Shown here piece by piece: positions 1 to 64,000 of a stretch of DNA of 64,000 bases (position 1 is the first letter of the stretch; every line of letters begins with the position of its first letter). The translations under genes and the position numbers were made by a program. Origin of the DNA: Candidatus Gastranaerophilales bacterium (GTDB taxonomy: Bacteria; Cyanobacteriota; Vampirovibrionia; Gastranaerophilales; Gastranaerophilaceae); the NCBI GenBank assembly GCA_016282705.1, contig JAEELO010000011.1, positions 1 through 64,000 on the forward strand, read 5' to 3'. A model generated the notes under the pieces. The model had not been told where the DNA came from, searched no databases, and was given only the letters and a program-made list of their open reading frames with translations.

Positions 1-282
1 GAATTCGTTGAAAAATGTAATAAATTCGGCGGTAACTTACCTGATGCACAAGGTGTTCCTGAAGAAATGCTTAATTATGCTTCTAAACACGGCGTTGCTA
101 AAATTAATATTGATACTGACTTAAGATTAGCAATGACATCTACAATCAGAGAATTCTTTATTGAACACCCTGAAAAATTTGACCCGCGTGAATATATGGG
201 ACCGGGAAGAACAGCCGTTAAAGAAATGGTTATGCACAAAATGCGTGATGTATTAGGTACAGCAGGCCACGCAAAAGACTAA
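1..282 (+). CDS. fba: Class II fructose-bisphosphate aldolase, C-terminal part (5' truncated by window edge)
   Basis: The reading frame is open from base 1 to a TAA at 280-282 and lacks its start. The visible 93 residues are the end of a class II (metal-dependent) aldolase, which interconverts fructose-1,6-bisphosphate with glyceraldehyde-3-phosphate and dihydroxyacetone phosphate in glycolysis. The diagnostic stretch is GVAKINIDTDLR, the phosphate-binding 'NIDTD' loop of the family, followed by the family-typical helix with YMGPGR. The gene ends just before a strong bidirectional terminator. TpiA, the next glycolytic enzyme, is encoded elsewhere in the window, so the pathway is not kept in one operon here. 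Confidence 0.93.
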   Translation, partial: EFVEKCNKFGGNLPDAQGVPEEMLNYASKHGVAKINIDTDLRLAMTSTIREFFIEHPEKFDPREYMGPGRTAVKEMVMHKMRDVLGTAGHAKD

Positions 283-307
283 CAAAGTTGAAACGAAAAC
301 CTATACT

Positions 308-343
308 AAAAACGGAAGTGTAATTTACACTTCCGTTTTTTTA
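308..343. terminator. Bidirectional rho-independent terminator
   Basis: An A-run, a stem of roughly 12-13 bp (AACGGAAGTGTAA paired with its complement) around a very small loop, and a T-run of seven. It lies between the convergent aldolase and XRE genes and looks usable from both sides. The stop codon of the XRE gene lies inside the T-run. Confidence 0.9.
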
Positions 344-646
344 AATACCTTTTAAAACTTTATATAATCGCAAAATATTTTCCTTTTTGTCAAGAGAACG
401 TATAATTTCTTTTTTCATTCCAACATAATCAATATCATTACTAAATAAAAACAATTCATAAAGGTTGACATCTAAAGCACGAGCTATTGCAGCAATAGTA
501 TCAGAAGAAGGATAATTGTTCCCATTCTCAATTCTGCTGATATTTTTAGAATCAATGCCAACCATTTCAGCAAGTTTATCCTGAGTATACTTTCTTTGTT
601 TTCTAATTTCCTGAATTCTTTTGCCCAGTTTACTTTTTAAACACAT
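341..646 (-). CDS. XRE-family helix-turn-helix transcriptional regulator
   Basis: A 101-residue protein made mostly of one lambda-repressor-like DNA-binding domain (residues ~8-65): GKRIQEIRKQRKYTQDKLAEM, then the recognition helix around SKNISRIENG. A C-terminal tail of about 30 residues has no recognisable ligand domain. This is the size of a stand-alone XRE regulator. AGGAGA lies 5-10 bases before the ATG. It is monocistronic, convergent with the aldolase gene and divergent from the polysaccharide cluster starting at 939, so regulation of that cluster or of itself is possible but not shown. The 290-base upstream spacer is very AT-rich and holds a small palindrome AGCCAATCGGCT near 880. Confidence 0.88.
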   Translation of the reverse strand: MCLKSKLGKRIQEIRKQRKYTQDKLAEMVGIDSKNISRIENGNNYPSSDTIAAIARALDVNLYELFLFSNDIDYVGMKKEIIRSLDKKENILRLYKVLKGI

Positions 647-938
647 ATTAATTTCTCCTAAATATAGGATGAATCACACAAAATAATTTTATAACCACTC
701 ACCGGATAGAATTTTTTTTTTTTATATTCTATATATTGATTATTTCAATTTAACATGTATAATTTTTTCATAATTCTATGTAATAAATAGAATTATATCG
801 GAAAATATGTAAGATTACCAATTTATTAATAAATTGTCCAAATGGGTAATCAAAAAGATTAAAAAAATAGCCAATCGGCTAAATGTTTCGAAAAAAGCTT
901 CATATTAATATAAAAATTAAATTGAGATTGGAAAAAAT

Positions 939-1517
939 ATGTATAAAGTCAGCATAATCATACCGGTTTATAATTCTGAGAAAACATTAAAAAAATGTTT
1001 AGATAGCATATTAAATCAATCATTTAAAGATAGAGAACTCGTAATAGTAAATGATGCTTCGGAAGATAAATCTTCAGAAATAATAAAAAATTATGCTGAT
1101 AAATATAAAAATATTTTATTCTTCGATAAAACCGAAAGAAAAGGCTTAACAAGAATAAAAAATTTAGCAATAGAAGCAGCCAGAGGAGAAAACATATTAG
1201 TTATAACCCCCGAAACTGTATTAGCGGAATCTTTTGTAGAAAAAGCTTATGAAATTCTAAATTCAAATAATCATATTGGTATTGTTTACCTTAAAGAGAA
1301 TAATAATGAAAACAAATTTAGTGAAAAACCAAGTTCTTGCTTTATGTTCAGAAAGCAAGATTTTATAGATTGCAGAAGATTTAGCAACAGTTTAGAGCAT
1401 GGCGATGAAAACACGGACTTATGGCTGCGTTTCAAGGAGAAAGAGTTTAAATTTTTACAAGTTGAAGAAAGAAGAGAAATTACTATTAAACAAGGGAAAG
1501 AGCATGTCCAAAATTAG
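939..1517 (+). CDS. Short GT2-like glycosyltransferase, DxD motif absent
   Basis: A 192-residue protein with the Rossmann-like start of a family 2 glycosyltransferase: VSIIIPVYNSEKTL, then LVIVNDASEDKS (nucleotide-sugar binding Asp) and the RIKNLAIEAARGE helix. At the place where GT-A enzymes carry the metal-binding DxD, this protein reads VITPETV, so the metal site looks lost. It is also shorter than most GT2 enzymes (about 250-330 residues). It overlaps the next gene by 14 bases in another frame and opens a polysaccharide cluster. It could be a non-catalytic partner, a metal-independent transferase or a decaying gene. GT2 fold confidence is high and activity is doubtful. Confidence 0.8.
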   Translation: MYKVSIIIPVYNSEKTLKKCLDSILNQSFKDRELVIVNDASEDKSSEIIKNYADKYKNILFFDKTERKGLTRIKNLAIEAARGENILVITPETVLAESFVEKAYEILNSNNHIGIVYLKENNNENKFSEKPSSCFMFRKQDFIDCRRFSNSLEHGDENTDLWLRFKEKEFKFLQVEERREITIKQGKEHVQN

Positions 1518-4500
1518 TGTAATTATACCAACAATGCAAAAAGATATTAACATTCTCAATATACTTGTTGATGAACTCGTTGAAGATACTAATGTCGGAG
1601 AAATCATTATCATAGATAATTCATTAAAAGGATATATTCATAAATCGGATAAAATCAATGTATTCTTACCCGATAAAAATATGTATGTAAATCCATCTTG
1701 GAACTATGGTATAAAAATATCAAATTATGAATATTTTGCTATTTTAAATGATGACCTCATATTACCATCTAATTTATGTAAACAAATTATAGAGTTTATA
1801 GATAAAACTCCAAATTGCGGAGTTATAGGATTAGAGTCATCAAGTGTAATGCAAGTAAATAACTTAAATTATAATCAATATACAGAAGAAAGTAATTTAT
1901 TATTTAAGCCTATTAATAACATTTATTCAAATAGTAATTTTTTTTGGGGTTCTGCAATATTTGGGAAAAAAGAAAATTATTATACTATTCCTGATGAAAT
2001 GCTTATTTATAGTGGAGATAATTATTTAATTTTTAAAAATAAAAAAAATAAGAAACAAAATTACGCAATAAGCAATATTAAAGTTTTTCATTGTGGTTCA
2101 TTAACAAGTTCAAATCCAAAATTTAATCCTATCAAAACGAATGATATGCTATTTTTCTGCAAACTAGATAAAGACTATCGCAGATTTAAACAAAAACAAA
2201 AGAAAGAGCAAATAATAAGTGGGATAACATTAAATAAATTAGAAAGACTTTTTTCCATAAAAAATTCTTGCAATAAAAAATATAAAATTATAACTATTTT
2301 TAATATTAAATTTATCAAGAGCATAAATTTTTCGGATAAAGAACCCAATTCCTGTAAACGTAAACCAATAGAATATATATTTTCTGTAAAAAACTCAAAC
2401 AATAAAGAACAAAAAATTATAACTATTTTAGGATTAAAAATAAAAAGAAAAAATTATAAAAAATTATTTTTGAGAGATGAAGAAATAATAAAAAATAATA
2501 AAAAATTACTTAGAAATAAAACAAAAGAAATAAAAAAATACAAAAAGATTGTTTCAGAAAATAAATCAAATATTAAGATTTTAAAAACCGAACTTATTTC
2601 TAAAGCGATGGGGAAACACAATTATGAAGCTTTTTATAAGTATATTCTGCCTATAAATACAATTAAAAAAATAATAGATAATGATAATATCAAAATAGTT
2701 TCGTTTGATATATTTGATACTTTATTAATAAGACCTTGTATTTTCCCTACAGATATTTTCTATTTAATTGCAAATAAAATTAATCATATATATAATATAG
2801 ACTTTATTGATTTACGTTTAAATGTTGAACAAAAGCTGGGGAATATATATGCTAACATAGACGAAATATATGATTTTATAGAAAAAGAATATCAACTGGA
2901 ACATAGTTTAGCAGAAAAGATTAAGCAAGAAGAATTATTATGCGAAAAACAATTACTCACAGTAAGGAATGATATTAAAGAAATATATGAATATGCAAAA
3001 TCAAAAGGGAAAAAAATTATAGCAATATCGGATATGTATTTATCTTCCGATTTTTTAAAAAATATATTAATTAATAACGGTTATAAGGATATTAGCTATA
3101 TATATATTTCAAATGAAATTAACGCACGTAAAGATATTGGTAATTTATATGATTTTGTAATTAAGAAAGAAAATGTAAAACCGTCACAAATCTGCCATAT
3201 TGGCGATAATTATGAATCTGATTATAAAGTTGCATTAAACAAATACATAACAGCTATTTATTATCCTTCAATAAAAAACATTGTTTTGGGACAAAACTCT
3301 ATTTACAAAGATATTTTTCCAAAAGATATATCTAATGACCCCATAGTAAGAATATTGTTAGGATACACATTTAATCAACTATTTAAAGATAGAGAAATTG
3401 CACCACAAGGCCCTAGTTTGTTTACAAATATTCAGGATTTTATTAAACTTTGTATTTGCCCAGTACTATTTTATATTGCACATTTTATTTCTACGAATTC
3501 AAATATTCAAACGAATTATAATACTGTATATTTTGCAGCAAGAGATGGTTATTTACCTCAAATAGCATATGATATAATTTCAAATCATATAAGTAAAGAA
3601 TGTATACCGTCTAAGTACATATATGCAGGAAGAAGAGCATATTTTTCCCTTATTAATGAGAATATAGAAGATTTTATTAATAGATATATTAAATATATTA
3701 ACAAAGATATAAATTTAAAAGATATTTTAAATGCATTTATAACAGACAAACAATTACTATCAAAAATTTATAACAATATACCTCCAGATATATTAAATTA
3801 TTCTATAAAAGAAAATCATAAAGAATGCTTTAATGAATTAAATAAATTTAAAGAAGATATTAACGAATACGAAAAAAAGCACAAAAATAATGCTATTCTA
3901 TATTATCAATCTCAAATCAAACAAATTACAGAAGAAAATATTATTTTCGATATTGGTTACAGCGGAACGATTGGTGATGCTCTATATACAGCAACCGGTA
4001 AAAAATGGAATAAAATATATTTATGGCAAAAAGAAGAAAACCAAAAAAAAGATAAATTAAATGAAACTTATACAATAGAACTGTTCAATAGAAAGAGATA
4101 TAGTAATAATCTTTTGTATGAAGAGATTTTTTCACCATTAGAAGGCAGTTGTCTTGGTTTTAGAGAGGATCATACACCTATCATTGAAGATATATCTTTT
4201 TCTGAGGAAATGAAAAATGATTATAAGACAATAAAAGAAACTTTAGTAAATTATTTAAATAATATTTGTTCACTCTTCCAAGATTATGTTAAATATTTGA
4301 CTGTTACAAATAGCGAAGATTTGCAAGAAATTCTTTTTTATATGTTATCCAAATCGCCTTATTTGGAAGCTTCAATATTTAAAAATATTATATTTAAAGA
4401 TGGTATATGTTATACAGAAGCAGAATCTCTAGAATCCAAAATATATACACCTAATAGAAAATATGAACATGTTTTCCAACTCACAGGATTTAATAATCCT

Positions 4501-5295
4501 TCAAATTACATAGAACATATTAAACTTAATAAAGATAATTATTTTAACCCAAAAGTTGCTATTCATCTTCATTTATATAATTTAAATTTATCAAATGAAA
4601 TTTTAAATTATTTAAAGAATTTTCCATATAAATTTGATTTATTAATAACCACCATAGATATAAACAACAAACATTGGATTGAAAACATTTTTAATAAAAA
4701 TATTATAGAAAATTTAAATAATTTATTTGTAATAGAGACAATAAACAGAGGAAGGGATGTTTCACCTTGGTTAATCGGAACAAAAGAATATCAAACAAAT
4801 TATGATTTATTTTGTCATATACATTCAAAAGAATCAAAACATTTTGGTAATATGGCAATTAATTGGCGAAGATATCTCTATAATAATTTGATTTCCAAAC
4901 AAGCTGTAATTAATATCTTTGAACTTTTTAAACAAGATAAAAATATTGGTTGTGTTTTTCCAAAAGAATATTATGAAATAGCAAATTTGTGTATAAATAA
5001 GGACATAAATCCGGAAGGAAAAGATGGAGAAATAGATATAATAAGGAATTTATCAAAAAAAATGGAAATAAAGAGGCGCTATTGCAAAAGTAATATTATA
5101 TTCTCTGCGGGAACAATGATGTGGTATAGACCAAATGCATTAAAACCACTATTTGATTTGAATTTATCATATGAAGATTTTCCTGAAGAACCAATTGAAG
5201 TAGGAGGAACTATTGCACATGCCATAGAACGTTTACCGTCTTTTGTATGTAATGAAAATGGATACAAAACGGTTATTTATAATCAGGAGCAATAA
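1504..5295 (+). CDS. Multidomain polysaccharide protein: GT2-like, HAD-like and RgpF-like domains
   Basis: Residue 1 is placed at ATG 1504, after GGGAAAG and followed by KISVIIPTM; the frame is open further upstream but an earlier start would split the GT fold. The 1263 residues read as: GT2-type domain (~1-240, LNDD at the DxD position); two copies of an FSIKN...ITILGLKIK module (~249 and ~292); a lysine-rich coiled stretch; a HAD-type domain with FDIFDTLL (~400), ISDMYLSS (~508) and HIGDNYESD (~565); a middle region with FAARDGYLP and FDIGYSGT; and a C-terminal rhamnan-synthesis F-like domain (~1015-1260) with NRGRDVSPWL, HSKES, FSAGTMMWYR and GTIAHAIERLP. RgpF-like domains occur in surface rhamnan and capsule glycosyltransferases. 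The role is probably chain assembly at the cytoplasmic face; no membrane segment is seen. The sugar specificity is unknown. Confidence 0.82.
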   Translation: MSKISVIIPTMQKDINILNILVDELVEDTNVGEIIIIDNSLKGYIHKSDKINVFLPDKNMYVNPSWNYGIKISNYEYFAILNDDLILPSNLCKQIIEFIDKTPNCGVIGLESSSVMQVNNLNYNQYTEESNLLFKPINNIYSNSNFFWGSAIFGKKENYYTIPDEMLIYSGDNYLIFKNKKNKKQNYAISNIKVFHCGSLTSSNPKFNPIKTNDMLFFCKLDKDYRRFKQKQKKEQIISGITLNKLERLFSIKNSCNKKYKIITIFNIKFIKSINFSDKEPNSCKRKPIEYIFSVKNSNNKEQKIITILGLKIKRKNYKKLFLRDEEIIKNNKKLLRNKTKEIKKYKKIVSENKSNIKILKTELISKAMGKHNYEAFYKYILPINTIKKIIDNDNIKIVSFDIFDTLLIRPCIFPTDIFYLIANKINHIYNIDFIDLRLNVEQKLGNIYANIDEIYDFIEKEYQLEHSLAEKIKQEELLCEKQLLTVRNDIKEIYEYAKSKGKKIIAISDMYLSSDFLKNILINNGYKDISYIYISNEINARKDIGNLYDFVIKKENVKPSQICHIGDNYESDYKVALNKYITAIYYPSIKNIVLGQNSIYKDIFPKDISNDPIVRILLGYTFNQLFKDREIAPQGPSLFTNIQDFIKLCICPVLFYIAHFISTNSNIQTNYNTVYFAARDGYLPQIAYDIISNHISKECIPSKYIYAGRRAYFSLINENIEDFINRYIKYINKDINLKDILNAFITDKQLLSKIYNNIPPDILNYSIKENHKECFNELNKFKEDINEYEKKHKNNAILYYQSQIKQITEENIIFDIGYSGTIGDALYTATGKKWNKIYLWQKEENQKKDKLNETYTIELFNRKRYSNNLLYEEIFSPLEGSCLGFREDHTPIIEDISFSEEMKNDYKTIKETLVNYLNNICSLFQDYVKYLTVTNSEDLQEILFYMLSKSPYLEASIFKNIIFKDGICYTEAESLESKIYTPNRKYEHVFQLTGFNNPSNYIEHIKLNKDNYFNPKVAIHLHLYNLNLSNEILNYLKNFPYKFDLLITTIDINNKHWIENIFNKNIIENLNNLFVIETINRGRDVSPWLIGTKEYQTNYDLFCHIHSKESKHFGNMAINWRRYLYNNLISKQAVINIFELFKQDKNIGCVFPKEYYEIANLCINKDINPEGKDGEIDIIRNLSKKMEIKRRYCKSNIIFSAGTMMWYRPNALKPLFDLNLSYEDFPEEPIEVGGTIAHAIERLPSFVCNENGYKTVIYNQEQ

Positions 5296-5299
5296 ATAT

Positions 5300-7525
5300 A
5301 TGAAAAAATTATTTTTTACAACAACTTCTTCTGATAAAAGACATAAAGTAATTTATTTTTTAGGAATAACTATAAAAATAAGAAGAGAAATAAATCCACC
5401 ATTTTCCATTATTATGCCTACATATAATCGTGCATTTTGTATAGAAAAAGCAATAGATTCTTTAATAAATCAAAATTATATAAAGTGGCAACTAATTATT
5501 ATTGATGATGGTTCCACAGATAATACTAAAGAGCTAATAAAAACTAAATATGCTAATTATATTAAAAATAAAAAAATGGTATATAAATATATACCAAATA
5601 GCGGTGTATGTAAAGCAAGAAATATGGGATTAAAACTATCAAAATATTCATGGATTGCATACTTAGATAGTGATAATGAAATGTGTTTAAAATTTTTAAA
5701 AAATTTTGCAAAAGCTATTTATAACAACCCAAATAAAAAATGTTTTTACGCAAAATTTAAAAGATCTAATAATGAAATCATCGGTACAACGTTTGATTTT
5801 AAATCATTATGTCAACAAAACTATATAGATTTAGGTGTATTTGTTCACCACAAATCACTTATAAAAGAATATGGCAATTTTGATACAACCTTAAAACGAC
5901 TGGTAGACTGGGATTTAATAATCAGATATACAAGATATAATAAACCTTATTTCATTAATAAAGTTCTTTTAAATTATAATAGCAATGATAATTACAAAAG
6001 AATTTCTAATTATGGAACATATGAAGAATACAGAGAGATAATTTATAGCAGAATTAGTAATTATAAAAAAGAAGAACCGTTTATATCTAATATTTTTTCC
6101 ATAAAAAATGATGATATACGCAAAGTTATAACCATTTTAGGGTTAAAAATAAAGTTCAAAAGTAAAAAGTTGATTGAAAGAAAAAGATTTAAAAATATAG
6201 AAAATCTATTAAAAGAACATTCTATCAAAATTAAAAATTATAAAAAAGATTTTAACCAACAAAAATCAAATATTGAAAAACAAAATAAATTAATTTTAGA
6301 GCAAGAAAAAAGGATAGAAGAACAAGGAGTAAAGATAGAAGAGCAAAATAGAAAGATTGAAAAACAAAATACAATTCTCTCTGAATTAAAATTAAAAGCA
6401 GAGGAACAAAAAATAATAATTGATGAAAATAAATCACTTTTAAATAAATTAAAATTAGAAATTGAAGAGAACAAAAACATAATTGACAAACAAAACTTAA
6501 TTTCTAATGAATTGAAATCAAAATTAAATGAACTGGATAAAATAAATTTAGAACAAAAAAATCAAATAGAAAAACAAATTATTGAAATCAATTTATTAAA
6601 TAAAAAATTCTCGTATCAACAAAAGGCTTTTGAATATAAATTATGCAAATATATGTCAACTGAAAAATACTCTGAATATTTAAAAGATTGGTATAAAAAT
6701 CATATTGGAGAAGTTTTAAATATTGATAATCCAAAAACATATAATGAAAAAATACAATGGATGAAGTTACATGATTCTACACCTATTAAAACACAACTTG
6801 CTGATAAATATCTTGTAAGAAATTGGGTAAAAGAGAAAATAGGTGAAGAATACTTAATACCATTATTAGGAGTTTGGGATAATTTTGATGATATTAATTT
6901 TGATGAAATGCCGGAGAAATTTGTTCTGAAATGCAATCATGGATGTGCATACAATATAATAGTTAAAGATAAATACAAATTTAATATAGAAGATGCAAGA
7001 AAAAAAATAAATAATTGGATGAATGAAAATTTTGCATTCTGTGCAGGTTTTGAACTTCATTATAAAGATATTCAAAGAAAAATTATTGCAGAACAATATA
7101 TTGAAAATGATGATAGCGATTTGTATGATTACAAATTCTGGTGTTTTGATGGCGAAGTAAAATACATACAATTCTTATCCGAACGTAATACAAAAGGCTT
7201 AAAAATGGCTTTTTATAATACAGATTGGGAAAAACAGGACTTTGTTTATTCGTATCCTTTAGATACTAAAAATATTGAGAAGCCTGATAATTTAGAAGAA
7301 ATGATTAGATTGGCAGAAAAATTATCGGAAGGTTTTAATCACATTCGTGTTGATTTTTACAGGTTAAATAACGGAAAAATATATTTTGGAGAAATGACCT
7401 TTACATCCTGTTCAGGAGTTTGCAAATGGGTTCCCAAAGGACAAGATTTGATTATGGGAGAAATGATAAAACTTCCAATTACAAAAACAAAGAACGAACT
7501 CACAGAATGGATTGATATAAAATAA
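5300..7525 (+). CDS. GT2 glycosyltransferase fused through a coiled coil to a TupA-like ATP-grasp domain
   Basis: The start is ATG 5300, 11 bases after AGGAG and five bases after the previous stop; upstream in-frame codons overlap the preceding gene. The 741 residues begin with a variant of the cluster's short module (KVIYFLGITIKI), then a GT2 domain (~33-250: SIIMPTYNRAF, IIDDGSTDNT, and an intact DxD in YLDSDNEM). A second module copy (~264-288, IFSIKNDDIRK) leads into a Q/E/K-rich coiled coil of about 150 residues. The C-terminal ~290 residues match the TupA-like ATP-grasp family: NPKTYNEKIQWMKL, DKYLVRNWV, YLIPLLGVWD, FVLKCNHG, and HIRVDFYR with GEMTFTSC. ATP-grasp members of this type ligate acyl or amino groups in cell-wall polymers. 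A bifunctional transferase and decorating ligase is the likely role. Confidence 0.87.
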   Translation: MKKLFFTTTSSDKRHKVIYFLGITIKIRREINPPFSIIMPTYNRAFCIEKAIDSLINQNYIKWQLIIIDDGSTDNTKELIKTKYANYIKNKKMVYKYIPNSGVCKARNMGLKLSKYSWIAYLDSDNEMCLKFLKNFAKAIYNNPNKKCFYAKFKRSNNEIIGTTFDFKSLCQQNYIDLGVFVHHKSLIKEYGNFDTTLKRLVDWDLIIRYTRYNKPYFINKVLLNYNSNDNYKRISNYGTYEEYREIIYSRISNYKKEEPFISNIFSIKNDDIRKVITILGLKIKFKSKKLIERKRFKNIENLLKEHSIKIKNYKKDFNQQKSNIEKQNKLILEQEKRIEEQGVKIEEQNRKIEKQNTILSELKLKAEEQKIIIDENKSLLNKLKLEIEENKNIIDKQNLISNELKSKLNELDKINLEQKNQIEKQIIEINLLNKKFSYQQKAFEYKLCKYMSTEKYSEYLKDWYKNHIGEVLNIDNPKTYNEKIQWMKLHDSTPIKTQLADKYLVRNWVKEKIGEEYLIPLLGVWDNFDDINFDEMPEKFVLKCNHGCAYNIIVKDKYKFNIEDARKKINNWMNENFAFCAGFELHYKDIQRKIIAEQYIENDDSDLYDYKFWCFDGEVKYIQFLSERNTKGLKMAFYNTDWEKQDFVYSYPLDTKNIEKPDNLEEMIRLAEKLSEGFNHIRVDFYRLNNGKIYFGEMTFTSCSGVCKWVPKGQDLIMGEMIKLPITKTKNELTEWIDIK

Positions 7526-7605
7526 AATTATAAAAAATCATGATAAAATAAGTTTAATTCACTCATTGTTATAAAAACATACATTCAAACGGAAAAGAAA
7601 TCTAA

Positions 7606-8700
7606 ATGTCAGTTAAAAAGTTTATACAAAATATATTTTCAGTCAGAAATAAAGACTTTCATAAAGTAATTACTATTTTGGGTATAAAAATTAAGTTCAA
7701 ACACCAAAAAGATAATGAATGCAAAAAAATTTCAGAACTGGAAAATAAAATTAAAAATCTTTCCAAAAACCTAAAGGAACAAGAAAAAAAGAATATTGAT
7801 TTGGAAAAGACCATAAATAATCAAAAAACGGAACTGGATAAACTGCAAAATAATATAGAAATCCTTGGAAGTGAAACATTAAAAATAAACCAAACAGCAG
7901 AAATTACCGAACTTGCAATGCTAAAAACCAAATATCATTGGGATAATATAAAAATTCCCCAAATTAAAAATAATTTTCAAACTATTGAAGAGTTAAAGAA
8001 CACAAATAAAAGTATAATCCGTTTTGGTAACGGCGATTTTGACATACTTAAAGGTAATAGTATGCCATATCAAAAATACGATAAATATATTGCAGATACT
8101 TTGAAAACTATTTGTTATGAAAACGATGAAAATTTAATGACAGGTATTCCTGAGCCATATTACGATTTTCCTATTGAACTTGTTGAAAGTTCCAAAAGAT
8201 TTATTTTAAATTGGTTCCCTAAATGGCATAAAATAATTGAAAAATATATTAATTATGAAAAGATATATTATTCAACTCACATTTCACAGGCATTTCCGGT
8301 ATATAGACAATACGATTTTAAAAACCACTATAACAATCTGAAGGAAATATGGAATAACAAGAAAATAACTGTAATAACAGGTGATAGAGTATACAACAAT
8401 ATAGAACATAATATTTTTGAGAATGCCGAAAGCATAAACTATATTTATGGTCCTACAGAAAATGCTTTTGATGAATATGAAAATTTAAAAAATAGAATTT
8501 TCAATACAGAGAAAGATAATATTTTAATTTTTGCACTTGGTCCTGCCGGTAAGGTACTGGCATATGATATGTATAAAGCAGGCTATCGTGTACTGGATTT
8601 AGGACATATTATAAAAGATTATGATTTTTACAAAAAGACAGAAAATAAATCACAAGATTATTATAATAAATGCAGAAAAAAGTTTTTCGATAAAGATTAG
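7606..8700 (+). CDS. GT-D fold (DUF1792) glycosyltransferase with N-terminal FSVRN module and coiled coil
   Basis: A 364-residue protein. Residues ~8-31 carry the cluster's shared module (IFSVRNKDF then KVITILGIKIKFK), residues ~35-95 form a charged coiled coil, and ~110-360 form a DUF1792-type domain: SIIRFGNGDFDIL at its start, VITGDRVYNN, and the closing LIFALGPAGKVLAYDMYKAGYRV split by short loops. DUF1792 is the GT-D fold first described for a streptococcal adhesin glycosyltransferase; the DxE-type metal site probably corresponds to GDFD here. It sits between the ATP-grasp gene and ugd on the same strand, consistent with a glucosyltransferase-like step in the same polymer. The start ATG follows a weak GGAAAAG. 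Confidence 0.82.
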   Translation: MSVKKFIQNIFSVRNKDFHKVITILGIKIKFKHQKDNECKKISELENKIKNLSKNLKEQEKKNIDLEKTINNQKTELDKLQNNIEILGSETLKINQTAEITELAMLKTKYHWDNIKIPQIKNNFQTIEELKNTNKSIIRFGNGDFDILKGNSMPYQKYDKYIADTLKTICYENDENLMTGIPEPYYDFPIELVESSKRFILNWFPKWHKIIEKYINYEKIYYSTHISQAFPVYRQYDFKNHYNNLKEIWNNKKITVITGDRVYNNIEHNIFENAESINYIYGPTENAFDEYENLKNRIFNTEKDNILIFALGPAGKVLAYDMYKAGYRVLDLGHIIKDYDFYKKTENKSQDYYNKCRKKFFDKD

Positions 8701-8746
8701 TAATTAATAAAAAATTATAATAAAATTAAACAATAGAGAGGGTTTT

Positions 8747-10048
8747 ATGAAAATAACGGTTATAGGAACAGGATACGTAGGGCTAGTTGCCGGCGCTTGT
8801 TTAGCGGATATGGGCAACAATGTTATTTGTGTAGATAACAATACGGAAAAGATACAACAATTAAATAACGGTATAATACCTATCTATGAACCGGGATTAG
8901 AAGAACTCGTAAAATCCAATGCTATGGAAAATCGTTTAACTTTTTCAACGGATATTGAAAGCGCCGTTAAGGAATCTGAGGTTTGTTTTATTGCGGTTGG
9001 TACCCCGCAAGGAGAAGATGGTTCTGCCGATTTGCAATATGTTTATAATGTCGCTCAATCAATAGCAAAATCAATGAACGGTTACAAGGTTATAGTTGAT
9101 AAATCTACGGTTCCTGTAGGTACTGCTGAAAAGCTGACACAATACATAAAACAATTTACTAATCAAGAATTTGACGTTGTTTCTAACCCCGAATTTTTAA
9201 AGCAGGGTAATGCAGTTGATGACTTTTTACATCCGGATAGAGTTATTATCGGTTCTAATTCGGAAAAAGCAACACGTATTATGCAGGATATATACGCACC
9301 ATTTTTCAGAACAGGCAACAGAGTAATTGTAATGGATGTAAAATCTGCCGAAATGACAAAATATGCAGCCAATTCTTTCTTGGCAACAAAGATTTCATTT
9401 ATGAATGAAATAGCCTGCCTGTGTGAAAAAGTAGGTGCAGATGCAGAAATGGTCAGAATAGGTATGTCTACAGATACACGTATTGGAAATAGATTTTTAT
9501 TCCCCGGACTTGGTTTTGGTGGAAGTTGTTTTCCTAAAGATGTAAAAGCACTTGTTAAAACCGGCAAAGAAAATAATTGCTGTATGTCTGTAACAGAAGC
9601 TGCAGACAAAGCGAACCAAAGACAAAGACAGATTTTTGCAGACAAAGTTCTTTGTAAATTAGATAATAATATAAAAGGGAAAACAATTGCGGTATGGGGT
9701 TTGGCATTCAAACCAAAAACAAATGATATGAGAGAAGCACCCTCCATTACTATCATAAATGAATTATTGAATAAAGGTGCAAAAATAAAAGCATATGACC
9801 CCAAAGCAATGGAAACAGCAAAATTCTATTTCCAAGATAAAATAGAATATTGCAAATCCGCATATGAAGCAGCTGAAAATGCATATTGTTTGCTGCTTCT
9901 TACCGAATGGAACGAATTTAGAAGACCCGATTTCGTAAGATTAAAAGAAATAATGAAAAGCTCGATTATTATTGACGGCAGAAATCAGTACGACAAAGAA
10001 AAGCTGAAAGAAAAAGGCTTTGAATATATTTGCATAGGGAAACAATAA
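8747..10048 (+). CDS. ugd: UDP-glucose 6-dehydrogenase
   Basis: A 433-residue, full-length member of the UDP-glucose/GDP-mannose dehydrogenase family, which oxidises UDP-glucose to UDP-glucuronate with two NAD+. N-terminal Rossmann motif ITVIGTGYVGLVAG (residues 3-16), VDKSTVPVGT, NPEFLKQG, the catalytic cysteine loop FGGSCFPKD, and the C-terminal UDP-binding domain with WGLAFKPKTNDMREAPS. GAGAGGG lies just ahead of the ATG. It is the last gene of the polysaccharide cluster and would supply uronic acid donor. Everything needed for catalysis appears present. Confidence 0.95.
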   Translation: MKITVIGTGYVGLVAGACLADMGNNVICVDNNTEKIQQLNNGIIPIYEPGLEELVKSNAMENRLTFSTDIESAVKESEVCFIAVGTPQGEDGSADLQYVYNVAQSIAKSMNGYKVIVDKSTVPVGTAEKLTQYIKQFTNQEFDVVSNPEFLKQGNAVDDFLHPDRVIIGSNSEKATRIMQDIYAPFFRTGNRVIVMDVKSAEMTKYAANSFLATKISFMNEIACLCEKVGADAEMVRIGMSTDTRIGNRFLFPGLGFGGSCFPKDVKALVKTGKENNCCMSVTEAADKANQRQRQIFADKVLCKLDNNIKGKTIAVWGLAFKPKTNDMREAPSITIINELLNKGAKIKAYDPKAMETAKFYFQDKIEYCKSAYEAAENAYCLLLLTEWNEFRRPDFVRLKEIMKSSIIIDGRNQYDKEKLKEKGFEYICIGKQ

Positions 10049-10051
10049 CTA

Positions 10052-10204
10052 TAAAAGATATTACAGTTCATAATTTGCAGCAAGCTTCTTTAACCCTGAA
10101 ATACAAACAAAATAGAAGCCTTTGAATTTGCAGACGAAACCGAAATTACGGATATTACAGATAATATCATCAAGTGCGTAGGTCAGGCAATGCCTGACAT
10201 ATAA
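10052..10204 (+). pseudogene. Possible decayed coding remnant ending in a palindromic repeat
   Basis: The 313 bases between ugd and the TPR gene hold no intact gene. Coding-like stretches can be read in two frames: ITVHNLQQASLTLKYKQN, then after a +1 shift IEAFEFADETEITDITDNII, which runs through the palindromic repeat to a TAA at 10202-10204. There is no start codon or clear ribosome site. It may be the tail of a lost gene, with the repeat now supplying its end, or chance. Nothing recognisable is seen in 10205-10340 apart from AT-rich sequence. Confidence 0.25.
10178..10200 (+). repeat. Palindromic repeat copy 1
   Basis: Core GTCAGGCA-A-TGCCTGAC at 10182-10198 (8-bp arms, one-base loop), preceded by GTAG and followed by AT. 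The same core occurs at 13223-13239, 14421-14437 and 14565-14581. The asymmetric GTAG flank lets each copy be oriented. Confidence 0.9.
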
Positions 10205-10347
10205 AACTTACATTATTATCTTTAGCAATTCTTAACGGACAAAACCGCCGGAATGAACTTATATTTTTTTTAAACGTTCTACTTAACGTATGGTAATATA
10301 CCGATTGATTTTTATTCAATTAAATAAGATAATTTATATATAAATTT

Positions 10348-10353
10348 GGGAGG
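10348..10353 (+). promoter_or_regulatory. Shine-Dalgarno that points to an ATT start
   Basis: GGGAGG lies eight bases before ATT 10362, while the first ATG in frame (10428) has no ribosome site and follows a complete signal peptide in the same frame. It is the main argument for the upstream start of the TPR gene. Confidence 0.6.
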
Positions 10354-10361
10354 ATAGTATC

Positions 10362-12374
10362 ATTAACATTAAGAATTTAATAACGGGATTTATAATTACT
10401 ACAGGCATTGTTTCAGCTGCATTTGCAATGTCTCCTGAAGCAAGCCAATATTATCATCAAGCAATTTCATTAGGTGATAATGAACAATATCAGCAAGCAG
10501 TAGAAATGTTGAATAAAGCCATTCAACTCTCGCCTGATGATGCACTGCTTCACACTAAACTCGCAGGCATGTATTCGGAATTGGGTCAATGGGGGAACGC
10601 AGTTGATGAATATAAAAAAGCTCTTAAAATAAGACCGAATGATGCATTCATTTACATCAGTTTAGGTAACATTTATGAGCAAATGCAAGACTATAAAAAC
10701 GCATTTAATGCTTATAATGAAGCAATGAAGATATTTCCCGAATACAAATATAACTATCTTAACCTTGCAAGTGTGAAAACACACCTAAAAGAAGATGATG
10801 AAGCTATTAAATATTACCAAACATTCCTTTCATATTACCCCGATGCACTTGATGCAAGGGAAAATATGGCATCTATATATTTAAGAATGGATAAGCCTAA
10901 AGATGCAGTAGATATTTATAATGATATCTATATGCAAAATCCTGCGGCATTTAAAGATTTTTCTAACTACGGCTTGGCGCTATACAGAATTTCAGACTAC
11001 GAAAAAGCTGAACAAATCTTGTTAAAAGCTATTGAAAAAGATAAAAATGACTATGTTGCAAGGGCAAATCTTGCATATGTTTATATGGCACAATCTAAAG
11101 ACGAAGATGCCGTAAAAGAATTTAAAAAAGTTATTGAAATTCAGCCGGAAATGTCATCAGTCCGCTTCGATTACGGTAATTTATTGGCTGATGAAGGGAA
11201 ATTTGATGAAGCTATTGTTCAATACGAAGAATACTTAAAAGACCACAAGGATAATGCGGCAGCATTCTTAAATGCAGGTATTTTGTATTCTAAAAAAGGC
11301 GAATACGATAAAGCAATTACATTACTTGAACAGGGTAAAACATTATCACCTAAAAATATTGAAATCCAAAAAGAGCTTGCCAAATCATATCATTTGGCAA
11401 AAAAATATGATAAGGCTATCGGAATTTATGATTCTATCTTAGCAATAGAACCCAACAACATTGAAGCTGCTTTAAATAAAGGTATTGCATACCACGCTCA
11501 AAAGAAATTCAATGAAGCAATTGACGCATATAAAACTGTTTTAACCAAAGATGCCGATAACAAAACAGCTAAAGAAAACTTACTAAAAGCATATTCACAA
11601 TACGGCGACAGTTTATATACGGAAGGCAATTACAGAAAAGCCATAAATAACTATGAAGCAGCACTTGCTATGGATAAAGAAAATCCGCTTTTATACATAA
11701 ATATTGCAAATGCTTATGATAAACTCGGTTCAAAAACAAAATCGGTTGAATATTATGAAAGAGCAATGGAAATAGCACCCGAAAACAGCGATGTTCTTTC
11801 TAATTATGCAAAAACTCTTTCAAAATATAACAAAGACGAAGATGCAAAAGTTCTTTATGATAAAGCACTTGCCGTAAGCAACACTTCTCCTGATGAAAAA
11901 TACAATTATTATGTAAATATGGCAGATAATTATTATAAAAATAAAAATTATTCTATGGCTCTTGCCGAGTATAAAAAGGCTCTCGAATTAAAATCAGATG
12001 ATGAAATTTTAAATATAAAAATCGGTAACACCTATAAAGGAATGTCTGATTTAAAAGGAGCTATAGAATATTACAAAAAGGCAATAGAGATAAATCCTAA
12101 GAATCCTGATTCATATTTTAACAGCGGATTATGTCTTGCAGAATTGAACGATTTAACTGCCGCAAAAGATAATTTCGCTAAGGTTATAGAATTAAAACCT
12201 GATTACGCATATGCATACTATGCTATGGGACTTGCATATGAGAAAGAAAACAATACGGTAAAAGCTATTGAAAATTACGAAAAGTTTGTTACTTATTCAC
12301 CGGATAAAAATTTAAAGAACAATATTCAAAATAAAATAAACAATTTAAAGAAAAAACTTCCTAAAACAGAATAA
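10362..12374 (+). CDS. Exported tetratricopeptide-repeat protein, probable ATT start
   Basis: About 670 residues if translation begins at ATT 10362; starting at ATG 10428 would delete the export signal. From 10362 the frame reads a classic signal peptide: positive NIKN, hydrophobic LITGFIITTGIVSA, and cleavage site AFA just before MSPEAS. The rest is an almost unbroken array of roughly 17 TPR units (34-residue period, with A-Y and A-hydrophobic signatures such as YKKALKIRPND). TPR arrays are protein-interaction scaffolds and here the array would lie outside the cytoplasmic membrane. The stop overlaps the ATG of the downstream lipoprotein by one base (TAATG), so the two are probably co-translated. 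An ATG-to-ATT change at the native start or a true non-standard initiator are both possible. Confidence 0.85.
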   Translation: MNIKNLITGFIITTGIVSAAFAMSPEASQYYHQAISLGDNEQYQQAVEMLNKAIQLSPDDALLHTKLAGMYSELGQWGNAVDEYKKALKIRPNDAFIYISLGNIYEQMQDYKNAFNAYNEAMKIFPEYKYNYLNLASVKTHLKEDDEAIKYYQTFLSYYPDALDARENMASIYLRMDKPKDAVDIYNDIYMQNPAAFKDFSNYGLALYRISDYEKAEQILLKAIEKDKNDYVARANLAYVYMAQSKDEDAVKEFKKVIEIQPEMSSVRFDYGNLLADEGKFDEAIVQYEEYLKDHKDNAAAFLNAGILYSKKGEYDKAITLLEQGKTLSPKNIEIQKELAKSYHLAKKYDKAIGIYDSILAIEPNNIEAALNKGIAYHAQKKFNEAIDAYKTVLTKDADNKTAKENLLKAYSQYGDSLYTEGNYRKAINNYEAALAMDKENPLLYINIANAYDKLGSKTKSVEYYERAMEIAPENSDVLSNYAKTLSKYNKDEDAKVLYDKALAVSNTSPDEKYNYYVNMADNYYKNKNYSMALAEYKKALELKSDDEILNIKIGNTYKGMSDLKGAIEYYKKAIEINPKNPDSYFNSGLCLAELNDLTAAKDNFAKVIELKPDYAYAYYAMGLAYEKENNTVKAIENYEKFVTYSPDKNLKNNIQNKINNLKKKLPKTE

Positions 12375-12787
12375 TGAAAAAACTGCTTGTAATACTGTTA
12401 ATATTGCCTGTTATACTTCTTTGCGGATTTTTTAAAAGAAGCAAACAAGCATATATTGTGCTTTCATCAGGCTCAATGTCAATAGAAACGGCAGATGTTC
12501 AACGGATTGAAAGATATTTTAATGCACAAGAAAGAATAAATTATGCAGTAGTAGCTCCGGATGGGTTCAAATATCCTGCAGTAAGAATGCAAATTACTAA
12601 GCGCGATGAAAAAACATCAAACTGGGGATTTTCTATTATTATGAGCCATGATTATACGGTAGATATGGCAGAAAAAGTATACAGAAATTACATTTATATT
12701 CAAAAACCCGGATACTATATATTGCAGTTCTTTTATTTGAATAACAAAAATTACCCGTTTGCGCATACGGAATTTATGGTGCAATAA
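12374..12787 (+). CDS. Small putative lipoprotein of unknown function
   Basis: A 137-residue protein that starts on the last base of the TPR gene's stop. The N-terminus is KK followed by a hydrophobic run ending in ILLCG, which fits a lipobox with Cys17 as the modified residue. The mature part has no recognised domain; it is short on cysteine and rich in aromatic residues (YYILQFFYLNN near the C-terminus), suggesting a compact beta-rich fold. Tight coupling to the exported TPR protein suggests that the two act together at the envelope. The lipoprotein assignment rests on the N-terminal motif only. Confidence 0.75.
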   Translation: MKKLLVILLILPVILLCGFFKRSKQAYIVLSSGSMSIETADVQRIERYFNAQERINYAVVAPDGFKYPAVRMQITKRDEKTSNWGFSIIMSHDYTVDMAEKVYRNYIYIQKPGYYILQFFYLNNKNYPFAHTEFMVQ

Positions 12788-13183
12788 ATGTTCAAATATT
12801 TAAAATTTTTATATCAAAATTTAACTTCATCAAAATACATAAGGAAAGGTAAATGCCTAAAATGCGGTAATTGCTGCAGAAATATACTATTGTATGTTGA
12901 AGAAGAACCCATTAAAACAGAAGAACAATTTGAAAAAGTTAAACAATGGGAAAAACACTATAACTGGTTTTATATTTCGGGTAAAGACGAACGCGGAGCA
13001 TTATTATTCACCTGCAAAGCAATTGATGATAATAATCGCTGCAAAGTATATTTCTTTAGAGGGTTAGGCTGCAGAATGTATCCGAAAAAAGACACAAAAT
13101 TCTTAATTAACGGCGGAAAACCGCTAGACGGCTGCGGTTATTATTTTGAACCCGATAAAAAATTCGACAGTTATATGAAATAA
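12788..13183 (+). CDS. YkgJ-type CxxCxxCC cysteine-cluster protein
   Basis: A 131-residue protein starting directly after the previous stop. It has KCLKCGNCCRN (the CxxCxxCC signature, residues ~23-30), then FTCKAI, NRCKVY, GCRMYP and DGCGYYF, the cysteine spacing typical of the YkgJ family (putative Zn- or Fe-S-binding proteins). The molecular role of the family is not established; several members sit beside flagellar or surface genes. It is the third gene of the TPR/lipoprotein unit, but unlike them it has no signal peptide, so it is cytoplasmic. Confidence 0.85.
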   Translation: MFKYLKFLYQNLTSSKYIRKGKCLKCGNCCRNILLYVEEEPIKTEEQFEKVKQWEKHYNWFYISGKDERGALLFTCKAIDDNNRCKVYFFRGLGCRMYPKKDTKFLINGGKPLDGCGYYFEPDKKFDSYMK

Positions 13184-13220
13184 TTGTTTTCCCAAAGAAG
13201 GGGAAATATATAATCTGATA

Positions 13221-13244
13221 ATGTCAGGCATTGCCTGACCTACA
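13221..13244 (-). repeat. Palindromic repeat copy 2
   Basis: Core GTCAGGCA-T-TGCCTGAC at 13223-13239, with the GTAG flank on the minus strand. It lies between the convergent YkgJ and kelch-like genes, where a hairpin could act on transcript ends, but there is no T-run. Confidence 0.9.
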
Positions 13245-13258
13245 TACTGTATCTCCTT

Positions 13259-14482
13259 CTATTTTATTTTAAATATTTCTATATATTTTTGTTCTAATCC
13301 TAAAAACAATACATTACCATCATTAAGCAACCTCGTAGAATGGTTACTACGTCTATGTTTCATTTTATTATTTAATCTGTATAGTTTATTTTGTTCGGCA
13401 TCATAAATAAAAATATTGTCATGAACTTTAGGGAAACTAATTCCAGAATATCCTCCGCTTATTAGTATGTTGTTATTACTTAATTGAACAAAATTTGCTC
13501 CCATTATACCTGATGTTGTATTATAGTCATTTAAAATCTTTTCTTCATTTTTATTATTAAAATCGTAATATTTGTCTATAGAGTTTAATTTTTTAATATC
13601 TCTGTTTTTTACATCATATAGTTCTATATATAGATTTTTATTGATAATATTAGGAAATATTAGTATATTACCTTCGTTATTTTTAAATAAATATGGAGAT
13701 GATTTAAACTGATGTAATTTTTTTTCAATAATATTGCATTTATTTTCTTTCAAATTGCATATTTCAATATCTAAACTCCCCTCAGAATAATCACCGACAA
13801 CAAGAATTTCATCTTTGTTTATTGCAATAGCCGAAGGATTTTTTCTTGAAATGTTAAAAAACGGACCTCTTTTTATTTCTTTTGTAGCACCATTAAAAAT
13901 GGCTGTTTCTCTGTCGGAATATAAAAAGACTCTATTATCTTTCAAAGAAAGCATTTTCGGAACAAATCCAAGAACATCTTTTGTATAACCTATTCTTTGT
14001 ATTGAAAAATCAGATATATTTAAAATTCCTAAATATGATTTTCCTTCTCCTTCACTTGCCACAAATAACAAATGATTATCATCAAACTTAACGACAGGTG
14101 TAATCTCTCTGAATATTTTTTCAGTAACATTTTTTATTTTTTTAGTTTGGTTATTATAAATTTGTATATAAGAATAATTATCTGAATTATTAGCCATAAG
14201 AGCTTTATCAATATCTTTTTTATCAATACAGCCTAAAATAATATAATTATCATTATCTTTTTCAATAATATTCGTATGCCTATATATAGAAGATGTCTTG
14301 CCTATATTAAAAAAACTATATTGAGGGGTATGATTAAAATAAATTTGTTTTATTTTGTCCGAAAATATAGCAAATATAATTAAAAATAGAATAAATACTA
14401 TTGAAAAAAATAGCATGTAGGTCAGGCATTGCCTGACAACTTTATTATTAAATTTATTCTTATTTTTATCTTCTTCTACCAT
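13259..14482 (-). CDS. Membrane-anchored kelch-like beta-propeller protein carrying an in-frame palindromic repeat
   Basis: A 407-residue protein with a charged N-terminus, one membrane helix (~23-45, LFFSIVFILFLIIFAIF), then an extracytoplasmic domain with kelch-like repeats: ILISGGYSG followed by IFIYDAEQNKLYRL, and RSNHSTRLLNDGNVLFLGG-like blades. Beta-propellers of this kind bind proteins or sugars; no enzyme motif is seen. Residues ~15-23 (VVRQCLTYM) are encoded entirely by a copy of the palindromic repeat, placed just before the membrane helix. The gene is transcribed towards the YkgJ gene and seems monocistronic. GC content resembles its neighbours. Confidence 0.75.
   Translation of the reverse strand: MVEEDKNKNKFNNKVVRQCLTYMLFFSIVFILFLIIFAIFSDKIKQIYFNHTPQYSFFNIGKTSSIYRHTNIIEKDNDNYIILGCIDKKDIDKALMANNSDNYSYIQIYNNQTKKIKNVTEKIFREITPVVKFDDNHLLFVASEGEGKSYLGILNISDFSIQRIGYTKDVLGFVPKMLSLKDNRVFLYSDRETAIFNGATKEIKRGPFFNISRKNPSAIAINKDEILVVGDYSEGSLDIEICNLKENKCNIIEKKLHQFKSSPYLFKNNEGNILIFPNIINKNLYIELYDVKNRDIKKLNSIDKYYDFNNKNEEKILNDYNTTSGIMGANFVQLSNNNILISGGYSGISFPKVHDNIFIYDAEQNKLYRLNNKMKHRRSNHSTRLLNDGNVLFLGLEQKYIEIFKIK
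14416..14438 (+). repeat. Palindromic repeat copy 3, inside a coding sequence
   Basis: Core GTCAGGCA-T-TGCCTGAC at 14421-14437 with the GTAG flank on the plus strand. It lies within the N-terminal codons of the minus-strand kelch-like gene and keeps its frame open, reading VVRQCLTYM. Confidence 0.9.
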
Positions 14483-14562
14483 AAATTTTTATATTTAAAT
14501 TTTTTATAAATTAATTATAATTTTCATTTTTTATTCAATCAACTTTTTCTCAAAAATTATTG

Positions 14563-14586
14563 ATGTCAGGCAGTGCCTGACCTACA
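14563..14586 (-). repeat. Palindromic repeat copy 4
   Basis: Core GTCAGGCA-G-TGCCTGAC at 14565-14581, GTAG flank on the minus strand. It is followed at 14587-14604 by a partial second unit, ACCTGACATATAAA, matching the right flank of copy 1 (CCTGACATATAAAA). The site may be a compound insertion. Confidence 0.88.
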
Positions 14587-14609
14587 GACTACCTGACATA
14601 TAAACAAGT

Positions 14610-14652
14610 AATTGTCATTCTTAAGATTCTAACGAGTCTCAGAATGACAATT
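14610..14652. repeat. Perfect 12-bp inverted repeat, possible miniature element remnant
   Basis: AATTGTCATTCT at 14610-14621 and its exact complement AGAATGACAATT at 14641-14652 enclose 19 bases. The ends TTGTCATTCT...AGAATGACAA resemble the termini of widespread short intergenic elements in bacterial genomes. No T-run follows, so it is not a classical terminator. Confidence 0.7.
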
Positions 14653-14725
14653 AAAAGAAATAAATTTATAAAAATTCTCGCAAAAAATTTTTTCCTATGT
14701 TTTAAAACAAAAAAAGGAGAATACT

Positions 14726-15325
14726 GTGAGAGTATCATTCAATATTAATAATGTATCTTTTTCAAGAAACGGTTCTGCACGAAAAGCACAACAAACAACA
14801 TTTTCTGAAAGTGATTTACAAAAACTGTTTGAGCCGTTTGCAATGAATAAAAAGGCGAAAATACCGCCGTTAAACTTAATGAGAGGGATTAACCCTAATA
14901 ATAACGATGTTTTTGATACATTTAAGAAGATTGATGATGTGGCTTTAAGTATAAATTTCCAAAGAAGTAAAGACTCTTGGAATGATTGTCTTTTAGAAGA
15001 AATTGAAGAATTCAACGTTGCAAGGCGAGAATATGAAGCAAACAAAACTCAGCAGAACTATGACCATATGGAAGAAGAAATGGGAGATATTTTCTTCACC
15101 ACAGCAAGTATTGCAAAAAATTCGGGCATAGATGCAAAAGAAGCCTTTAAAGCAACAAACAGAAAGTTTTTTAACAGAATAAATATCATGGAAAGAATGG
15201 TATTAAATCCAGAAAACGGAATGCCGTCGGATTTAAAAGATTGCTTGCCGTATGAACGCAGAGCCTTATGGAATGCGGCTAAAAGAAAATTATACGATGC
15301 TCAATCAAGACAATATTTAGCATAA
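14726..15325 (+). CDS. MazG-like nucleotide pyrophosphohydrolase with N-terminal VSFSRNG motif
   Basis: A 199-residue protein. Residues ~85-155 match the MazG fold that hydrolyses NTPs to NMP and PPi: LLEEIEEFNVARREYE supplies the first acidic pair and HMEEEMGDIFF the second (ExxD), followed by NRKFFNRINIMER as in classical MazG ends. The catalytic acids look intact. The first ~75 residues are unlike MazG and contain NNVSFSRNG (residues 9-16), the S-F motif shared by several unrelated proteins in this window. There is no signal peptide, so a cytoplasmic role is expected. AAAAAAGGAGA precedes the ATG. It stands alone on its strand, downstream of the repeat-rich stretch. Confidence 0.82.
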   Translation: MRVSFNINNVSFSRNGSARKAQQTTFSESDLQKLFEPFAMNKKAKIPPLNLMRGINPNNNDVFDTFKKIDDVALSINFQRSKDSWNDCLLEEIEEFNVARREYEANKTQQNYDHMEEEMGDIFFTTASIAKNSGIDAKEAFKATNRKFFNRINIMERMVLNPENGMPSDLKDCLPYERRALWNAAKRKLYDAQSRQYLA

Positions 15326-15383
15326 ATATAACAGTTGCTGTACTTTATCAAGTATTATATAATTTTCTTAAAAAGGGGATATT

Positions 15384-16739
15384 ATGTTTGATATTGGTAT
15401 TATAGGAGCAGGGCCTGCCGGATACGTTGCGGCAATAAAGGCTGCCCAAAACGGATTAAAGGTTATAATTTTTGATAAACAGCATATCGGCGGAACATGC
15501 CTGAATAAAGGCTGTATCCCGACTAAAACAATTTTACACTCCTGCTCTGTATTTCAAGAGGTTAAAAATTCCGCGAAATACGGTATAATATCCGAAAATA
15601 CATCCTTTGATTTTGCTAAAATCCAAGAACGACAAAAAAGTATATCCGAAAAAATACGCAAAAATTTAACGGGATTAATAAAAAGCTACGGAATAGAAAT
15701 AGTTGAAGAAGAAGCATTCATAAAAGATAAAAACACTATAACAGCAAACCATCAAAGTTATGAAGTTAAAAACATAATTATAGCGACAGGCTCAAAACCC
15801 AATAAAATAAATTTTAAAGGCAATTATACAGATAATTTTGTTCTGACTTCGGATGATGTTTTAAATCTGACAGAATTGCCATCTTCAATATTAATTGTAG
15901 GTTCGGGTGCAATCGGTATAGAATGGGCAAGAATATTTTCAACATTGGGTGTAAAGGTTACCGTTGTTGAAATGATGGAACAATTAATGCCTGCAGCCGA
16001 TTTTGAAATATCTGAAAGAATTGGAAGATTATTTAAACGCTCAAGAATTGATGTTTATACATCAACTACTATAGAAGAAATTCAAGGTAACAAGGTTACT
16101 CTTTCAAACGGTAAAATGATAGAAACGGACAAAATTTTACTTGGTGCAGGCAGATTGCCTGAAATAAATTATGATAACCTGTCCGATAAACTTAAAATTA
16201 ACAAATTTATTGATGTAGACAACTGTTTTAAAACAAATATTGATAATATATATGCAATAGGAGATGTAAACGGTATTTCTATGCTGGCACACAGTGCAAG
16301 CAGACAGGCGGAAAATGTAATAGAATATATCGTAAAAGGTAAATGCCTACCCTTCAATAAAAATTTAGTTCCCGCAGTAATATACGGAACTCCTGAAATT
16401 GCATATATTGGTAAAACCGAACAAACCCTAAAAGCTGAAAATGTTGAATATAAGAAATCAAATTTCCCGATAAGTGCATTGGGTAAAGCATATGCGGATG
16501 ATAAAACAGAAGGCTTCGTAAAAATATTGGCAGATAAAAACGATAAAATACTGGGTGCACACATAATATCCGAAGAAGCAAGTGCTATGATACAACAAAT
16601 AGCAATTGCAATGGCAAATAATCTATCAACAAAAGATATACAAAAGGTAATATATGCACATCCGACTTATTCGGAAGCACTTTTTGAAAGCATATTAGCA
16701 CTGGATAATATGGCTGTTCATATTCCTCAAAACAAATAA
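15384..16739 (+). CDS. lpdA: Dihydrolipoyl dehydrogenase
   Basis: A 451-residue flavoprotein disulfide reductase that reoxidises dihydrolipoamide with NAD+. FAD-binding GIIGAGPAGYVAA (residues 5-17), redox pair in GGTCLNKGCIPTK, NAD-binding VGSGAIGIEWA, the second FAD segment YAIGDVNG, and the C-terminal HPTYSEA with the catalytic His and Glu. These features fit lipoamide dehydrogenase better than mercuric or glutathione reductase. No E1, E2 or glycine-cleavage gene is adjacent, so its complex must be encoded elsewhere. GGGGAT lies just before the ATG. It converges with the small secreted protein gene with no spacer. Confidence 0.92.
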   Translation: MFDIGIIGAGPAGYVAAIKAAQNGLKVIIFDKQHIGGTCLNKGCIPTKTILHSCSVFQEVKNSAKYGIISENTSFDFAKIQERQKSISEKIRKNLTGLIKSYGIEIVEEEAFIKDKNTITANHQSYEVKNIIIATGSKPNKINFKGNYTDNFVLTSDDVLNLTELPSSILIVGSGAIGIEWARIFSTLGVKVTVVEMMEQLMPAADFEISERIGRLFKRSRIDVYTSTTIEEIQGNKVTLSNGKMIETDKILLGAGRLPEINYDNLSDKLKINKFIDVDNCFKTNIDNIYAIGDVNGISMLAHSASRQAENVIEYIVKGKCLPFNKNLVPAVIYGTPEIAYIGKTEQTLKAENVEYKKSNFPISALGKAYADDKTEGFVKILADKNDKILGAHIISEEASAMIQQIAIAMANNLSTKDIQKVIYAHPTYSEALFESILALDNMAVHIPQNK

Positions 16740-17153
16740 TTATATTATTTTCTGGAAAGATATTCCCGTATTGTTTTCCAGATAATTGTGTAATTTTTGT
16801 AACAATAAAGGTGAAAAATTATAATTATTATCCGTAGGAATTATTTTAATGAATGAATTATACCCGTCTTTAGATGCTATAGAAGCAAGAAACTCTTTCT
16901 GGTATGCCTTAAACAATACACTTCCTGTTTTAAATTGAATTTCTTCTATTGAATAATTATGTTCATTTATTGCGGCTAATAATAAATACAATAAATTTTC
17001 GGATGATGTTTTATATGACCTTGAATAATCCGAACTTGCAGGGGATGCTTTAATAGCGGAAGCAGATGCCGTCGGAATAACATTATCGGCATAGGCTGTC
17101 TGCAAAGAAGCCGTAAATAATATTAAGAATAATGCCGTTATTATTTTCCTCAT
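16740..17153 (-). CDS. Small secreted protein of unknown function
   Basis: The start is the ATG that overlaps the polA stop (TAATG at 17151-17155), with GGAG inside the last polA codons; a longer frame would begin within polA. The 137 residues open with MRKIITALFLILFTA and a cleavage site AYA before DNVIPT, a clear signal peptide. The mature ~110 residues start with a Ser/Ala-rich linker, then a compact domain with no family I recognise (NEHNYSIEEIQFKTGSVLFK). No cysteine pattern is present. Translational coupling to DNA polymerase I is probably only an operon arrangement. Confidence 0.72.
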   Translation of the reverse strand: MRKIITALFLILFTASLQTAYADNVIPTASASAIKASPASSDYSRSYKTSSENLLYLLLAAINEHNYSIEEIQFKTGSVLFKAYQKEFLASIASKDGYNSFIKIIPTDNNYNFSPLLLQKLHNYLENNTGISFQKII

Positions 17154-20023
17154 TATATCTCCATCCAAGATTTGCCTGCATAGACATCAATTTTTAGCGG
17201 TACTAAGAATGGCTGGTCAAGTTCCATTGCTTTTTGAACTAAAAATTTTACCGTGTCTATTTCAGTATTTACTGTTTCTATCACAAGTTCATCATGCACT
17301 TGTATGATTATTTTAGATTTAATTTTATTTTTTGTGAAGTCATCTTGTAACCTAACCATAGCAAGTTTCATTACATCAGCCGCCGTACCTTGTATCGGGG
17401 CATTTATTGCAGCACGCTGAGCCGCCTCTTGGATTTTACTGTTTGTACTTAACAATCCCGAGCTTAAATATCTCTTTCTTCCCCACAATGTTTCTACATA
17501 CCCATGAGCATACGCAAATTTAATGGTTTCATCCATATAGCGTTTAACATCGGGATATGTAGCAAAATATCTGTCTATAAAGTCTTGTGCTTCAAAAGGC
17601 GAAATACCAAGACTTGAAGCCAAACCGTATCTTGATTGCCCGTATACAATTCCAAAGTTTACCGTTTTAGCTTTACTTCTCATATCCTTTGTTACTTGTT
17701 CTATCGGAACATCAAAAATCTTAGCAGCCGTTTGACTGTGTACATCTTCATCGGAACAAAATGCCTCGATTAAATTATCATCACGGGAAATATGCGCCAA
17801 TAATCTTAATTCTATTTGAGAATAATCGGCGGAAATAATAACATCATTCGGATTTTCAGCAACAAACGCACCTCTTATTCTGTTTCCTAGTTTCGTTCTT
17901 GCCGGAATATTCTGCAAATTAGGATTAGAGGATGAAAGTCTTCCCGTTGTTGTGATTGTTTGGTTAAAACTTGTATGAATTCTGCCGTCTTCAGGGCTTC
18001 TTAATTCGGGCAAAGTTTCAACATAAGTACTTTTTAACTTTGCAAGATGCCTTTGTTCTAATATATCTCTTGCTATTTCATGTTCTTCCGCCAATGTTTC
18101 CAATACTTTTGCATTTGTTGAAAAACCGGTTTTCGATTTCATTCCCTTTGCTTTTAAATTCAATTTACCGAACAGAATATCGCCAACCTGTTTGGGAGAA
18201 TTAATATTGAAGGTTTCTCCGGCTTCATCATATATCTTCTTTTCTATAACTTCCAGTTTCTCATTGATTTCGTTCTCAATTTCGCTTAAACAGCTTATAT
18301 CAATACTTGCTCCGTTTTCTTCCATTATGGCAAGAACTATACATAAAGGAACTTCTATGTTATACAATAAGTCAAGCTCTTTTTCATCAAGGTTTTCCTG
18401 CCAGTATTTAGTTAATAACAATGTTGCAAATGCATCATCACAAGCATAAGAAGCAGCTTCTTCAATAGGAACTGTTTCTATTGTCAAAGATGATGAACTG
18501 TTTTTGAGTAATTCTTCATATTCGACCATAATATAGTCGAGATAGTCGCTTGCCTGCTGTTTTAGTCCGTGTTTTCTTGAAGAATCCTTTATATAACTTG
18601 CAAGCATCGTATCAAAAATAATGCCCTTTAACGACATATTATGATGATTTAGCACGTGGTAATCATATTTGGCATTTTGCAGAGTTTTATAAATTGTTTC
18701 ATCCGCAAGAACAGGAGCAAGTTTTTTTCGAACCGTTTCCAGCTCCAATTGATTGCCCACCAAATGAAATACGGGAATATAATATGAATTAACCATATCA
18801 CTTTTAGTATTATCAATTTTTACTCTGCCGTTTTTTGCCTGTATTTGCTCGCAATATGCAATTGAAATACCGACTAAATCGCATTCTAACGGGTTTATTC
18901 CTGTTGTTTCAACATCAATAGAGAAGATTGATTGTTTTTTAAGCTCGTTTACGAGTTTATCAAGTTTTTCTTCCGTATCAACAACCGTTTTTTCGTGGTT
19001 ATATTCTTTATGGGATGAAGAAACAAGCATTTCACTTATACCTAACCCGAGCTGCATTTGTCCGTTTGGTGCAATATTTTCTGTATTTCCCGCACAATCA
19101 GGTGCAATTTTTGCTTCAGTTGAAGCTATTTTAAACGGTTTTAACAAATTATCAGAGTTTTTGAGAAAATTATAAAATTGATTTTTCTTAAAAAATTCTA
19201 TAACCGCGTCGTAGTTTGGCATTTCAAGTTTTGCACAGTCAAAATCAAAATCTATATCAAGATTTTTTTGAATAGTCGCAAGCTCTTTACTAAGAAGAGC
19301 AATATCTTTACCCTCTCTTAATTTTTTATTCAAAGCCTTTTCTGTAACATCATCAATATGTTCATATATTTGTTCCAATCTGTCAAAACGGCTTAAAAGT
19401 TTGCAGGCTGTTTTTTCTCCAATCCCTTTTATTCCTGGGATATTATCTGAAGTATCACCGCTTAAACCTTTATAATCAATTATTTGATACGGATAAACAC
19501 CCATTTTATCAAAGACTTTGTACCAATCATATTGTATCAGTTCACCTTTAGAAGGAACTATAACAGTTATAAAACCTTCTCTGTCAACCAATTGAAAAGA
19601 GTCTCTGTCACCTGTCAGAATATATGTTTTATGCTGTTTCTGTTTTGCTTTTGTTGCGATAGTCCCGATAACATCATCAGCTTCATAACCTTCTTTTGTA
19701 TAAATCGGAATATTTAATGCCTGCAATCCTTCAACTATTAAAGCGATTTGACTTCTTAAAGTATCGGGCATACTTTCTCTGTTAGCTTTATAATCAGCAA
19801 ACATCTCAGTTCTGTATGTATGTCTTGATACATCAAAAGCAACAGCAATTGCATCAGGTTTAATTTCACTGTTTTGAAGCAAATCAAACAATGCTTTAAA
19901 AAACCCAAACACAGCCCAGGTCGGCTGATTATCAGAGGTTTTCATAGCTGTTCTTTCAAGTGCAAAGAAATATCTGTAAGCCAGTGCGTGACCGTCAATT
20001 AATAAAAAATTCTTATCCTGCAT
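17153..20023 (-). CDS. polA: DNA polymerase I
   Basis: A 956-residue, full-length Pol I for repair and Okazaki-fragment processing. The start is ATG 20023, six bases after GGGA; a TTG at 20035 is in frame but less likely. The domains are a 5'-nuclease (LLIDGHALAYR, EADDVIGT, GDTSDNIPGIKGIG), a 3'-5' exonuclease with DVETTG (motif I), NAKYDYHVL (II) and YACDDAFAT (III), so proofreading seems intact, and a family A polymerase with TGRLSSSNPNLQNIP, SADYSQIELR (motif A), RSKAKTVNFGIVYG (motif B) and VHDEL (motif C). The next gene overlaps its stop. The 184-base spacer to fabI contains divergent upstream sequence. Confidence 0.97.
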   Translation of the reverse strand: MQDKNFLLIDGHALAYRYFFALERTAMKTSDNQPTWAVFGFFKALFDLLQNSEIKPDAIAVAFDVSRHTYRTEMFADYKANRESMPDTLRSQIALIVEGLQALNIPIYTKEGYEADDVIGTIATKAKQKQHKTYILTGDRDSFQLVDREGFITVIVPSKGELIQYDWYKVFDKMGVYPYQIIDYKGLSGDTSDNIPGIKGIGEKTACKLLSRFDRLEQIYEHIDDVTEKALNKKLREGKDIALLSKELATIQKNLDIDFDFDCAKLEMPNYDAVIEFFKKNQFYNFLKNSDNLLKPFKIASTEAKIAPDCAGNTENIAPNGQMQLGLGISEMLVSSSHKEYNHEKTVVDTEEKLDKLVNELKKQSIFSIDVETTGINPLECDLVGISIAYCEQIQAKNGRVKIDNTKSDMVNSYYIPVFHLVGNQLELETVRKKLAPVLADETIYKTLQNAKYDYHVLNHHNMSLKGIIFDTMLASYIKDSSRKHGLKQQASDYLDYIMVEYEELLKNSSSSLTIETVPIEEAASYACDDAFATLLLTKYWQENLDEKELDLLYNIEVPLCIVLAIMEENGASIDISCLSEIENEINEKLEVIEKKIYDEAGETFNINSPKQVGDILFGKLNLKAKGMKSKTGFSTNAKVLETLAEEHEIARDILEQRHLAKLKSTYVETLPELRSPEDGRIHTSFNQTITTTGRLSSSNPNLQNIPARTKLGNRIRGAFVAENPNDVIISADYSQIELRLLAHISRDDNLIEAFCSDEDVHSQTAAKIFDVPIEQVTKDMRSKAKTVNFGIVYGQSRYGLASSLGISPFEAQDFIDRYFATYPDVKRYMDETIKFAYAHGYVETLWGRKRYLSSGLLSTNSKIQEAAQRAAINAPIQGTAADVMKLAMVRLQDDFTKNKIKSKIIIQVHDELVIETVNTEIDTVKFLVQKAMELDQPFLVPLKIDVYAGKSWMEI

Positions 20024-20207
20024 TCCATATCCCAAAATTAACTATGGACTTATTATATAACTTTTTTGTCCAAAGATTAAGTAATTACACAATTATTGTG
20101 ACAATTCTTCACCGTAATATCGGTTTTATTTTTTTGAATAAAATTCATTTGAAAAAGAACAGTGTTGATTGTAAAATTAAAGAATAGAAAAAAAGAGGGT
20201 ATTTTTT

Positions 20208-21005
20208 ATGAAATTAATGGAAGGTAAACGAGGAGTCATTTTTGGAGTTTCCAATACTCATGGTATTGCATACGGTATTGCAAAACAATTATTTGAAGCA
20301 GGCGCAGAAATTGCATTTACATATGCAGGCGAAGTTATGGAAAAAAGAGTTCGTCCTATAGCAGAATCTATGAATGCAAAAGTAATTATGAATTGCGATG
20401 TTACAAAAGAAGAAGAAGTAAAAGCAGTATTTGCAGAATTAGAAAAAGTATACGGTAAAATTGATTTTGTTGTACATGCTGTTGCATTTGCAAACAGAGA
20501 AGATTTAACAGGCGATTTCATCAATACTTCAAGAGCAGGATGGGATTTAGCAATGAGCGTAAGTGCTTATTCATTAGTTTCTTTAGCAAGAAACGCACAA
20601 CCTATTATGAACGAAGGCGGAGCAATGCTTGCATTAACATACCTTGGCGGAGAAAAGGTTGTTGCTAACTACAATATTATGGGTGTTGCAAAAGCTGCAC
20701 TTGAAGCATCCGCAAGATATCTTGCAGAAAATCTCGGAAAATACGGAGTAAGAGTTAACTGTTTATCTTCAGGTGCTGTTAAGACACTCGCTGCTTCAGG
20801 TATTGACGGTTTCGGTAAAATGTTAAAGGCAGCTACTGTTAAAGCTCCGTTAAAGAGAAACGTAACCTTAGATGACGTAGGCAGAACAGGTTTATATCTA
20901 TTATCAGACCTTTCATCAGGTGTTACAGGTGAAGTTGTTCACGTAGATTGCGGTTGCCACGCTGTATATGCATCAAGAGAAGAAATGGATTTAGTTACAA
21001 GATAA
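20208..21005 (+). CDS. fabI: Enoyl-[acyl-carrier-protein] reductase (NADH), FabI type
   Basis: A 265-residue short-chain dehydrogenase that performs the last reduction of fatty acid elongation. It starts GKRGVIFGVSNTHGIAYGIA, the FabI version of the nucleotide-binding glycine motif, then CDVT, VVHAVAFA, and the catalytic pair in YNIMGVAKAALE (Tyr and Lys six residues apart). SSGAVKTLAASGI is the substrate-loop region. Length and motifs fit FabI rather than FabL or FabV. GAGGG precedes the ATG, and a strong terminator follows, so the gene is probably monocistronic. Confidence 0.96.
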   Translation: MKLMEGKRGVIFGVSNTHGIAYGIAKQLFEAGAEIAFTYAGEVMEKRVRPIAESMNAKVIMNCDVTKEEEVKAVFAELEKVYGKIDFVVHAVAFANREDLTGDFINTSRAGWDLAMSVSAYSLVSLARNAQPIMNEGGAMLALTYLGGEKVVANYNIMGVAKAALEASARYLAENLGKYGVRVNCLSSGAVKTLAASGIDGFGKMLKAATVKAPLKRNVTLDDVGRTGLYLLSDLSSGVTGEVVHVDCGCHAVYASREEMDLVTR

Positions 21006-21023
21006 AAAATATAAATCTATATA

Positions 21024-21056
21024 AAAAAGGAGTATCAAATTGATACTCCTTTTTTT
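21024..21056 (+). terminator. Rho-independent terminator after fabI
   Basis: A-run, then GGAGTATCA paired with TGATACTCC around a three-base loop, then a T-run. It lies 20 bases after the fabI stop. Confidence 0.92.
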
Positions 21057-21146
21057 AAGAAATACTAAGTGTTTTTTAAAAAATAGCAATTATTTATATT
21101 TAAGTTTTTTACAATAAACAAAGTAATATAAGAAAGGATTATAATA

Positions 21147-22259
21147 ATGCTGTCTCTTTCAAACACTAGTCAAGAAATAAAAGAACCCAAATATGCCAAT
21201 AAAGGATATATTCGAGGTACTTATGTACAATCTTTAGCAATGTTACCGACAAGTCTTGCATCATTAGGCATATTAAACGGAATGAAAAAATTATCTCAAC
21301 TGACTCCGGCAGATAGCGTTGAAATTAAAAAAGCCGCTCAAGAAGGATTAAAAAGAACCGGCTTATACAAAAAAGGAGTAAGAACATATACTATACAAGA
21401 ATCTTCGATATTAAACCAATTAAAAGAACAAAGCAAAAACTTATTCAAAAAAGCTATAACAAGAGAACCTGTATCTGAAAGTGTAATTAACAATTATATT
21501 GAAAATGCAAAAAATGCTATAAGCTACAACAGAAAAGACGTAAAAGCACTTATGGCAATCAGGGAAGAAATTTTATTATCCCGCAAATCTTTTGCAAAAT
21601 TTTTATCTAAACAGCCTAAAGATTTCAGAGATACTATTTTATCTATAGGAGCAAAAATCTCAGGATTACAATATAAAGAAGGATCAAATGCAGCATTTCT
21701 GCCACATGCAAATAAAATAATTCTTCCTTCTAAATCACTTCAAACAAGTGTATTCCATGAAATGGGACACGCATTAAATGCAAATGGCGGTGTATTGTTA
21801 AAGACATTACAAAAAATGCGTCCTATGGCAAAAATTGTTCCGGCTATAGTTTTAACCTTGGCTCTGTTGAATAAACGCAAAACAACTGATGAAAAATTAG
21901 AAAATAATTCATTAAAAAACAGAGTTCAAAATGTAAAAGACGGAATAAAGAAGAATGCAGGTATAATTACAGCAGCTTCAATGCTTCCTATGGTTCTTGA
22001 AGAAGGAATTGCTTCTATAAGAGGACAAGGTGTTGCAAAAAAACTTATAAAAGAAGGCTTGTTATCTAAAAAACTTTTAAATAAAATCCGATTGACAAAC
22101 TTAGGAGGCTTCGCAACCTATACTCTTGGAATGGTAGGAGCAGCATTTGCAACAAAAATTGCAATCGATGTAAAAGACAAAATTCAAGCAAATTATGAAC
22201 AAAAGAAATTAGCTAAATTTCAAGCAAAACAGGCAAAATTAGAAGCTAAAAACAAATAA
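21147..22259 (+). CDS. Membrane zinc-metalloprotease-like protein (HEMGH)
   Basis: A 370-residue protein I cannot place in a named family. It has VFHEMGHALNA at residues 202-212, a zinc-binding HExxH of the HExGH type, and a later EEGIAS (285-290) that could give the third, glutamate, ligand as in gluzincin-like enzymes. Hydrophobic stretches lie at ~26-45, ~228-242, ~272-284 and ~318-338, so the active site is probably next to the membrane. The C-terminus is a lysine-rich helical tail. No signal peptide is seen. GAAAGGA precedes the ATG; it is flanked by terminators on both sides and so forms its own unit. Protease activity is inferred from the motif only. Confidence 0.68.
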   Translation: MLSLSNTSQEIKEPKYANKGYIRGTYVQSLAMLPTSLASLGILNGMKKLSQLTPADSVEIKKAAQEGLKRTGLYKKGVRTYTIQESSILNQLKEQSKNLFKKAITREPVSESVINNYIENAKNAISYNRKDVKALMAIREEILLSRKSFAKFLSKQPKDFRDTILSIGAKISGLQYKEGSNAAFLPHANKIILPSKSLQTSVFHEMGHALNANGGVLLKTLQKMRPMAKIVPAIVLTLALLNKRKTTDEKLENNSLKNRVQNVKDGIKKNAGIITAASMLPMVLEEGIASIRGQGVAKKLIKEGLLSKKLLNKIRLTNLGGFATYTLGMVGAAFATKIAIDVKDKIQANYEQKKLAKFQAKQAKLEAKNK

Positions 22260-22275
22260 ATTTTCAGGCATATAT

Positions 22276-22308
22276 AAAAGAGTGCAATCAAGCACTCTTT
22301 TTTTTTAT
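22276..22308 (+). terminator. Rho-independent terminator
   Basis: AAAAGAGTGC and GCACTCTTTT arms around AATCAA, followed by a run of T. It closes the metalloprotease-like gene. Confidence 0.92.
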
Positions 22309-22373
22309 ACAAATTAATTTAATGTTTACAATAACTTGTAATAGCAGTCTTATTTATATAAAATAACTTTGAA

Positions 22374-23393
22374 ATGATTGAAACAACAAAAGGAAATATT
22401 AAACTTTTAGATTGCACTCTTCGTGACGGCGGTTCTGTTAACGGCTGGGATTTCGGCAATGATAATATTGTAAATATTTTGCAAATATTAAATGATTCTA
22501 ATATAGATATCGCAGAAATCGGATTTTTACAAAACGGTTATAATAATTCTGAAAATTTATCAATTTCAGATAATACAAACCATTTTGACAGAATTTTAGA
22601 AAAAATCAAAAATAAAACATTAAAAACAGTTGCAATGATTAATCTCGGGAAATTTGATATAAACAAACTACCAAATAAAAATAATACATTGATTGACGGT
22701 ATCCGTTTAATGTTTAAAAAACAAGACTTAATCGCTGCTATTAATTGTTCTCAAATTATAAAAGAGAAAGGATACAGTTTAAGTTTAAACCCCGTATCAG
22801 TTACAACATATAATGATGATGATATAAAAAGATTATGTGAAGAAACAAACAGCCTTAATCCTGATATCTTATATATTATCGATACCTATGGACTTATGGA
22901 TAATATGCAGACATTAGATTATTTCAATAAATTCAATTGTTTACTAAAAAAAGATATTGAAATCGGTTATCATGCACATAATAATCTTCAAATGGCATTT
23001 TCAAATTCAATTGAAATAATAGAGAACAGGGAAAGCAGAAATATAGTTGTTGACAGTTCTTTATACGGAATGGGTAAACGCGCAGGGAATACACATACTG
23101 AGCTTCTTTCATATTACTTAAACAGAAATCATATAAACAAATACAATATTGATTTAATAACTACAGCTATTGAAAAAATTATATTACCTATGCATAAGCA
23201 TTTTGAATGGGGGTATTCTCTTGTTCATTATATCGCAGCTATAAACGGATGTCATTCTGATTATGTAAGTTATTTATATAAAGAAAAGCATATAAATTTT
23301 AATAAAATTGATAAAATCTTAAAAAATATACCGGACGAAAACAAGTTAACATTTAACTTACAATGTATAGAAAACATATATGCGGAGAAATAA
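22374..23393 (+). CDS. DRE-TIM metallolyase (HMGL-like aldolase)
   Basis: A 339-residue TIM-barrel protein with the DRE-TIM signatures: LLDCTLRDGGSVN at the first strand (Asp-Arg metal and catalytic site), GYHAHNNLQMAF (the HxH metal ligands) and GMGKRAGNTHTE near the barrel end. This superfamily contains isopropylmalate synthase, HMG-CoA lyase and 4-hydroxy-2-oxovalerate aldolase; the length and the absence of a regulatory domain favour the aldolase/lyase side. The substrate cannot be told from sequence. It is followed within two bases by a LUD-domain gene, so both may serve one small-molecule pathway. The ribosome site is weak. Confidence 0.8.
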   Translation: MIETTKGNIKLLDCTLRDGGSVNGWDFGNDNIVNILQILNDSNIDIAEIGFLQNGYNNSENLSISDNTNHFDRILEKIKNKTLKTVAMINLGKFDINKLPNKNNTLIDGIRLMFKKQDLIAAINCSQIIKEKGYSLSLNPVSVTTYNDDDIKRLCEETNSLNPDILYIIDTYGLMDNMQTLDYFNKFNCLLKKDIEIGYHAHNNLQMAFSNSIEIIENRESRNIVVDSSLYGMGKRAGNTHTELLSYYLNRNHINKYNIDLITTAIEKIILPMHKHFEWGYSLVHYIAAINGCHSDYVSYLYKEKHINFNKIDKILKNIPDENKLTFNLQCIENIYAEK

Positions 23394-23394
23394 T

Positions 23395-24051
23395 ATGGAG
23401 CAAAATATATATATAACAAAAAGAAATAACATTTTAGGAAATAAAATAGTTTCTAATTTCAGAAAAAGGTTTTTTGATGCATATTATGTTCAAAACAGAA
23501 CTGAAGCACTAAAAAAAGCTATAGAGCTAATACCAATGACTGATACTGTGTCTTGGGGAGGTTCTGTTTCGGTAAAAGATTCCGGTCTTATTGATTATGT
23601 ATTAAATAATAACTATAAAGTAATAAACAGAGATACTGCAAAAACAAAAGAAGAAAAATTTTCTTTACTCAGACAAGCATTATTATGCGACACATATATT
23701 ATGGGTACTAACGCAATTACTGAAGACGGCGAACTTATTAATGTTGACTGTATCGGTAACAGAATAGGCGCATTAATGTTCGGGCCCAAAAGTGTTATTG
23801 TTATTGTCGGGATGAATAAAGTATGTAAAAACATAGAAGAAGCAGTAAAACGTGCAAGAAATACGGCAGCACCCATTAATATGCAAAGAATTGCCGAGAA
23901 CAGTGAACGAATGACTCCATGCTGTAAGACAGGAGAATGTCATAATTGCGTATCTAAAGATTCAATATGTTCTCATATTGTAATTACAAGACTATGCAAC
24001 CCTGAAAATAGGATAAAAATAATCCTCGTAGGAGAGCCTTTAGGTTTTTAA
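23395..24051 (+). CDS. LUD-domain (LutC-like) protein
   Basis: The start is ATG 23395, six bases after GGAGA; an earlier in-frame ATG at 23380 lies inside the previous gene. The 218 residues match the LUD family (formerly DUF162): helical start, DTVSWGGSVSVKDSGLIDYV, LLCDTYIMGTNAITEDGELINVD in pieces, and RIGALMFGPKSVIVIVG. LutC proteins act in lactate oxidation, but stand-alone LUD proteins of this form have no firm assignment. The C-terminal part adds CCKTGECHNC and a further cysteine, a possible metal or Fe-S site. It follows the DRE-TIM gene closely, so the two are probably co-transcribed. Confidence 0.84.
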   Translation: MEQNIYITKRNNILGNKIVSNFRKRFFDAYYVQNRTEALKKAIELIPMTDTVSWGGSVSVKDSGLIDYVLNNNYKVINRDTAKTKEEKFSLLRQALLCDTYIMGTNAITEDGELINVDCIGNRIGALMFGPKSVIVIVGMNKVCKNIEEAVKRARNTAAPINMQRIAENSERMTPCCKTGECHNCVSKDSICSHIVITRLCNPENRIKIILVGEPLGF

Positions 24052-24064
24052 AAGATTATTACAT

Positions 24065-24787
24065 TTAGTAATTGATAGTATAATGTCGAGCCAAATACTT
24101 ATTTCTGGCTTGGGCAGCTTCTGAAGATAAAATTAACAATTCGGAGCTTGGCATCAAGTTATATTCTGATTTTGCGAGGCAATTTTGTATAAAGTAATCC
24201 ATTGAAGGATCGACTGCTCTAAAGCCAAGTTTATAATAAAAAGGAATAGGACTTTCATTATTTCTGTATTCTGACAAACTATATGCATATCCTTTTTCGG
24301 CAGTTAGCCATAATGCACCGTTTTTCCCTCTTCGTTTACTTTCATCTATAGCAACATTTATAAGTGATGAACCGATACCGGCATATTTATCACCCCTAAT
24401 TGTTCTTAAATGTTTAACTTCCGGAAAGATGTCATCGGGTTCGGTTATTACAAATCTATCTTCAGGGAATAAAGACTCACATTGCAAATCCATAAAACCA
24501 ACCAGTTCATTATCAGCAAATAATTGATATGAATAATCCGAATCACCATAAGTTTCCCGTTTTAATGTGGCCTTTACAGGATTATTTGTCTTTCTGTCAG
24601 TTATTACAACTTCACCGACTTTTTTAAATTTACCAAATGAGGGAAGAAAGTTTGCTTTAATATTTTCGGACGGAATTTTATTTAAAGGATTATTTTTATT
24701 TTGGCATGGCAAATTCCCTGACTTAGCAGGAGCATTATATTTCGGACTATATATGCTAATTGCATTATTAATTTTATGAATTTGCAT
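24065..24787 (-). CDS. GNAT-family N-acetyltransferase
   Basis: The start is ATG 24787, after GGTGGAAAG; a longer in-frame ORF starts 30 bases upstream. In the 240-residue protein the GNAT core spans ~75-200: EVKHLRTIRGDKYAGIGSSL is motif A with the acetyl-CoA loop (RGDKYAGIG, close to R/Q-x-x-G-x-G/A), and IPFYYKLGFRAVD is the C-terminal motif B. The acceptor is unknown. The N-terminal ~70 residues are low in structure and include LPSFGKFKK (~48-56), which resembles the SFGK motif seen at the start of other proteins here. It converges with the LUD gene. Confidence 0.82.
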   Translation of the reverse strand: MQIHKINNAISIYSPKYNAPAKSGNLPCQNKNNPLNKIPSENIKANFLPSFGKFKKVGEVVITDRKTNNPVKATLKRETYGDSDYSYQLFADNELVGFMDLQCESLFPEDRFVITEPDDIFPEVKHLRTIRGDKYAGIGSSLINVAIDESKRRGKNGALWLTAEKGYAYSLSEYRNNESPIPFYYKLGFRAVDPSMDYFIQNCLAKSEYNLMPSSELLILSSEAAQARNKYLARHYTINY

Positions 24788-24877
24788 CTTTCCACCCGAA
24801 TATATAAAACCCGTCAAGAAAAAAATTGCTTTAATCAGTGGTAAAGTATAAAACTGCTATAATTTTCTTAATATAAA

Positions 24878-24886
24878 TGTTATAAT
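24878..24886 (+). promoter_or_regulatory. Extended -10 promoter of the sensor kinase
   Basis: TGTTATAAT, a TGn-extended -10 box, lies 17 bases before the ATG. A second copy, TGCTATAAT, lies at 24855-24863. No good -35 is seen and the leader would be very short. Confidence 0.5.
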
Positions 24887-24902
24887 AGAATTCGATTGAA
24901 TT

Positions 24903-26660
24903 ATGAAAGACTTTCATTTTACAAGACAAACAAAAATAATTTTTTTAGAATTATTACTGGTTGCGTTAATTATAACAGTAATTGCATCATTTGCCGTCAA
25001 TAATATTCAAAATAAAATGGACAAATCATATGCGAATTTCGCACAATTAATTTCTACTGCAATAGCTGCTCAAACCTCGGATTTAGATAACTTTCATTAT
25101 GACCATCAACAAACAATCCTTGCTCAAAAACTTGAGCCTTTTATTAAAAAGAACAATGATATTTCCTATATTGAATATAAAGATAAAAGCAATAATACTA
25201 TATATTCTTCAAAGAAAAATAATCGTGAAGCGGATGAGGATACGGTTATAAGTGTATCTTCACCGGTTATACATGAAAATAAAATTAACGGATATATAAC
25301 TGTTGGAATGACAGGAGAAGGCTTAAAACCGATTTCCATTGCATCAAAAAAATCACTATTGAGTATTTTCATATTCATTTGGCTGACTTTCGCAGGTATT
25401 TTGCTTATGAATATGTTTTTTATGTCAAAAGAACTAAAAAAGCTTTATGAGGGTTTAAAACAACTGGCAATAGGTCGTTTTGGTTATAAAGTCGAATCTG
25501 AGAATATGGTAGAATTATCTGCCGCATTTAATAATATGTCCAATATTCTTTCAAAATATGAAGAACAAAATATAGAGCAAATGACTCTTGAAAAGAATAA
25601 GCTTGAAGCTGTATTAATGAGCATTATCAACGGTGTTATTGTTTGTGATAACTATGATACTGTTGTTCTTGCAAATAATGCAGCCCTTAAAATGTTAGAC
25701 ATTGAGGAAAATAAAATTTTATATAAGAAAATTCAAGACTATATTGACTCACACGGTCAAAAATGTTTTATGGAGAAGATAGAAGAATTTAAAGATACAC
25801 CGTTAAATATAATTGAACAAAAACCTATAGAATTTAACATTGAAGCAGGAAAATTGACAATAAAAGCTATGATTTCCCCAATGTTCTCAAAGCAGAAGGA
25901 CTATGTCGGTTATATAATCGTATTATTGGATATTACAAGAGAAACCGAAGTTAATAAATTAAAAAATACTTTTATTTCAAATGTTTCACACGAATTAAGG
26001 ACTCCCGTTACAGTATTAAGAACATATATAGATACTCTATGTAATAACGGCGACGATTTTGATGAAGCCACAAAAAAAGAATTTATGCAAACCATTGATA
26101 CGGAAGCAAAACGCTTGCATTCCCTGGTTAATGATATTCTTGATTTTTCAAGATTGGAATCGGGAAATGTTCAGTTAAAGAAAGAGTTTTCAAATATTGT
26201 TGAACTTCTTGAACAAAATATTAATTCAATAAAAATCCTTGCAAGCGAAAAAGATATTTCTATAGATTTTATAAAAGAAAATGATATACCTGCCGTTCCT
26301 ATAAACGTTGAAAGTATAGACAGAGTTATAAGAAATTTACTTTCCAATGCTATTAAATATTCTGAAAACGGGAAACCGATTACAGTCACAGTAAAAAGCG
26401 ATAATGATTTTGTTGAGTTTTCGGTTAAAGATAACGGTATAGGTATAGCTAAAGAGCATTTAGAAAAAATATTTGACCGTTTTTATCGTGTTGAGAATGC
26501 AACACATACTGTAAAAGGAACAGGATTAGGACTTCATCTCGTTAAAATGACAATAGAAAAACATCATCACGGAACAATAACAGTAACAAGTGAAGAAGGG
26601 AAAGGCTCAACTTTCACGGTAAAACTTCCTTTAAATATTGATGAAAGTGAATTAGTATAA
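24903..26660 (+). CDS. Membrane sensor histidine kinase (PhoR/VicK-like)
   Basis: A 585-residue, two-helix sensor kinase: TM1 ~10-30, a ~115-residue periplasmic sensor, TM2 ~153-173, HAMP (~175-225), a PAS-type domain with NGVIVCDNYDTVVLANNAA, then HisKA with the phospho-acceptor in FISNVSHELRTPV and HATPase_c with NLLSNAIKYS (N box), VKDNGIGIA (G1) and GTGLGLHLVK (G2). All catalytic boxes are intact. The order resembles PhoR and VicK/WalK. No response-regulator gene is next to it, so its partner is elsewhere. There is almost no leader and no ribosome site, and it ends at a shared terminator opposite tpiA. Confidence 0.92.
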   Translation: MKDFHFTRQTKIIFLELLLVALIITVIASFAVNNIQNKMDKSYANFAQLISTAIAAQTSDLDNFHYDHQQTILAQKLEPFIKKNNDISYIEYKDKSNNTIYSSKKNNREADEDTVISVSSPVIHENKINGYITVGMTGEGLKPISIASKKSLLSIFIFIWLTFAGILLMNMFFMSKELKKLYEGLKQLAIGRFGYKVESENMVELSAAFNNMSNILSKYEEQNIEQMTLEKNKLEAVLMSIINGVIVCDNYDTVVLANNAALKMLDIEENKILYKKIQDYIDSHGQKCFMEKIEEFKDTPLNIIEQKPIEFNIEAGKLTIKAMISPMFSKQKDYVGYIIVLLDITRETEVNKLKNTFISNVSHELRTPVTVLRTYIDTLCNNGDDFDEATKKEFMQTIDTEAKRLHSLVNDILDFSRLESGNVQLKKEFSNIVELLEQNINSIKILASEKDISIDFIKENDIPAVPINVESIDRVIRNLLSNAIKYSENGKPITVTVKSDNDFVEFSVKDNGIGIAKEHLEKIFDRFYRVENATHTVKGTGLGLHLVKMTIEKHHHGTITVTSEEGKGSTFTVKLPLNIDESELV

Positions 26661-26692
26661 AAAAAGAGAGCAAGAATTCCCGCTCTCTTTTA
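26661..26692. terminator. Bidirectional terminator between the sensor kinase and tpiA
   Basis: AAAAAGAGAGC and GCTCTCTTTT arms enclose AAGAATTCCC. Runs of A and T at the two ends serve both convergent genes. Confidence 0.9.
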
Positions 26693-26708
26693 ATATTATA
26701 AGTTTTGT

Positions 26709-27485
26709 TTACATAGCACCTTTAACAATTTGAGCAAAGCTGTCAGCTGTTAAGCTTGCACCGCCTACTAATGCACCGTCAATATCGGATTGTGCCATTT
26801 GTTCTTTAATTGTTGCAGGTTTAACACTACCGCCGTATAAAATACGAATAGCATCAGCTGTATTAGCATCATATAAACCTTTAACAACATTTCTTATCAT
26901 ACTGATAACTCTGTTTGCTTCAACAGAATCACAAGTTTTACCTGTACCTATAGCCCAAATCGGTTCATAAGCAATAATTGATTTTGCTACATCTGCAGCA
27001 CTTATACCTCTTAATGCTTTTGTAATTTGTGATGCGATATGATAATCAGTAACACCTGCTTCTCTTTGTTCTAAAGATTCACCGCAGCATATAATAGGAA
27101 CTAATCCTTCGGCTAAAATTTTAACGGCTTTTTTATTAACCATTTCATCTGTTTCACCGAAGTATTCTCTTCTTTCACTGTGACCGATTATAATATATTC
27201 ACAGCCGGCATCTTTTAACATTTCTACTGAACATTCCCCTGTAAATGCACCTTTTGTTTCAAAATAGCAGTTTTGAGCAGCTAATCTTACTTTTCCGCAT
27301 CCGCAATCCTTTAATGCTTTATTTGCAGCATATAATGCCGTAAATGTAGGAGCAATAACAACTTCAGGAAGTGCTGCTTTATCTTCAGCTCTTAATTCCT
27401 GCATAATTCCGTTTGTTAAATCTGCCGCTTCTTGCTGTAAATTATGCATTTTCCAGTTTCCGGCAATAACAGGTCTTCTTGACAT
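26709..27485 (-). CDS. tpiA: Triosephosphate isomerase
   Basis: A 258-residue, full-length TIM-barrel enzyme interconverting dihydroxyacetone phosphate and glyceraldehyde-3-phosphate. It has GNWKMH at the start (Asn and catalytic Lys), IIGHSERREYFGE with the catalytic His, AYEPIWAIGTGK with the catalytic Glu and the phosphate-gripping loop, and LYGGSVKP. GAAAGG lies ahead of the ATG. It stands upstream of no other glycolytic gene on its strand. Confidence 0.97.
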   Translation of the reverse strand: MSRRPVIAGNWKMHNLQQEAADLTNGIMQELRAEDKAALPEVVIAPTFTALYAANKALKDCGCGKVRLAAQNCYFETKGAFTGECSVEMLKDAGCEYIIIGHSERREYFGETDEMVNKKAVKILAEGLVPIICCGESLEQREAGVTDYHIASQITKALRGISAADVAKSIIAYEPIWAIGTGKTCDSVEANRVISMIRNVVKGLYDANTADAIRILYGGSVKPATIKEQMAQSDIDGALVGGASLTADSFAQIVKGAM

Positions 27486-27552
27486 AGTTCTACCTTTCTT
27501 TCATCTGTAACTAACATGAAAATATTAGTTAAAACAAAAACTTTTATCAAGA

Positions 27553-28527
27553 TTATTCGCTATACCCTTTATCCAATGTGTTTTGAGCTGACGGGCGAAT
27601 TGAATATCCCAAATAGTTCTCTTTGCAATAATCATCAATAAATTTAATAATGTCATAATAATGTTTCGGAACATCAAATCTTACACCCGGAGTCATAAAT
27701 GTATCATTGTAGTCAATATCAATAACTATATGTAGTCCGCCGATTTCTTTTGCGATATCCAAGAATTTTTTAACTTCTTCAATATTATCATTTTGATTGT
27801 GCAAAATAATATATTTATATTGCATTTGCACTTTTGAATTATTTCTGAGTTTTCTTATATTTTCTATTACCGCATCAAAAGCATCAACATTTTTAATTCT
27901 TTGGAAAGTTTCTCTTGAACCGGCATCAACGGATACGGTAACAATATCATTTTCGCCTAATGTTTCTAATTCGGGAAGATATTGAATCATATTTGAAAGA
28001 ACAACATATTCTTTTACTTTATGATTTTTAAATTCTTGCATCAATAAAGGAAATTCCTTCAATACAGATACATTACCGCCCTGAAACTCAACTTTTAGCT
28101 GTTGAGAATTGATATAGTTATTTTTATATAAGCTCTTAATTATAGGTAAAAGTTCATAATTCTGAGTTGTATTTGGGAATAATTTCTTTTGAGCGCAATA
28201 TGTACAATTGCAATCACATTGTTTAAAATGGTCTATTATAATGTGAGAAATTTTATTTTTATTAAATAATTTAAATAAAGACAATATTTGAGATTTCATT
28301 GTTATTTCTTTATAATCAGTGCAGCCTATACAGCCTTTTGGAAGTTCTCCGTTCTTCAATGACTTTATATAATCATCTCTTTTAGAAATAACTTCTTTCA
28401 TATCAAATTTATTAAAATCTTCTACTTTTATACCGATTCCTTCTGTACAACTACAGCAATATTTAACTCCATCCGGTAAAAAATGTAATGTATTTTCCAA
28501 TTTTTCACAATAATATGATTTTTCCAT
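27553..28527 (-). CDS. Radical SAM protein with accessory cysteine cluster
   Basis: A 324-residue protein. CDCNCTYCAQ at ~104-113 gives the CxxxCxxC site for the [4Fe-4S]-SAM cluster, followed by EFQGGNVSVL and later VSVDAGSRETF, typical strands of the radical SAM barrel. The N-terminal third carries further cysteines (YYC, YCCSCTEG, GCIGCTD), an arrangement like an N-terminal SPASM/twitch cluster. Related proteins occur in peptide-maturation and surface-polysaccharide loci; the substrate here is unknown and no short peptide gene is obvious next to it. GAAAGGA precedes the ATG. It is divergent from hydG, also a radical SAM enzyme. Confidence 0.8.
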   Translation of the reverse strand: MEKSYYCEKLENTLHFLPDGVKYCCSCTEGIGIKVEDFNKFDMKEVISKRDDYIKSLKNGELPKGCIGCTDYKEITMKSQILSLFKLFNKNKISHIIIDHFKQCDCNCTYCAQKKLFPNTTQNYELLPIIKSLYKNNYINSQQLKVEFQGGNVSVLKEFPLLMQEFKNHKVKEYVVLSNMIQYLPELETLGENDIVTVSVDAGSRETFQRIKNVDAFDAVIENIRKLRNNSKVQMQYKYIILHNQNDNIEEVKKFLDIAKEIGGLHIVIDIDYNDTFMTPGVRFDVPKHYYDIIKFIDDYCKENYLGYSIRPSAQNTLDKGYSE

Positions 28528-28618
28528 AATTTATCCTTTCAAACTTCAAATTTATTATATCACGTATTATTAATTTTTTATTTTGAGTTATAATTTCATA
28601 ATGGAGAAGGGAATTAAT

Positions 28619-30037
28619 ATGTATAATCCAAAATCACAAAAAGCCGAAGAATTTATAAACAATGAAGAAATATTGGCAACAATCAAATATGCAGAGGAAA
28701 ACACTAATAACAAAGAATTAATAAACAATATACTTAAAAAAGCAGAAAAGAAAAAAGGTTTAACACATAGAGAAGCCTCTGTTTTATTGGAATGTAAAGA
28801 TGAAGAAATAAATAAAAAAATATTTCATCTTGCCAAACAAATAAAACAAGACTTTTACGGGAACAGAATAGTTCTTTTTGCACCATTATATCTTTCAAAC
28901 TATTGTATAAACGGCTGTACATATTGCCCGTATCATGCAAAAAATAAGCATATTCCGAGAAAAAAAATGTCTCAGGAAGAAATAAGAAACGAAGTTATAG
29001 CTCTTCAAGACATGGGACATAAACGCTTAGCTATTGAATCTGGTGAAGATCCTGTTAATAACCCGATAGAATATATTTTAGAATCAATAAAAACTATATA
29101 TTCCATAAAACATAAAAACGGTGCGATAAGACGTGTAAATGTTAATATAGCGGCAACTACGGTTGAAAATTACAAAAAACTTCACGAGGCAAAAATAGGC
29201 ACTTATATTTTATTCCAAGAAACCTATAATAAAGAAAGTTATGAAACACTTCACCCGACAGGGCCGAAACATGATTATGCATACCATACGGAAGCTATGG
29301 ACAGAGCAATGCAAGGCGGCATAGATGACGTAGGTTTGGGAGTATTATTCGGACTTGAAACATACAAATATGAATTTCCTGCTCTACTAATGCACGCAGA
29401 ACATTTAGAAGCCGTATACGGGGTAGGTCCGCACACAATAAGTGTTCCCAGAATACGTAAAGCAGATGATATTGATCCTAATGCATTTAAAAATTCATTA
29501 GATGATGAAACATTTAAAAAGATTGTTGCAGTTTTAAGGATTGCAGTTCCCTATACCGGAATGATTATTTCAACACGAGAAAGCAAGGAATGCCGAAAAG
29601 ATTTGCTTGAACTCGGTATTTCACAAATATCCGGAGGTTCAAAAACAAGCGTAGGAGGATACTACAAACCCGAAAAAGAGGAAGAAAATTCCAGTCAATT
29701 TGAAGTTAATGATAACAGAACACTTGATGAAGTTGTTAATTGGCTTATGGAACTTGGGTATGTTCCGAGTTTTTGTACAGCTTGTTATGGCAGCGGAAGA
29801 ACAGGTGAAAGATTTATGGAAGTTTGTAAAAGCCAGCAAATTCATAATTTCTGCCATCCGAATGCCATTATGACTTTACAGGAATATTTATACGATTATG
29901 CTTCAGAAAAAACAAAACAAACAGGGAATAGGATTATTTCATCTGAAATAAATTCTATAGAAGATGAAATCATTAAAGCAAAAGTATTGGAGAACTTAAA
30001 TAAAATCCAACAAGGTCAAAGAGATTTTAAGTTTTAA
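28619..30037 (+). CDS. hydG: [FeFe]-hydrogenase maturase HydG (tyrosine lyase)
   Basis: The start is ATG 28619, six bases after AAGGGA; an in-frame codon at 28583 has no ribosome site. The 472 residues match HydG, the radical SAM enzyme that splits tyrosine to supply CO and cyanide for the H-cluster. The SAM cluster is in SNYCINGCTYCPYH (CxxxCxxC), IESGEDP follows, and the C-terminal auxiliary cluster is in FCTACYGSGRTGERFM plus a later Cys in NFCHPNA, a combination that separates HydG from ThiH. It implies a hydrogen-producing, anaerobic host. HydE, HydF and the hydrogenase itself are not in the window. It overlaps the SGNH gene tail to tail by four bases. Confidence 0.93.
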   Translation: MYNPKSQKAEEFINNEEILATIKYAEENTNNKELINNILKKAEKKKGLTHREASVLLECKDEEINKKIFHLAKQIKQDFYGNRIVLFAPLYLSNYCINGCTYCPYHAKNKHIPRKKMSQEEIRNEVIALQDMGHKRLAIESGEDPVNNPIEYILESIKTIYSIKHKNGAIRRVNVNIAATTVENYKKLHEAKIGTYILFQETYNKESYETLHPTGPKHDYAYHTEAMDRAMQGGIDDVGLGVLFGLETYKYEFPALLMHAEHLEAVYGVGPHTISVPRIRKADDIDPNAFKNSLDDETFKKIVAVLRIAVPYTGMIISTRESKECRKDLLELGISQISGGSKTSVGGYYKPEKEEENSSQFEVNDNRTLDEVVNWLMELGYVPSFCTACYGSGRTGERFMEVCKSQQIHNFCHPNAIMTLQEYLYDYASEKTKQTGNRIISSEINSIEDEIIKAKVLENLNKIQQGQRDFKF

Positions 30038-31035
30038 AGATTTAATTTTTCAACGATTTTCGGAATTAGCATATCCCATACTTTTGCAGACGGATGATAC
30101 CCGTCTTTAGCAGTATCTTCAGAAGAATATTTAAATTTTCTTCCTATTAATTCTTCTGTATCAAGAATTATGAACCCTTCTGATTTTAATATTTCCCACA
30201 TTTCAGGTAATTCATATAGATTATTCTCATCATTTTCTGTTTGATACCTAAGGATTACAAATTTTATATCCGGATACTTTTCCTTCAATAATTTACGGCT
30301 TTCTAATAATATACTATTTATTAGTTTAAAATTTTCATCCTGTAATTTTATTTTATTTTTATTTTTTTTAATATCGAAATCATAATATATACTTTTCAAA
30401 ATAAAGGTTCTTCCCAAAAAAGAAAACGGGAGAGGGGAGTGTTCTATCTTATTATTTTTCAGTTTATATTTTAAATATAAATCGTTTGTATCTGTGGGAT
30501 GGGGGAAAACATTTGAATTTGCACGTTGAATATGACTTGGAATATATGTATAAATAGCATATTCCGGTTGAATTTTCGGTAATACTCCGATATTAAAAAT
30601 ATCTTTCTTCAATAAATGAAGCATATGCTGTGGTCCTGACGCAACAATCGCCAAATTATAAGCTCTTCTTTTAGTATATTCTTGGAGTTTATAATCAAAA
30701 GCCTCATAGTCTTTTAATTCTGTACCATAAGTATAAGAGCAGCCAAATAATACTATATCTTTGCCCTTTTGTAATTTTTCCCGACGTTGAAAATTTTTAC
30801 TGTTTATATTGTTAAAAGATATAGTTTTTTTGTTTATATGATTATTAATTCCTCTATCCGTATATAATTCATCTTCACTTGTATAAAAACCAAAATAACT
30901 TCTGTGAGGATTATTTCTTATAAATTCATCCTCAATTAAACATTTATTGTAAATAGCAAAATCAAAAATAAATAATATTAAAAATAAAAATAGTAAATTA
31001 ATAAATATAACAAATATTTTTTTTCGAAAACTCAT
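30034..31035 (-). CDS. Membrane-anchored SGNH-hydrolase-like protein
   Basis: A 333-residue protein with a single N-terminal membrane helix (~7-27, FVIFINLLFLFLILFIFDF) and an outside domain. VLFGCSYTYGTEL (~95-107) corresponds to SGNH block I with the catalytic Ser, and DGYHPSAKVWD near the C-terminus to block V with Asp-x-x-His. The middle is not conserved enough for me to find blocks II and III with certainty. Proteins like this often add or remove acyl groups on surface polysaccharides. It lies divergently from the ACT-domain gene. Confidence 0.72.
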   Translation of the reverse strand: MSFRKKIFVIFINLLFLFLILFIFDFAIYNKCLIEDEFIRNNPHRSYFGFYTSEDELYTDRGINNHINKKTISFNNINSKNFQRREKLQKGKDIVLFGCSYTYGTELKDYEAFDYKLQEYTKRRAYNLAIVASGPQHMLHLLKKDIFNIGVLPKIQPEYAIYTYIPSHIQRANSNVFPHPTDTNDLYLKYKLKNNKIEHSPLPFSFLGRTFILKSIYYDFDIKKNKNKIKLQDENFKLINSILLESRKLLKEKYPDIKFVILRYQTENDENNLYELPEMWEILKSEGFIILDTEELIGRKFKYSSEDTAKDGYHPSAKVWDMLIPKIVEKLNL

Positions 31036-31136
31036 AAATGAATTATAAATTGAAACAAAATATAAAACAACTAATTCATTGCAATAAAACTCATTTACTA
31101 ATAGAATATACTTATAGATATACGATTGGAGTTAAA

Positions 31137-31415
31137 ATGAGCGAAGATAAAATAATTGTAACTATATCGGGCAAAGACGGTATTGGTATTGTTGCAGAGA
31201 TATCAACTCTTCTCGCAAAATATGAAGTAAATATTGAAGATATAAGGCAGACCATTATGCAAGGCTGTTTTATGATGTTTTTACTTGCGGATATAAGTAA
31301 ATCAAAATATTCTTTTAAAGAAATAAAAGAGGCATTAACAGAATCAGGGAAGAAACTTGGTATGGAAATATGGACACAAAAGAAAGAAATATTTGACAAA
31401 ATGCATACTATTTGA
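31137..31415 (+). CDS. ACT-domain protein (UPF0237)
   Basis: The start is ATG 31137, six bases after GGAG; the frame is open for 33 codons upstream but without a ribosome site. The 92 residues form one ACT domain: IIVTISGKDGIGIVAEISTLL split over the first strand and helix, then NIEDIRQTIMQGCFMMFLLADIS. This is the small UPF0237 form, which is usually found directly upstream of the UPF0210/DUF711 gene, as here (28 bases apart). ACT domains bind amino acids or other small ligands, so it probably regulates the following protein. Confidence 0.9.
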   Translation: MSEDKIIVTISGKDGIGIVAEISTLLAKYEVNIEDIRQTIMQGCFMMFLLADISKSKYSFKEIKEALTESGKKLGMEIWTQKKEIFDKMHTI

Positions 31416-31443
31416 GAAACCCAAACACTAAAAGGATTATAAA

Positions 31444-32811
31444 ATGTCATTTTTTAACGAAAAATCAATAATAGAAACAATAAATATGATAAAAGTCCAC
31501 AATTTGGACATAAGAACAGTTACTTTAGCCTTAAGCCTTCGTGATTGCTGCGGGGAAGATGTTAAAGAAGTCGGAGATAAAGTCTACAACAAAATTATTA
31601 AATATGCTAAAAATTTATATCAATATGCATCAGAAATAGAAGATGAATATTCAATTCCCATTATAAATAAAAGAATTGCTGTTACTCCTATATCATTAAT
31701 CGGAGAATCCTGTAAAAATCCTGATTACGTTTATCTTGCAAAGATATTAGATAAAGCAGCAAAAGAAGTTAATGTTAACTTTATAGGCGGTTTTTCGGCA
31801 CTTGTAGAAAAGGGATGTACTAAAGGTGATACCGCACTAATTGAAAGCATTCCTGAAGCTTTGCAACAAACTGAAAGAGTATGTTCATCAATTAATCTTG
31901 CTTCTACAAAAGCAGGAATTAATATGGATGCAGTTAAGGAAATGGGAAAAATTATTAAGAAAACAGCTATTCTTACAAAAGAAAAAGACGGAATAGGTGC
32001 AGCAAAACTCGTCTGTTTTTGCAATGTTCCGGGTGATAACCCTTTTATGGCAGGAGCTTTCCACGGATACGGCGAACCCGAATGTGCATTAAATATAGGA
32101 GTTTCAGGACCGGGTGTAGTTCGTGCAGCCGTTGAAAATTTACCGAAAAATGCTGATTTTGGTGAACTTGCAAATAAAATAAAACAAATTGCATTTAAAA
32201 TAACCTCAACAGGAGAGCTTGTAGGCAGAAGAATGGCGGAGAAAATGAATATTCCGTTTGGAATTATTGACCTTTCATTAGCGCCGACACCTGCTCTTGG
32301 TGATTCTGTTGCAGGTATATTTCAAGCAATGGGACTTGAGCACGCAGGTGCCCACGGCACAACCGCAGCTTTAGCAATGCTTAATGATGCCGTTAAAAAA
32401 GGTGGTATTATGGCAAGCTCGTATGTCGGAGGACTATCAGGAGCATTTATTCCTGTAAGTGAAGATGCAGGTATGATTGAAGCTGCCCGAAAAGGTGTTT
32501 TGACCTTTGATAAACTTGAAGCTATGACTTGTGTATGTTCAGTTGGGCTTGATATGATTGCAATTCCCGGAGACACACCCGAGTCAACCATTTCAGGTAT
32601 GATTGCTGATGAAATGGCTATCGGCATGATTAATAAAAAAACTACAGCCGTAAGAATTATACCGGTTCCGAACAAAACCGTCGGAGATTATGCTGTATAT
32701 GGCGGACTATTGGGAGAAGCACCAATAATGAACATAAATAAACTTTCATCTGAAATGTTTGTAAATCGCGGAGGAAGAATTCCCGCACCAATTCACAGTT
32801 TAAACAATTAA
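31444..32811 (+). CDS. UPF0210 (DUF711, PFL-like) family protein
   Basis: A 455-residue protein typical of the UPF0210 family: [17 protein letters not shown] near the start, [46 protein letters not shown] in segments, and the glycine-rich [12 protein letters not shown]. The fold is related to glycyl-radical-type pyruvate formate-lyase barrels, but no glycyl-radical motif is visible and the biochemical function is unknown. It is co-transcribed with its ACT partner (31137) and possibly with the TPR gene, whose TTG start follows 10 bases after its stop. Confidence 0.9.
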
Positions 32812-32821
32812 GGAGATATTT

Positions 32822-33472
32822 TTGTTTTATTTCGGACTTGCAAAAATAAGAAGATATTTTATATTTCATTCTGTTTTTAATAAAGGAATTAACAGAGAAA
32901 ATCTTGGTGAATATCCAAAATCATTAAGCTTTCTGTTTTTGGCACTTTCTTTAATGCCAAATTCAATAAGAACGTATAAAGCAATTGCAAGAGTAAACAG
33001 AAAAAATAAAACATATTTAAACGGTATTGATTTTTGTAATAAAGCAATTGCAAGATTTCCTAAAAACAGCGAATTATACGCAATAAGAGCAGATATTCAA
33101 AGAAAAATGAAAGACTATAATGAAGCAGAAAAGTCATATACAAGAGCAATTGATGAAGACGGAAGTATAGCCGATTATTTTATAAAACGTGCAGAACTTA
33201 AATTATTAAAAGAAGACATACAAGGTGCTATCAATGATTATACCGGAGCAATAAATATAAATAAAAGCTACAGTGTTTTATATGAAAATCGTGCTTTTCT
33301 TCATTTCATCAAAAAAAATTACGAAAGTTCAATTGATGACTACAAAAAAGCTATTGAATTAAATCCGAAAAAAGCACATTTATATTATATGCTCGGCGCA
33401 TCAGAGAAACTGAACGGCGATACAAATGCGGATATTAATTTTGAAAAAGCAAATAAGCTTGGATTAAATTAA
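32822..33472 (+). CDS. TPR protein with TTG start
   Basis: A 216-residue cytoplasmic protein. TTG 32822 follows AAGGAGA at good spacing. After a ~35-residue N-terminal segment it consists of about five TPR units, for example YNEAEKSYTRAIDEDGS, IQGAINDYTGAININKS and YESSIDDYKKAIELNPK. It has no signal peptide, unlike the exported TPR protein at 10362. It is an interaction scaffold with unknown partner; its position after the ACT/UPF0210 pair suggests one transcript. Confidence 0.85.
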   Translation: MFYFGLAKIRRYFIFHSVFNKGINRENLGEYPKSLSFLFLALSLMPNSIRTYKAIARVNRKNKTYLNGIDFCNKAIARFPKNSELYAIRADIQRKMKDYNEAEKSYTRAIDEDGSIADYFIKRAELKLLKEDIQGAINDYTGAININKSYSVLYENRAFLHFIKKNYESSIDDYKKAIELNPKKAHLYYMLGASEKLNGDTNADINFEKANKLGLN

Positions 33473-33484
33473 ACATATATTATC

Positions 33485-33505
33485 TGTCAGCATTATATGC
33501 TGACA
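33485..33505. repeat. Perfect hairpin in the spacer after the TPR gene
   Basis: TGTCAGCAT and ATGCTGACA flank TAT (9-bp stem). There is no T-run, so terminator function is doubtful. Confidence 0.6.
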
Positions 33506-33537
33506 AATTCTATTTTGATTTAATTCTTAGTTTTATG

Positions 33538-33567
33538 TTGTCATTACAAGCGATAGTGCGGCAATCC
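33538..33567 (+). repeat. Fragment of a dispersed TTGTCATT...GCGGCAATCC-type element
   Basis: TTGTCATTACAAGC followed after a few bases by GTGCGGCAATCC, the two halves of a short intergenic element seen in many bacterial genomes (compare TTGTCATTGCGAGC...GGCAATCC). It occurs once here and appears partly decayed. The call rests on memory of that consensus. Confidence 0.5.
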
Positions 33568-33682
33568 GTTTGATGATTACTTATAATGTTTATTTTATAC
33601 AAAAGTAACCATAATATTATTTACGACTTAAAAATTATTACATAGCTAGCAAATAAAAGTATTTTTGAGCTTTGTTTAGGTT

Positions 33683-34450
33683 ATGAAAATATATTCAATA
33701 AATAATATAAGTTTTACTTCCAAAAAACCGGAAATCAGAAAAGCTGATGATATACAAAGACGGGCGAAATTAGAATTCCCGTCTCTCAGTTCATCTTATG
33801 TCAATGATTTTTATATCAGCACGGGGAGAAACAGCAGAATTACAAAGAGAAGAACGAACCTTTATGAACATTTACGCAGTTTAATTGAAAAAGTTAGGAA
33901 ATATCCTGTTAATAAATTAACACCGAGAAAAGAATATGTCCCATATATAGAGAATTTAAACGGTGTAAAAAAATATAAAGCCGGAAATTGTATGGAAAGT
34001 GCAATGGCAGCTATGTCAGCACTATATGCTAACGGTTATAAAAACACAAAATTAGGAAGTCTTGTGTATAAAGCTGATTTTCTGGATAAAAAAACCGGTG
34101 AAGTTTTATTCTCGGATTCAATTTCTTTAGACCATTCTTTTGCAGTTACTGATATGAATTCAGGTAAAAACAGAAATATTGTAGTAGACCCTTGGCTTGG
34201 TTTTGCCGATACAAAAGGAGGAGCAATATCACGATATAAAGGACTAAGAGACGAGAGATATCTTAATAATGCCATAAGCATCTTGGCAAAACCTTTATAT
34301 TCAGGCTATAAAATGCATATTGATGATATAAAAGAAGAATATAACATAAGAGCAAAAATAGAAATACAAGAAGAAGATTTTTTAAGCAAACAAGATATTG
34401 AAAATATAGCAACTCAAACAAAAATCCATTTCCCGAATTTGATTTTATAA
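33683..34450 (+). CDS. Putative cysteine hydrolase (Cys-His-Asp) with N-terminal NISFTSK motif
   Basis: A 255-residue protein of no named family that I recognise. It has an ordered triad pattern of papain/transglutaminase-like enzymes: GNCMESAMAAM (Cys103 at a helix start), DHSFAVTDM (His151) and IVVDPWLGFAD (Asp169), with spacing and context like bacterial transglutaminase-like or effector-type cysteine proteases. The first residues, INNISFTSKK, carry the S-F motif shared with other proteins of this window, and no signal peptide is present. The N-terminal 95 residues are basic and helical. The target is unknown. The catalytic assignment is an inference from motif order. Confidence 0.6.
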   Translation: MKIYSINNISFTSKKPEIRKADDIQRRAKLEFPSLSSSYVNDFYISTGRNSRITKRRTNLYEHLRSLIEKVRKYPVNKLTPRKEYVPYIENLNGVKKYKAGNCMESAMAAMSALYANGYKNTKLGSLVYKADFLDKKTGEVLFSDSISLDHSFAVTDMNSGKNRNIVVDPWLGFADTKGGAISRYKGLRDERYLNNAISILAKPLYSGYKMHIDDIKEEYNIRAKIEIQEEDFLSKQDIENIATQTKIHFPNLIL

Positions 34451-34455
34451 ATATA

Positions 34456-34485
34456 TTGCCAAGTAAATATCTTTCCTGTTAAAAT
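34456..34485 (+). promoter_or_regulatory. Probable ddh promoter
   Basis: TTGCCA at 34456-34461 and an extended -10 TGTTAAAAT at 34477-34485, spacing 18. It lies 40 bases before the ATG, whose ribosome site is CAGGAG. Confidence 0.45.
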
Positions 34486-34524
34486 GTATAACAAAAAACC
34501 GAAACATATTACAGGAGAATAATT

Positions 34525-35502
34525 ATGAGACTAGGAATTTTAGGATACGGAAACCTTGGAAGAGGTGTAGAAAATGCCGTCAGACAAAATTCAGATGTAG
34601 AATTAGTTGTTGTTTTTACAAGAAGAGACCCAAAAACATTAAAAATAAATTCAAATGCACAAGTTGTACATATATCGGAAATAGAAAAATGGACAGATAA
34701 AATTGATGTATTAATTTTGTGCGGAGGCAGTGCTACAGATCTTCCCGAACAAACTCCCAAATATGCAAAATTATTCAATGTAGTTGACAGTTTTGATACC
34801 CATGCCAGAATCCCCGAACATTTTAATAATGTAGATAAATCTGCAAAAGAAGGCGGAAAAATCGGAATCATATCGGTAGGCTGGGACCCGGGTTTATTTT
34901 CTCTGAACAGAATGTATGCTAATGCAATTTTACCTGAAGGGAAAGACTATACATTCTGGGGAAAAGGTGTAAGCCAAGGACATTCGGATGCAATAAGAAG
35001 AATAGAGGGTGTACTTGATGCAAAACAATATACAATACCGGTAGAAAGTGCTTTAAACGCAGTTAAAAATTGCGAAAAACCCGAACTTACGACAAGAGAA
35101 AAACACACAAGAGAATGCTTTGTAGTATTAAAAGAAGGCGCAGACCCAGTAAAAGTTGAACAGGCAATTAAAACAATGCCAAATTACTTCTCAGACTATG
35201 ATACTACCGTACATTTTATATCTCTTGAAGAATTAAAGAAAAATCATTCCGGAATACCTCATGGAGGATGTGTAATCAGAACAGGTAAAACAGGTGCAAA
35301 TAAAGAAAATAATCACGTTATAGAATACAATTTAAAACTTGATTCTAATCCTGAATTTACATCAAGTGTTCTTATCGCATATGCGAGAGCAGCATACAGA
35401 CTAAATAAAGAAGGACATTCAGGCGCCAAAACGGTATTTGATATAGCACCTTGTTATTTAAGTCCAAAATCAGGTGAAGAATTAAGAAAAACAATGCTTT
35501 AA
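34525..35502 (+). CDS. ddh: meso-Diaminopimelate D-dehydrogenase
   Basis: A 325-residue NADPH-dependent enzyme that makes meso-diaminopimelate directly from tetrahydrodipicolinate, a one-step branch of lysine and peptidoglycan precursor synthesis. LGILGYGNLGRGVE is the cofactor loop (residues 3-16), FTRRDPKTL contacts the NADP phosphate, then LILCGGSATDLP, VDSFDTHARIPEH, SVGWDPGLFSLNR and WGKGVSQGHSDAIRRI; all are typical of Ddh. It implies DAP-type peptidoglycan, in line with the L,D-transpeptidase in this window. It is monocistronic, with its own promoter and terminator. Confidence 0.95.
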   Translation: MRLGILGYGNLGRGVENAVRQNSDVELVVVFTRRDPKTLKINSNAQVVHISEIEKWTDKIDVLILCGGSATDLPEQTPKYAKLFNVVDSFDTHARIPEHFNNVDKSAKEGGKIGIISVGWDPGLFSLNRMYANAILPEGKDYTFWGKGVSQGHSDAIRRIEGVLDAKQYTIPVESALNAVKNCEKPELTTREKHTRECFVVLKEGADPVKVEQAIKTMPNYFSDYDTTVHFISLEELKKNHSGIPHGGCVIRTGKTGANKENNHVIEYNLKLDSNPEFTSSVLIAYARAAYRLNKEGHSGAKTVFDIAPCYLSPKSGEELRKTML

Positions 35503-35512
35503 AACTATTTAA

Positions 35513-35542
35513 TAAAAGCTTCCTATAAAAGGAAGCTTTTTT
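35513..35542. terminator. Bidirectional terminator after ddh
   Basis: AAAAGCTTCC and GGAAGCTTTT arms around TATAAAA, T-run after it. The stop of the opposite phosphoesterase gene lies in this T-run. Confidence 0.92.
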
Positions 35543-36338
35543 ATTCAAAATTTACTATGACTATTTCAGGTCTGCAATTAAATCTTACAGGAAGAATACT
35601 TGTTCCTATTCCGGAAGTAACAATCATTTTTTTATTATTTTCGTTTATAAATCCGTACGTTAATCTGTTTCCGTACATTGAAGGAGTTATTAATGCACCT
35701 GTAAAAGGAAGTCTGACCTGCCCTCCGTGTGTATGACCTGCAAGTATAAGATTAACATTATCAGGAACATCAAAAAACATATCGGGATTATGAGTTAACA
35801 ATATTACAGGATTTTTTGCTTTTGAAAGAGCTTTTATTATATCCGGTTTTCCTGTCTGCAAATCTTCTATTCCTGCAATATAAACTCTTTTTCCGTTTAT
35901 ATCAACAGTTACCGTTTCATTGGTTAATATATTAATCGAATACTTTTTTAATGCCGAAATTATACTTCCATGCCCAACCCAAGAATCATGATTTCCCATT
36001 ACGGTATAATAACCGTATTTTGATTTTATTTTAGAAATATCTTCCGCAATTATATCCACAGGTAAAGTAGATTTAAGACTATGCCCCGCTACATAATCAC
36101 CTGTTGAAAGGACAATATCCGCATTCTGCTTATTTATTAACCTAATCGTCTTTTCTAATCTATTTTTTTGATAAGTTTTAATATGATAGTCAGAAACAAA
36201 TAAAATTTTTATTCCTTTTAATTGTTCATCTTTAATTGTATATTTTTTAACAATTAAAATATTCGGCTCTATAAAAAAAGTATACAGTCCAAAAAATAAA
36301 AATATAAATATAAAAGAAAATAGAATATATTTAATCAT
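35541..36338 (-). CDS. Membrane-anchored calcineurin-like metallophosphoesterase
   Basis: A 265-residue protein with an N-terminal hydrophobic anchor (~3-20) and a complete metallophosphoesterase domain: LFVSDYHIKTY (DxH), STGDYVAG (GD), MGNHDSWVG (GNHD), LTHNPD (H) and AGHTHGGQ (GHxH). The arrangement matches the YkuE/YaeI group, members of which hydrolyse phospholipid-like or UDP-sugar lipid substrates at the membrane; the substrate here is not known. All metal ligands are present. It is followed 31 bases upstream by the uridine-kinase-like gene on the same strand. Confidence 0.87.
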   Translation of the reverse strand: MIKYILFSFIFIFLFFGLYTFFIEPNILIVKKYTIKDEQLKGIKILFVSDYHIKTYQKNRLEKTIRLINKQNADIVLSTGDYVAGHSLKSTLPVDIIAEDISKIKSKYGYYTVMGNHDSWVGHGSIISALKKYSINILTNETVTVDINGKRVYIAGIEDLQTGKPDIIKALSKAKNPVILLTHNPDMFFDVPDNVNLILAGHTHGGQVRLPFTGALITPSMYGNRLTYGFINENNKKMIVTSGIGTSILPVRFNCRPEIVIVNFE

Positions 36339-36369
36339 AATTAGATTTTAGTATAAATAAAATTTTTAA

Positions 36370-37239
36370 CTAGTTTTCAGATACCGAGAAATTATTAGTT
36401 ATTGTATAAATATATTCAATAATCTGAGAAAAATATTCTAATGAAGAAGCACCGTTTAAAATAATATCAGAACTATCCTTTTTCGGAATAATATATTTTT
36501 TTGAAGCTTCTCTGACATATGCAAGCTGTTTTCTTGCATTTTCTTCATTTTGATTTCTTGAAGTTTGTGCTCTATATATAAACCATTTTTCTTGTATTTT
36601 AGGATCAATATCTATATATAATTTAATATCAAACAAGTCCGCAACTTTGCCGTACATTGTTGCCATACCTTCAACGATTATTATTTTTTGCGCTTTTTTA
36701 GGTATTGCCCTCGGAATAACAACACCGGTTCCATTAACAAGGTATTGCGGGATTTTAACATCTTTTCCTTGTGAAAGATTAAGTAAATCTATATATAACT
36801 GCTCCATATCAAAATTATCAGGAGAATCAACATCATATCCTGATGCAAGAAGTTTATCAAAAGAACCGTATTTACTAATAAGCGCTGATATATCTTTAAA
36901 ATAATTATCAGCACTTAAAATTTCTATAGGCATATTTAATCGTTCAGTAGCTTTTTTAATTGTATTGCATATTGTTGTTTTACCGCTTGCAGACTCTCCG
37001 CTTATTCCGATTAAAAAATGTTTTTCGGGATTATTAACCAGTCTTTTTGTAAACTTCGGAATAAAAGAAGAATTAATCGACTTAAATATCGGTGTTTCGT
37101 GAGTTTTATCATATTCAAGAATTTGTTTAAACTTTGAATACAAATAAATAGCCATAAATTCCCGACCTGACTTTGTTGAGAAATCAGGTTTCTTTATTTT
37201 TTTATTATGATTTAGTTCTTTTTCTAATAGGGAATTCAT
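36370..37239 (-). CDS. Uridine-kinase/phosphoribulokinase-like protein, paralogue 1
   Basis: 289 residues from ATG 37239; a TTG at 37275 is in frame, and neither has a good ribosome site. The P-loop is GESASGKTT, followed by SADNYFKDIS, YDVDSPDNFDMEQL and IIVEGMATMYGK, corresponding to the Walker A, nucleoside and EG motifs of the uridine kinase/PRK family. It differs from Udk in length and in the DNYFKD loop, so the substrate may not be uridine. A closely similar protein is encoded at 53194, identical at most positions from the P-loop on. Where that copy has ISFSKKSD, this one has PDFSTKSG. It follows the phosphoesterase on one strand. Confidence 0.83.
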   Translation of the reverse strand: MNSLLEKELNHNKKIKKPDFSTKSGREFMAIYLYSKFKQILEYDKTHETPIFKSINSSFIPKFTKRLVNNPEKHFLIGISGESASGKTTICNTIKKATERLNMPIEILSADNYFKDISALISKYGSFDKLLASGYDVDSPDNFDMEQLYIDLLNLSQGKDVKIPQYLVNGTGVVIPRAIPKKAQKIIIVEGMATMYGKVADLFDIKLYIDIDPKIQEKWFIYRAQTSRNQNEENARKQLAYVREASKKYIIPKKDSSDIILNGASSLEYFSQIIEYIYTITNNFSVSEN

Positions 37240-37433
37240 ATTTGGTACAAGTCTCCAAAAAATTTTTTTTGCCAATATATAATAAAAATTGTTTGGATAA
37301 ATATACTGACATGGTTATTTTACATTAAACGAACAGGCAGTCAAATATATAAGTACAAAGTAGAATGAAAAATGTTACATTATCCTTCAAAATATAGATA
37401 ATTGGCTATTTCTAATAAAAGAAGGAATTTAAT

Positions 37434-37694
37434 ATGAAATTTTTTATTTCACTTATACCTATCTGTCTGTTTATTTTGAAATTTGCACAAGCGGGGTTAT
37501 GTTCTTGTTATACAGGATTCGCCTGTTCAATTGATAGACTTGAAAAAGAACAGCAAAAACAAACAGATAACATTATTGAAGCAATAAACAATCTGTTCAA
37601 AAAAGAAATAAATGAAAAAATATTTTTTTCAAAAGCAGATGAAAAAACAGAATACAAAGATTTATTTATATATAAATATTATATTTTATTCTGA
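37434..37694 (+). CDS. Small secreted cysteine-containing protein
   Basis: An 86-residue frame after a good GAAGGA site. The N-terminus is a clear signal peptide (FFISLIPICLFILKF, cleavage after AQA). The mature ~65 residues start GLCSCYTGFAC with three closely spaced cysteines, then a charged helical part (RLEKEQQKQ...INNLFKKE). No family is recognised. It is convergent with another small gene. The signal peptide and ribosome site support a real gene; function is open. Confidence 0.6.
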   Translation: MKFFISLIPICLFILKFAQAGLCSCYTGFACSIDRLEKEQQKQTDNIIEAINNLFKKEINEKIFFSKADEKTEYKDLFIYKYYILF

Positions 37695-37695
37695 T

Positions 37696-37962
37696 TTATG
37701 CCATTCTGTTAAATTTAATACCTGATTTATTGAGTGTATCTTCAAACAAAGGCGCACAACAAGAATTTATATTGACATGTGTACCTGTATTATCCTTATA
37801 AATATAATTTGGCTCATTAGGATTTTGAAGATTTACTCCGAATCTTCCGGCAAGAAACCCGATATTTAAATAATCGGTATTTGTTAAAGGTGTATTGTCG
37901 GCCTTTTTTTCTTCTGTTTTTACTAAGTATTGATATCTTACAGGTGATATGCAGTTAATCAT
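37696..37962 (-). CDS. Small hypothetical protein
   Basis: An 88-residue frame with a strong AAGGAG site before the ATG. It reads MINCISPVRYQYLV, then a polar Lys/Asp region, IGFLAGRFGVNLQNP, and a Cys pair in NINSCCAPLFED. There is no signal peptide or membrane segment. No family is recognised; the short hydrophobic-leading start recalls other small proteins of this genome. It converges with the secreted small protein gene at a one-base spacer. Confidence 0.6.
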   Translation of the reverse strand: MINCISPVRYQYLVKTEEKKADNTPLTNTDYLNIGFLAGRFGVNLQNPNEPNYIYKDNTGTHVNINSCCAPLFEDTLNKSGIKFNRMA

Positions 37963-38072
37963 AATTTTCTCCTTACTATCATTCTACTACAAATATAGAA
38001 ATCTCATACATAAGTATGAAATTTTGTAAAAAACATTAAAGTTTAAGTTATAATATGCCGATAGAGGGTGTA

Positions 38073-38094
38073 TAAGATTTTGCATAAAATCTTA
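38073..38094 (+). promoter_or_regulatory. Hairpin in the leader of the degenerate HD-GYP gene
   Basis: TAAGATTTT and AAAATCTTA flank GCAT (perfect 9-bp arms). A -10-like TATAAT is at 38049-38054, so the stem would form in a leader of about 100 nt. No known riboswitch motif is seen. Confidence 0.45.
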
Positions 38095-38163
38095 ATATAA
38101 AATATAATAATGGTGGTAGTTTAATATTCGGAATATAGTCTAAGCAACGGATAAGGATTATAA

Positions 38164-39534
38164 ATGGCTGAGGATAAAAAAGAGAATAAAAATGTTTCTG
38201 TCTTTGCAAGAAGTGAAATGTCTTTAGAGTCAGACCCGTTAGAAGAAATTTTTGCATTGAATTTAGGAGACTTTATATCAGAACACTTGATATCGGATGA
38301 ACTTGTTCAAAAAATAAGCAGAACAAATGTTGATAAACTCCAAAGTATAAAAAACCAATTAAAAGAGTTGATTTCAATATACTCAATTGATAACACTCTT
38401 AAAATTCTCGGTTTTAGCAGTAAAGAAGATTATGTAATATATAATTCAATAGCAAAAACTATTAAACAAATGCTTGAAATTGATGCTTGTCAGGTCTTTT
38501 TATCAAAAGAATATGCAATGGGTTTAAATAATACGGAACATGATTTAATTCTTGTCGGCTCATCTCAAATATTAAAAAAGGATATTTATGATGCAAAAAT
38601 CGGCTATTGTTTGAGCGATAACAGTTTTGTTTCACAATCATACAATGAAAGAAAACTGATTGAATTGTTTGATTGCAATACAAATAAAGATTTTAAACCT
38701 ATATCATTTTTAGGCGAAGAAAAAGTAAAATATTATCTTGCCGTTCCAATGTATAACAACATGGAAAAAGTAGGTGTAATTGTAGTTGAAAATTATAAAA
38801 ATAAAAAACTTTCAGAAGAGTTCATTGAATTATTAACCGTAACAGCAAGATTATTTGCAACTTCAATGAGTCTTGAGAAATTAACGGAAGAAACTGAAGC
38901 GTTAATAAAAGAAAAAGACGTAACTGTATTACAACTTCAAAATAAAAGAGCTGAATTAACGGCATTAATTGGTGATTTAAGCGGTGAACAGCAGTGGTTT
39001 GTAGAAAATCTTGCACAAGCAGTTGATGCAAAAAGCAGCTTCAAAAATAACTATTCCCACGAAGTTGCAGATTTAGCAAGAGAAATTTCAACAACTATTG
39101 GTCTAAATGAAAAAACAAAAGATTTAATATATTATGCAGCTCTATTGAGAAATATAGGTAAAATTACTTTGCCTGAAGAACTGTTTAATAAAAAAGAAAA
39201 ATTATCCGCTGAAGATTGGGAAAAATTGCAAAATCATCCTAATGTCGGTGTAAGTATATTAATGAGCATTAATTTCTTATCAGAAGTTGTTCCTTATATT
39301 AATTATCATAAAGAACGCTGGGACGGAAAAGGTGAACCTGAAGGATTAAAGGGACAAAGCATTCCGTTAGGCTCCAGAATTATTGCAATTGCAGATGCAT
39401 ATAGCGCAATTACAACAGAAAGAAAATACAGAAAAGCTCATTCCAATAAGGAAGCATTAGAAATATTAAAATCCGAATCCGGTTCTAAATGGGATCCTGA
39501 ATTAATTAACGTTATTGTTAAAATAAAAGAATAG
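38164..39534 (+). CDS. GAF plus degenerate HD-GYP domain protein
   Basis: A 456-residue cytoplasmic protein: an N-terminal ~80-residue helical part, a GAF-type sensor (~85-240), a coiled linker (~240-275), and an HD-GYP-like domain (~280-456). HD-GYP enzymes degrade cyclic di-GMP with a metal centre. Here the HD pair reads R329-N330 in AALLRNIGKI, the HHE motif reads HKE (382-384), and GYP reads GEP (390-392), while the downstream IADAYSAITTERKYRKA is preserved. The metal site is therefore probably lost, and the protein may bind nucleotide or act as a regulator. It has a long leader with a hairpin. Confidence 0.87.
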   Translation: MAEDKKENKNVSVFARSEMSLESDPLEEIFALNLGDFISEHLISDELVQKISRTNVDKLQSIKNQLKELISIYSIDNTLKILGFSSKEDYVIYNSIAKTIKQMLEIDACQVFLSKEYAMGLNNTEHDLILVGSSQILKKDIYDAKIGYCLSDNSFVSQSYNERKLIELFDCNTNKDFKPISFLGEEKVKYYLAVPMYNNMEKVGVIVVENYKNKKLSEEFIELLTVTARLFATSMSLEKLTEETEALIKEKDVTVLQLQNKRAELTALIGDLSGEQQWFVENLAQAVDAKSSFKNNYSHEVADLAREISTTIGLNEKTKDLIYYAALLRNIGKITLPEELFNKKEKLSAEDWEKLQNHPNVGVSILMSINFLSEVVPYINYHKERWDGKGEPEGLKGQSIPLGSRIIAIADAYSAITTERKYRKAHSNKEALEILKSESGSKWDPELINVIVKIKE

Positions 39535-39547
39535 CTTTGTATTAAAA

Positions 39548-40600
39548 TTAACTCATTCTGGAAAATACTTCAACATCTAATGAGTCCATAGTATTTGCGA
39601 GAAAATATGCACTTGATGCTATCATAGAAGCATTATCCGTACAATATTTCATCTCCGGAGCATAAATATTATAACCTTGCTCTCTTAATGCAAAAAATTT
39701 CTTTCTTATTTCAGAGTTTGCAGCAACTCCTCCTGCCAAAACTATTGTATTTGCATTGATATTATCTGCTGCTTTTTTCGTCTTTTTATACAGAACGGAT
39801 GTAACATTTTCCTGAAAACTTGCAGCGATATCAGCTATCGGTAATATTTCATTTTCTTTTTTTAATTTCTGAATTAATTGAAGAGATGCTGTTTTTAAAC
39901 CCGAGAAGCTAAAATCATATTCATTTTGAAGTTTTGCTTCAGGAAGTTTATATACAGGTTTTCCTGTTTGTGCAAGTTTATCAAGGTTTACACCACCCGG
40001 ATATGGCAGACCTATTAATCTTGCCACTTTATCATATGCTTCACCTACGGCATCATCTATTGTTTCACCAATAATTCTCTGTTCAAGCCAATCTTTAACT
40101 TCAATAATTTGAGTATGCCCACCGCTTACCAGTAAAGCAACAAAAGGCGGTTTTAAATCCGTATTCAAATAATTTGCACAAACATGTGCATTTAAATGAT
40201 TTACACCAATAAAAGGCTTATCATGTGCAATGGCAAGTGCCTTACCTGCATTCATTCCTACAAGTAAAGAGCCTACTAACCCCGGCCCTACTGTTGCTGC
40301 AAATGCAGTTATATCATTTGCACTAATATTTGCTTGTTTAAATGCCTGCTCTATGACTACATTTATTGCTTCAAGATGTTCTCTTGCCGCTACTTCAGGA
40401 ACAACCCCGCCAAATTCAATATGAGTTTTAATTTGGGAAGCAACTACATTTGATAAAACTTCTCTTCCATTTTTTACTATTGCAGCCGCAGTTTCGTCGC
40501 AACTGGATTCTATCGCAAAAATTATATTATCATAACCAGAATCGGTACCTATTAGTACAGGCTTATTTGTTATCGGTGTTCTGAATTCTTTAACCGGCAT
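39548..40600 (-). CDS. tsaD: tRNA N6-adenosine threonylcarbamoyltransferase TsaD
   Basis: The start is ATG 40600, after AAAAGGA; a TTG eight codons upstream is in frame. The 350 residues match TsaD, which transfers threonylcarbamoyl to A37 of ANN-decoding tRNAs with TsaB and TsaE. IFAIESSCDETAAA is the ASKHA nucleotide-binding start, NHLNAHV carries the two metal-binding histidines, VSGGHT is phosphate-binding and DNASMIA near the end holds the conserved Asp. The first ~27 residues before IIFAIES are longer than usual. It converges with the HD-GYP gene. Confidence 0.95.
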   Translation of the reverse strand: MPVKEFRTPITNKPVLIGTDSGYDNIIFAIESSCDETAAAIVKNGREVLSNVVASQIKTHIEFGGVVPEVAAREHLEAINVVIEQAFKQANISANDITAFAATVGPGLVGSLLVGMNAGKALAIAHDKPFIGVNHLNAHVCANYLNTDLKPPFVALLVSGGHTQIIEVKDWLEQRIIGETIDDAVGEAYDKVARLIGLPYPGGVNLDKLAQTGKPVYKLPEAKLQNEYDFSFSGLKTASLQLIQKLKKENEILPIADIAASFQENVTSVLYKKTKKAADNINANTIVLAGGVAANSEIRKKFFALREQGYNIYAPEMKYCTDNASMIASSAYFLANTMDSLDVEVFSRMS

Positions 40601-40670
40601 TTTTTGTATTCCTTTTAATCTCAATATGTTTTATAATATCACTTAAATAGTATTTATGTGAGGATTTTTT

Positions 40671-41936
40671 ATGACTCGACCAATGAATATAACCGAAAAA
40701 ATATTAAAAGACCACGCAGGCTTAGATGAAGTAAAAGCAGGACAATTAATAACCGCAAAAGTTGATATTGCACTTGCTAATGATATTACAGCACCTGTTG
40801 CAATAAACGAATTTAATAAAATCGGAGTAGATAAAGTATTTGATAACAAACGTGTTGTTTTTGTTCCCGATCATTTTGTTCCAAATAGAGATATAAAATC
40901 AGCTGAACAGGTAAAACAAGTCAGAGAATTCTCTCACAAACACAATATTGAACATTTTTTTGAAGTAGGAAGAATGGGCATAGAACATGCCCTGTTACCT
41001 GATAACGGTATAGTTACGGCAGGTGATATAGTAATAGGTGCAGATTCTCATACATGCACATACGGTGCTTTAGGTGCTTTTTCTACAGGAATGGGGTCAA
41101 CAGATATAGCCTGTGCAATGGCATCTGGTGAAACTTGGCTAAAAGTGCCTTCCGCTATAAAGGTTGAATTTAACGGGAAATTAAATAAATGGGTAACCGC
41201 AAAGGATTTAATTTTATACTTAATCGGAAATATCGGTGTAGACGGCGCATTATATAAAACTCTGGAAATAGGCGGTTCAACAATAAGAGAGCTTCCAATG
41301 GACGGCAGATTTACCATATGCAATATGGCAATTGAAGCAGGTGCAAAGAACGGCATTATTGAACCTGATGAAATAACCAAAAAATATCTTGAAGATAGAA
41401 GTATAAGAACACCCAAATTCTATACAAGTGATAAAGATGCCGAATACGAAAAAGTATTGACTTATAATACGGAAAATATAGAGCCTGTTGTTGCTTTTCC
41501 TCATCTTCCCGAAAATACTAAACCTGTTTCACAAGCAGGAGATATTAAAATAGACCAAGCCGTTATCGGAAGCTGCACAAACGGAAGATTGTCCGATATA
41601 AAAGCTGCGGCAGAAGTTTTAAAAGGCAGACAAGTAGATAGAAATGTTCGTTTAATAGTATTCCCAGCCACCCAGAAAATATATTTAGAAGCACTGCGTG
41701 CAGGATATATTGAAACAATCATTGAAGCAGGCGGAGCTGTTTCAACTCCGACATGCGGGCCGTGTTTAGGCGGACATACCGGAATTCTTGCGGCAGGCGA
41801 ACGTGCAATTTCAACTACAAACAGAAATTTTGTAGGCAGAATGGGACACGTAGACAGTGAGGTATATTTATCTTCTCCATATGTAGCTGCGGCAAGTGCA
41901 GTTGCAGGAAGAATAATTTCACCTGAAGATTTATAA
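40671..41936 (+). CDS. leuC: 3-Isopropylmalate dehydratase large subunit
   Basis: A 421-residue aconitase-family protein of the shorter LeuC/HacA type that works with a separate small subunit. [42 protein letters not shown] in segments, and the [4Fe-4S] ligands in [10 protein letters not shown] and [11 protein letters not shown] are all intact. It isomerises 2- to 3-isopropylmalate in leucine synthesis; homoaconitase or methylmalate activity cannot be excluded by sequence. GTGAGG is the ribosome site. No small-subunit gene is next to it, so leuD is elsewhere. Confidence 0.9.
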
Positions 41937-41938
41937 TA

Positions 41939-42568
41939 TTATATGCTTATAGTAACGCGTGAGCCTTCTTTATGGGTATTACCGACTCTGCAAACGGTTT
42001 CAATAACTCCCAGAAGGAAATCTCTCGGTGCATCTATCTGATTTATATAATATTCCTGATTTCCGAGATGGCGCATTTTTATAATTGCTTTAGCCGTATT
42101 ATCGGCAGGTATATATATAGATGCAACTTCTTTATCAAGAAGTTTTTGCTGTATTTCTTCATTATATCCCTGCAGAAGTTCAGGTAAAGTTCCTTTTAAC
42201 GCATATATTCTGCCTGTGTATAAAGGCACATCTTTCTCTCTTGATAGAGCTTTCGGCACATCTTTTAAGTTAGAATAAAATGTTATTGAATGCCATAATA
42301 TATTCATTACCGCAATATGATGAATTTTATCATATTCGTAGTATATATTTTCTGTAGGAATTCCTCTTGATGCAAATGACTTTTTTAAATACTCAACTGT
42401 AAGTGATATATTTTCTACCATTTTGTCGAACATTACCACTGTATTTGCGTTAGATTGCTGATATTCAAGAAATTGTTTATACATATGACTTGTTACTTCA
42501 GTCATTCTTTCTTGAATAAGAGCTGATTTTCTTGTTGTTATTTCTAAATCGCTAAAATTTTCGCTCAA
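41939..42568 (-). CDS. Uncharacterised 209-residue protein
   Basis: No family recognised. The protein is cytoplasmic (no signal or membrane segment) and has two parts: an N-terminal helical half (SALIQERMTEVTSHMYKQFLEY, then KMVENISLTVEYLKKSF) and a C-terminal alpha/beta half with VASIYIPADNTAKAIIKM and a last strand VTISI. ATG 42568 lacks a strong ribosome site. It converges with leuC (two-base spacer) and is divergent from the formyltransferase gene. It is long and coding-like, so it is a real gene; function is open. Confidence 0.7.
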   Translation of the reverse strand: MSENFSDLEITTRKSALIQERMTEVTSHMYKQFLEYQQSNANTVVMFDKMVENISLTVEYLKKSFASRGIPTENIYYEYDKIHHIAVMNILWHSITFYSNLKDVPKALSREKDVPLYTGRIYALKGTLPELLQGYNEEIQQKLLDKEVASIYIPADNTAKAIIKMRHLGNQEYYINQIDAPRDFLLGVIETVCRVGNTHKEGSRVTISI

Positions 42569-42704
42569 AGAATTCCTTCACTTTCTAAAAATATTCTATT
42601 AGAAAATAAATCATTATAAAACCATTTTAATAATTTTTATTACAAAAACACATACTTAATTTACACTATTTATTTCAGTTTTTTTTTAAATTATTATAAA
42701 ACAT

Positions 42705-43652
42705 ATGAAAATAATAATTGTCGGATACGGAGAAATGTTCAGGGCACTTATTACCGGAGTTATGAGAACTCCAAATGAGATAGTAGGTGTTTTTTTGCAT
42801 GATAACGTTTTAAAATCACCATTAAACAAATTTTTTTCTGATTTATTATCCCCTTCAGATGATTATAACTTTATCAGGACATTAAAACTGCATGAAATAA
42901 AGGCAAGAAGTGTTAATTCTCCTGAATTTATTAATGCGGTAAAAGAGTTAAAGGCGGATATTATACTTACAGGTTCTTGGAGTGAAAAGTTTTCGGCGCA
43001 GACAATAAATTCACCTAAAATTGCCTGCATAAATCTGCATCCGTCATTACTGCCTAAATATAGAGGCCCAAACCCATATTTACAAACTATTCTGCATAAC
43101 GAGAAAAAAACAGGAATAACTTTTCATTTAATGGATATTAATTATGATACAGGTTCAATTCTCCATCAGGCAGAGGTCAAAATACTGGATAATGATACCG
43201 GTTTAAGCTTAAAAAATAAATGCTGTAATGTAGCTATGAATGAAGTAAGGCTTCTTCTCAATAAACTACCTTACAAGATAAAAAATCAAAAAAGCCAAAA
43301 TGAAAAAGAAGCAACATATTATCATCATATTTCCATAGCAGAATCAATACTTAATTTTAAAAAAGAAACTGCTCTGGAAATAGACAGAAGAATAAGAGCT
43401 TTAGCTCCTTGGATGAACTGTCATATTGTATATAAAAATGAGTTTTTTACATTTAAACATCATAAAATATGCAAAGAAAAGTATTCAAAAGAGCCTGCAA
43501 CTATTGTAAAAAAGAATAAAAATTCCGTTTTTATAGTATGTAAAGACGGGAAAACAATTAAATTTGGAGATTTACAAGTAAAAAGACCAATGTCAAAAGT
43601 AATTTCAGGCTTATATTTAAGAAATATAAAAGTAAACGAAAAAGCCGAATAG
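42705..43652 (+). CDS. Formyltransferase-family protein (Fmt-like)
   Basis: A 315-residue protein of the methionyl-tRNA/GAR/ArnA formyltransferase superfamily. The core has LTGSWSEKF, then INLHPSLLPKYRGPNPY with the catalytic Asn and His, and ITFHLMDINYDTGSIL with the catalytic Asp. The C-terminal ~110 residues resemble the Fmt OB-like domain with RIRALAPWMN. The N-terminus (IIVGYGEMFRALITG) lacks the usual Fmt 'FxGTPxFA' start, so it may be a paralogue acting on a sugar nucleotide or another amine. It is 43 bases before the YhaM-like gene on the same strand. Confidence 0.8.
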   Translation: MKIIIVGYGEMFRALITGVMRTPNEIVGVFLHDNVLKSPLNKFFSDLLSPSDDYNFIRTLKLHEIKARSVNSPEFINAVKELKADIILTGSWSEKFSAQTINSPKIACINLHPSLLPKYRGPNPYLQTILHNEKKTGITFHLMDINYDTGSILHQAEVKILDNDTGLSLKNKCCNVAMNEVRLLLNKLPYKIKNQKSQNEKEATYYHHISIAESILNFKKETALEIDRRIRALAPWMNCHIVYKNEFFTFKHHKICKEKYSKEPATIVKKNKNSVFIVCKDGKTIKFGDLQVKRPMSKVISGLYLRNIKVNEKAE

Positions 43653-43694
43653 AATTGTTGTATAATAAAAAAAAATATAGTTAAAGGAAAAATT

Positions 43695-44522
43695 ATGCCG
43701 GACTTAAATGCTACATATGAAGTTATAACTTTCGCAATAGGCGATACAAAAGCAGGCTCGAAAATGGGCAAATTACAGGTTAAAAATACGGATGATGAGT
43801 CTGTTTTAAATTGTATTTTATGGGAAGAAACGCTGAACAGACTTGATTCTAAACTTTTTAGAACAAATAATAAAATTAAAATTTCCGGAACATACAACGA
43901 GAAATATAATAATTGCTTGGTTTCCGATATTTCACTGGTTAAAGAAGCTAAACTCGGTATAGATGAAGCTCAAAGAGACGTATTGTTTAATAATATAATG
44001 AATTATGTCAACAAAATTCAAGATAAAAAACTTGCAGAATTCGTTTCATCTTTGCTTTTTGAACATGAAGCAGCATTTAAAATTACTCCTGCTGCTAAAT
44101 TAATGCATCATAATTATATCGGAGGATTGTTGGAACATACATATGAATGTCTTGATATAGCAGATACGGTTATGACAAAATGTAATAACAAACTTGAACC
44201 AGATAAAGTATATGCGGCTTGTATTTTGCATGATTTCGGAAAAATATTTGAGTACATTGTAGATACAGAAACCGGTTTAATTGAATATAACGAAGATTTC
44301 AGAAAAGATTGGAGAACTCATTCACAATGGGGATTCTCAGTATGTATGAATAACGGGTATAAAGATATTGCCAAAATGATTGCGGCACACCACGGCAGAA
44401 CAGACTGGGGAGCATTAATTGATTTGGATGAAAAAGATGCAGAACCGTTTATGTATATAATTCATCATATAGATGACTTATCTGCAAAATTTGGTAAAAT
44501 ATCTATATCGGAAATAGAATAA
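43695..44522 (+). CDS. OB-fold plus HD-domain 3'-5' exoribonuclease (YhaM-like)
   Basis: A 275-residue protein: an N-terminal OB-type nucleic-acid-binding domain (~5-85, GSKMGKLQVKNTDD) and an HD domain (~125-270) with MHHNYIGGLLEHTYECL and ILHDFGKI (the intact HD pair), then IAAHHGR. This is the YhaM/CBF1 layout, a 3'-5' exonuclease on RNA or ssDNA. It starts a run of four plus-strand genes ending with signal peptidase I; a -10-like TATAAT lies at 43661. Confidence 0.87.
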   Translation: MPDLNATYEVITFAIGDTKAGSKMGKLQVKNTDDESVLNCILWEETLNRLDSKLFRTNNKIKISGTYNEKYNNCLVSDISLVKEAKLGIDEAQRDVLFNNIMNYVNKIQDKKLAEFVSSLLFEHEAAFKITPAAKLMHHNYIGGLLEHTYECLDIADTVMTKCNNKLEPDKVYAACILHDFGKIFEYIVDTETGLIEYNEDFRKDWRTHSQWGFSVCMNNGYKDIAKMIAAHHGRTDWGALIDLDEKDAEPFMYIIHHIDDLSAKFGKISISEIE

Positions 44523-44547
44523 AAAGAAAAAGGTTAGGGATAGAACA

Positions 44548-45252
44548 ATGAAAAAAATATTATCAATAATAACTATAATTTCAGCTTTATTTGTATTTAC
44601 GTGCAATATTTCTTTAGGTGCAATAAACAAACAAATAAATGCAAACATTAAAACAAAAAGAGTTCCTGAAGGAACTGTAATGACATTAAAATTACTTGAC
44701 CCTGTCAGTTCAGCAAAGTCTGCATTAGGCGACCAATTTGATTTAATGGTAGTAGATAATATAAAAGTTGATGATTCAATTGTTATTCCTCAAGGAAGTG
44801 TAGTAAGAGGATATGTTCAGGAAGTTCAAGCACCTAAAATGTTATTTAAAGGCGGATTATTAAGATTAAATTTTGACCATATAGTTAGTCCGACAGGTAA
44901 ACAGGTAAGATTTATAGCAGGTATATATAATAATAAAAATGTAACTTATGACGGCGCATTAAGTTCCAAAACAACTTATTCAACGGCATTAGGTCAAACA
45001 GCTGAAACAACAAAAAATATTGTTGTAAAACCCACAAGCTGGGCTTGGGAGAAGGGTGATGCAGTACTAAACGGTGTACCAAAATACTTTATGGCACCAG
45101 TTACTGCAATCGTTACGGCTCCTGTTGCAGGAATATATTTTGTAGGTGATTCAATTGCCGACTTATTTAAAAAAGGTAAAAACATTGATGTTAATCAAGG
45201 TGATACTATTCAAGTTCAACTTATAAAACCTATTGACATGCCGGTATACTAA
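44548..45252 (+). CDS. Secreted protein with VirB10/TrbI-like beta repeat
   Basis: A 234-residue protein with a signal peptide (KKILSIITIISALFVFTCNI, cleavage near SLGA). The mature part has RVPEGTVMTLKLLDPVSSA, GDQFDLMVVDN, and IPQGSVVRGYVQEV followed by GGLLRLNFDHI, a pattern of short strands also seen in the C-terminal domain of VirB10/TrbI-like proteins. A glycine-rich hydrophobic stretch (APVTAIVTAPVAGIYFVGD) follows. No secretion-system genes are adjacent, so an envelope role is possible but the family call is tentative. AAAGGTTAGGG precedes the ATG. Confidence 0.62.
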   Translation: MKKILSIITIISALFVFTCNISLGAINKQINANIKTKRVPEGTVMTLKLLDPVSSAKSALGDQFDLMVVDNIKVDDSIVIPQGSVVRGYVQEVQAPKMLFKGGLLRLNFDHIVSPTGKQVRFIAGIYNNKNVTYDGALSSKTTYSTALGQTAETTKNIVVKPTSWAWEKGDAVLNGVPKYFMAPVTAIVTAPVAGIYFVGDSIADLFKKGKNIDVNQGDTIQVQLIKPIDMPVY

Positions 45253-45254
45253 AA

Positions 45255-45812
45255 ATGGATATAAAGAAGTTATTTGCTAATATTTCTTTTCTTTTTGGAC
45301 ATTTTCCCAATATAATATTGCTTAAAAAAGAAAAGGAAATAGCTAAATATCTTCTTAGAAATGCTTTAAGGCTTTCAACAGCAGAATCTTGCACGGGCGG
45401 GCTAATCAGCTCAAGATTAACGGATGTATCGGGTTCTAGTGCATATATTTTTGAAAATTACGTTACATATGCAAATGAAGTAAAAGTAAAACTTTTGGAT
45501 GTAAACCCTAAAACGATTGAAAAATACGGAGTTGTAAGCAGTCAGGTTGCGGAGCAAATGGCTCAGGGATTATTAAAAAAGACGAACTGTTCAATTGCAA
45601 TAGCAACTACAGGAATAGCAGGGCCATTAGGTGCAACGGAAACAAAACCTGTAGGACTTGTTTATATCGGAATTGCAAATGAAAAGACAGTAAAGTCATA
45701 TTGCTTTGAAGCAAATCCACTGTTATACAGAAGAATTATGAAATATGCTTTTTCGGATAAAGCGCTTGACGTGTTATTAGAATTTTTAAAAGAGAATTAT
45801 AAAATAAGGTAA
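45255..45812 (+). CDS. pncC: CinA C-terminal-domain nicotinamide-nucleotide amidase
   Basis: A 185-residue stand-alone CinA C-terminal domain: LSTAESCTGGLISSRLTDVSGSS in two segments carries the conserved Ser and Gly-rich loop, VVSSQVAEQMAQG follows, then IATTGIAGPLGATETKPVG. PncC converts nicotinamide mononucleotide to nicotinate mononucleotide in the pyridine-nucleotide salvage cycle. About 38 N-terminal residues, including IKKLFANISFLFGHF, precede the domain and have no known role. It begins two bases after the previous stop, suggesting one transcript. Confidence 0.88.
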   Translation: MDIKKLFANISFLFGHFPNIILLKKEKEIAKYLLRNALRLSTAESCTGGLISSRLTDVSGSSAYIFENYVTYANEVKVKLLDVNPKTIEKYGVVSSQVAEQMAQGLLKKTNCSIAIATTGIAGPLGATETKPVGLVYIGIANEKTVKSYCFEANPLLYRRIMKYAFSDKALDVLLEFLKENYKIR

Positions 45813-45871
45813 TATTGAAAAAACATAATCTTTGTTAAATAATATTTTTTGTAGGCTAACGGGGTAATTAT

Positions 45872-46690
45872 ATGAACAAAATCGGAGAAATGACTAAAGA
45901 GGAATTTACAGAAGCTCTTAAAATTATCCTAAAACACAAAGACGAAAAAGAAGAAGATAACCGTAATTTTATAGTTAAATTTATAGAAGATACAAAGAAA
46001 GAAATAAAAGAATTCTTTGCATCCGTATTGAGAATTAAAACTTTTTTTACAGAACCTTTGACACAAGAAGTATTTATTCGCAGAGGAATAAAAACTAAAG
46101 CTTTTATAAAAGAAGCCATTGAAACTATAGTTTTTGTTTTGGTTGCAATTGTATTTATAAGATATTATATATGTGAAATACGTTGGATTCCTTCAGCTTC
46201 AATGCATCCTACATTAATAGAAGGCGATAGAGTAATTGTTGACAGATTTTCAAGATTTAAACAGTTACCTGAGCGCGGTGATATAATGATATTTTATCCG
46301 CCTGAAGAGAAACTAGAGAATACTCCAATGAAAGTTTTCAAGAGATTGACAGGGTTATTTTGTGATGATGTCGCATATATAAAAAGAGTTATAGGCCTTC
46401 CGGGGGATAAATTTGAAATAAAAAGAAACGAATACGGAGAAAGCACAGTTTATATAAATGATGAACCGTTAGAAGAACCTTATATTAAAAATCCTTTGGA
46501 ATATCCTGTTTGTGACGAATATATGATATGCGGGCCTATAGAAATTCCTGACCATTATTATTTTATGATGGGTGATAACAGAGGAAATTCAAGAGACAGC
46601 AGATATTGGGGACTTCTAAAAGATGACCGTTTTATCGGCAAAGCTGTATTTGTTACAAGATTTCATAAATTTAAGAATCCCAATAATTAA
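45872..46690 (+). CDS. lepB: Signal peptidase I
   Basis: A 272-residue membrane serine protease (S26) that removes Sec and Tat signal peptides. A long, charged cytoplasmic N-terminus (~1-85) precedes one membrane helix (~90-110, IVFVLVAIVFIRYYI), and the catalytic Ser is in WIPSASMHPTLIEGDRV. The catalytic Lys is in YIKRVIGLPGD, and the family box MMGDNRGNSRDSRYWG follows. The N-terminal extension is longer than in common forms. It is the last gene of the 43.7-46.7 kb run and converges with the polyprenyl synthase gene. Confidence 0.95.
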   Translation: MNKIGEMTKEEFTEALKIILKHKDEKEEDNRNFIVKFIEDTKKEIKEFFASVLRIKTFFTEPLTQEVFIRRGIKTKAFIKEAIETIVFVLVAIVFIRYYICEIRWIPSASMHPTLIEGDRVIVDRFSRFKQLPERGDIMIFYPPEEKLENTPMKVFKRLTGLFCDDVAYIKRVIGLPGDKFEIKRNEYGESTVYINDEPLEEPYIKNPLEYPVCDEYMICGPIEIPDHYYFMMGDNRGNSRDSRYWGLLKDDRFIGKAVFVTRFHKFKNPNN

Positions 46691-46703
46691 TTCAAATCAA
46701 TTT

Positions 46704-47594
46704 CTATAAATTAGCTTCTGCAAGGCGGATTATTTCACGCTTAAATTCATTATCTTTGATGAATTCTATTGATTTTATTGCCTTATCAGTATATTGTTTG
46801 ATTAAATCTCTTGTTTTATTGATAACTTCATCATCTTTTAAGACAAGATTTTTTATTTCTTCAGGTTGAAAATCCAAAATATTAGGATGTTTTTCTTGCA
46901 TAAAGATTAAAGGCGCAGTATAAATACCGTTATCAATATCACTCATAATTGGTTTTGTAGGATCAGTTTTTAAAATATTCATTAAATCATCTTTAATTTG
47001 AAATGCAATTCCAAAATTTCTTGCAAAGTCATATAAGTTATTTTTATATTCCTTGTTATACATCAAAGCAAGAGAAACAAGAGGTGCTTTAAACAATTCT
47101 GCGGTCTTATATTCTGATTTTTTAATGTATTCTTCCATAGAAGGCATTTTCCCTATGGTAAAGTTTTGGTTAATTTCACCCTTACACATCAAATAAAGAG
47201 ATTCTGCAAATGTATCTACAGCTTCCACAGCAGAGCATTTTACCAATTCTTTTAGAGCAACCGAAAGAAGAATATCACCGGCAAGTACGCTCAAACTGTT
47301 ACCCAGTTTGTAGTTTAATGATATTTTTCCTCTTCTTGTTTCCGCATTATCAAGTATATCATCATGTACAAGAGTTGAATTATGAACAAGTTCAACACAG
47401 CATGCCAAATGATATATTCTGTCATCAATACTTATTCCCATAGCCTTTGCGAACAGAAAGACAAGAGTCGGTCTTATTCTTTTTGATTTAGATGATAAAT
47501 AGTCACTAATATCATCCGCTATATGGTTATTATTATCTGACAACGTATCTACAATTAATTTATTCAGATTTTGAATTTCTTTTTCAACTAACAT
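46704..47594 (-). CDS. Trans-polyprenyl diphosphate synthase
   Basis: A 296-residue isoprenyl synthase that builds medium or long polyprenyl diphosphates for quinones or lipid carriers. KSKRIRPTLVFL is the early IPP-binding block, and HDDILDNAETRRGK is an intact first Asp-rich motif. The second reads FQIKDDLMN, with Asn where the last Asp of DDxxD usually stands, so its magnesium binding may be altered. Chain length cannot be told, although the residues before the first motif favour a long-chain product. It is monocistronic and minus-strand between two plus-strand blocks. Confidence 0.9.
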   Translation of the reverse strand: MLVEKEIQNLNKLIVDTLSDNNNHIADDISDYLSSKSKRIRPTLVFLFAKAMGISIDDRIYHLACCVELVHNSTLVHDDILDNAETRRGKISLNYKLGNSLSVLAGDILLSVALKELVKCSAVEAVDTFAESLYLMCKGEINQNFTIGKMPSMEEYIKKSEYKTAELFKAPLVSLALMYNKEYKNNLYDFARNFGIAFQIKDDLMNILKTDPTKPIMSDIDNGIYTAPLIFMQEKHPNILDFQPEEIKNLVLKDDEVINKTRDLIKQYTDKAIKSIEFIKDNEFKREIIRLAEANL

Positions 47595-47698
47595 TAAATC
47601 TTTTCCTTATTCCTAAAAATATTTTAATATAAATATATGTATACGCATAACAAATAAATTCTTGTTCCTTTTTTATATAAATAATTCTGGAGAGAAAC

Positions 47699-48079
47699 AT
47701 GAATATATTAAATGAATACACGAGTATAAACAGACCTCAAACCTCAATAAAAAGGGAGCCAAAGAATAATTCAATACAAAAACAAGAACATAAACAAGAT
47801 ATTTTAGACATTTTTAGTGAAAAAGTTGTAAATAAAAACGACATAGAAGATATGGTTAAAGTCCCAAGAAGTATATTTAAAGGGTATTTGTGTTTTACGA
47901 CCGGAACGGCAATAAACGCAATAACAAGCTATATGAAGAAATCCAAATTAACAAATGCTTTGCAAATAATCGGCGGATTAATTTCTATATACGGAACTTT
48001 TAATTTTGTAAAACCTTTTTTAATAAGAAATACAGAACAAAAACAAAATAAAACTGATTTGACGAAAACAGAAAAATAA
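47699..48079 (+). CDS. Small membrane protein of unknown function
   Basis: A 126-residue protein with a ~55-residue polar N-terminus (Lys/Gln-rich), then two hydrophobic stretches, ~65-82 (GYLCFTTGTAINAITSY) and ~90-112 (LQIIGGLISIYGTFNFV), and a Lys/Thr/Gln tail. GGAGAGAAAC lies before the ATG. It has no family I recognise. It is followed by another small membrane protein gene 27 bases on, so the two may be one unit. Confidence 0.66.
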   Translation: MNILNEYTSINRPQTSIKREPKNNSIQKQEHKQDILDIFSEKVVNKNDIEDMVKVPRSIFKGYLCFTTGTAINAITSYMKKSKLTNALQIIGGLISIYGTFNFVKPFLIRNTEQKQNKTDLTKTEK

Positions 48080-48106
48080 ATTATTCTATGTAAAAAGGAG
48101 TTAATT

Positions 48107-48319
48107 ATGAACGGATTTTTTACTTGGGTATTAATTATCATTTGTTTAGCTTTAGCATACCAAGCAGGTTTATTTAATGCTATAGGAAACTATTTTCAAA
48201 GAACATCAGATATGTCCAGACAAGAACAGGTAATAGAAAATCCTGACGGAAGCACAACCACAATAAAATATAAAAACGTATTAAATATGTGGACAGACAG
48301 ACGTAACGGGCAAGAATAG
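48107..48319 (+). CDS. Small single-pass membrane protein
   Basis: A 70-residue protein with a strong AAAAAGGAG site. The N-terminus is a membrane helix (FFTWVLIIICLALAYQAGLF), and the remaining ~45 residues are polar, with a short beta hairpin (ENPDGSTTTIKYKNV) and a charged end. It may be anchored with the C-terminus inside or outside. Function unknown. Confidence 0.72.
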   Translation: MNGFFTWVLIIICLALAYQAGLFNAIGNYFQRTSDMSRQEQVIENPDGSTTTIKYKNVLNMWTDRRNGQE

Positions 48320-48361
48320 ATAGCATTCCGTCCATTTAAAGTATTTGATACAAAAAAATAC

Positions 48362-48389
48362 TTGAAATAAAAAATTGTGCATGTATAAT
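48362..48389 (+). promoter_or_regulatory. Promoter of the tRNA-Gly gene
   Basis: TTGAAA at 48362-48367 and TATAAT at 48384-48389, 16-base spacer. The tRNA begins 18 bases after the -10 box. Confidence 0.7.
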
Positions 48390-48406
48390 TAAATCACTGA
48401 GCAAAT

Positions 48407-48478
48407 GCGAGAGTAATTCAGTGGTAGAATGCTTCCTTGCCAAGGAAGATGTCGCGAGTTCGAGCCTCGTCTCTCGCT
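48407..48478 (+). tRNA. tRNA-Gly (anticodon GCC)
   Basis: Acceptor GCGAGAG (48407-48413) pairs with CTCTCGC (48471-48477), with T as discriminator base at 48478. The anticodon stem is CTTCC/GGAAG around TTGCCAA, so the anticodon is GCC (48439-48441). The D-arm (ATTCAGTGGTAGAAT) and T-loop (TTCGAGC) are normal. CCA is not encoded. It has its own promoter and terminator, and no other tRNA is adjacent. Confidence 0.97.
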
Positions 48479-48481
48479 AAT

Positions 48482-48513
48482 AAAAAAGCTTCACCGTTTG
48501 GTGAGGCTTTTTT
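48482..48513 (+). terminator. Terminator after tRNA-Gly
   Basis: TTCACC and GGTGAG arms around GTTT, extended by AAAAAGC/GCTTTTT, T-run after. The following 140 bases up to the L,D-transpeptidase gene hold nothing I recognise. Confidence 0.88.
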
Positions 48514-48660
48514 ATTGCGTTGGCAAAGGTTCGGACGAGCGACAAAGCGAGTTGCGGATTTTTTGCAGAGGCTGAAGCAGTTTTGTTTGGAAGAAACAAA
48601 GTTTCTGAAAACAAAATGCGTAATGCCGTTTATCGCAAAAACTTAAACCAATTCCTCAGG

Positions 48661-49929
48661 CTAATTACGGTCAGGATTAATTAGTAATACATAATCTCCG
48701 CGGTTGACTTCTTTTGAAAGTTCTTGTCTCATTACTGTATTATTTGTTCTTATGCAGCCATGAGAGACTTTTCTGCCTATACTGCGCTCATTTCCGTTCC
48801 CGTGAAGGAATTGGTCTACATATATTTGTTTGCCTGTTTTGGGATTAACTCTGTTCATAAATATAATATACGGGCCGTATGAATACGGATCAAATAAACG
48901 TTTACAGTCTTTTGGCGCACCTTTATACGGGAATTTTTCTTTGTATGTCACTATTCTTAACCCTGCCATTGTTCTTGTTCCCCTTGCACCGGTTGCAACA
49001 AGATATGCCTTTAGAGGAAAACCGTATTCATCATATTTATATAAAGTATTATTTGCTATATCAATAACAATCTTTGCAAACAAATGCTTTCCTACTACTT
49101 CTATTTCGGGCGACGGAGCATTTAATAAAACTCTGATATCCGTTGTTCCAAGCGGAGTAACAGCATCCTTCGGAGCCTCAATTTTTACCTCATAATTTTT
49201 TATTGCATAACTGTATGGCAAAAAATCAATCGGATTAGTTATTCTATCGGTAAAAATTATCTTTTCAAGATGTTTGTTTATTGACTCGGGATATAAATAA
49301 TACGGCAAAAAATCTTTTTTATTTCCAATTTGTTTATATTCTACGACTGGTTTACAACATGTTGTGCAAACATATTGATTTGGAAACAATTGCTGAATAA
49401 TTGTTTCTCTTAATGCAATTATTTTATCAAATGACAATTTTGAAAAGAAATTACTGCATTTATTATAAAACTTTGATAAAAATAAAAAATATTTTTTTGA
49501 CTTCTTTTCAATTACGGGTTCTTCTTTAGGAACAGTTATAACCGGAGTATCTTCATTTATTTGCTGAGTTTTGCCGGATAAATCCTCCTGTTTTGGCTTA
49601 TCAGTTGTTTTTTTATCAGAAATTGTTTGTTCTTTAGGGGGTTCGGGATTCTGAATTATACTTTCTTCTTTAATAACTTCTTCTTCATTGGAAGCAGGTT
49701 GTTCTTCAGTATCTATTAAATCTTCTTCAGGTAAATCCTTTTGAACATCTTCTTCAATTTGCATTTCTTCCGTCAGTGAAACAAATTTTTCTATCTCATC
49801 AGATACTACTTGAGAAGCCTGAACAGAAGAAGGCTGTATTATTGATATTGCATAATATACGAATATCGTAAAAAATATAAATACATAATTCTTAAATTCC
49901 ATATTCATATTCATATTTATATAATACAT
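48661..49929 (-). CDS. Exported L,D-transpeptidase (YkuD domain)
   Basis: A 422-residue protein. After a signal sequence or anchor (~13-32, YVFIFFTIFVYYAI, then VQAS) comes a long acidic linker (~40-150) rich in Glu, Pro and Lys with low complexity. The YkuD domain occupies the C-terminal ~150 residues: YLVATGARGTRTMAG, then HGNGNERSIGRKVSHGCIR, with the catalytic His and Cys in place. Such enzymes make 3-3 cross-links in DAP-type peptidoglycan or attach proteins, which fits the Ddh gene in this window. Several ATG codons lie at the start (49929, then the M6-M10 region), so the exact start is uncertain. Confidence 0.88.
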   Translation of the reverse strand: MYYINMNMNMEFKNYVFIFFTIFVYYAISIIQPSSVQASQVVSDEIEKFVSLTEEMQIEEDVQKDLPEEDLIDTEEQPASNEEEVIKEESIIQNPEPPKEQTISDKKTTDKPKQEDLSGKTQQINEDTPVITVPKEEPVIEKKSKKYFLFLSKFYNKCSNFFSKLSFDKIIALRETIIQQLFPNQYVCTTCCKPVVEYKQIGNKKDFLPYYLYPESINKHLEKIIFTDRITNPIDFLPYSYAIKNYEVKIEAPKDAVTPLGTTDIRVLLNAPSPEIEVVGKHLFAKIVIDIANNTLYKYDEYGFPLKAYLVATGARGTRTMAGLRIVTYKEKFPYKGAPKDCKRLFDPYSYGPYIIFMNRVNPKTGKQIYVDQFLHGNGNERSIGRKVSHGCIRTNNTVMRQELSKEVNRGDYVLLINPDRN

Positions 49930-50066
49930 AATTTTCGTTATTTTAATATAATCAATATATATTATTTTTTGTTTATTGTTTTACTTTTTTATAAAAATTT
50001 GACTATTTGTAAGAATTAAGGAAATAAGTTATTATTATAAAAGGGATTCAATTATAAGGAATATCT

Positions 50067-50369
50067 ATGGAATTAATTTTAAAAACATTAAATAATGATA
50101 GATTATATGTGAAATATACAGGGAAAATAAATATTGAAAATTCTAATGATATTAATACCGCTATAAAAAATCATTTGGAGAATATTAAAGAATTAATTTT
50201 TGATTTTGAGGAAGTTCCTTATATCTCAAGTGCCGGTTTGAGAATGCTGCATGACATATATAAAACAATAAACGAACAAAGAGGTTGCATATATATTCAA
50301 AATGCAAATCAAGACATAAAAAATGTTATTGAAATATCAGGATTTCAATCATTTATAAAGCTTATTTAA
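50067..50369 (+). CDS. STAS-domain anti-sigma-factor antagonist 1
   Basis: A 100-residue single STAS domain. LIFDFEEVPYISSAGLRML contains the conserved phospho-acceptor serine in the ISSAG loop (Ser ~53-54). This is the SpoIIAA/RsbV role: the unphosphorylated form would bind a serine-kinase anti-sigma partner. AAGGAA precedes the ATG. It converges with the phosphatase/kinase gene with a four-base overlap, so it is on the other strand from that gene, and its own regulation is separate. Confidence 0.9.
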   Translation: MELILKTLNNDRLYVKYTGKINIENSNDINTAIKNHLENIKELIFDFEEVPYISSAGLRMLHDIYKTINEQRGCIYIQNANQDIKNVIEISGFQSFIKLI

Positions 50370-52690
50370 TTACACTTGAATACCATTGTTAAAATATTTT
50401 TGTTAATATTACGTTCATATGAAACTTTTTCGGTTACTTGTTTTACCATATAAATCCCAAGTCCGCCAAGCGGTCTTTGTTCCGGAGGTAAAGTTATATC
50501 CGGATCGGGTTTTGCCAGCGGATTATACGCAATACCTGTATCTACAAATCTCAACACAATTTTATCATCATTCTTGTCCAGCGATGCTTCTATCTTACCC
50601 TTTCTTTCAGGATATGCATATAAAGCTATATTTATAAATACCTCTTCCGCACATAAATCTATTTTATTAATTAATTCTTCACTTAAATTCCAAGGCTCGA
50701 TTATATTATGAAGCCATTTATAAAACTCCGTATAATTTTCCGCCTTTGCTTCATCGCTGTATATATTTTGATTTGATTGATGGTTTTTATAATGAAATCC
50801 GACCATTGTTATATCATCACTTTGTAAAACCGAATTTGTATAATTCCTTATTTCTGATTTAATATTCAAAAGAACTTCTTTAATATTTTCATTATTTTTT
50901 ATATTATTCAAAGAATTAATCAGTCTTTTTTCACCGAACAGCTCCTCATTATTATTAAGAGCTTCCGTCACCCCATCTGTATACATATAGAACATATCGC
51001 CTTCTGAAAATTGCGTTTCATATATTTTGAAATCAAAATCTTCAAATAATCCAAGCGGTATATTTGCTGCTAATTTTATATACTCATATTCTCCGTTTTT
51101 GTGTTTTATTAAAGGAAGATTATGACCGCAATTTATAATTGTTAATTTGCCTGTTTTAACGTTTACAATACAAATAAGCATTGTAACAAAGAAGCCGTGT
51201 TTGTTATTTTCACATATTTTTTTATTAATTGCCTTTGCGAATTCTTTAGGAGTATGCTCGTTAAGCGCAATATTATTAATGTTTGTTTTAACTGTCATCA
51301 TAAATAAAGCAGCAGGCACACCTTTGCCTGAAACATCGGCTATAAGAAACATAAAATTATCATTATCTATATAATAAAAATCATAGAAGTCTCCTCCTAC
51401 GTTTTTAGCAGCTTCCATCGACGCAAATATATCAAAATTTGAATTATCCGAAGGAAATACATCCGGCAAAGTTGATTCTTGAATTTGCTTAGCGATAGAT
51501 AATTCGGAATTTATTTTTTGCTGTTCTATAGTAATTTCTTTTATGCTGTTTTTCATCTTATCAAATGTTGAAGCCAATTGTTCAAATTCTTCAGGCTTTT
51601 CAATTTTAATTTCAGTATCCTGCCCGCTGCTGATTTTCTTTGCTATATCTATTAATTTATCTATAGGCTTCATTATATATCTGTTTAAGCCGAAATATAA
51701 CAGAGTCGGAATTAAAAAAGCAAATAAAGAAAGAACTATAAGCATATTAAGAACCAACTTATTAATAGCTTTAAAAATTTCTGATTTCGGAATACAGATA
51801 ATAAGCATCAAACCGTTATCTATATATTTGACAAAAGGAACATACAGCTTGTTATGATAAGAAAAATATGTTCTTTGTTCCAAATTATCATTGTACCAGG
51901 GAATATTATCCAAGGTTTTTCCTGTTAATTTTTCATTATCCAAATATGGGTCAGTTGAGGCTATTATGTAATTATCTTTTATACTTGCCAAAAGCGAAAA
52001 ACTGCCTTTAACTTTATTTCCTTTTTCAAAAACCATAAAACCGTTTTCTATCGGTTTCATTTCTGAAATTTCTTTAAATATTGCATCGATATCCCAATCT
52101 ACAGTTGCCATACCGATTAGTCCCTTACTGTCAAAAATTCCGGAGCCTACAGTAATCATCATTGTATTACTGCCCTGTTTTTCATAATACGGTAGAGACC
52201 ATGCTGTTCTTTTATCTATTGTAAGTTGAGATTTTATTTGTTTATACCAGATTTGATTATGATAGTCATATTCTTCGCCTTCAAAACTTTTGTCCATTAT
52301 CATATTACCGTCTTTATTACGGTACATATATATACAAAATCTTTTCCTGTCCTTGCTGAAAGCATATGGTTCAAACCAAATACCACCACCTAATGAATTT
52401 TTATAATTGTTAAAAATCCTGTTAATTACGGTTTTGGTTAATTCTTCATTTTTATCTGTGTTATAGAACAAATTACCGATTAATGCCAAATCACGTGCAT
52501 TATCTTCAAAGGATAAAATATTCTCATCCAACTCCTGAACAAATGTATTAATCGAAAAAGAATAATTTTTTAGCATTAGTTGTTTCGTTTTAGCACGAAA
52601 CATATATGTATAACAAACAAATGCCGCCATCAAAACAGCCAGCATTATCAACATAACAACTAATATTTTTGCTCTGATTGTTTTAAACAT
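50366..52690 (-). CDS. Membrane sensor PP2C phosphatase fused to an RsbW-like serine kinase
   Basis: A 774-residue protein: TM1 (~8-28), an outside Cache-type sensor (~35-300, FEGEEYDYHNQIWY), TM2 (~310-332), HAMP (~335-385), a SpoIIE/PP2C-type phosphatase (~400-640: NVGGDFYDF, LIADVSGKGVPAA, INCGHNLP, MYTDGVTEA), and a C-terminal GHKL anti-sigma-type ATPase (~650-774: IDLCAEEVFINIALYAYP, FVDTGIAYNP, GGLGIYMVKQ). Phosphatase and kinase, usually separate proteins (RsbU/RsbP and RsbW), are joined in one chain. It starts on the last base of the upstream STAS gene's stop, so both are co-translated. Signals sensed outside would switch STAS phosphorylation. Confidence 0.93.
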   Translation of the reverse strand: MFKTIRAKILVVMLIMLAVLMAAFVCYTYMFRAKTKQLMLKNYSFSINTFVQELDENILSFEDNARDLALIGNLFYNTDKNEELTKTVINRIFNNYKNSLGGGIWFEPYAFSKDRKRFCIYMYRNKDGNMIMDKSFEGEEYDYHNQIWYKQIKSQLTIDKRTAWSLPYYEKQGSNTMMITVGSGIFDSKGLIGMATVDWDIDAIFKEISEMKPIENGFMVFEKGNKVKGSFSLLASIKDNYIIASTDPYLDNEKLTGKTLDNIPWYNDNLEQRTYFSYHNKLYVPFVKYIDNGLMLIICIPKSEIFKAINKLVLNMLIVLSLFAFLIPTLLYFGLNRYIMKPIDKLIDIAKKISSGQDTEIKIEKPEEFEQLASTFDKMKNSIKEITIEQQKINSELSIAKQIQESTLPDVFPSDNSNFDIFASMEAAKNVGGDFYDFYYIDNDNFMFLIADVSGKGVPAALFMMTVKTNINNIALNEHTPKEFAKAINKKICENNKHGFFVTMLICIVNVKTGKLTIINCGHNLPLIKHKNGEYEYIKLAANIPLGLFEDFDFKIYETQFSEGDMFYMYTDGVTEALNNNEELFGEKRLINSLNNIKNNENIKEVLLNIKSEIRNYTNSVLQSDDITMVGFHYKNHQSNQNIYSDEAKAENYTEFYKWLHNIIEPWNLSEELINKIDLCAEEVFINIALYAYPERKGKIEASLDKNDDKIVLRFVDTGIAYNPLAKPDPDITLPPEQRPLGGLGIYMVKQVTEKVSYERNINKNILTMVFKCN

Positions 52691-53004
52691 TATTCAAAAA
52701 CTATAAAATTATCAAAACCAACCATATCAAATGATTTTTTTACTTCGTCGGATACTCCTGTTATCTTAACAACTCCGTCTCTATCCTCCATTTCTTTATA
52801 GAGTTCCAAAACAACTTTTAATCCGATACTTGAAATAAATGTTATTTCTGAAAAATCCAAAATTAATTCTTTTAATTCCCCGTCAAAATCCATAATTGCA
52901 TCTTTTATTTTCATACCGTACTCAACAGCTGTTTCTAAATTTATTTTACCTGCCGCTTTTGCGACCATAATAAAAGCATTTTTATAACTGATAGAAACTT
53001 CCAT
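52690..53004 (-). CDS. STAS-domain anti-sigma-factor antagonist 2
   Basis: A 104-residue STAS domain. LILDFSEITFISSIGLKVVL holds the conserved serine loop (ISSIG). It is paired with the fused phosphatase/kinase gene: its stop overlaps that gene's ATG (TAATG). Together with the 50067 STAS protein on the opposite strand it forms a partner-switching set with two antagonists. AGGAG precedes the ATG. No sigma-factor gene is next to it, so the regulated output is unknown. Confidence 0.91.
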   Translation of the reverse strand: MEVSISYKNAFIMVAKAAGKINLETAVEYGMKIKDAIMDFDGELKELILDFSEITFISSIGLKVVLELYKEMEDRDGVVKITGVSDEVKKSFDMVGFDNFIVFE

Positions 53005-53193
53005 AAAATCATTCTCCTATATTGTTTTAATATAGCATATTATATTGATTTCGTCTATAATGCATAGGTTTTGCACCTTTCAATAATAAATTAAAAAAAA
53101 TAAAAAAAATTTTTGTTTCTTTTTTAAATGGATATGAGATAATTTCAATAATAATTTTTTAGTCATGTCATTTTTAACCAGAGGAAATTAATT

Positions 53194-54144
53194 GTGAGAA
53201 TATCAAATATATCACCGTTTATGTGGAGTAAAACAGCTCAAACATCTCTAACATACGGTCTATTGCCTACTACAAAAAATAATAATACACTTTTAACAGG
53301 TTTAAATGCCGATACAATATCTTTTAGCAAAAAATCGGATAGCTTAACAGAAAGAGAAGTGTATGCCCAACATATGTTATCGGAGTTTAATAAACTCATA
53401 GAAACTGATAAAGCACAAGAAAACCCGTTAGTTCAAAAAGTAAATCCGAGTTTTATAACTAAATTTAATAACCATATAATAAATAATCCAAATAAACCTT
53501 TTTTAATAGCAATTGCAGGTGAATCCGCAAGCGGGAAAACAACAATATGTGATACAATTAAGCAGTCATTGGACGCATTAAACGTACCAATTGAAATAAT
53601 GAGTGCAGATAATTATTTTAAAGATATATCCGAACTCATAAAAAAACACGGTTCATTTGATAAATTGCTTGCATCCGGATATGATGTAGATTCTCCGAAT
53701 AACTTTAATATGGAACAATTATATACTGACTTATCAGAACTTTCAGAAGGAAAAGACGTAAGAATTCCGCAGTATTTAATTAACGGAACTGGTGTAGTTG
53801 TGCCAAATGCGATACCTAAAAAATCACAGAATGTGATTATAGTTGAAGGAATGGCAACAATGTACGGTAAAGTATCCGATTTATTCGATTTAAAACTTTT
53901 TATTGATATAAAACCCGAAATACAGGAAAAATGGTATATAGATAGAGCGAAAACCTCTCGCAACCAAAATGAAGAAAACGCAAGAAAACAGCTTGCATAT
54001 GTAAGAGAAGTTTCTAAAAAATATATCCTCCCGAAAAAGAATAATTCCGATATTATATTGAATGGCGGATGTTCGCTTGATTATCTTGATGAAGTTATCC
54101 GAAATATTTATAATATTACGACCTCAAACAAAACTTCGGCTTAA
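53194..54144 (+). CDS. Uridine-kinase/phosphoribulokinase-like protein, paralogue 2, with ISFSKK motif
   Basis: A 316-residue protein that starts at GTG after AGAGGAAA. From the P-loop on (GESASGKTT, SADNYFKDIS, YDVDSPNNF, IIVEGMATMYGK) it is the close relative of the 36370 protein. The N-terminal ~60 residues differ in length and contain NADTISFSKKSD (~38-49), the motif shared with several unrelated proteins here, at the position where the paralogue has PDFSTKSG. The nucleotide-binding residues are intact and the substrate may not be uridine. It is separate from the STAS module and has no close neighbour on its strand. Confidence 0.85.
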   Translation: MRISNISPFMWSKTAQTSLTYGLLPTTKNNNTLLTGLNADTISFSKKSDSLTEREVYAQHMLSEFNKLIETDKAQENPLVQKVNPSFITKFNNHIINNPNKPFLIAIAGESASGKTTICDTIKQSLDALNVPIEIMSADNYFKDISELIKKHGSFDKLLASGYDVDSPNNFNMEQLYTDLSELSEGKDVRIPQYLINGTGVVVPNAIPKKSQNVIIVEGMATMYGKVSDLFDLKLFIDIKPEIQEKWYIDRAKTSRNQNEENARKQLAYVREVSKKYILPKKNNSDIILNGGCSLDYLDEVIRNIYNITTSNKTSA

Positions 54145-54206
54145 TTGCTAATCTTTTTATTTTAAAAGTAAGCAGATATCACATAATTTTGCAGTTTTAT
54201 TCGTTA

Positions 54207-54215
54207 TGCTATAAT
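54207..54215 (+). promoter_or_regulatory. Extended -10 promoter
   Basis: TGCTATAAT, a TGn-extended -10, 20 bases before the ATG of the 54235 gene. AAAAGGA follows as ribosome site. TTGCAG is 15 bases upstream. Confidence 0.5.
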
Positions 54216-54234
54216 TCAAAAAAAGGATAGCATT

Positions 54235-54867
54235 ATGGACAAATTAAAAAACTTTTTAAAAAATCATTTTGATTTTCATTTTTATATCGTTACGTGGATT
54301 GCTTTAGCTGTTTTTATATCAATATTTCCTATGCTTATATATTTGCCTCAAAAATACGGATACGAAAACGGATTATTAGAAAATTTACAAATGACTATTT
54401 TATTTATAATAATGTATTTATGTATAACCGCAAAGGTAAATAAAAACTTATTTCATTTCGTAGCACTCGCAATATCTTTACTTATTATAAGAGAAGTAAA
54501 TTGCGGAAGAACATTGTTTTTCCCGATACCCAATACATACCACCAATATTATTCCTGGAGAGATTTGCCATGGCCATGGCTAGGTAAACTTGCACATGGA
54601 CTATACGGAATTTTTATTGCAATAGTTACTTTTATATTTTTTAAAAAGAAAGTATACAAAGATATTTGTATAACAGTAAAAAATAAAAAATTACCGTTCT
54701 GGAATTTATTATTTGCAGTTATTGCAATGTTTATGGGAGCAATTGCAGAAAAAGCAACAAATAATAACTTTATTTTTGAAGAAGGTTTTGAATTACTGTT
54801 CTATATTTCTTTATTGGGAATTGTATGGTTATACTCAAGGAATAAAAACTTTGTTATTGATAACTAA
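54235..54867 (+). CDS. Polytopic membrane protein, six helices
   Basis: A 210-residue protein with hydrophobic segments at ~17-37, 49-65, 71-87, 118-136, 153-170 and 185-203. Notable polar features are YENGLLENLQM before helix 2, and IIREVNCGRTLFFP with conserved-looking Arg-Glu-Cys-Gly after helix 3, plus an Asp/Trp-rich loop (YSWRDLPWPWLG). No family recognised. It converges with the hemolysin III-like gene with a four-base overlap. Confidence 0.7.
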   Translation: MDKLKNFLKNHFDFHFYIVTWIALAVFISIFPMLIYLPQKYGYENGLLENLQMTILFIIMYLCITAKVNKNLFHFVALAISLLIIREVNCGRTLFFPIPNTYHQYYSWRDLPWPWLGKLAHGLYGIFIAIVTFIFFKKKVYKDICITVKNKKLPFWNLLFAVIAMFMGAIAEKATNNNFIFEEGFELLFYISLLGIVWLYSRNKNFVIDN

Positions 54868-55487
54868 GAATTAATTCCTTTTAAAATTTCCATAATACAA
54901 TAATAATGGGACATAGCACCGGCAATTACAAAAATATGCCATACACAATGCATAAATTTCTTTTTTGACAGGTAAAATACACATCCTGCGGTGTAAAAAA
55001 TGCCGCCGAGCAATAAATACCAAACAGCCATATGACTTGCATTATGCCATATTGTATAAAATAAAAATAATGAAAGCCAACCCATAATTAAATATAAAGC
55101 AGTAGATAAATATTTAAATTTTAGGGTCAAACAAGAATAAATAATACCTGTTACAGCCAAATACCATATCATAGCTAACAATGCATATGATAATGGCGGT
55201 TTTACCGTTAATAAAAGTATAGGGGTATATGTTCCCGCTATAAGCATATATATTGCACTATGATCTATTTTCTGAAAAACTTTTTTTGCTGTTTCATTTA
55301 CCATTGCGTGGTAAAGAGCGGAAGATTGAAAAAGTATAAACAATGTAGCACCAAAAATAGCAGTTGATGCTGTTTCTATGGGATTAGAGGATGCAACAGC
55401 AAGCATTACTATTGCATATATAGATAATAAAGCACCTATAACATGCGTAAAAGCATTTAAAAATTCTTCTTTCGGCGATGTTTCCAT
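54864..55487 (-). CDS. Hemolysin III family (PAQR-like) membrane protein
   Basis: A 207-residue, seven-helix protein of the YqfA/hemolysin III family: EEFLNAFTHVIGA at the start, SSALYHAM (Ser-x3-His), DHSAIYMLIAGTYTP with the conserved Asp, and HCVWHIFVIAGAMSHYY with His-x3-His. These residues form the zinc site of the PAQR/adiponectin-receptor superfamily, with ceramidase-like hydrolase activity known in eukaryotic relatives. The bacterial role is unknown. Length fits the family. Confidence 0.92.
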   Translation of the reverse strand: METSPKEEFLNAFTHVIGALLSIYAIVMLAVASSNPIETASTAIFGATLFILFQSSALYHAMVNETAKKVFQKIDHSAIYMLIAGTYTPILLLTVKPPLSYALLAMIWYLAVTGIIYSCLTLKFKYLSTALYLIMGWLSLFLFYTIWHNASHMAVWYLLLGGIFYTAGCVFYLSKKKFMHCVWHIFVIAGAMSHYYCIMEILKGINS

Positions 55488-55577
55488 ATATACTTCCTCT
55501 CTGCTTCTTTTTTATTTTACATGGTATGTTTTTTGATTTTGTTTGTAAAGTATAAAATAATTTTTAAATTTTATTTT

Positions 55578-56459
55578 CTATCTGGAAGTTGAAAGATTAT
55601 ATGTTAAAACAGCATCATTACCTTGTTCCGAAATATAAAGAATATCATTTTTTATGTAAAGAAAATAAGGTTTTGAAACATTGTCCATAAAGACACTGAC
55701 ATTCCCGCCCTTCGTTACTTTTAAAATATTATTTGATTCAAAATTAGCAACATATATATTATCATACTTATCTATTGCAAGTCCGATAGGACCGTCAAGC
55801 AAATTATCTTTTATAAAATTAGTTTTATTCTTATTTTTATCTACTTTTATAATTGCATTATCAGAATAACTTACAACAAACATATTTCCTTCCGAATCAA
55901 CTGCGAGACCGGCAGGAGAATTAAATTTATCCAATAAAACACGTTTGGTTTTTGTTGCAGTTGTTACCTTTGAACGTTCTATTTTATTTTTTTGCTGTGA
56001 AAATTGCTCTTTTGCATCGGCATATAACTGTTGCGCATAACCGTAATAATAATAATCATCCGGTATATATTTTAAATATTTCATCGCAAGTGAATAATTT
56101 TTTCTGTTATATGAAATTTTTGCAGCCTGCAAAATAGCATCATAATCATAAGGATTAAGAGCAATTATTTTGACATAAGCATTGTATGCGTCGTCATAAT
56201 TTTGCTGTGCGACATATATTGCAGCAATATTATAATATGCATCAGACATTTTCGGATTGTATTTCAATGCTTCTTGGAAATAAGATATAGCAGTATCATA
56301 AGCTTTTGAATTTGCCATCTCAACACCTTGTTTATAAAGTGCAATGGACTTTGATATAGCCGCTTCTGAAATATCGGTTTCTGCCCAAACCGCATTATTT
56401 CCGAATGATAATGCGATTGCAATAATTATAGATATTATAATAAATATTTTCTTTTTCAT
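55578..56459 (-). CDS. Exported TPR and NHL-repeat protein
   Basis: A 293-residue protein with a signal peptide (KKKIFIIISIIIAIALSF, cleavage near AVWA). About three TPR units (~34-160, for example YDDAYNAYVKIIALNPYD) are followed by NHL-type beta-propeller repeats (~175-290: FNSPAGLAVDSEGNMFVVSY and GPIGLAIDKYDNIYVANF). The number of NHL units is too small for a closed propeller by itself. It starts on the last base of gatA (ATG/TAA overlap), so both are co-translated although their functions look unrelated. Confidence 0.82.
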   Translation of the reverse strand: MKKKIFIIISIIIAIALSFGNNAVWAETDISEAAISKSIALYKQGVEMANSKAYDTAISYFQEALKYNPKMSDAYYNIAAIYVAQQNYDDAYNAYVKIIALNPYDYDAILQAAKISYNRKNYSLAMKYLKYIPDDYYYYGYAQQLYADAKEQFSQQKNKIERSKVTTATKTKRVLLDKFNSPAGLAVDSEGNMFVVSYSDNAIIKVDKNKNKTNFIKDNLLDGPIGLAIDKYDNIYVANFESNNILKVTKGGNVSVFMDNVSKPYFLYIKNDILYISEQGNDAVLTYNLSTSR

Positions 56460-57937
56460 TACACCACTGCCATTGAAGGAATACTATAATTAAATTGTAC
56501 AGCCTCTTCAAGTTTAAAGGCAACATTTAATAATTTTGTTTCATTTAAACAATCAGCCTGTAATTGCAACCCTATAGGCATGCCATCTTTATCAAGACCT
56601 ACCGGAATATTCATTGCCGGAAGTCCTGCAAGGTTAGCAGTAATTGTTGCAATATCTGTCAAATACATACTTAACGGATCTTCAACTTTAGAACCTATAT
56701 CAAATGCCGTATGAGGACATGTCGGTGAAATTAATACATCAACTTTTTTGAAAGCATTATCAAAATCATTTTTAACAAGTCTTCTTAATTGCTGTGCTTT
56801 TTTATAATAAGCATCATAATAACCTGAACTTAAAGCATAAGTTCCGAGCATTATTCTTCTTTTTACTTCATCACCAAAGCCTTGGGCTCTGGTTTTTACA
56901 TACATATCATACAGTGTTTCAGCATCTTTTGCTCTGTAACCGTATTTTACACCGTCAAATCTTGCTAAATTAGAGCTTGCTTCTGCAGTTGCAACAATAT
57001 AATATACGGCAATTGAATATTTAATAAGAGGCAGCGAAATTTCAATAATTTCCGCACCCATTGATTTATATGTTGAAATTGCTTTTTGAACAGCATCTGC
57101 CACATCAGGAGCTAAGCCATCCGAGCATAATTCTTTTATATAACCGATTTTTATACCTTTTAAATCATTTTTTAAATCTTTTGTAAAATCAGGCGGTGTT
57201 TGATTTAAAGAAGTTGAATCTTTTTCATCATGTCCTGCAATAACATTTAATAATAAAGCCGAATCTTCAACAGTTCTTGTTATCGGGCCAATTTGATCCA
57301 AAGATGAAGCAAAGGCAATTAAGCCATATCTGGAAACACGACCGTATGTCGGTTTAAGACCAACCAATCCGCAATAACTTGCAGGAAGTCTTATACTTCC
57401 TCCCGTATCTGAACCTAATGCAACAGTTGCTTCGCCTGCCGCAACAGCAGCAGCACTTCCTCCCGAGCTTCCACCCGGTACTTTATTTAAATTCCACGGG
57501 TTTCTTGTTATTTTAGTAGCAGAATTTTCCGTACTTGAACCCATTGCGAATTCATCCATGTTTACTTTACCGATAATCGGTATCAAATTGGATTTTAATT
57601 TCTCTGTAACTGTAGCATCATAAGGGGAAACAAAATTTGCCAATATTTTGCTTGATGCCGTTGTATATGATGATTTTAAATTAATATTATCCTTTAATGC
57701 TAACGGAATACCTGCTAACGGCGCAAGTTCTTCTCCGTTTTTTATTTTTTCATCAACTGTTTTAGCTGTTTCCAGCGCAAATTCCTTTGTTAATGAATTA
57801 TATGCACCTATTTTTTCATCAACTTCTTCAATTTTATTATATACTGCTTCGGTTAACTCTACAGCACTTACTTCTTTATTTAATAAAGCCTTTCTCTGTT
57901 CTTTTGAAGACTTTGTGATTAGTTCACGAATATCCAA
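56459..57937 (-). CDS. gatA: Aspartyl/glutamyl-tRNA amidotransferase subunit A
   Basis: A 492-residue amidase-signature enzyme that releases ammonia from glutamine for the GatCAB transamidation of Glu-tRNA(Gln) and Asp-tRNA(Asn). ALKDNINLKSS contains the catalytic Lys, and VPGGSSGGSAAAV plus GSDTGGSIRLPA give the Ser-cisSer triad; GLKPTYGRVSRYGL and the end-of-chain NIPVGLDKDGMPIGLQL are family typical. GatB and GatC are not adjacent. It is translationally coupled to the TPR/NHL gene downstream. Confidence 0.95.
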   Translation of the reverse strand: MDIRELITKSSKEQRKALLNKEVSAVELTEAVYNKIEEVDEKIGAYNSLTKEFALETAKTVDEKIKNGEELAPLAGIPLALKDNINLKSSYTTASSKILANFVSPYDATVTEKLKSNLIPIIGKVNMDEFAMGSSTENSATKITRNPWNLNKVPGGSSGGSAAAVAAGEATVALGSDTGGSIRLPASYCGLVGLKPTYGRVSRYGLIAFASSLDQIGPITRTVEDSALLLNVIAGHDEKDSTSLNQTPPDFTKDLKNDLKGIKIGYIKELCSDGLAPDVADAVQKAISTYKSMGAEIIEISLPLIKYSIAVYYIVATAEASSNLARFDGVKYGYRAKDAETLYDMYVKTRAQGFGDEVKRRIMLGTYALSSGYYDAYYKKAQQLRRLVKNDFDNAFKKVDVLISPTCPHTAFDIGSKVEDPLSMYLTDIATITANLAGLPAMNIPVGLDKDGMPIGLQLQADCLNETKLLNVAFKLEEAVQFNYSIPSMAVV

Positions 57938-58051
57938 TTTATATACCTCTCATGTTCTCTTAATAATATTATAAATTAAAGACACAAAATTAGTATACAA
58001 TTTTCAATTTTACATTTCTAATGATATGATTAAATTAAAAGAGGTGATATT

Positions 58052-59113
58052 TTGGCAATTATATCAGATGACGATAATATAAAATTTGAGAATAAGAAAA
58101 ATGAAGATACAACAGCAGAAGAAACTTCATTTGATATGTCATTTGAATCTAATATTCGTCCTAAATATTTTGATGAATATATAGGACAAAGTGCTTTAAA
58201 ATCAACATTAAAAATATCAATTGAAGCGGCGAAAAAGAGAGAATTGCCTCTTGACCATATTTTATTTTACGGTCCTCCCGGATTAGGAAAAACCACTCTT
58301 GCTTCGGTAATAGCAACAGAGATGGGAGCAAATATCAAAATAACATCAGCACCTTCATTAGAAAGACCTCGTGATATTATAGGATTATTAATGTCTTTAA
58401 AAGCCGGTGATGTATTATTTATTGATGAAATTCATCGTTTAAATAAAATTTCGGAAGAAATACTTTATCCTGCAATGGAAGATTTCTATTTAGACATGAC
58501 AACAGGAAAAGGTCAAACATTAAAATCAATCAGAATTCCTATTCCCAAATTTACGCTAATCGGAGCAACTACAAAAGCAGGTTCTCTGTCAGGCCCGTTA
58601 AGAGACCGATTTGGTATAATTCACAGGCTTGAGTTTTATACGGATGAAGAATTAAAACAGGTTATTCAAAGAACCGCAAAAATCTTGGAAATAGAAATAG
58701 ATGAAAAAGGTGCAATTGCAATAGCAAGACGTTCAAGAGGAACTCCGAGAATTGCGAACAGACTTGTAAAAAGAGTACGGGATTATGCCATCGTAAAATC
58801 AAACGGCAAAATTAATGAAAAAAATGCAAATGAAGCATTAGATATACTAAGAATAGATAAATTCGGATTGGACAATACAGATCGTTCTCTGTTAAAAATA
58901 ATTGCCGAAAATTATAACGGAGGGCCTGTCGGAATTGAAACTCTTGCAACCGCGCTCGGCGAAGATTCAAAAACAATAGAAGATGTTTATGAACCTTATC
59001 TCGTTCAAAAAGGCTTCCTGCAAAGAACACCAAGAGGAAGGAAATTAACCCCGTATGCTTGTAAATGTTTTAATATTACTGATATAGATTTGCAGCAATC
59101 TCTTTTTGAATAG
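58052..59113 (+). CDS. ruvB: Holliday junction branch migration ATPase RuvB
   Basis: A 353-residue AAA+ motor. The start is TTG 58052, six bases after AGAGGTGA; there is no ATG near. [13 protein letters not shown], Walker [12 protein letters not shown], Walker [11 protein letters not shown], sensor [19 protein letters not shown] in segments with the arginine finger, and the winged-helix end with [12 protein letters not shown]. The N-terminal ~35 residues are acidic and longer than the common form. RuvA and RuvC are not in the window. Its last 38 bases overlap the alkyltransferase gene on the other strand. Confidence 0.96.
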
Positions 59114-59585
59114 AATATTTTTCCAATTTCAACAATTTTTCTTTAATATTTATTCCTGCGGAATATCCTGTTAATTTTCCGTCTGAGCCTATTACTCTGT
59201 GACATGGAACAACGATTAACACCGGATTTTTTGCAACTGCACCACCAACAGCCTGCGCTGACATTCTTTCTGCGCCGCATTTTCTTTTTATTTCCGAAGC
59301 AATTGCTTTATAAGTTATTGTTTTTCCATACGGTATGTTCTTAAGAATTTCCCATACTCTTTTTTGAAAATCCGTTCCTTGCATATTTAAATGAGGAATA
59401 AAATCGGGATTTATTCCGGAAAAATATACATCAAGCCAGTTTTTTACTTCTTCAATATAAATATTCCGAGTATTTGAAACTATTATCTCGGATTTTTTAA
59501 TAAATCGAATACCCGTTATTCCATTATCATCCGACTCTATTTGAATTATACCTATAGGTGAGACATAAATATCAAAGTATTTCAT
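59076..59585 (-). CDS. ogt: Methylated-DNA-protein-cysteine methyltransferase
   Basis: About 169 residues, start set at ATG 59585 ([14 protein letters not shown], the usual start of the family); an ATG at 59600 and GTG 59630 are in frame. The DNA-binding [20 protein letters not shown] and the active site [11 protein letters not shown], with the acceptor Cys, are intact, as is the Asn-Pro in AKNPVL. It repairs O6-alkylguanine by irreversible transfer to its own cysteine. Its 3' end overlaps ruvB tail to tail. Confidence 0.93.
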
Positions 59586-59636
59586 AATGTAATTATACAT
59601 TACAAAATCTTTTTCGATTATACTCTTCACTGTTTA

Positions 59637-61130
59637 TCAGATTTGCAATTTTGCAAAACTTCCGCCGACCTCATATAAATCGGTATTATTACGTAAATAA
59701 TCATTAAACAGCTTAATTCTTTCAGGCATTAATTCTTTATCCAAATCATAAAACGGAGCTACTGACTCAAATGCCATAAGCATTCCTTTTGAACCTTCTT
59801 TTAATTCATTTATGAAATTAACTACATTCGGAAATTCTTTGCTGTCTTTAGGTTCAAAATAATGTGAAAGATAATATGGTGAAGCAAGAGCTAAAACCGG
59901 CTTTTGAACTTCTTTTGACAAGCAATCTATCATATCTGTATAAACATTTTCTGCAACTGATACTATTTTTTCCTGATTATTTACCGGATTTTTTTCTTCA
60001 TGCGTTGCATAGAAATCAAAAATCTTCTTAATTTCTTTGTTTACTTCTCCATCATCCTTGATAATTCTTGTACCGACAGGAGCTCCGGTATTTGCATTAG
60101 AACCTACAAATACCTTTCCTAAATCAGACATAATCTCTGCTACATCTCTAAGGTTTTCTTCAGGTTTCAGCTTAATACCTTTAATTGATAAATCACCTTT
60201 TGTTTCCGCATATTCTCTAACCCTCCAATAAAGGTTAGATACACCGTATGCTTTTTTATATCTGATTCCGTTTTGTTGCACAAATTCAAGTACTCTGTAT
60301 TTATATTCAGGATACAATTCACATACCTGCTTTATAAAATCAACAACCATTTGTTTTCTGCTGTTTATTGTTTTATCAATGGTTTCAATTAAGTTCTCAG
60401 AAAAAGGATTAATACCGTATATCAACATTTCACTATTTTCAAAATGCTGCTGAGAATTTGGTGCTTTATGTGTATAAGACATTTTTATTCCGGGAATAAT
60501 TTTTACATGTTTAAATTTGTCAGGATCTTGTCCTATAATTCTTACAGCATGCTGAATTCCTTCAACAGAATCTCTATCCGTTATTGCAAATATAAACGGC
60601 TTTTTATGTCTTTCATAATATTCCTCCGCATAGTCGGCAACTTTATCAAGCATATCGTATACATTGTCATTTCCGCTTGAATGCGTTGTTTGATAATCCA
60701 AATCAATAAAATACATTCCGTTATTAATATTTTCTTCTGTAGATAAGAAATTTTGTACGGTCAGTTTAGGCAGAAGTTTTTTAACCTCACTCGGATTCAT
60801 TATCGATGACAAATTAGAATATGGAACTTTCTCTCCTAAAACTTTTTGCATGTCCATAGATATTCGTTTTTGGAAATTAACCGCTCTTAATTCGTCTTGA
60901 TCAACAATGGTTTTTGTTTCTATTTTAGTTTGTTGTTGAGTATTATTTTTAGTATGAGATAACTTAGCTATAAAATCGCCAAATAGTCCTTTCCCGAATG
61001 ATACATTTTGTGCAGAACATTGTCTGACAAAACAGTCGTCCGTATTTGAATACAAATATGGATTTCTATATGCCTGAGGCATTTGTTGTTTTTCTGTATA
61101 TAAAGGGATTTGAGGAACTTTTATATTCAT
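59637..61130 (-). CDS. Degenerate PHP-domain protein with N-terminal NVSFGKG motif
   Basis: A 497-residue protein. Residues 143-220 follow the PHP phosphoesterase pattern, but metal ligands are replaced: motif I reads DLDYQTTHSSG (usual DLHxHTxxSDG), motif II AITDRDSVEG (usual TDHDT), and the next strand PGIKMS (usual PGIEx). The middle and C-terminal parts (~225-497) are alpha/beta with LALASPYYLSHYF and FESVAPFYDL and do not resemble a known family. The N-terminus has AQNVSFGKGLFGDF (40-53), one of the clearest copies of the shared SFGK motif; there is no signal peptide. It is probably not an active PHP hydrolase and may be a binding protein. It is followed on the same strand by the alkyltransferase gene. 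Confidence 0.72.
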   Translation of the reverse strand: MNIKVPQIPLYTEKQQMPQAYRNPYLYSNTDDCFVRQCSAQNVSFGKGLFGDFIAKLSHTKNNTQQQTKIETKTIVDQDELRAVNFQKRISMDMQKVLGEKVPYSNLSSIMNPSEVKKLLPKLTVQNFLSTEENINNGMYFIDLDYQTTHSSGNDNVYDMLDKVADYAEEYYERHKKPFIFAITDRDSVEGIQHAVRIIGQDPDKFKHVKIIPGIKMSYTHKAPNSQQHFENSEMLIYGINPFSENLIETIDKTINSRKQMVVDFIKQVCELYPEYKYRVLEFVQQNGIRYKKAYGVSNLYWRVREYAETKGDLSIKGIKLKPEENLRDVAEIMSDLGKVFVGSNANTGAPVGTRIIKDDGEVNKEIKKIFDFYATHEEKNPVNNQEKIVSVAENVYTDMIDCLSKEVQKPVLALASPYYLSHYFEPKDSKEFPNVVNFINELKEGSKGMLMAFESVAPFYDLDKELMPERIKLFNDYLRNNTDLYEVGGSFAKLQI

Positions 61131-61206
61131 TTTTTACCACTTTTAGGATTACATTATGATAATATAAAGTTTCTCAAAAATTTTTTTGCTATTTCAGTTA
61201 AAAATT

Positions 61207-61491
61207 TTAACTTTTATGTCTTAATACCCAAACAGAGAATGCTGCAACTGCAGCCAAAAACACACCAAATTTCGGAGAAATTTTTCTTTGTTTTTTTAAC
61301 ATTGTTTCTATTTGATTTTGCGTTACCTGTTTTCTGAATTCATCGCAATTTCTTTCAATAGAAGATGCCGTACACTTTGGCAGACTGTCAGGTGCAACTA
61401 TATAATTGTCAGATTTCTTGCCCATTGTAATATCTTGTGCAGGAATAACGTTATTGCTATTTATAATTTGGGAATTTATAATATTAGACAT
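61207..61491 (-). CDS. Small tail-anchored protein with ITMGKK motif
   Basis: A 94-residue protein after a very strong GGAGGAATT site. The N-terminal ~65 residues are soluble and include QDITMGKKSDN (~19-29), a possible variant of the shared motif, and two cysteines (KCTASSIERNCDE). A single C-terminal membrane helix (~74-90, FGVFLAAVAAFSVWVL) is followed by a short RHKS tail, so the protein is tail-anchored with the N-terminus in the cytoplasm. It is 76 bases upstream of the PHP-like gene on the same strand. Confidence 0.72.
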   Translation of the reverse strand: MSNIINSQIINSNNVIPAQDITMGKKSDNYIVAPDSLPKCTASSIERNCDEFRKQVTQNQIETMLKKQRKISPKFGVFLAAVAAFSVWVLRHKS

Positions 61492-61682
61492 AATTCCTCC
61501 ATATTCATTGTAATGTATATAAACTTAAAGAATTGACATATGTTTTTAATTTCGGAATGTTTTTTTTACAAATCTTAATTTAGAATATGTAAACATTTGT
61601 TAAATCGTATATATAATTACAGCAAGAAATACCCTTTAGGAGAATTAATACCAATATAATTCTGCATGAAAAGGAGATAGAT

Positions 61683-64000
61683 GTGAATATTAGAAAAAAC
61701 AACTTAAACCTAAACGGGATATCATTTTCGGGACATAAAAAGACTATAAATGAGTCAGGATTTGATAAACACGATTTTTTCTATTTATATGACACAAATA
61801 AATACAACTGTGAGGTTGAATTTTTCAGCATCAAAAAAGATAAAAACGGAAATTATTCAATAAAAGAAGCTGCAAATAAGCCTGCAGAAGTAGTTCCTTT
61901 AGCAGAAGATTCAAGAATTGGCGGCGGAAAAGTCAGTGTAAATGTCAGAAAAATGTTTACTATAGAATCAAATGAAGGTTTCGCCTACAGATTTAAGTTA
62001 ACCGAAAAGAACAATCCGAAAAAGGTTTCTTATGCTTTTGATAACGGTGCAGTAATAGGAATATTTGATGATATAAATAATCCTAAAAATAAATTTAATA
62101 TTGTTCTAAATAATCGTGCAACTATTAATAAAAACGGTTCTATGCAATTAATAATGCCAGATGAATATTATCCCGGCATTGTAAAAGATGCAAAGAGCGG
62201 AAAGCCTACCCTTGATGAAACAATGAGAGCACAAGCATTGGCAAGTGTGAGAACTCATGCAAACAGGCTTGGCGGTAATTTCTTCGGGATTATAAGCAGA
62301 TTACCCGAAATTGCGAAAGAAGGAGTAACAAGAATTGTCGGAACTCCGTATACAAGAGATACTATTTCTTCTCATCTGTATTGGACAGAAAATGCATATC
62401 AGGTTGCTCCAAATCTCGGAACAGAAGAAGATTTTAAACAGCTTCAAATTGAACTGTTTAAAAACGGAATAAACTGGATTGCTGATGCTGCTCTTGTTAA
62501 TGAAGGTTTTGGAGGGATACATCTATCCGAATTATTAAGAAAAGGACAAAATTCTATTTCTAAAGATATGTTTAGGGCAGATGAAAAAATTTCATTGCAT
62601 ATATTACCTGATAATTTAGGTCATACAAAAATGAAAATAATAAATGCCGATTTTTCTATAACTTCGGCAGGTGAATATATACCGAATAATTCGGAATATA
62701 ATCCAGCAAAACCCACCTATATACAATTCTATGATGACAGACTTGCAAGTGATGAACAAAAAGCTTCGCAATCACCTTCAAGAATGACTACATACGATAA
62801 AAAGAATACAAGAAATATCTATGACATTACAAAACATGATGATGCAGTTTATCCGTTCCCGATAGAAGTAAATCGTGATGAGTTAAAAAGGAACATAGAA
62901 AGACTTTTGAAAACAGAACCAAAATTGGATTTCAGTAAATTAAATATGTCGCAAATCAAACAAATTACTGATTTTACAAACTTTAATATAGAGAATAAGA
63001 GTGCTTCAGCAAGCGGACTTGAAGTATGGGACGGTAACGTAGACATTGCAAAATTAAACTTCTATCCGAGTGATAAGGATGATGCAAGATTTTCAAAATT
63101 ACCGTTAGAAGAACAACAAGCTGCAATGGATGATTTCAGAAGAGGCGGACTTGCAGTTCGTGATTATGCAGTAAATTCAGGAAAATACTGGACAAAATTA
63201 ACAGCAGATACACAATTTGCATATATTTCATCAATGCTTGCATCAAAGAAAAGTTCTGATGTTAACGGATATATGGATGTAATAAATAAACTTACAAATA
63301 ACGGCAGTATGCCAAAATCAGTTAAAGATGTAGTAGACCGTACTGTAATTAAGAATGTTCTTTCCGACAGATATAATTTCAGAAGATTAGATAATAATGA
63401 TGTTCGCTCTTCTTTATATTCAAATGATATGAATCCAAACAAATACAGTGTTTCAGATTATATTGCAAGAAATTCTATGGATTTACCATTGGAGACATTG
63501 CCTGTTGCAACAAACTTATTAGGCATTTTGACATCTCCGTATCTTGCTAAAAAAGCGAATACGGAAGAAGAATTAGCTGTATCCAGATTTGATATAACTG
63601 AAGCCGGTAATCCGAATTTGCCCGAAAAATATAAAGGCATATATACAAAAATGGATAATATTTATAAAGAGCAAATAGCTCCGCTTATAGAAGAGTTGAT
63701 AGAAAAAGTTCCGGATCTTGAAAAAGATGACGAAGTAACAGAATACGGAAGATATGTTATAGCAGAAATCGCTCCTGAACTAACAAAATATATATTATTA
63801 AAAGCATTAAATCAAAGCGCACAAGTTAATGTCGATGATATGGGAAATTTCGATTTCTCAAAAGTAGACCGAGAAAGCATCACAATGCAATCTCTAAATA
63901 TACCTTATGAAGGAATGTCATCTAAAGAAGAAGCTGAAACCGTTATAAATGCTTTAATGAGCGGTATTGGAAATATCTCAGATAAAGATAAAGCCATCTT
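61683..64000 (+). CDS. Large amylase-like (GH13-type) protein with NGISFSG motif, truncated by window end
   Basis: The frame opens at GTG 61683, five bases after AAGGAGA, and is still open at 64000 after 772 codons. Residues 11-18 (NGISFSGH) carry the shared motif. From ~195 on, the sequence follows the first part of a GH13 alpha-amylase barrel: GGNFFGIISRLPEIAKEGVT, SSHLYWTENAYQVAPNLGT in pieces, then GINWIADAALVNEGFGG at the first conserved region, where typical enzymes have DxVxNH. The His is replaced by Glu, so calcium or active-site features may be altered. Whether catalytic Asp and Glu exist later cannot be judged from the visible part. No signal peptide, so a cytoplasmic role is expected. 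Confidence 0.62.
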   Translation, partial: MNIRKNNLNLNGISFSGHKKTINESGFDKHDFFYLYDTNKYNCEVEFFSIKKDKNGNYSIKEAANKPAEVVPLAEDSRIGGGKVSVNVRKMFTIESNEGFAYRFKLTEKNNPKKVSYAFDNGAVIGIFDDINNPKNKFNIVLNNRATINKNGSMQLIMPDEYYPGIVKDAKSGKPTLDETMRAQALASVRTHANRLGGNFFGIISRLPEIAKEGVTRIVGTPYTRDTISSHLYWTENAYQVAPNLGTEEDFKQLQIELFKNGINWIADAALVNEGFGGIHLSELLRKGQNSISKDMFRADEKISLHILPDNLGHTKMKIINADFSITSAGEYIPNNSEYNPAKPTYIQFYDDRLASDEQKASQSPSRMTTYDKKNTRNIYDITKHDDAVYPFPIEVNRDELKRNIERLLKTEPKLDFSKLNMSQIKQITDFTNFNIENKSASASGLEVWDGNVDIAKLNFYPSDKDDARFSKLPLEEQQAAMDDFRRGGLAVRDYAVNSGKYWTKLTADTQFAYISSMLASKKSSDVNGYMDVINKLTNNGSMPKSVKDVVDRTVIKNVLSDRYNFRRLDNNDVRSSLYSNDMNPNKYSVSDYIARNSMDLPLETLPVATNLLGILTSPYLAKKANTEEELAVSRFDITEAGNPNLPEKYKGIYTKMDNIYKEQIAPLIEELIEKVPDLEKDDEVTEYGRYVIAEIAPELTKYILLKALNQSAQVNVDDMGNFDFSKVDRESITMQSLNIPYEGMSSKEEAETVINALMSGIGNISDKDKAI

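Follow-up and report, generated by a model that had tools for sequence, protein, structure and literature searches.

The window analysed here, a stretch of 64,000 nucleotides (positions 1 to 64,000 of contig JAEELO010000011.1 from a Candidatus Gastranaerophilales bacterium), carries on its reverse strand, at positions 59637..61130, the gene referred to below as pseudo-PHP, an open reading frame of 497 amino acids with an ATG start. The start is backed by the orthologues, where Met1 is invariant and Ile3 nearly invariant, and the long, intact frame noted in the first-pass annotation is confirmed. The reading frame and an AlphaFold2 model define the predicted architecture: a disordered segment (residues 1–83) with an NVSFGK motif, followed by a PHP barrel with a helical insertion at approximately residues 240–375. 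Two genes on the same strand flank pseudo-PHP: at 61207..61491, 76 bp upstream, a gene for a 94-aa protein with a predicted C-terminal transmembrane segment, seen as a C-terminal hydropathy peak; and at 59076..59630, 6 bp downstream, an ogt/MGMT-type methyltransferase gene recognised by Pfam. Motifs of the N-I/V-S-F-x-G/K type occur in the variable, probably disordered N-termini of pseudo-PHP orthologues and of a few unrelated window proteins, among them those encoded at 33683-34447 and 53221-54144.

The PHP identity of the protein is invisible to standard annotation, since a Pfam search of the 497-aa sequence gives no match to the PHP family PF02811 at E ≤ 1, the gathering cutoff not being reached, and the only NCBIfam match, RNase RNM (NF047791; E 0.017), is sub-threshold with 14.4 bits against an equivalog cutoff of 375 bits. 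Single-sequence searches of Pfam, NCBIfam, and PDB sequences yielded no significant match for the window protein, nor did a search of PDB sequences with a profile of the pseudo-PHP clade. Given the Pfam and NCBIfam results, annotation pipelines probably label the protein as hypothetical. The relationship to PHP proteins is visible only via the profile of the intact sister clade, which matches Vibrio cholerae RNase AM (9etk) by sequence with E 1.3e-8, and via comparison of folds.

The AlphaFold2 model, for which 46 sequences were used, reaches a pLDDT of 90 or more at 268 residues, with such values in the core, and stays below 50 across nearly all of residues 1–83, consistent with disorder of this region. 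The best PDB match of the model is 9etk (Foldseek E 9.1e-10, VIA Z 17.6); further VIA matches are the PHP domain of RNase AM (7ug9, Z 17.3) and an AMP-bound PHP protein (2yb1, Z 16.6), while the PHP domains of Pol III/PolC match at Z 11–13. The top VIA matches (Z 9.4–17.6) are PHP proteins or PHP-containing polymerases, and the model shows the distorted alpha/beta barrel that defines the fold of the PHP superfamily. The first-pass annotation had aligned the sequence with PHP motifs and named a fold prediction unlike PHP as a refuting outcome; the family alignment, the model, and the PDB comparison agree on the motif alignment, and the predicted fold is that of PHP. With the group of RNase AM/RNase RNM (YciV) and 3',5'-nucleoside bisphosphate phosphatase (9etk, 7ug9, 2yb1), pseudo-PHP shares the barrel, the helical insertion, and the order of motifs; unlike this group, it has eight of nine metal ligands replaced and an extra disordered N-terminus, has no sequence-level PDB match to RNase AM-type structures, and scores far below the NF047791 cutoff.

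The nine PHP ligands were numbered as in PMC3666897, and the respective columns were compared between 36 orthologues and 20 intact relatives. The latter have H, H, D, H, E, E, H, D, and H at positions 1–9, whereas in the window protein eight of the nine are replaced (H145D, H147Q, D152S, H186R, E216K, H417S, D492F, H494K), Glu234 at position 6 being the only one still acidic; the full set of nine ligands in motifs I–IV that marks catalytic PHP proteins is thus absent. In motif I (60690..60698, reverse strand, as are all motifs below), D145-Y-Q147 stands for H-x-H, with Asp in 36 of 36 and Gln in 29 of 36 orthologues, against His at both positions in 20 of 20 intact proteins. In motif II (60573..60575), Arg186 replaces the His of TDHD (Arg in 28 and Lys in three of the 36; His in 20/20 intact), and in motif III (60483..60485), Lys216 replaces the metal-bridging Glu of PGxE (Lys in 35, Arg in one; Glu in 20/20 intact). 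Ser417 (59880..59882) stands where AHP has its His (Ser in 20, Ala in 11, Asn in three, Asp in two of the 36; His in 19/20 intact), Ser152 substitutes for the Asp of SDG (position 3), and motif IV (59649..59657), from Phe492 to Lys494, reads GGSFAK in place of GGxDNH, with Phe at the Asp column in 31/36 (Asp in 20/20 intact). Position 6, which is His in many PHP proteins, is Asp or Glu in 33/36 orthologues; positions 3, 7, and 9 are variable. The replacements of the DLHxH histidines by Asp and Gln, of the TDHD His by Arg, and of the PGIE Glu by Lys had been pointed out earlier, together with the statement that nearly all ligands are replaced; all recur here as D145, Q147, R186, and K216, and the loss exceeds that list by S152, S417, F492, and K494.

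Only six columns combine conservation of at least 90% within each group with a different residue in the two (36 pseudo-PHP vs 44 intact sequences). Two of them are ligands 1 (His to Asp145) and 5 (Glu to Lys216), and another, Pro459, adjoins the lost His of ESxHQ; this His, invariant in the 20 relatives and absent from the window protein too, is probably not a metal ligand, since more distant PHP proteins have Tyr there. The acidic TDxD residues Asp185 and Asp187 are conserved in both groups, and the other ligand positions have gained no conserved His or Cys in the 36 orthologues. As read from these columns, the change of the ligands is directed and goes beyond mere loss.

Catalytic loss is well supported by this comparison: the protein is expected neither to hold the catalytic metals nor to hydrolyse phosphoesters, although weak binding of one metal may occur, as position 6 is acidic in 33/36 orthologues. 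In the PHP centre, ligands 1 and 5 lie close to the same metal, hence an Asp–Lys pair there suggests a salt bridge, and Asp145 and Lys216 probably form one. We lean towards a charge network, made of this pair together with Arg186 and Lys494, that would replace the metal cluster and keep the barrel together. An altered enzyme is the strongest of the competing explanations: the pocket would be rebuilt for a metal-independent reaction or for another metal arrangement, via Asp145, Arg186, Lys216, Glu234, and Asp187. It draws on the charged pocket with the invariant Asp–Lys pair, on the retained TDxD acidic residues Asp185 and Asp187, and on Glu or Asp at position 6; against it stand the last motif, turned hydrophobic (Phe492 in 31/36), and the lack of conserved new His or Cys noted above, and we know of no PHP enzyme that works without its metals. 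On balance we consider it quite improbable.

In other genera of the Gastranaerophilales, a 450-aa PHP family keeps all ligands (e.g., L055, L063, and L066). It is homologous to pseudo-PHP over residues 85–490, at approximately 27–35% identity, and has the same insertion; it differs in its complete ligand set and in an N-terminal hydrophobic segment, present in most members (above threshold in 27 of 44) and absent from the pseudo-PHP clade. The same family has also lost ligands in other genera: they are missing in L075 (G046) and L199 (G245) of g7, and in L114, L119, and L058 (G053), which belong to g14 or adjoin it in the tree, and are partly changed in L112 and L061. All four proteins of the g14 group (L112, L058, L119, L114) have Asn or Gln at the TDHD His, the other ligands being lost in a graded way. 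A quick tree implies that the family switched four times between a degenerate and an intact state, and it sets the clade of the window's genus, the two g7 proteins, and the g14 group apart from one another; by this reconstruction, g7 and g14 represent at least two further, separate losses of the metal site.

The window's own genome (G000) encodes two further PHP paralogues with intact ligand motifs, C76 (L002) and C60 (L003), and some members of the genus carry more intact PHP proteins. Such proteins could in principle be partners of pseudo-PHP, which would then be a regulatory subunit of an intact paralogue within a heteromer in the same cell; this is highly improbable, given that C76 and C60 are distant from it (approximately 33% identity over 125 residues) and encoded elsewhere in the genome, and that in most genomes of the genus the sequence search matched nothing else.

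Of 41 genomes of the genus (Candidatus Gastranaerophilales), 37 have a pseudo-PHP orthologue, with 40–58% identity and all frames open; every aligned orthologue (n = 36) lacks the ligands, and the replacements are conserved at key positions. In a profile search of 383 genomes from 51 genera of the order, a clear gap separates the matches with E 1e-142 or better, which are confined to the genus, from relatives in other genera at 1e-84 and weaker. The pseudo-PHP clade is monophyletic (SH-aLRT 100), and its stem is long, at 1.26 changes per column; its sister consists mostly of intact PHP proteins, largely from other genera. In ten close pairs of pseudo-PHP genes dN/dS is 0.08–0.21, vs 0.10–0.15 for intact relatives (five pairs); because the higher dS values approach saturation, most weight falls on the closest pairs (0.08 and 0.087). 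These values point to purifying selection, and the distribution indicates that the window gene is not a lone degraded copy. The first-pass annotation had favoured a pseudo-enzyme over random decay, proposed to look for the substitutions in close homologues, and named intact ligands within the same clade as contrary evidence: Asp145 is found in 36/36 and Lys216 or Arg in 36/36, intact homologues occur only in the sister clade or as separate paralogues, and the conserved replacements in 36 orthologues, together with dN/dS of 0.08–0.21, bear its preference out. Decay of a PHP enzyme freed of selection, its frame open by chance, would fit the vanished ligand columns and the complete loss of the gene in two genomes, and is nonetheless hardly credible, being already refuted, as far as conservation can tell, by 37/37 open frames, low dN/dS, (nearly) invariant Asp145 and Lys216, and a conserved locus.

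The protein is, by sequence comparison, an enzyme-family homologue without catalytic motifs that is maintained by selection, as a pseudoenzyme should be, and we regard it as very probably a true one. The usual gene order in the 36 loci of the genus is an amylase-like gene (divergent), the gene for the small tail-anchored protein, pseudo-PHP, and then a block consisting of a gene for a 293-aa protein, gatA, and ruvB; the genes on either side of pseudo-PHP are nearly always the same. Judged by its sequence, the 293-aa product resembles a secreted repeat protein, not GatC. Most genomes of the genus encode an orthologue of the 94-aa protein directly upstream of pseudo-PHP; none was detected at several of the 36 loci carrying the PHP gene, and four other genera gave weak matches (E 1e-5 to 1e-3). 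Descent of the small protein from a membrane segment shed by the intact family was considered and gained no support: the two N-terminal stretches have no evident similarity by eye, and the hydrophobic segment is above threshold in only part of the intact members. At L150 (G020) and L148 (G036) the PHP gene is cleanly lost and the surrounding genes, the small upstream one included, are kept; G026 and G007, which end at nearby contig breaks, were left out of the judgement of gene loss.

A binding or scaffold role is rather likely for pseudo-PHP, in line with the first-pass annotation, which took the protein to be kept for binding. It would bind either a ligand resembling phosphate or RNA, in the pocket that is now positively charged, or a protein partner via the conserved insertion helices (SNLYWRxREY). 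The most conserved pseudo-PHP-specific residues lie partly in the insertion, e.g., Asn299-Leu300-Tyr301, Arg303, and Arg305-Glu306, and could form a contact surface. The only candidate partner suggested by gene order is the small membrane-anchored protein encoded upstream, which would be the likeliest one and could bring pseudo-PHP to the membrane; from gene order this partnership can be proposed only tentatively, and the two clean losses of the PHP gene show that the small protein does not need pseudo-PHP, which argues against strict dependence. The reading as a whole, in which an RNase AM-like PHP metallophosphoesterase gave rise to a conserved pseudoenzyme with a charge network at the former metal site and a role in binding, we consider likely. 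A bolder extension, doubtful at present, is that the job of the family is essentially non-catalytic, the metal site being an optional structural element that gave way to protein-only cores on at least three occasions, to a charge network in the window's genus and to other versions in g7 and g14; if true, the family would offer a natural series of intact, partly lost, and fully replaced metal sites.

PHP domains that lack metals have been described mainly within replicative polymerases. In the PHP domain of E. coli Pol III, five of the nine ligands are lost and Arg side chains occupy metal positions (PMC3666897). Pseudo-PHP resembles it in the loss of ligands, the positive side chains at former metal positions, and the retained fold, and differs in being free-standing and not a polymerase domain, in lacking eight of nine ligands rather than five, and in having Lys at the bridging Glu. 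The metal-free type is already known, and the free-standing family is new; in open-access full-text literature we found no paper pairing the PHP domain with the term pseudoenzyme or with Gastranaerophilales. A genus-wide free-standing family with conserved replacements, intact relatives, and separately degenerated cousins forms a natural series for the replacement of a trinuclear metal site by side chains; it also bears on what the PHP fold does once cutting is lost, and gives a likely function class to a protein left blank by standard annotation.

Several further features of the window were seen. At 55578-59113, the gatA/ruvB block is inverted relative to the orthologous loci, the ogt-type gene lying between the block and the PHP gene; none of the orthologous loci showed an ogt-type gene on the downstream side of the PHP gene, and the one here is specific to this genome and lies outside the conserved unit. 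The amylase-like (GH13) protein at 61683-63998 is approximately 1350 aa long in orthologues, of which Pfam recognises approximately 80 residues. As only the start of the domain is matched, a second pseudoenzyme was considered here and rejected, the L077 orthologue having GWRIDAAKD, EINPH, and FFGNHDKPR; judging by these GH13 motifs, identified by eye, the amylase-like neighbour is probably active. In other genera an ancestral PHP gene was not found beside the amylase gene, whose neighbour there reads, by eye, as S-adenosylhomocysteine hydrolase, hence the locus of pseudo-PHP is peculiar to this genus. At the other end of the window, positions 1-8000 have a G+C content of 0.22–0.27, vs about 0.30 elsewhere, and contain long ORFs with glycosyltransferase-like N-termini; this region was possibly acquired.
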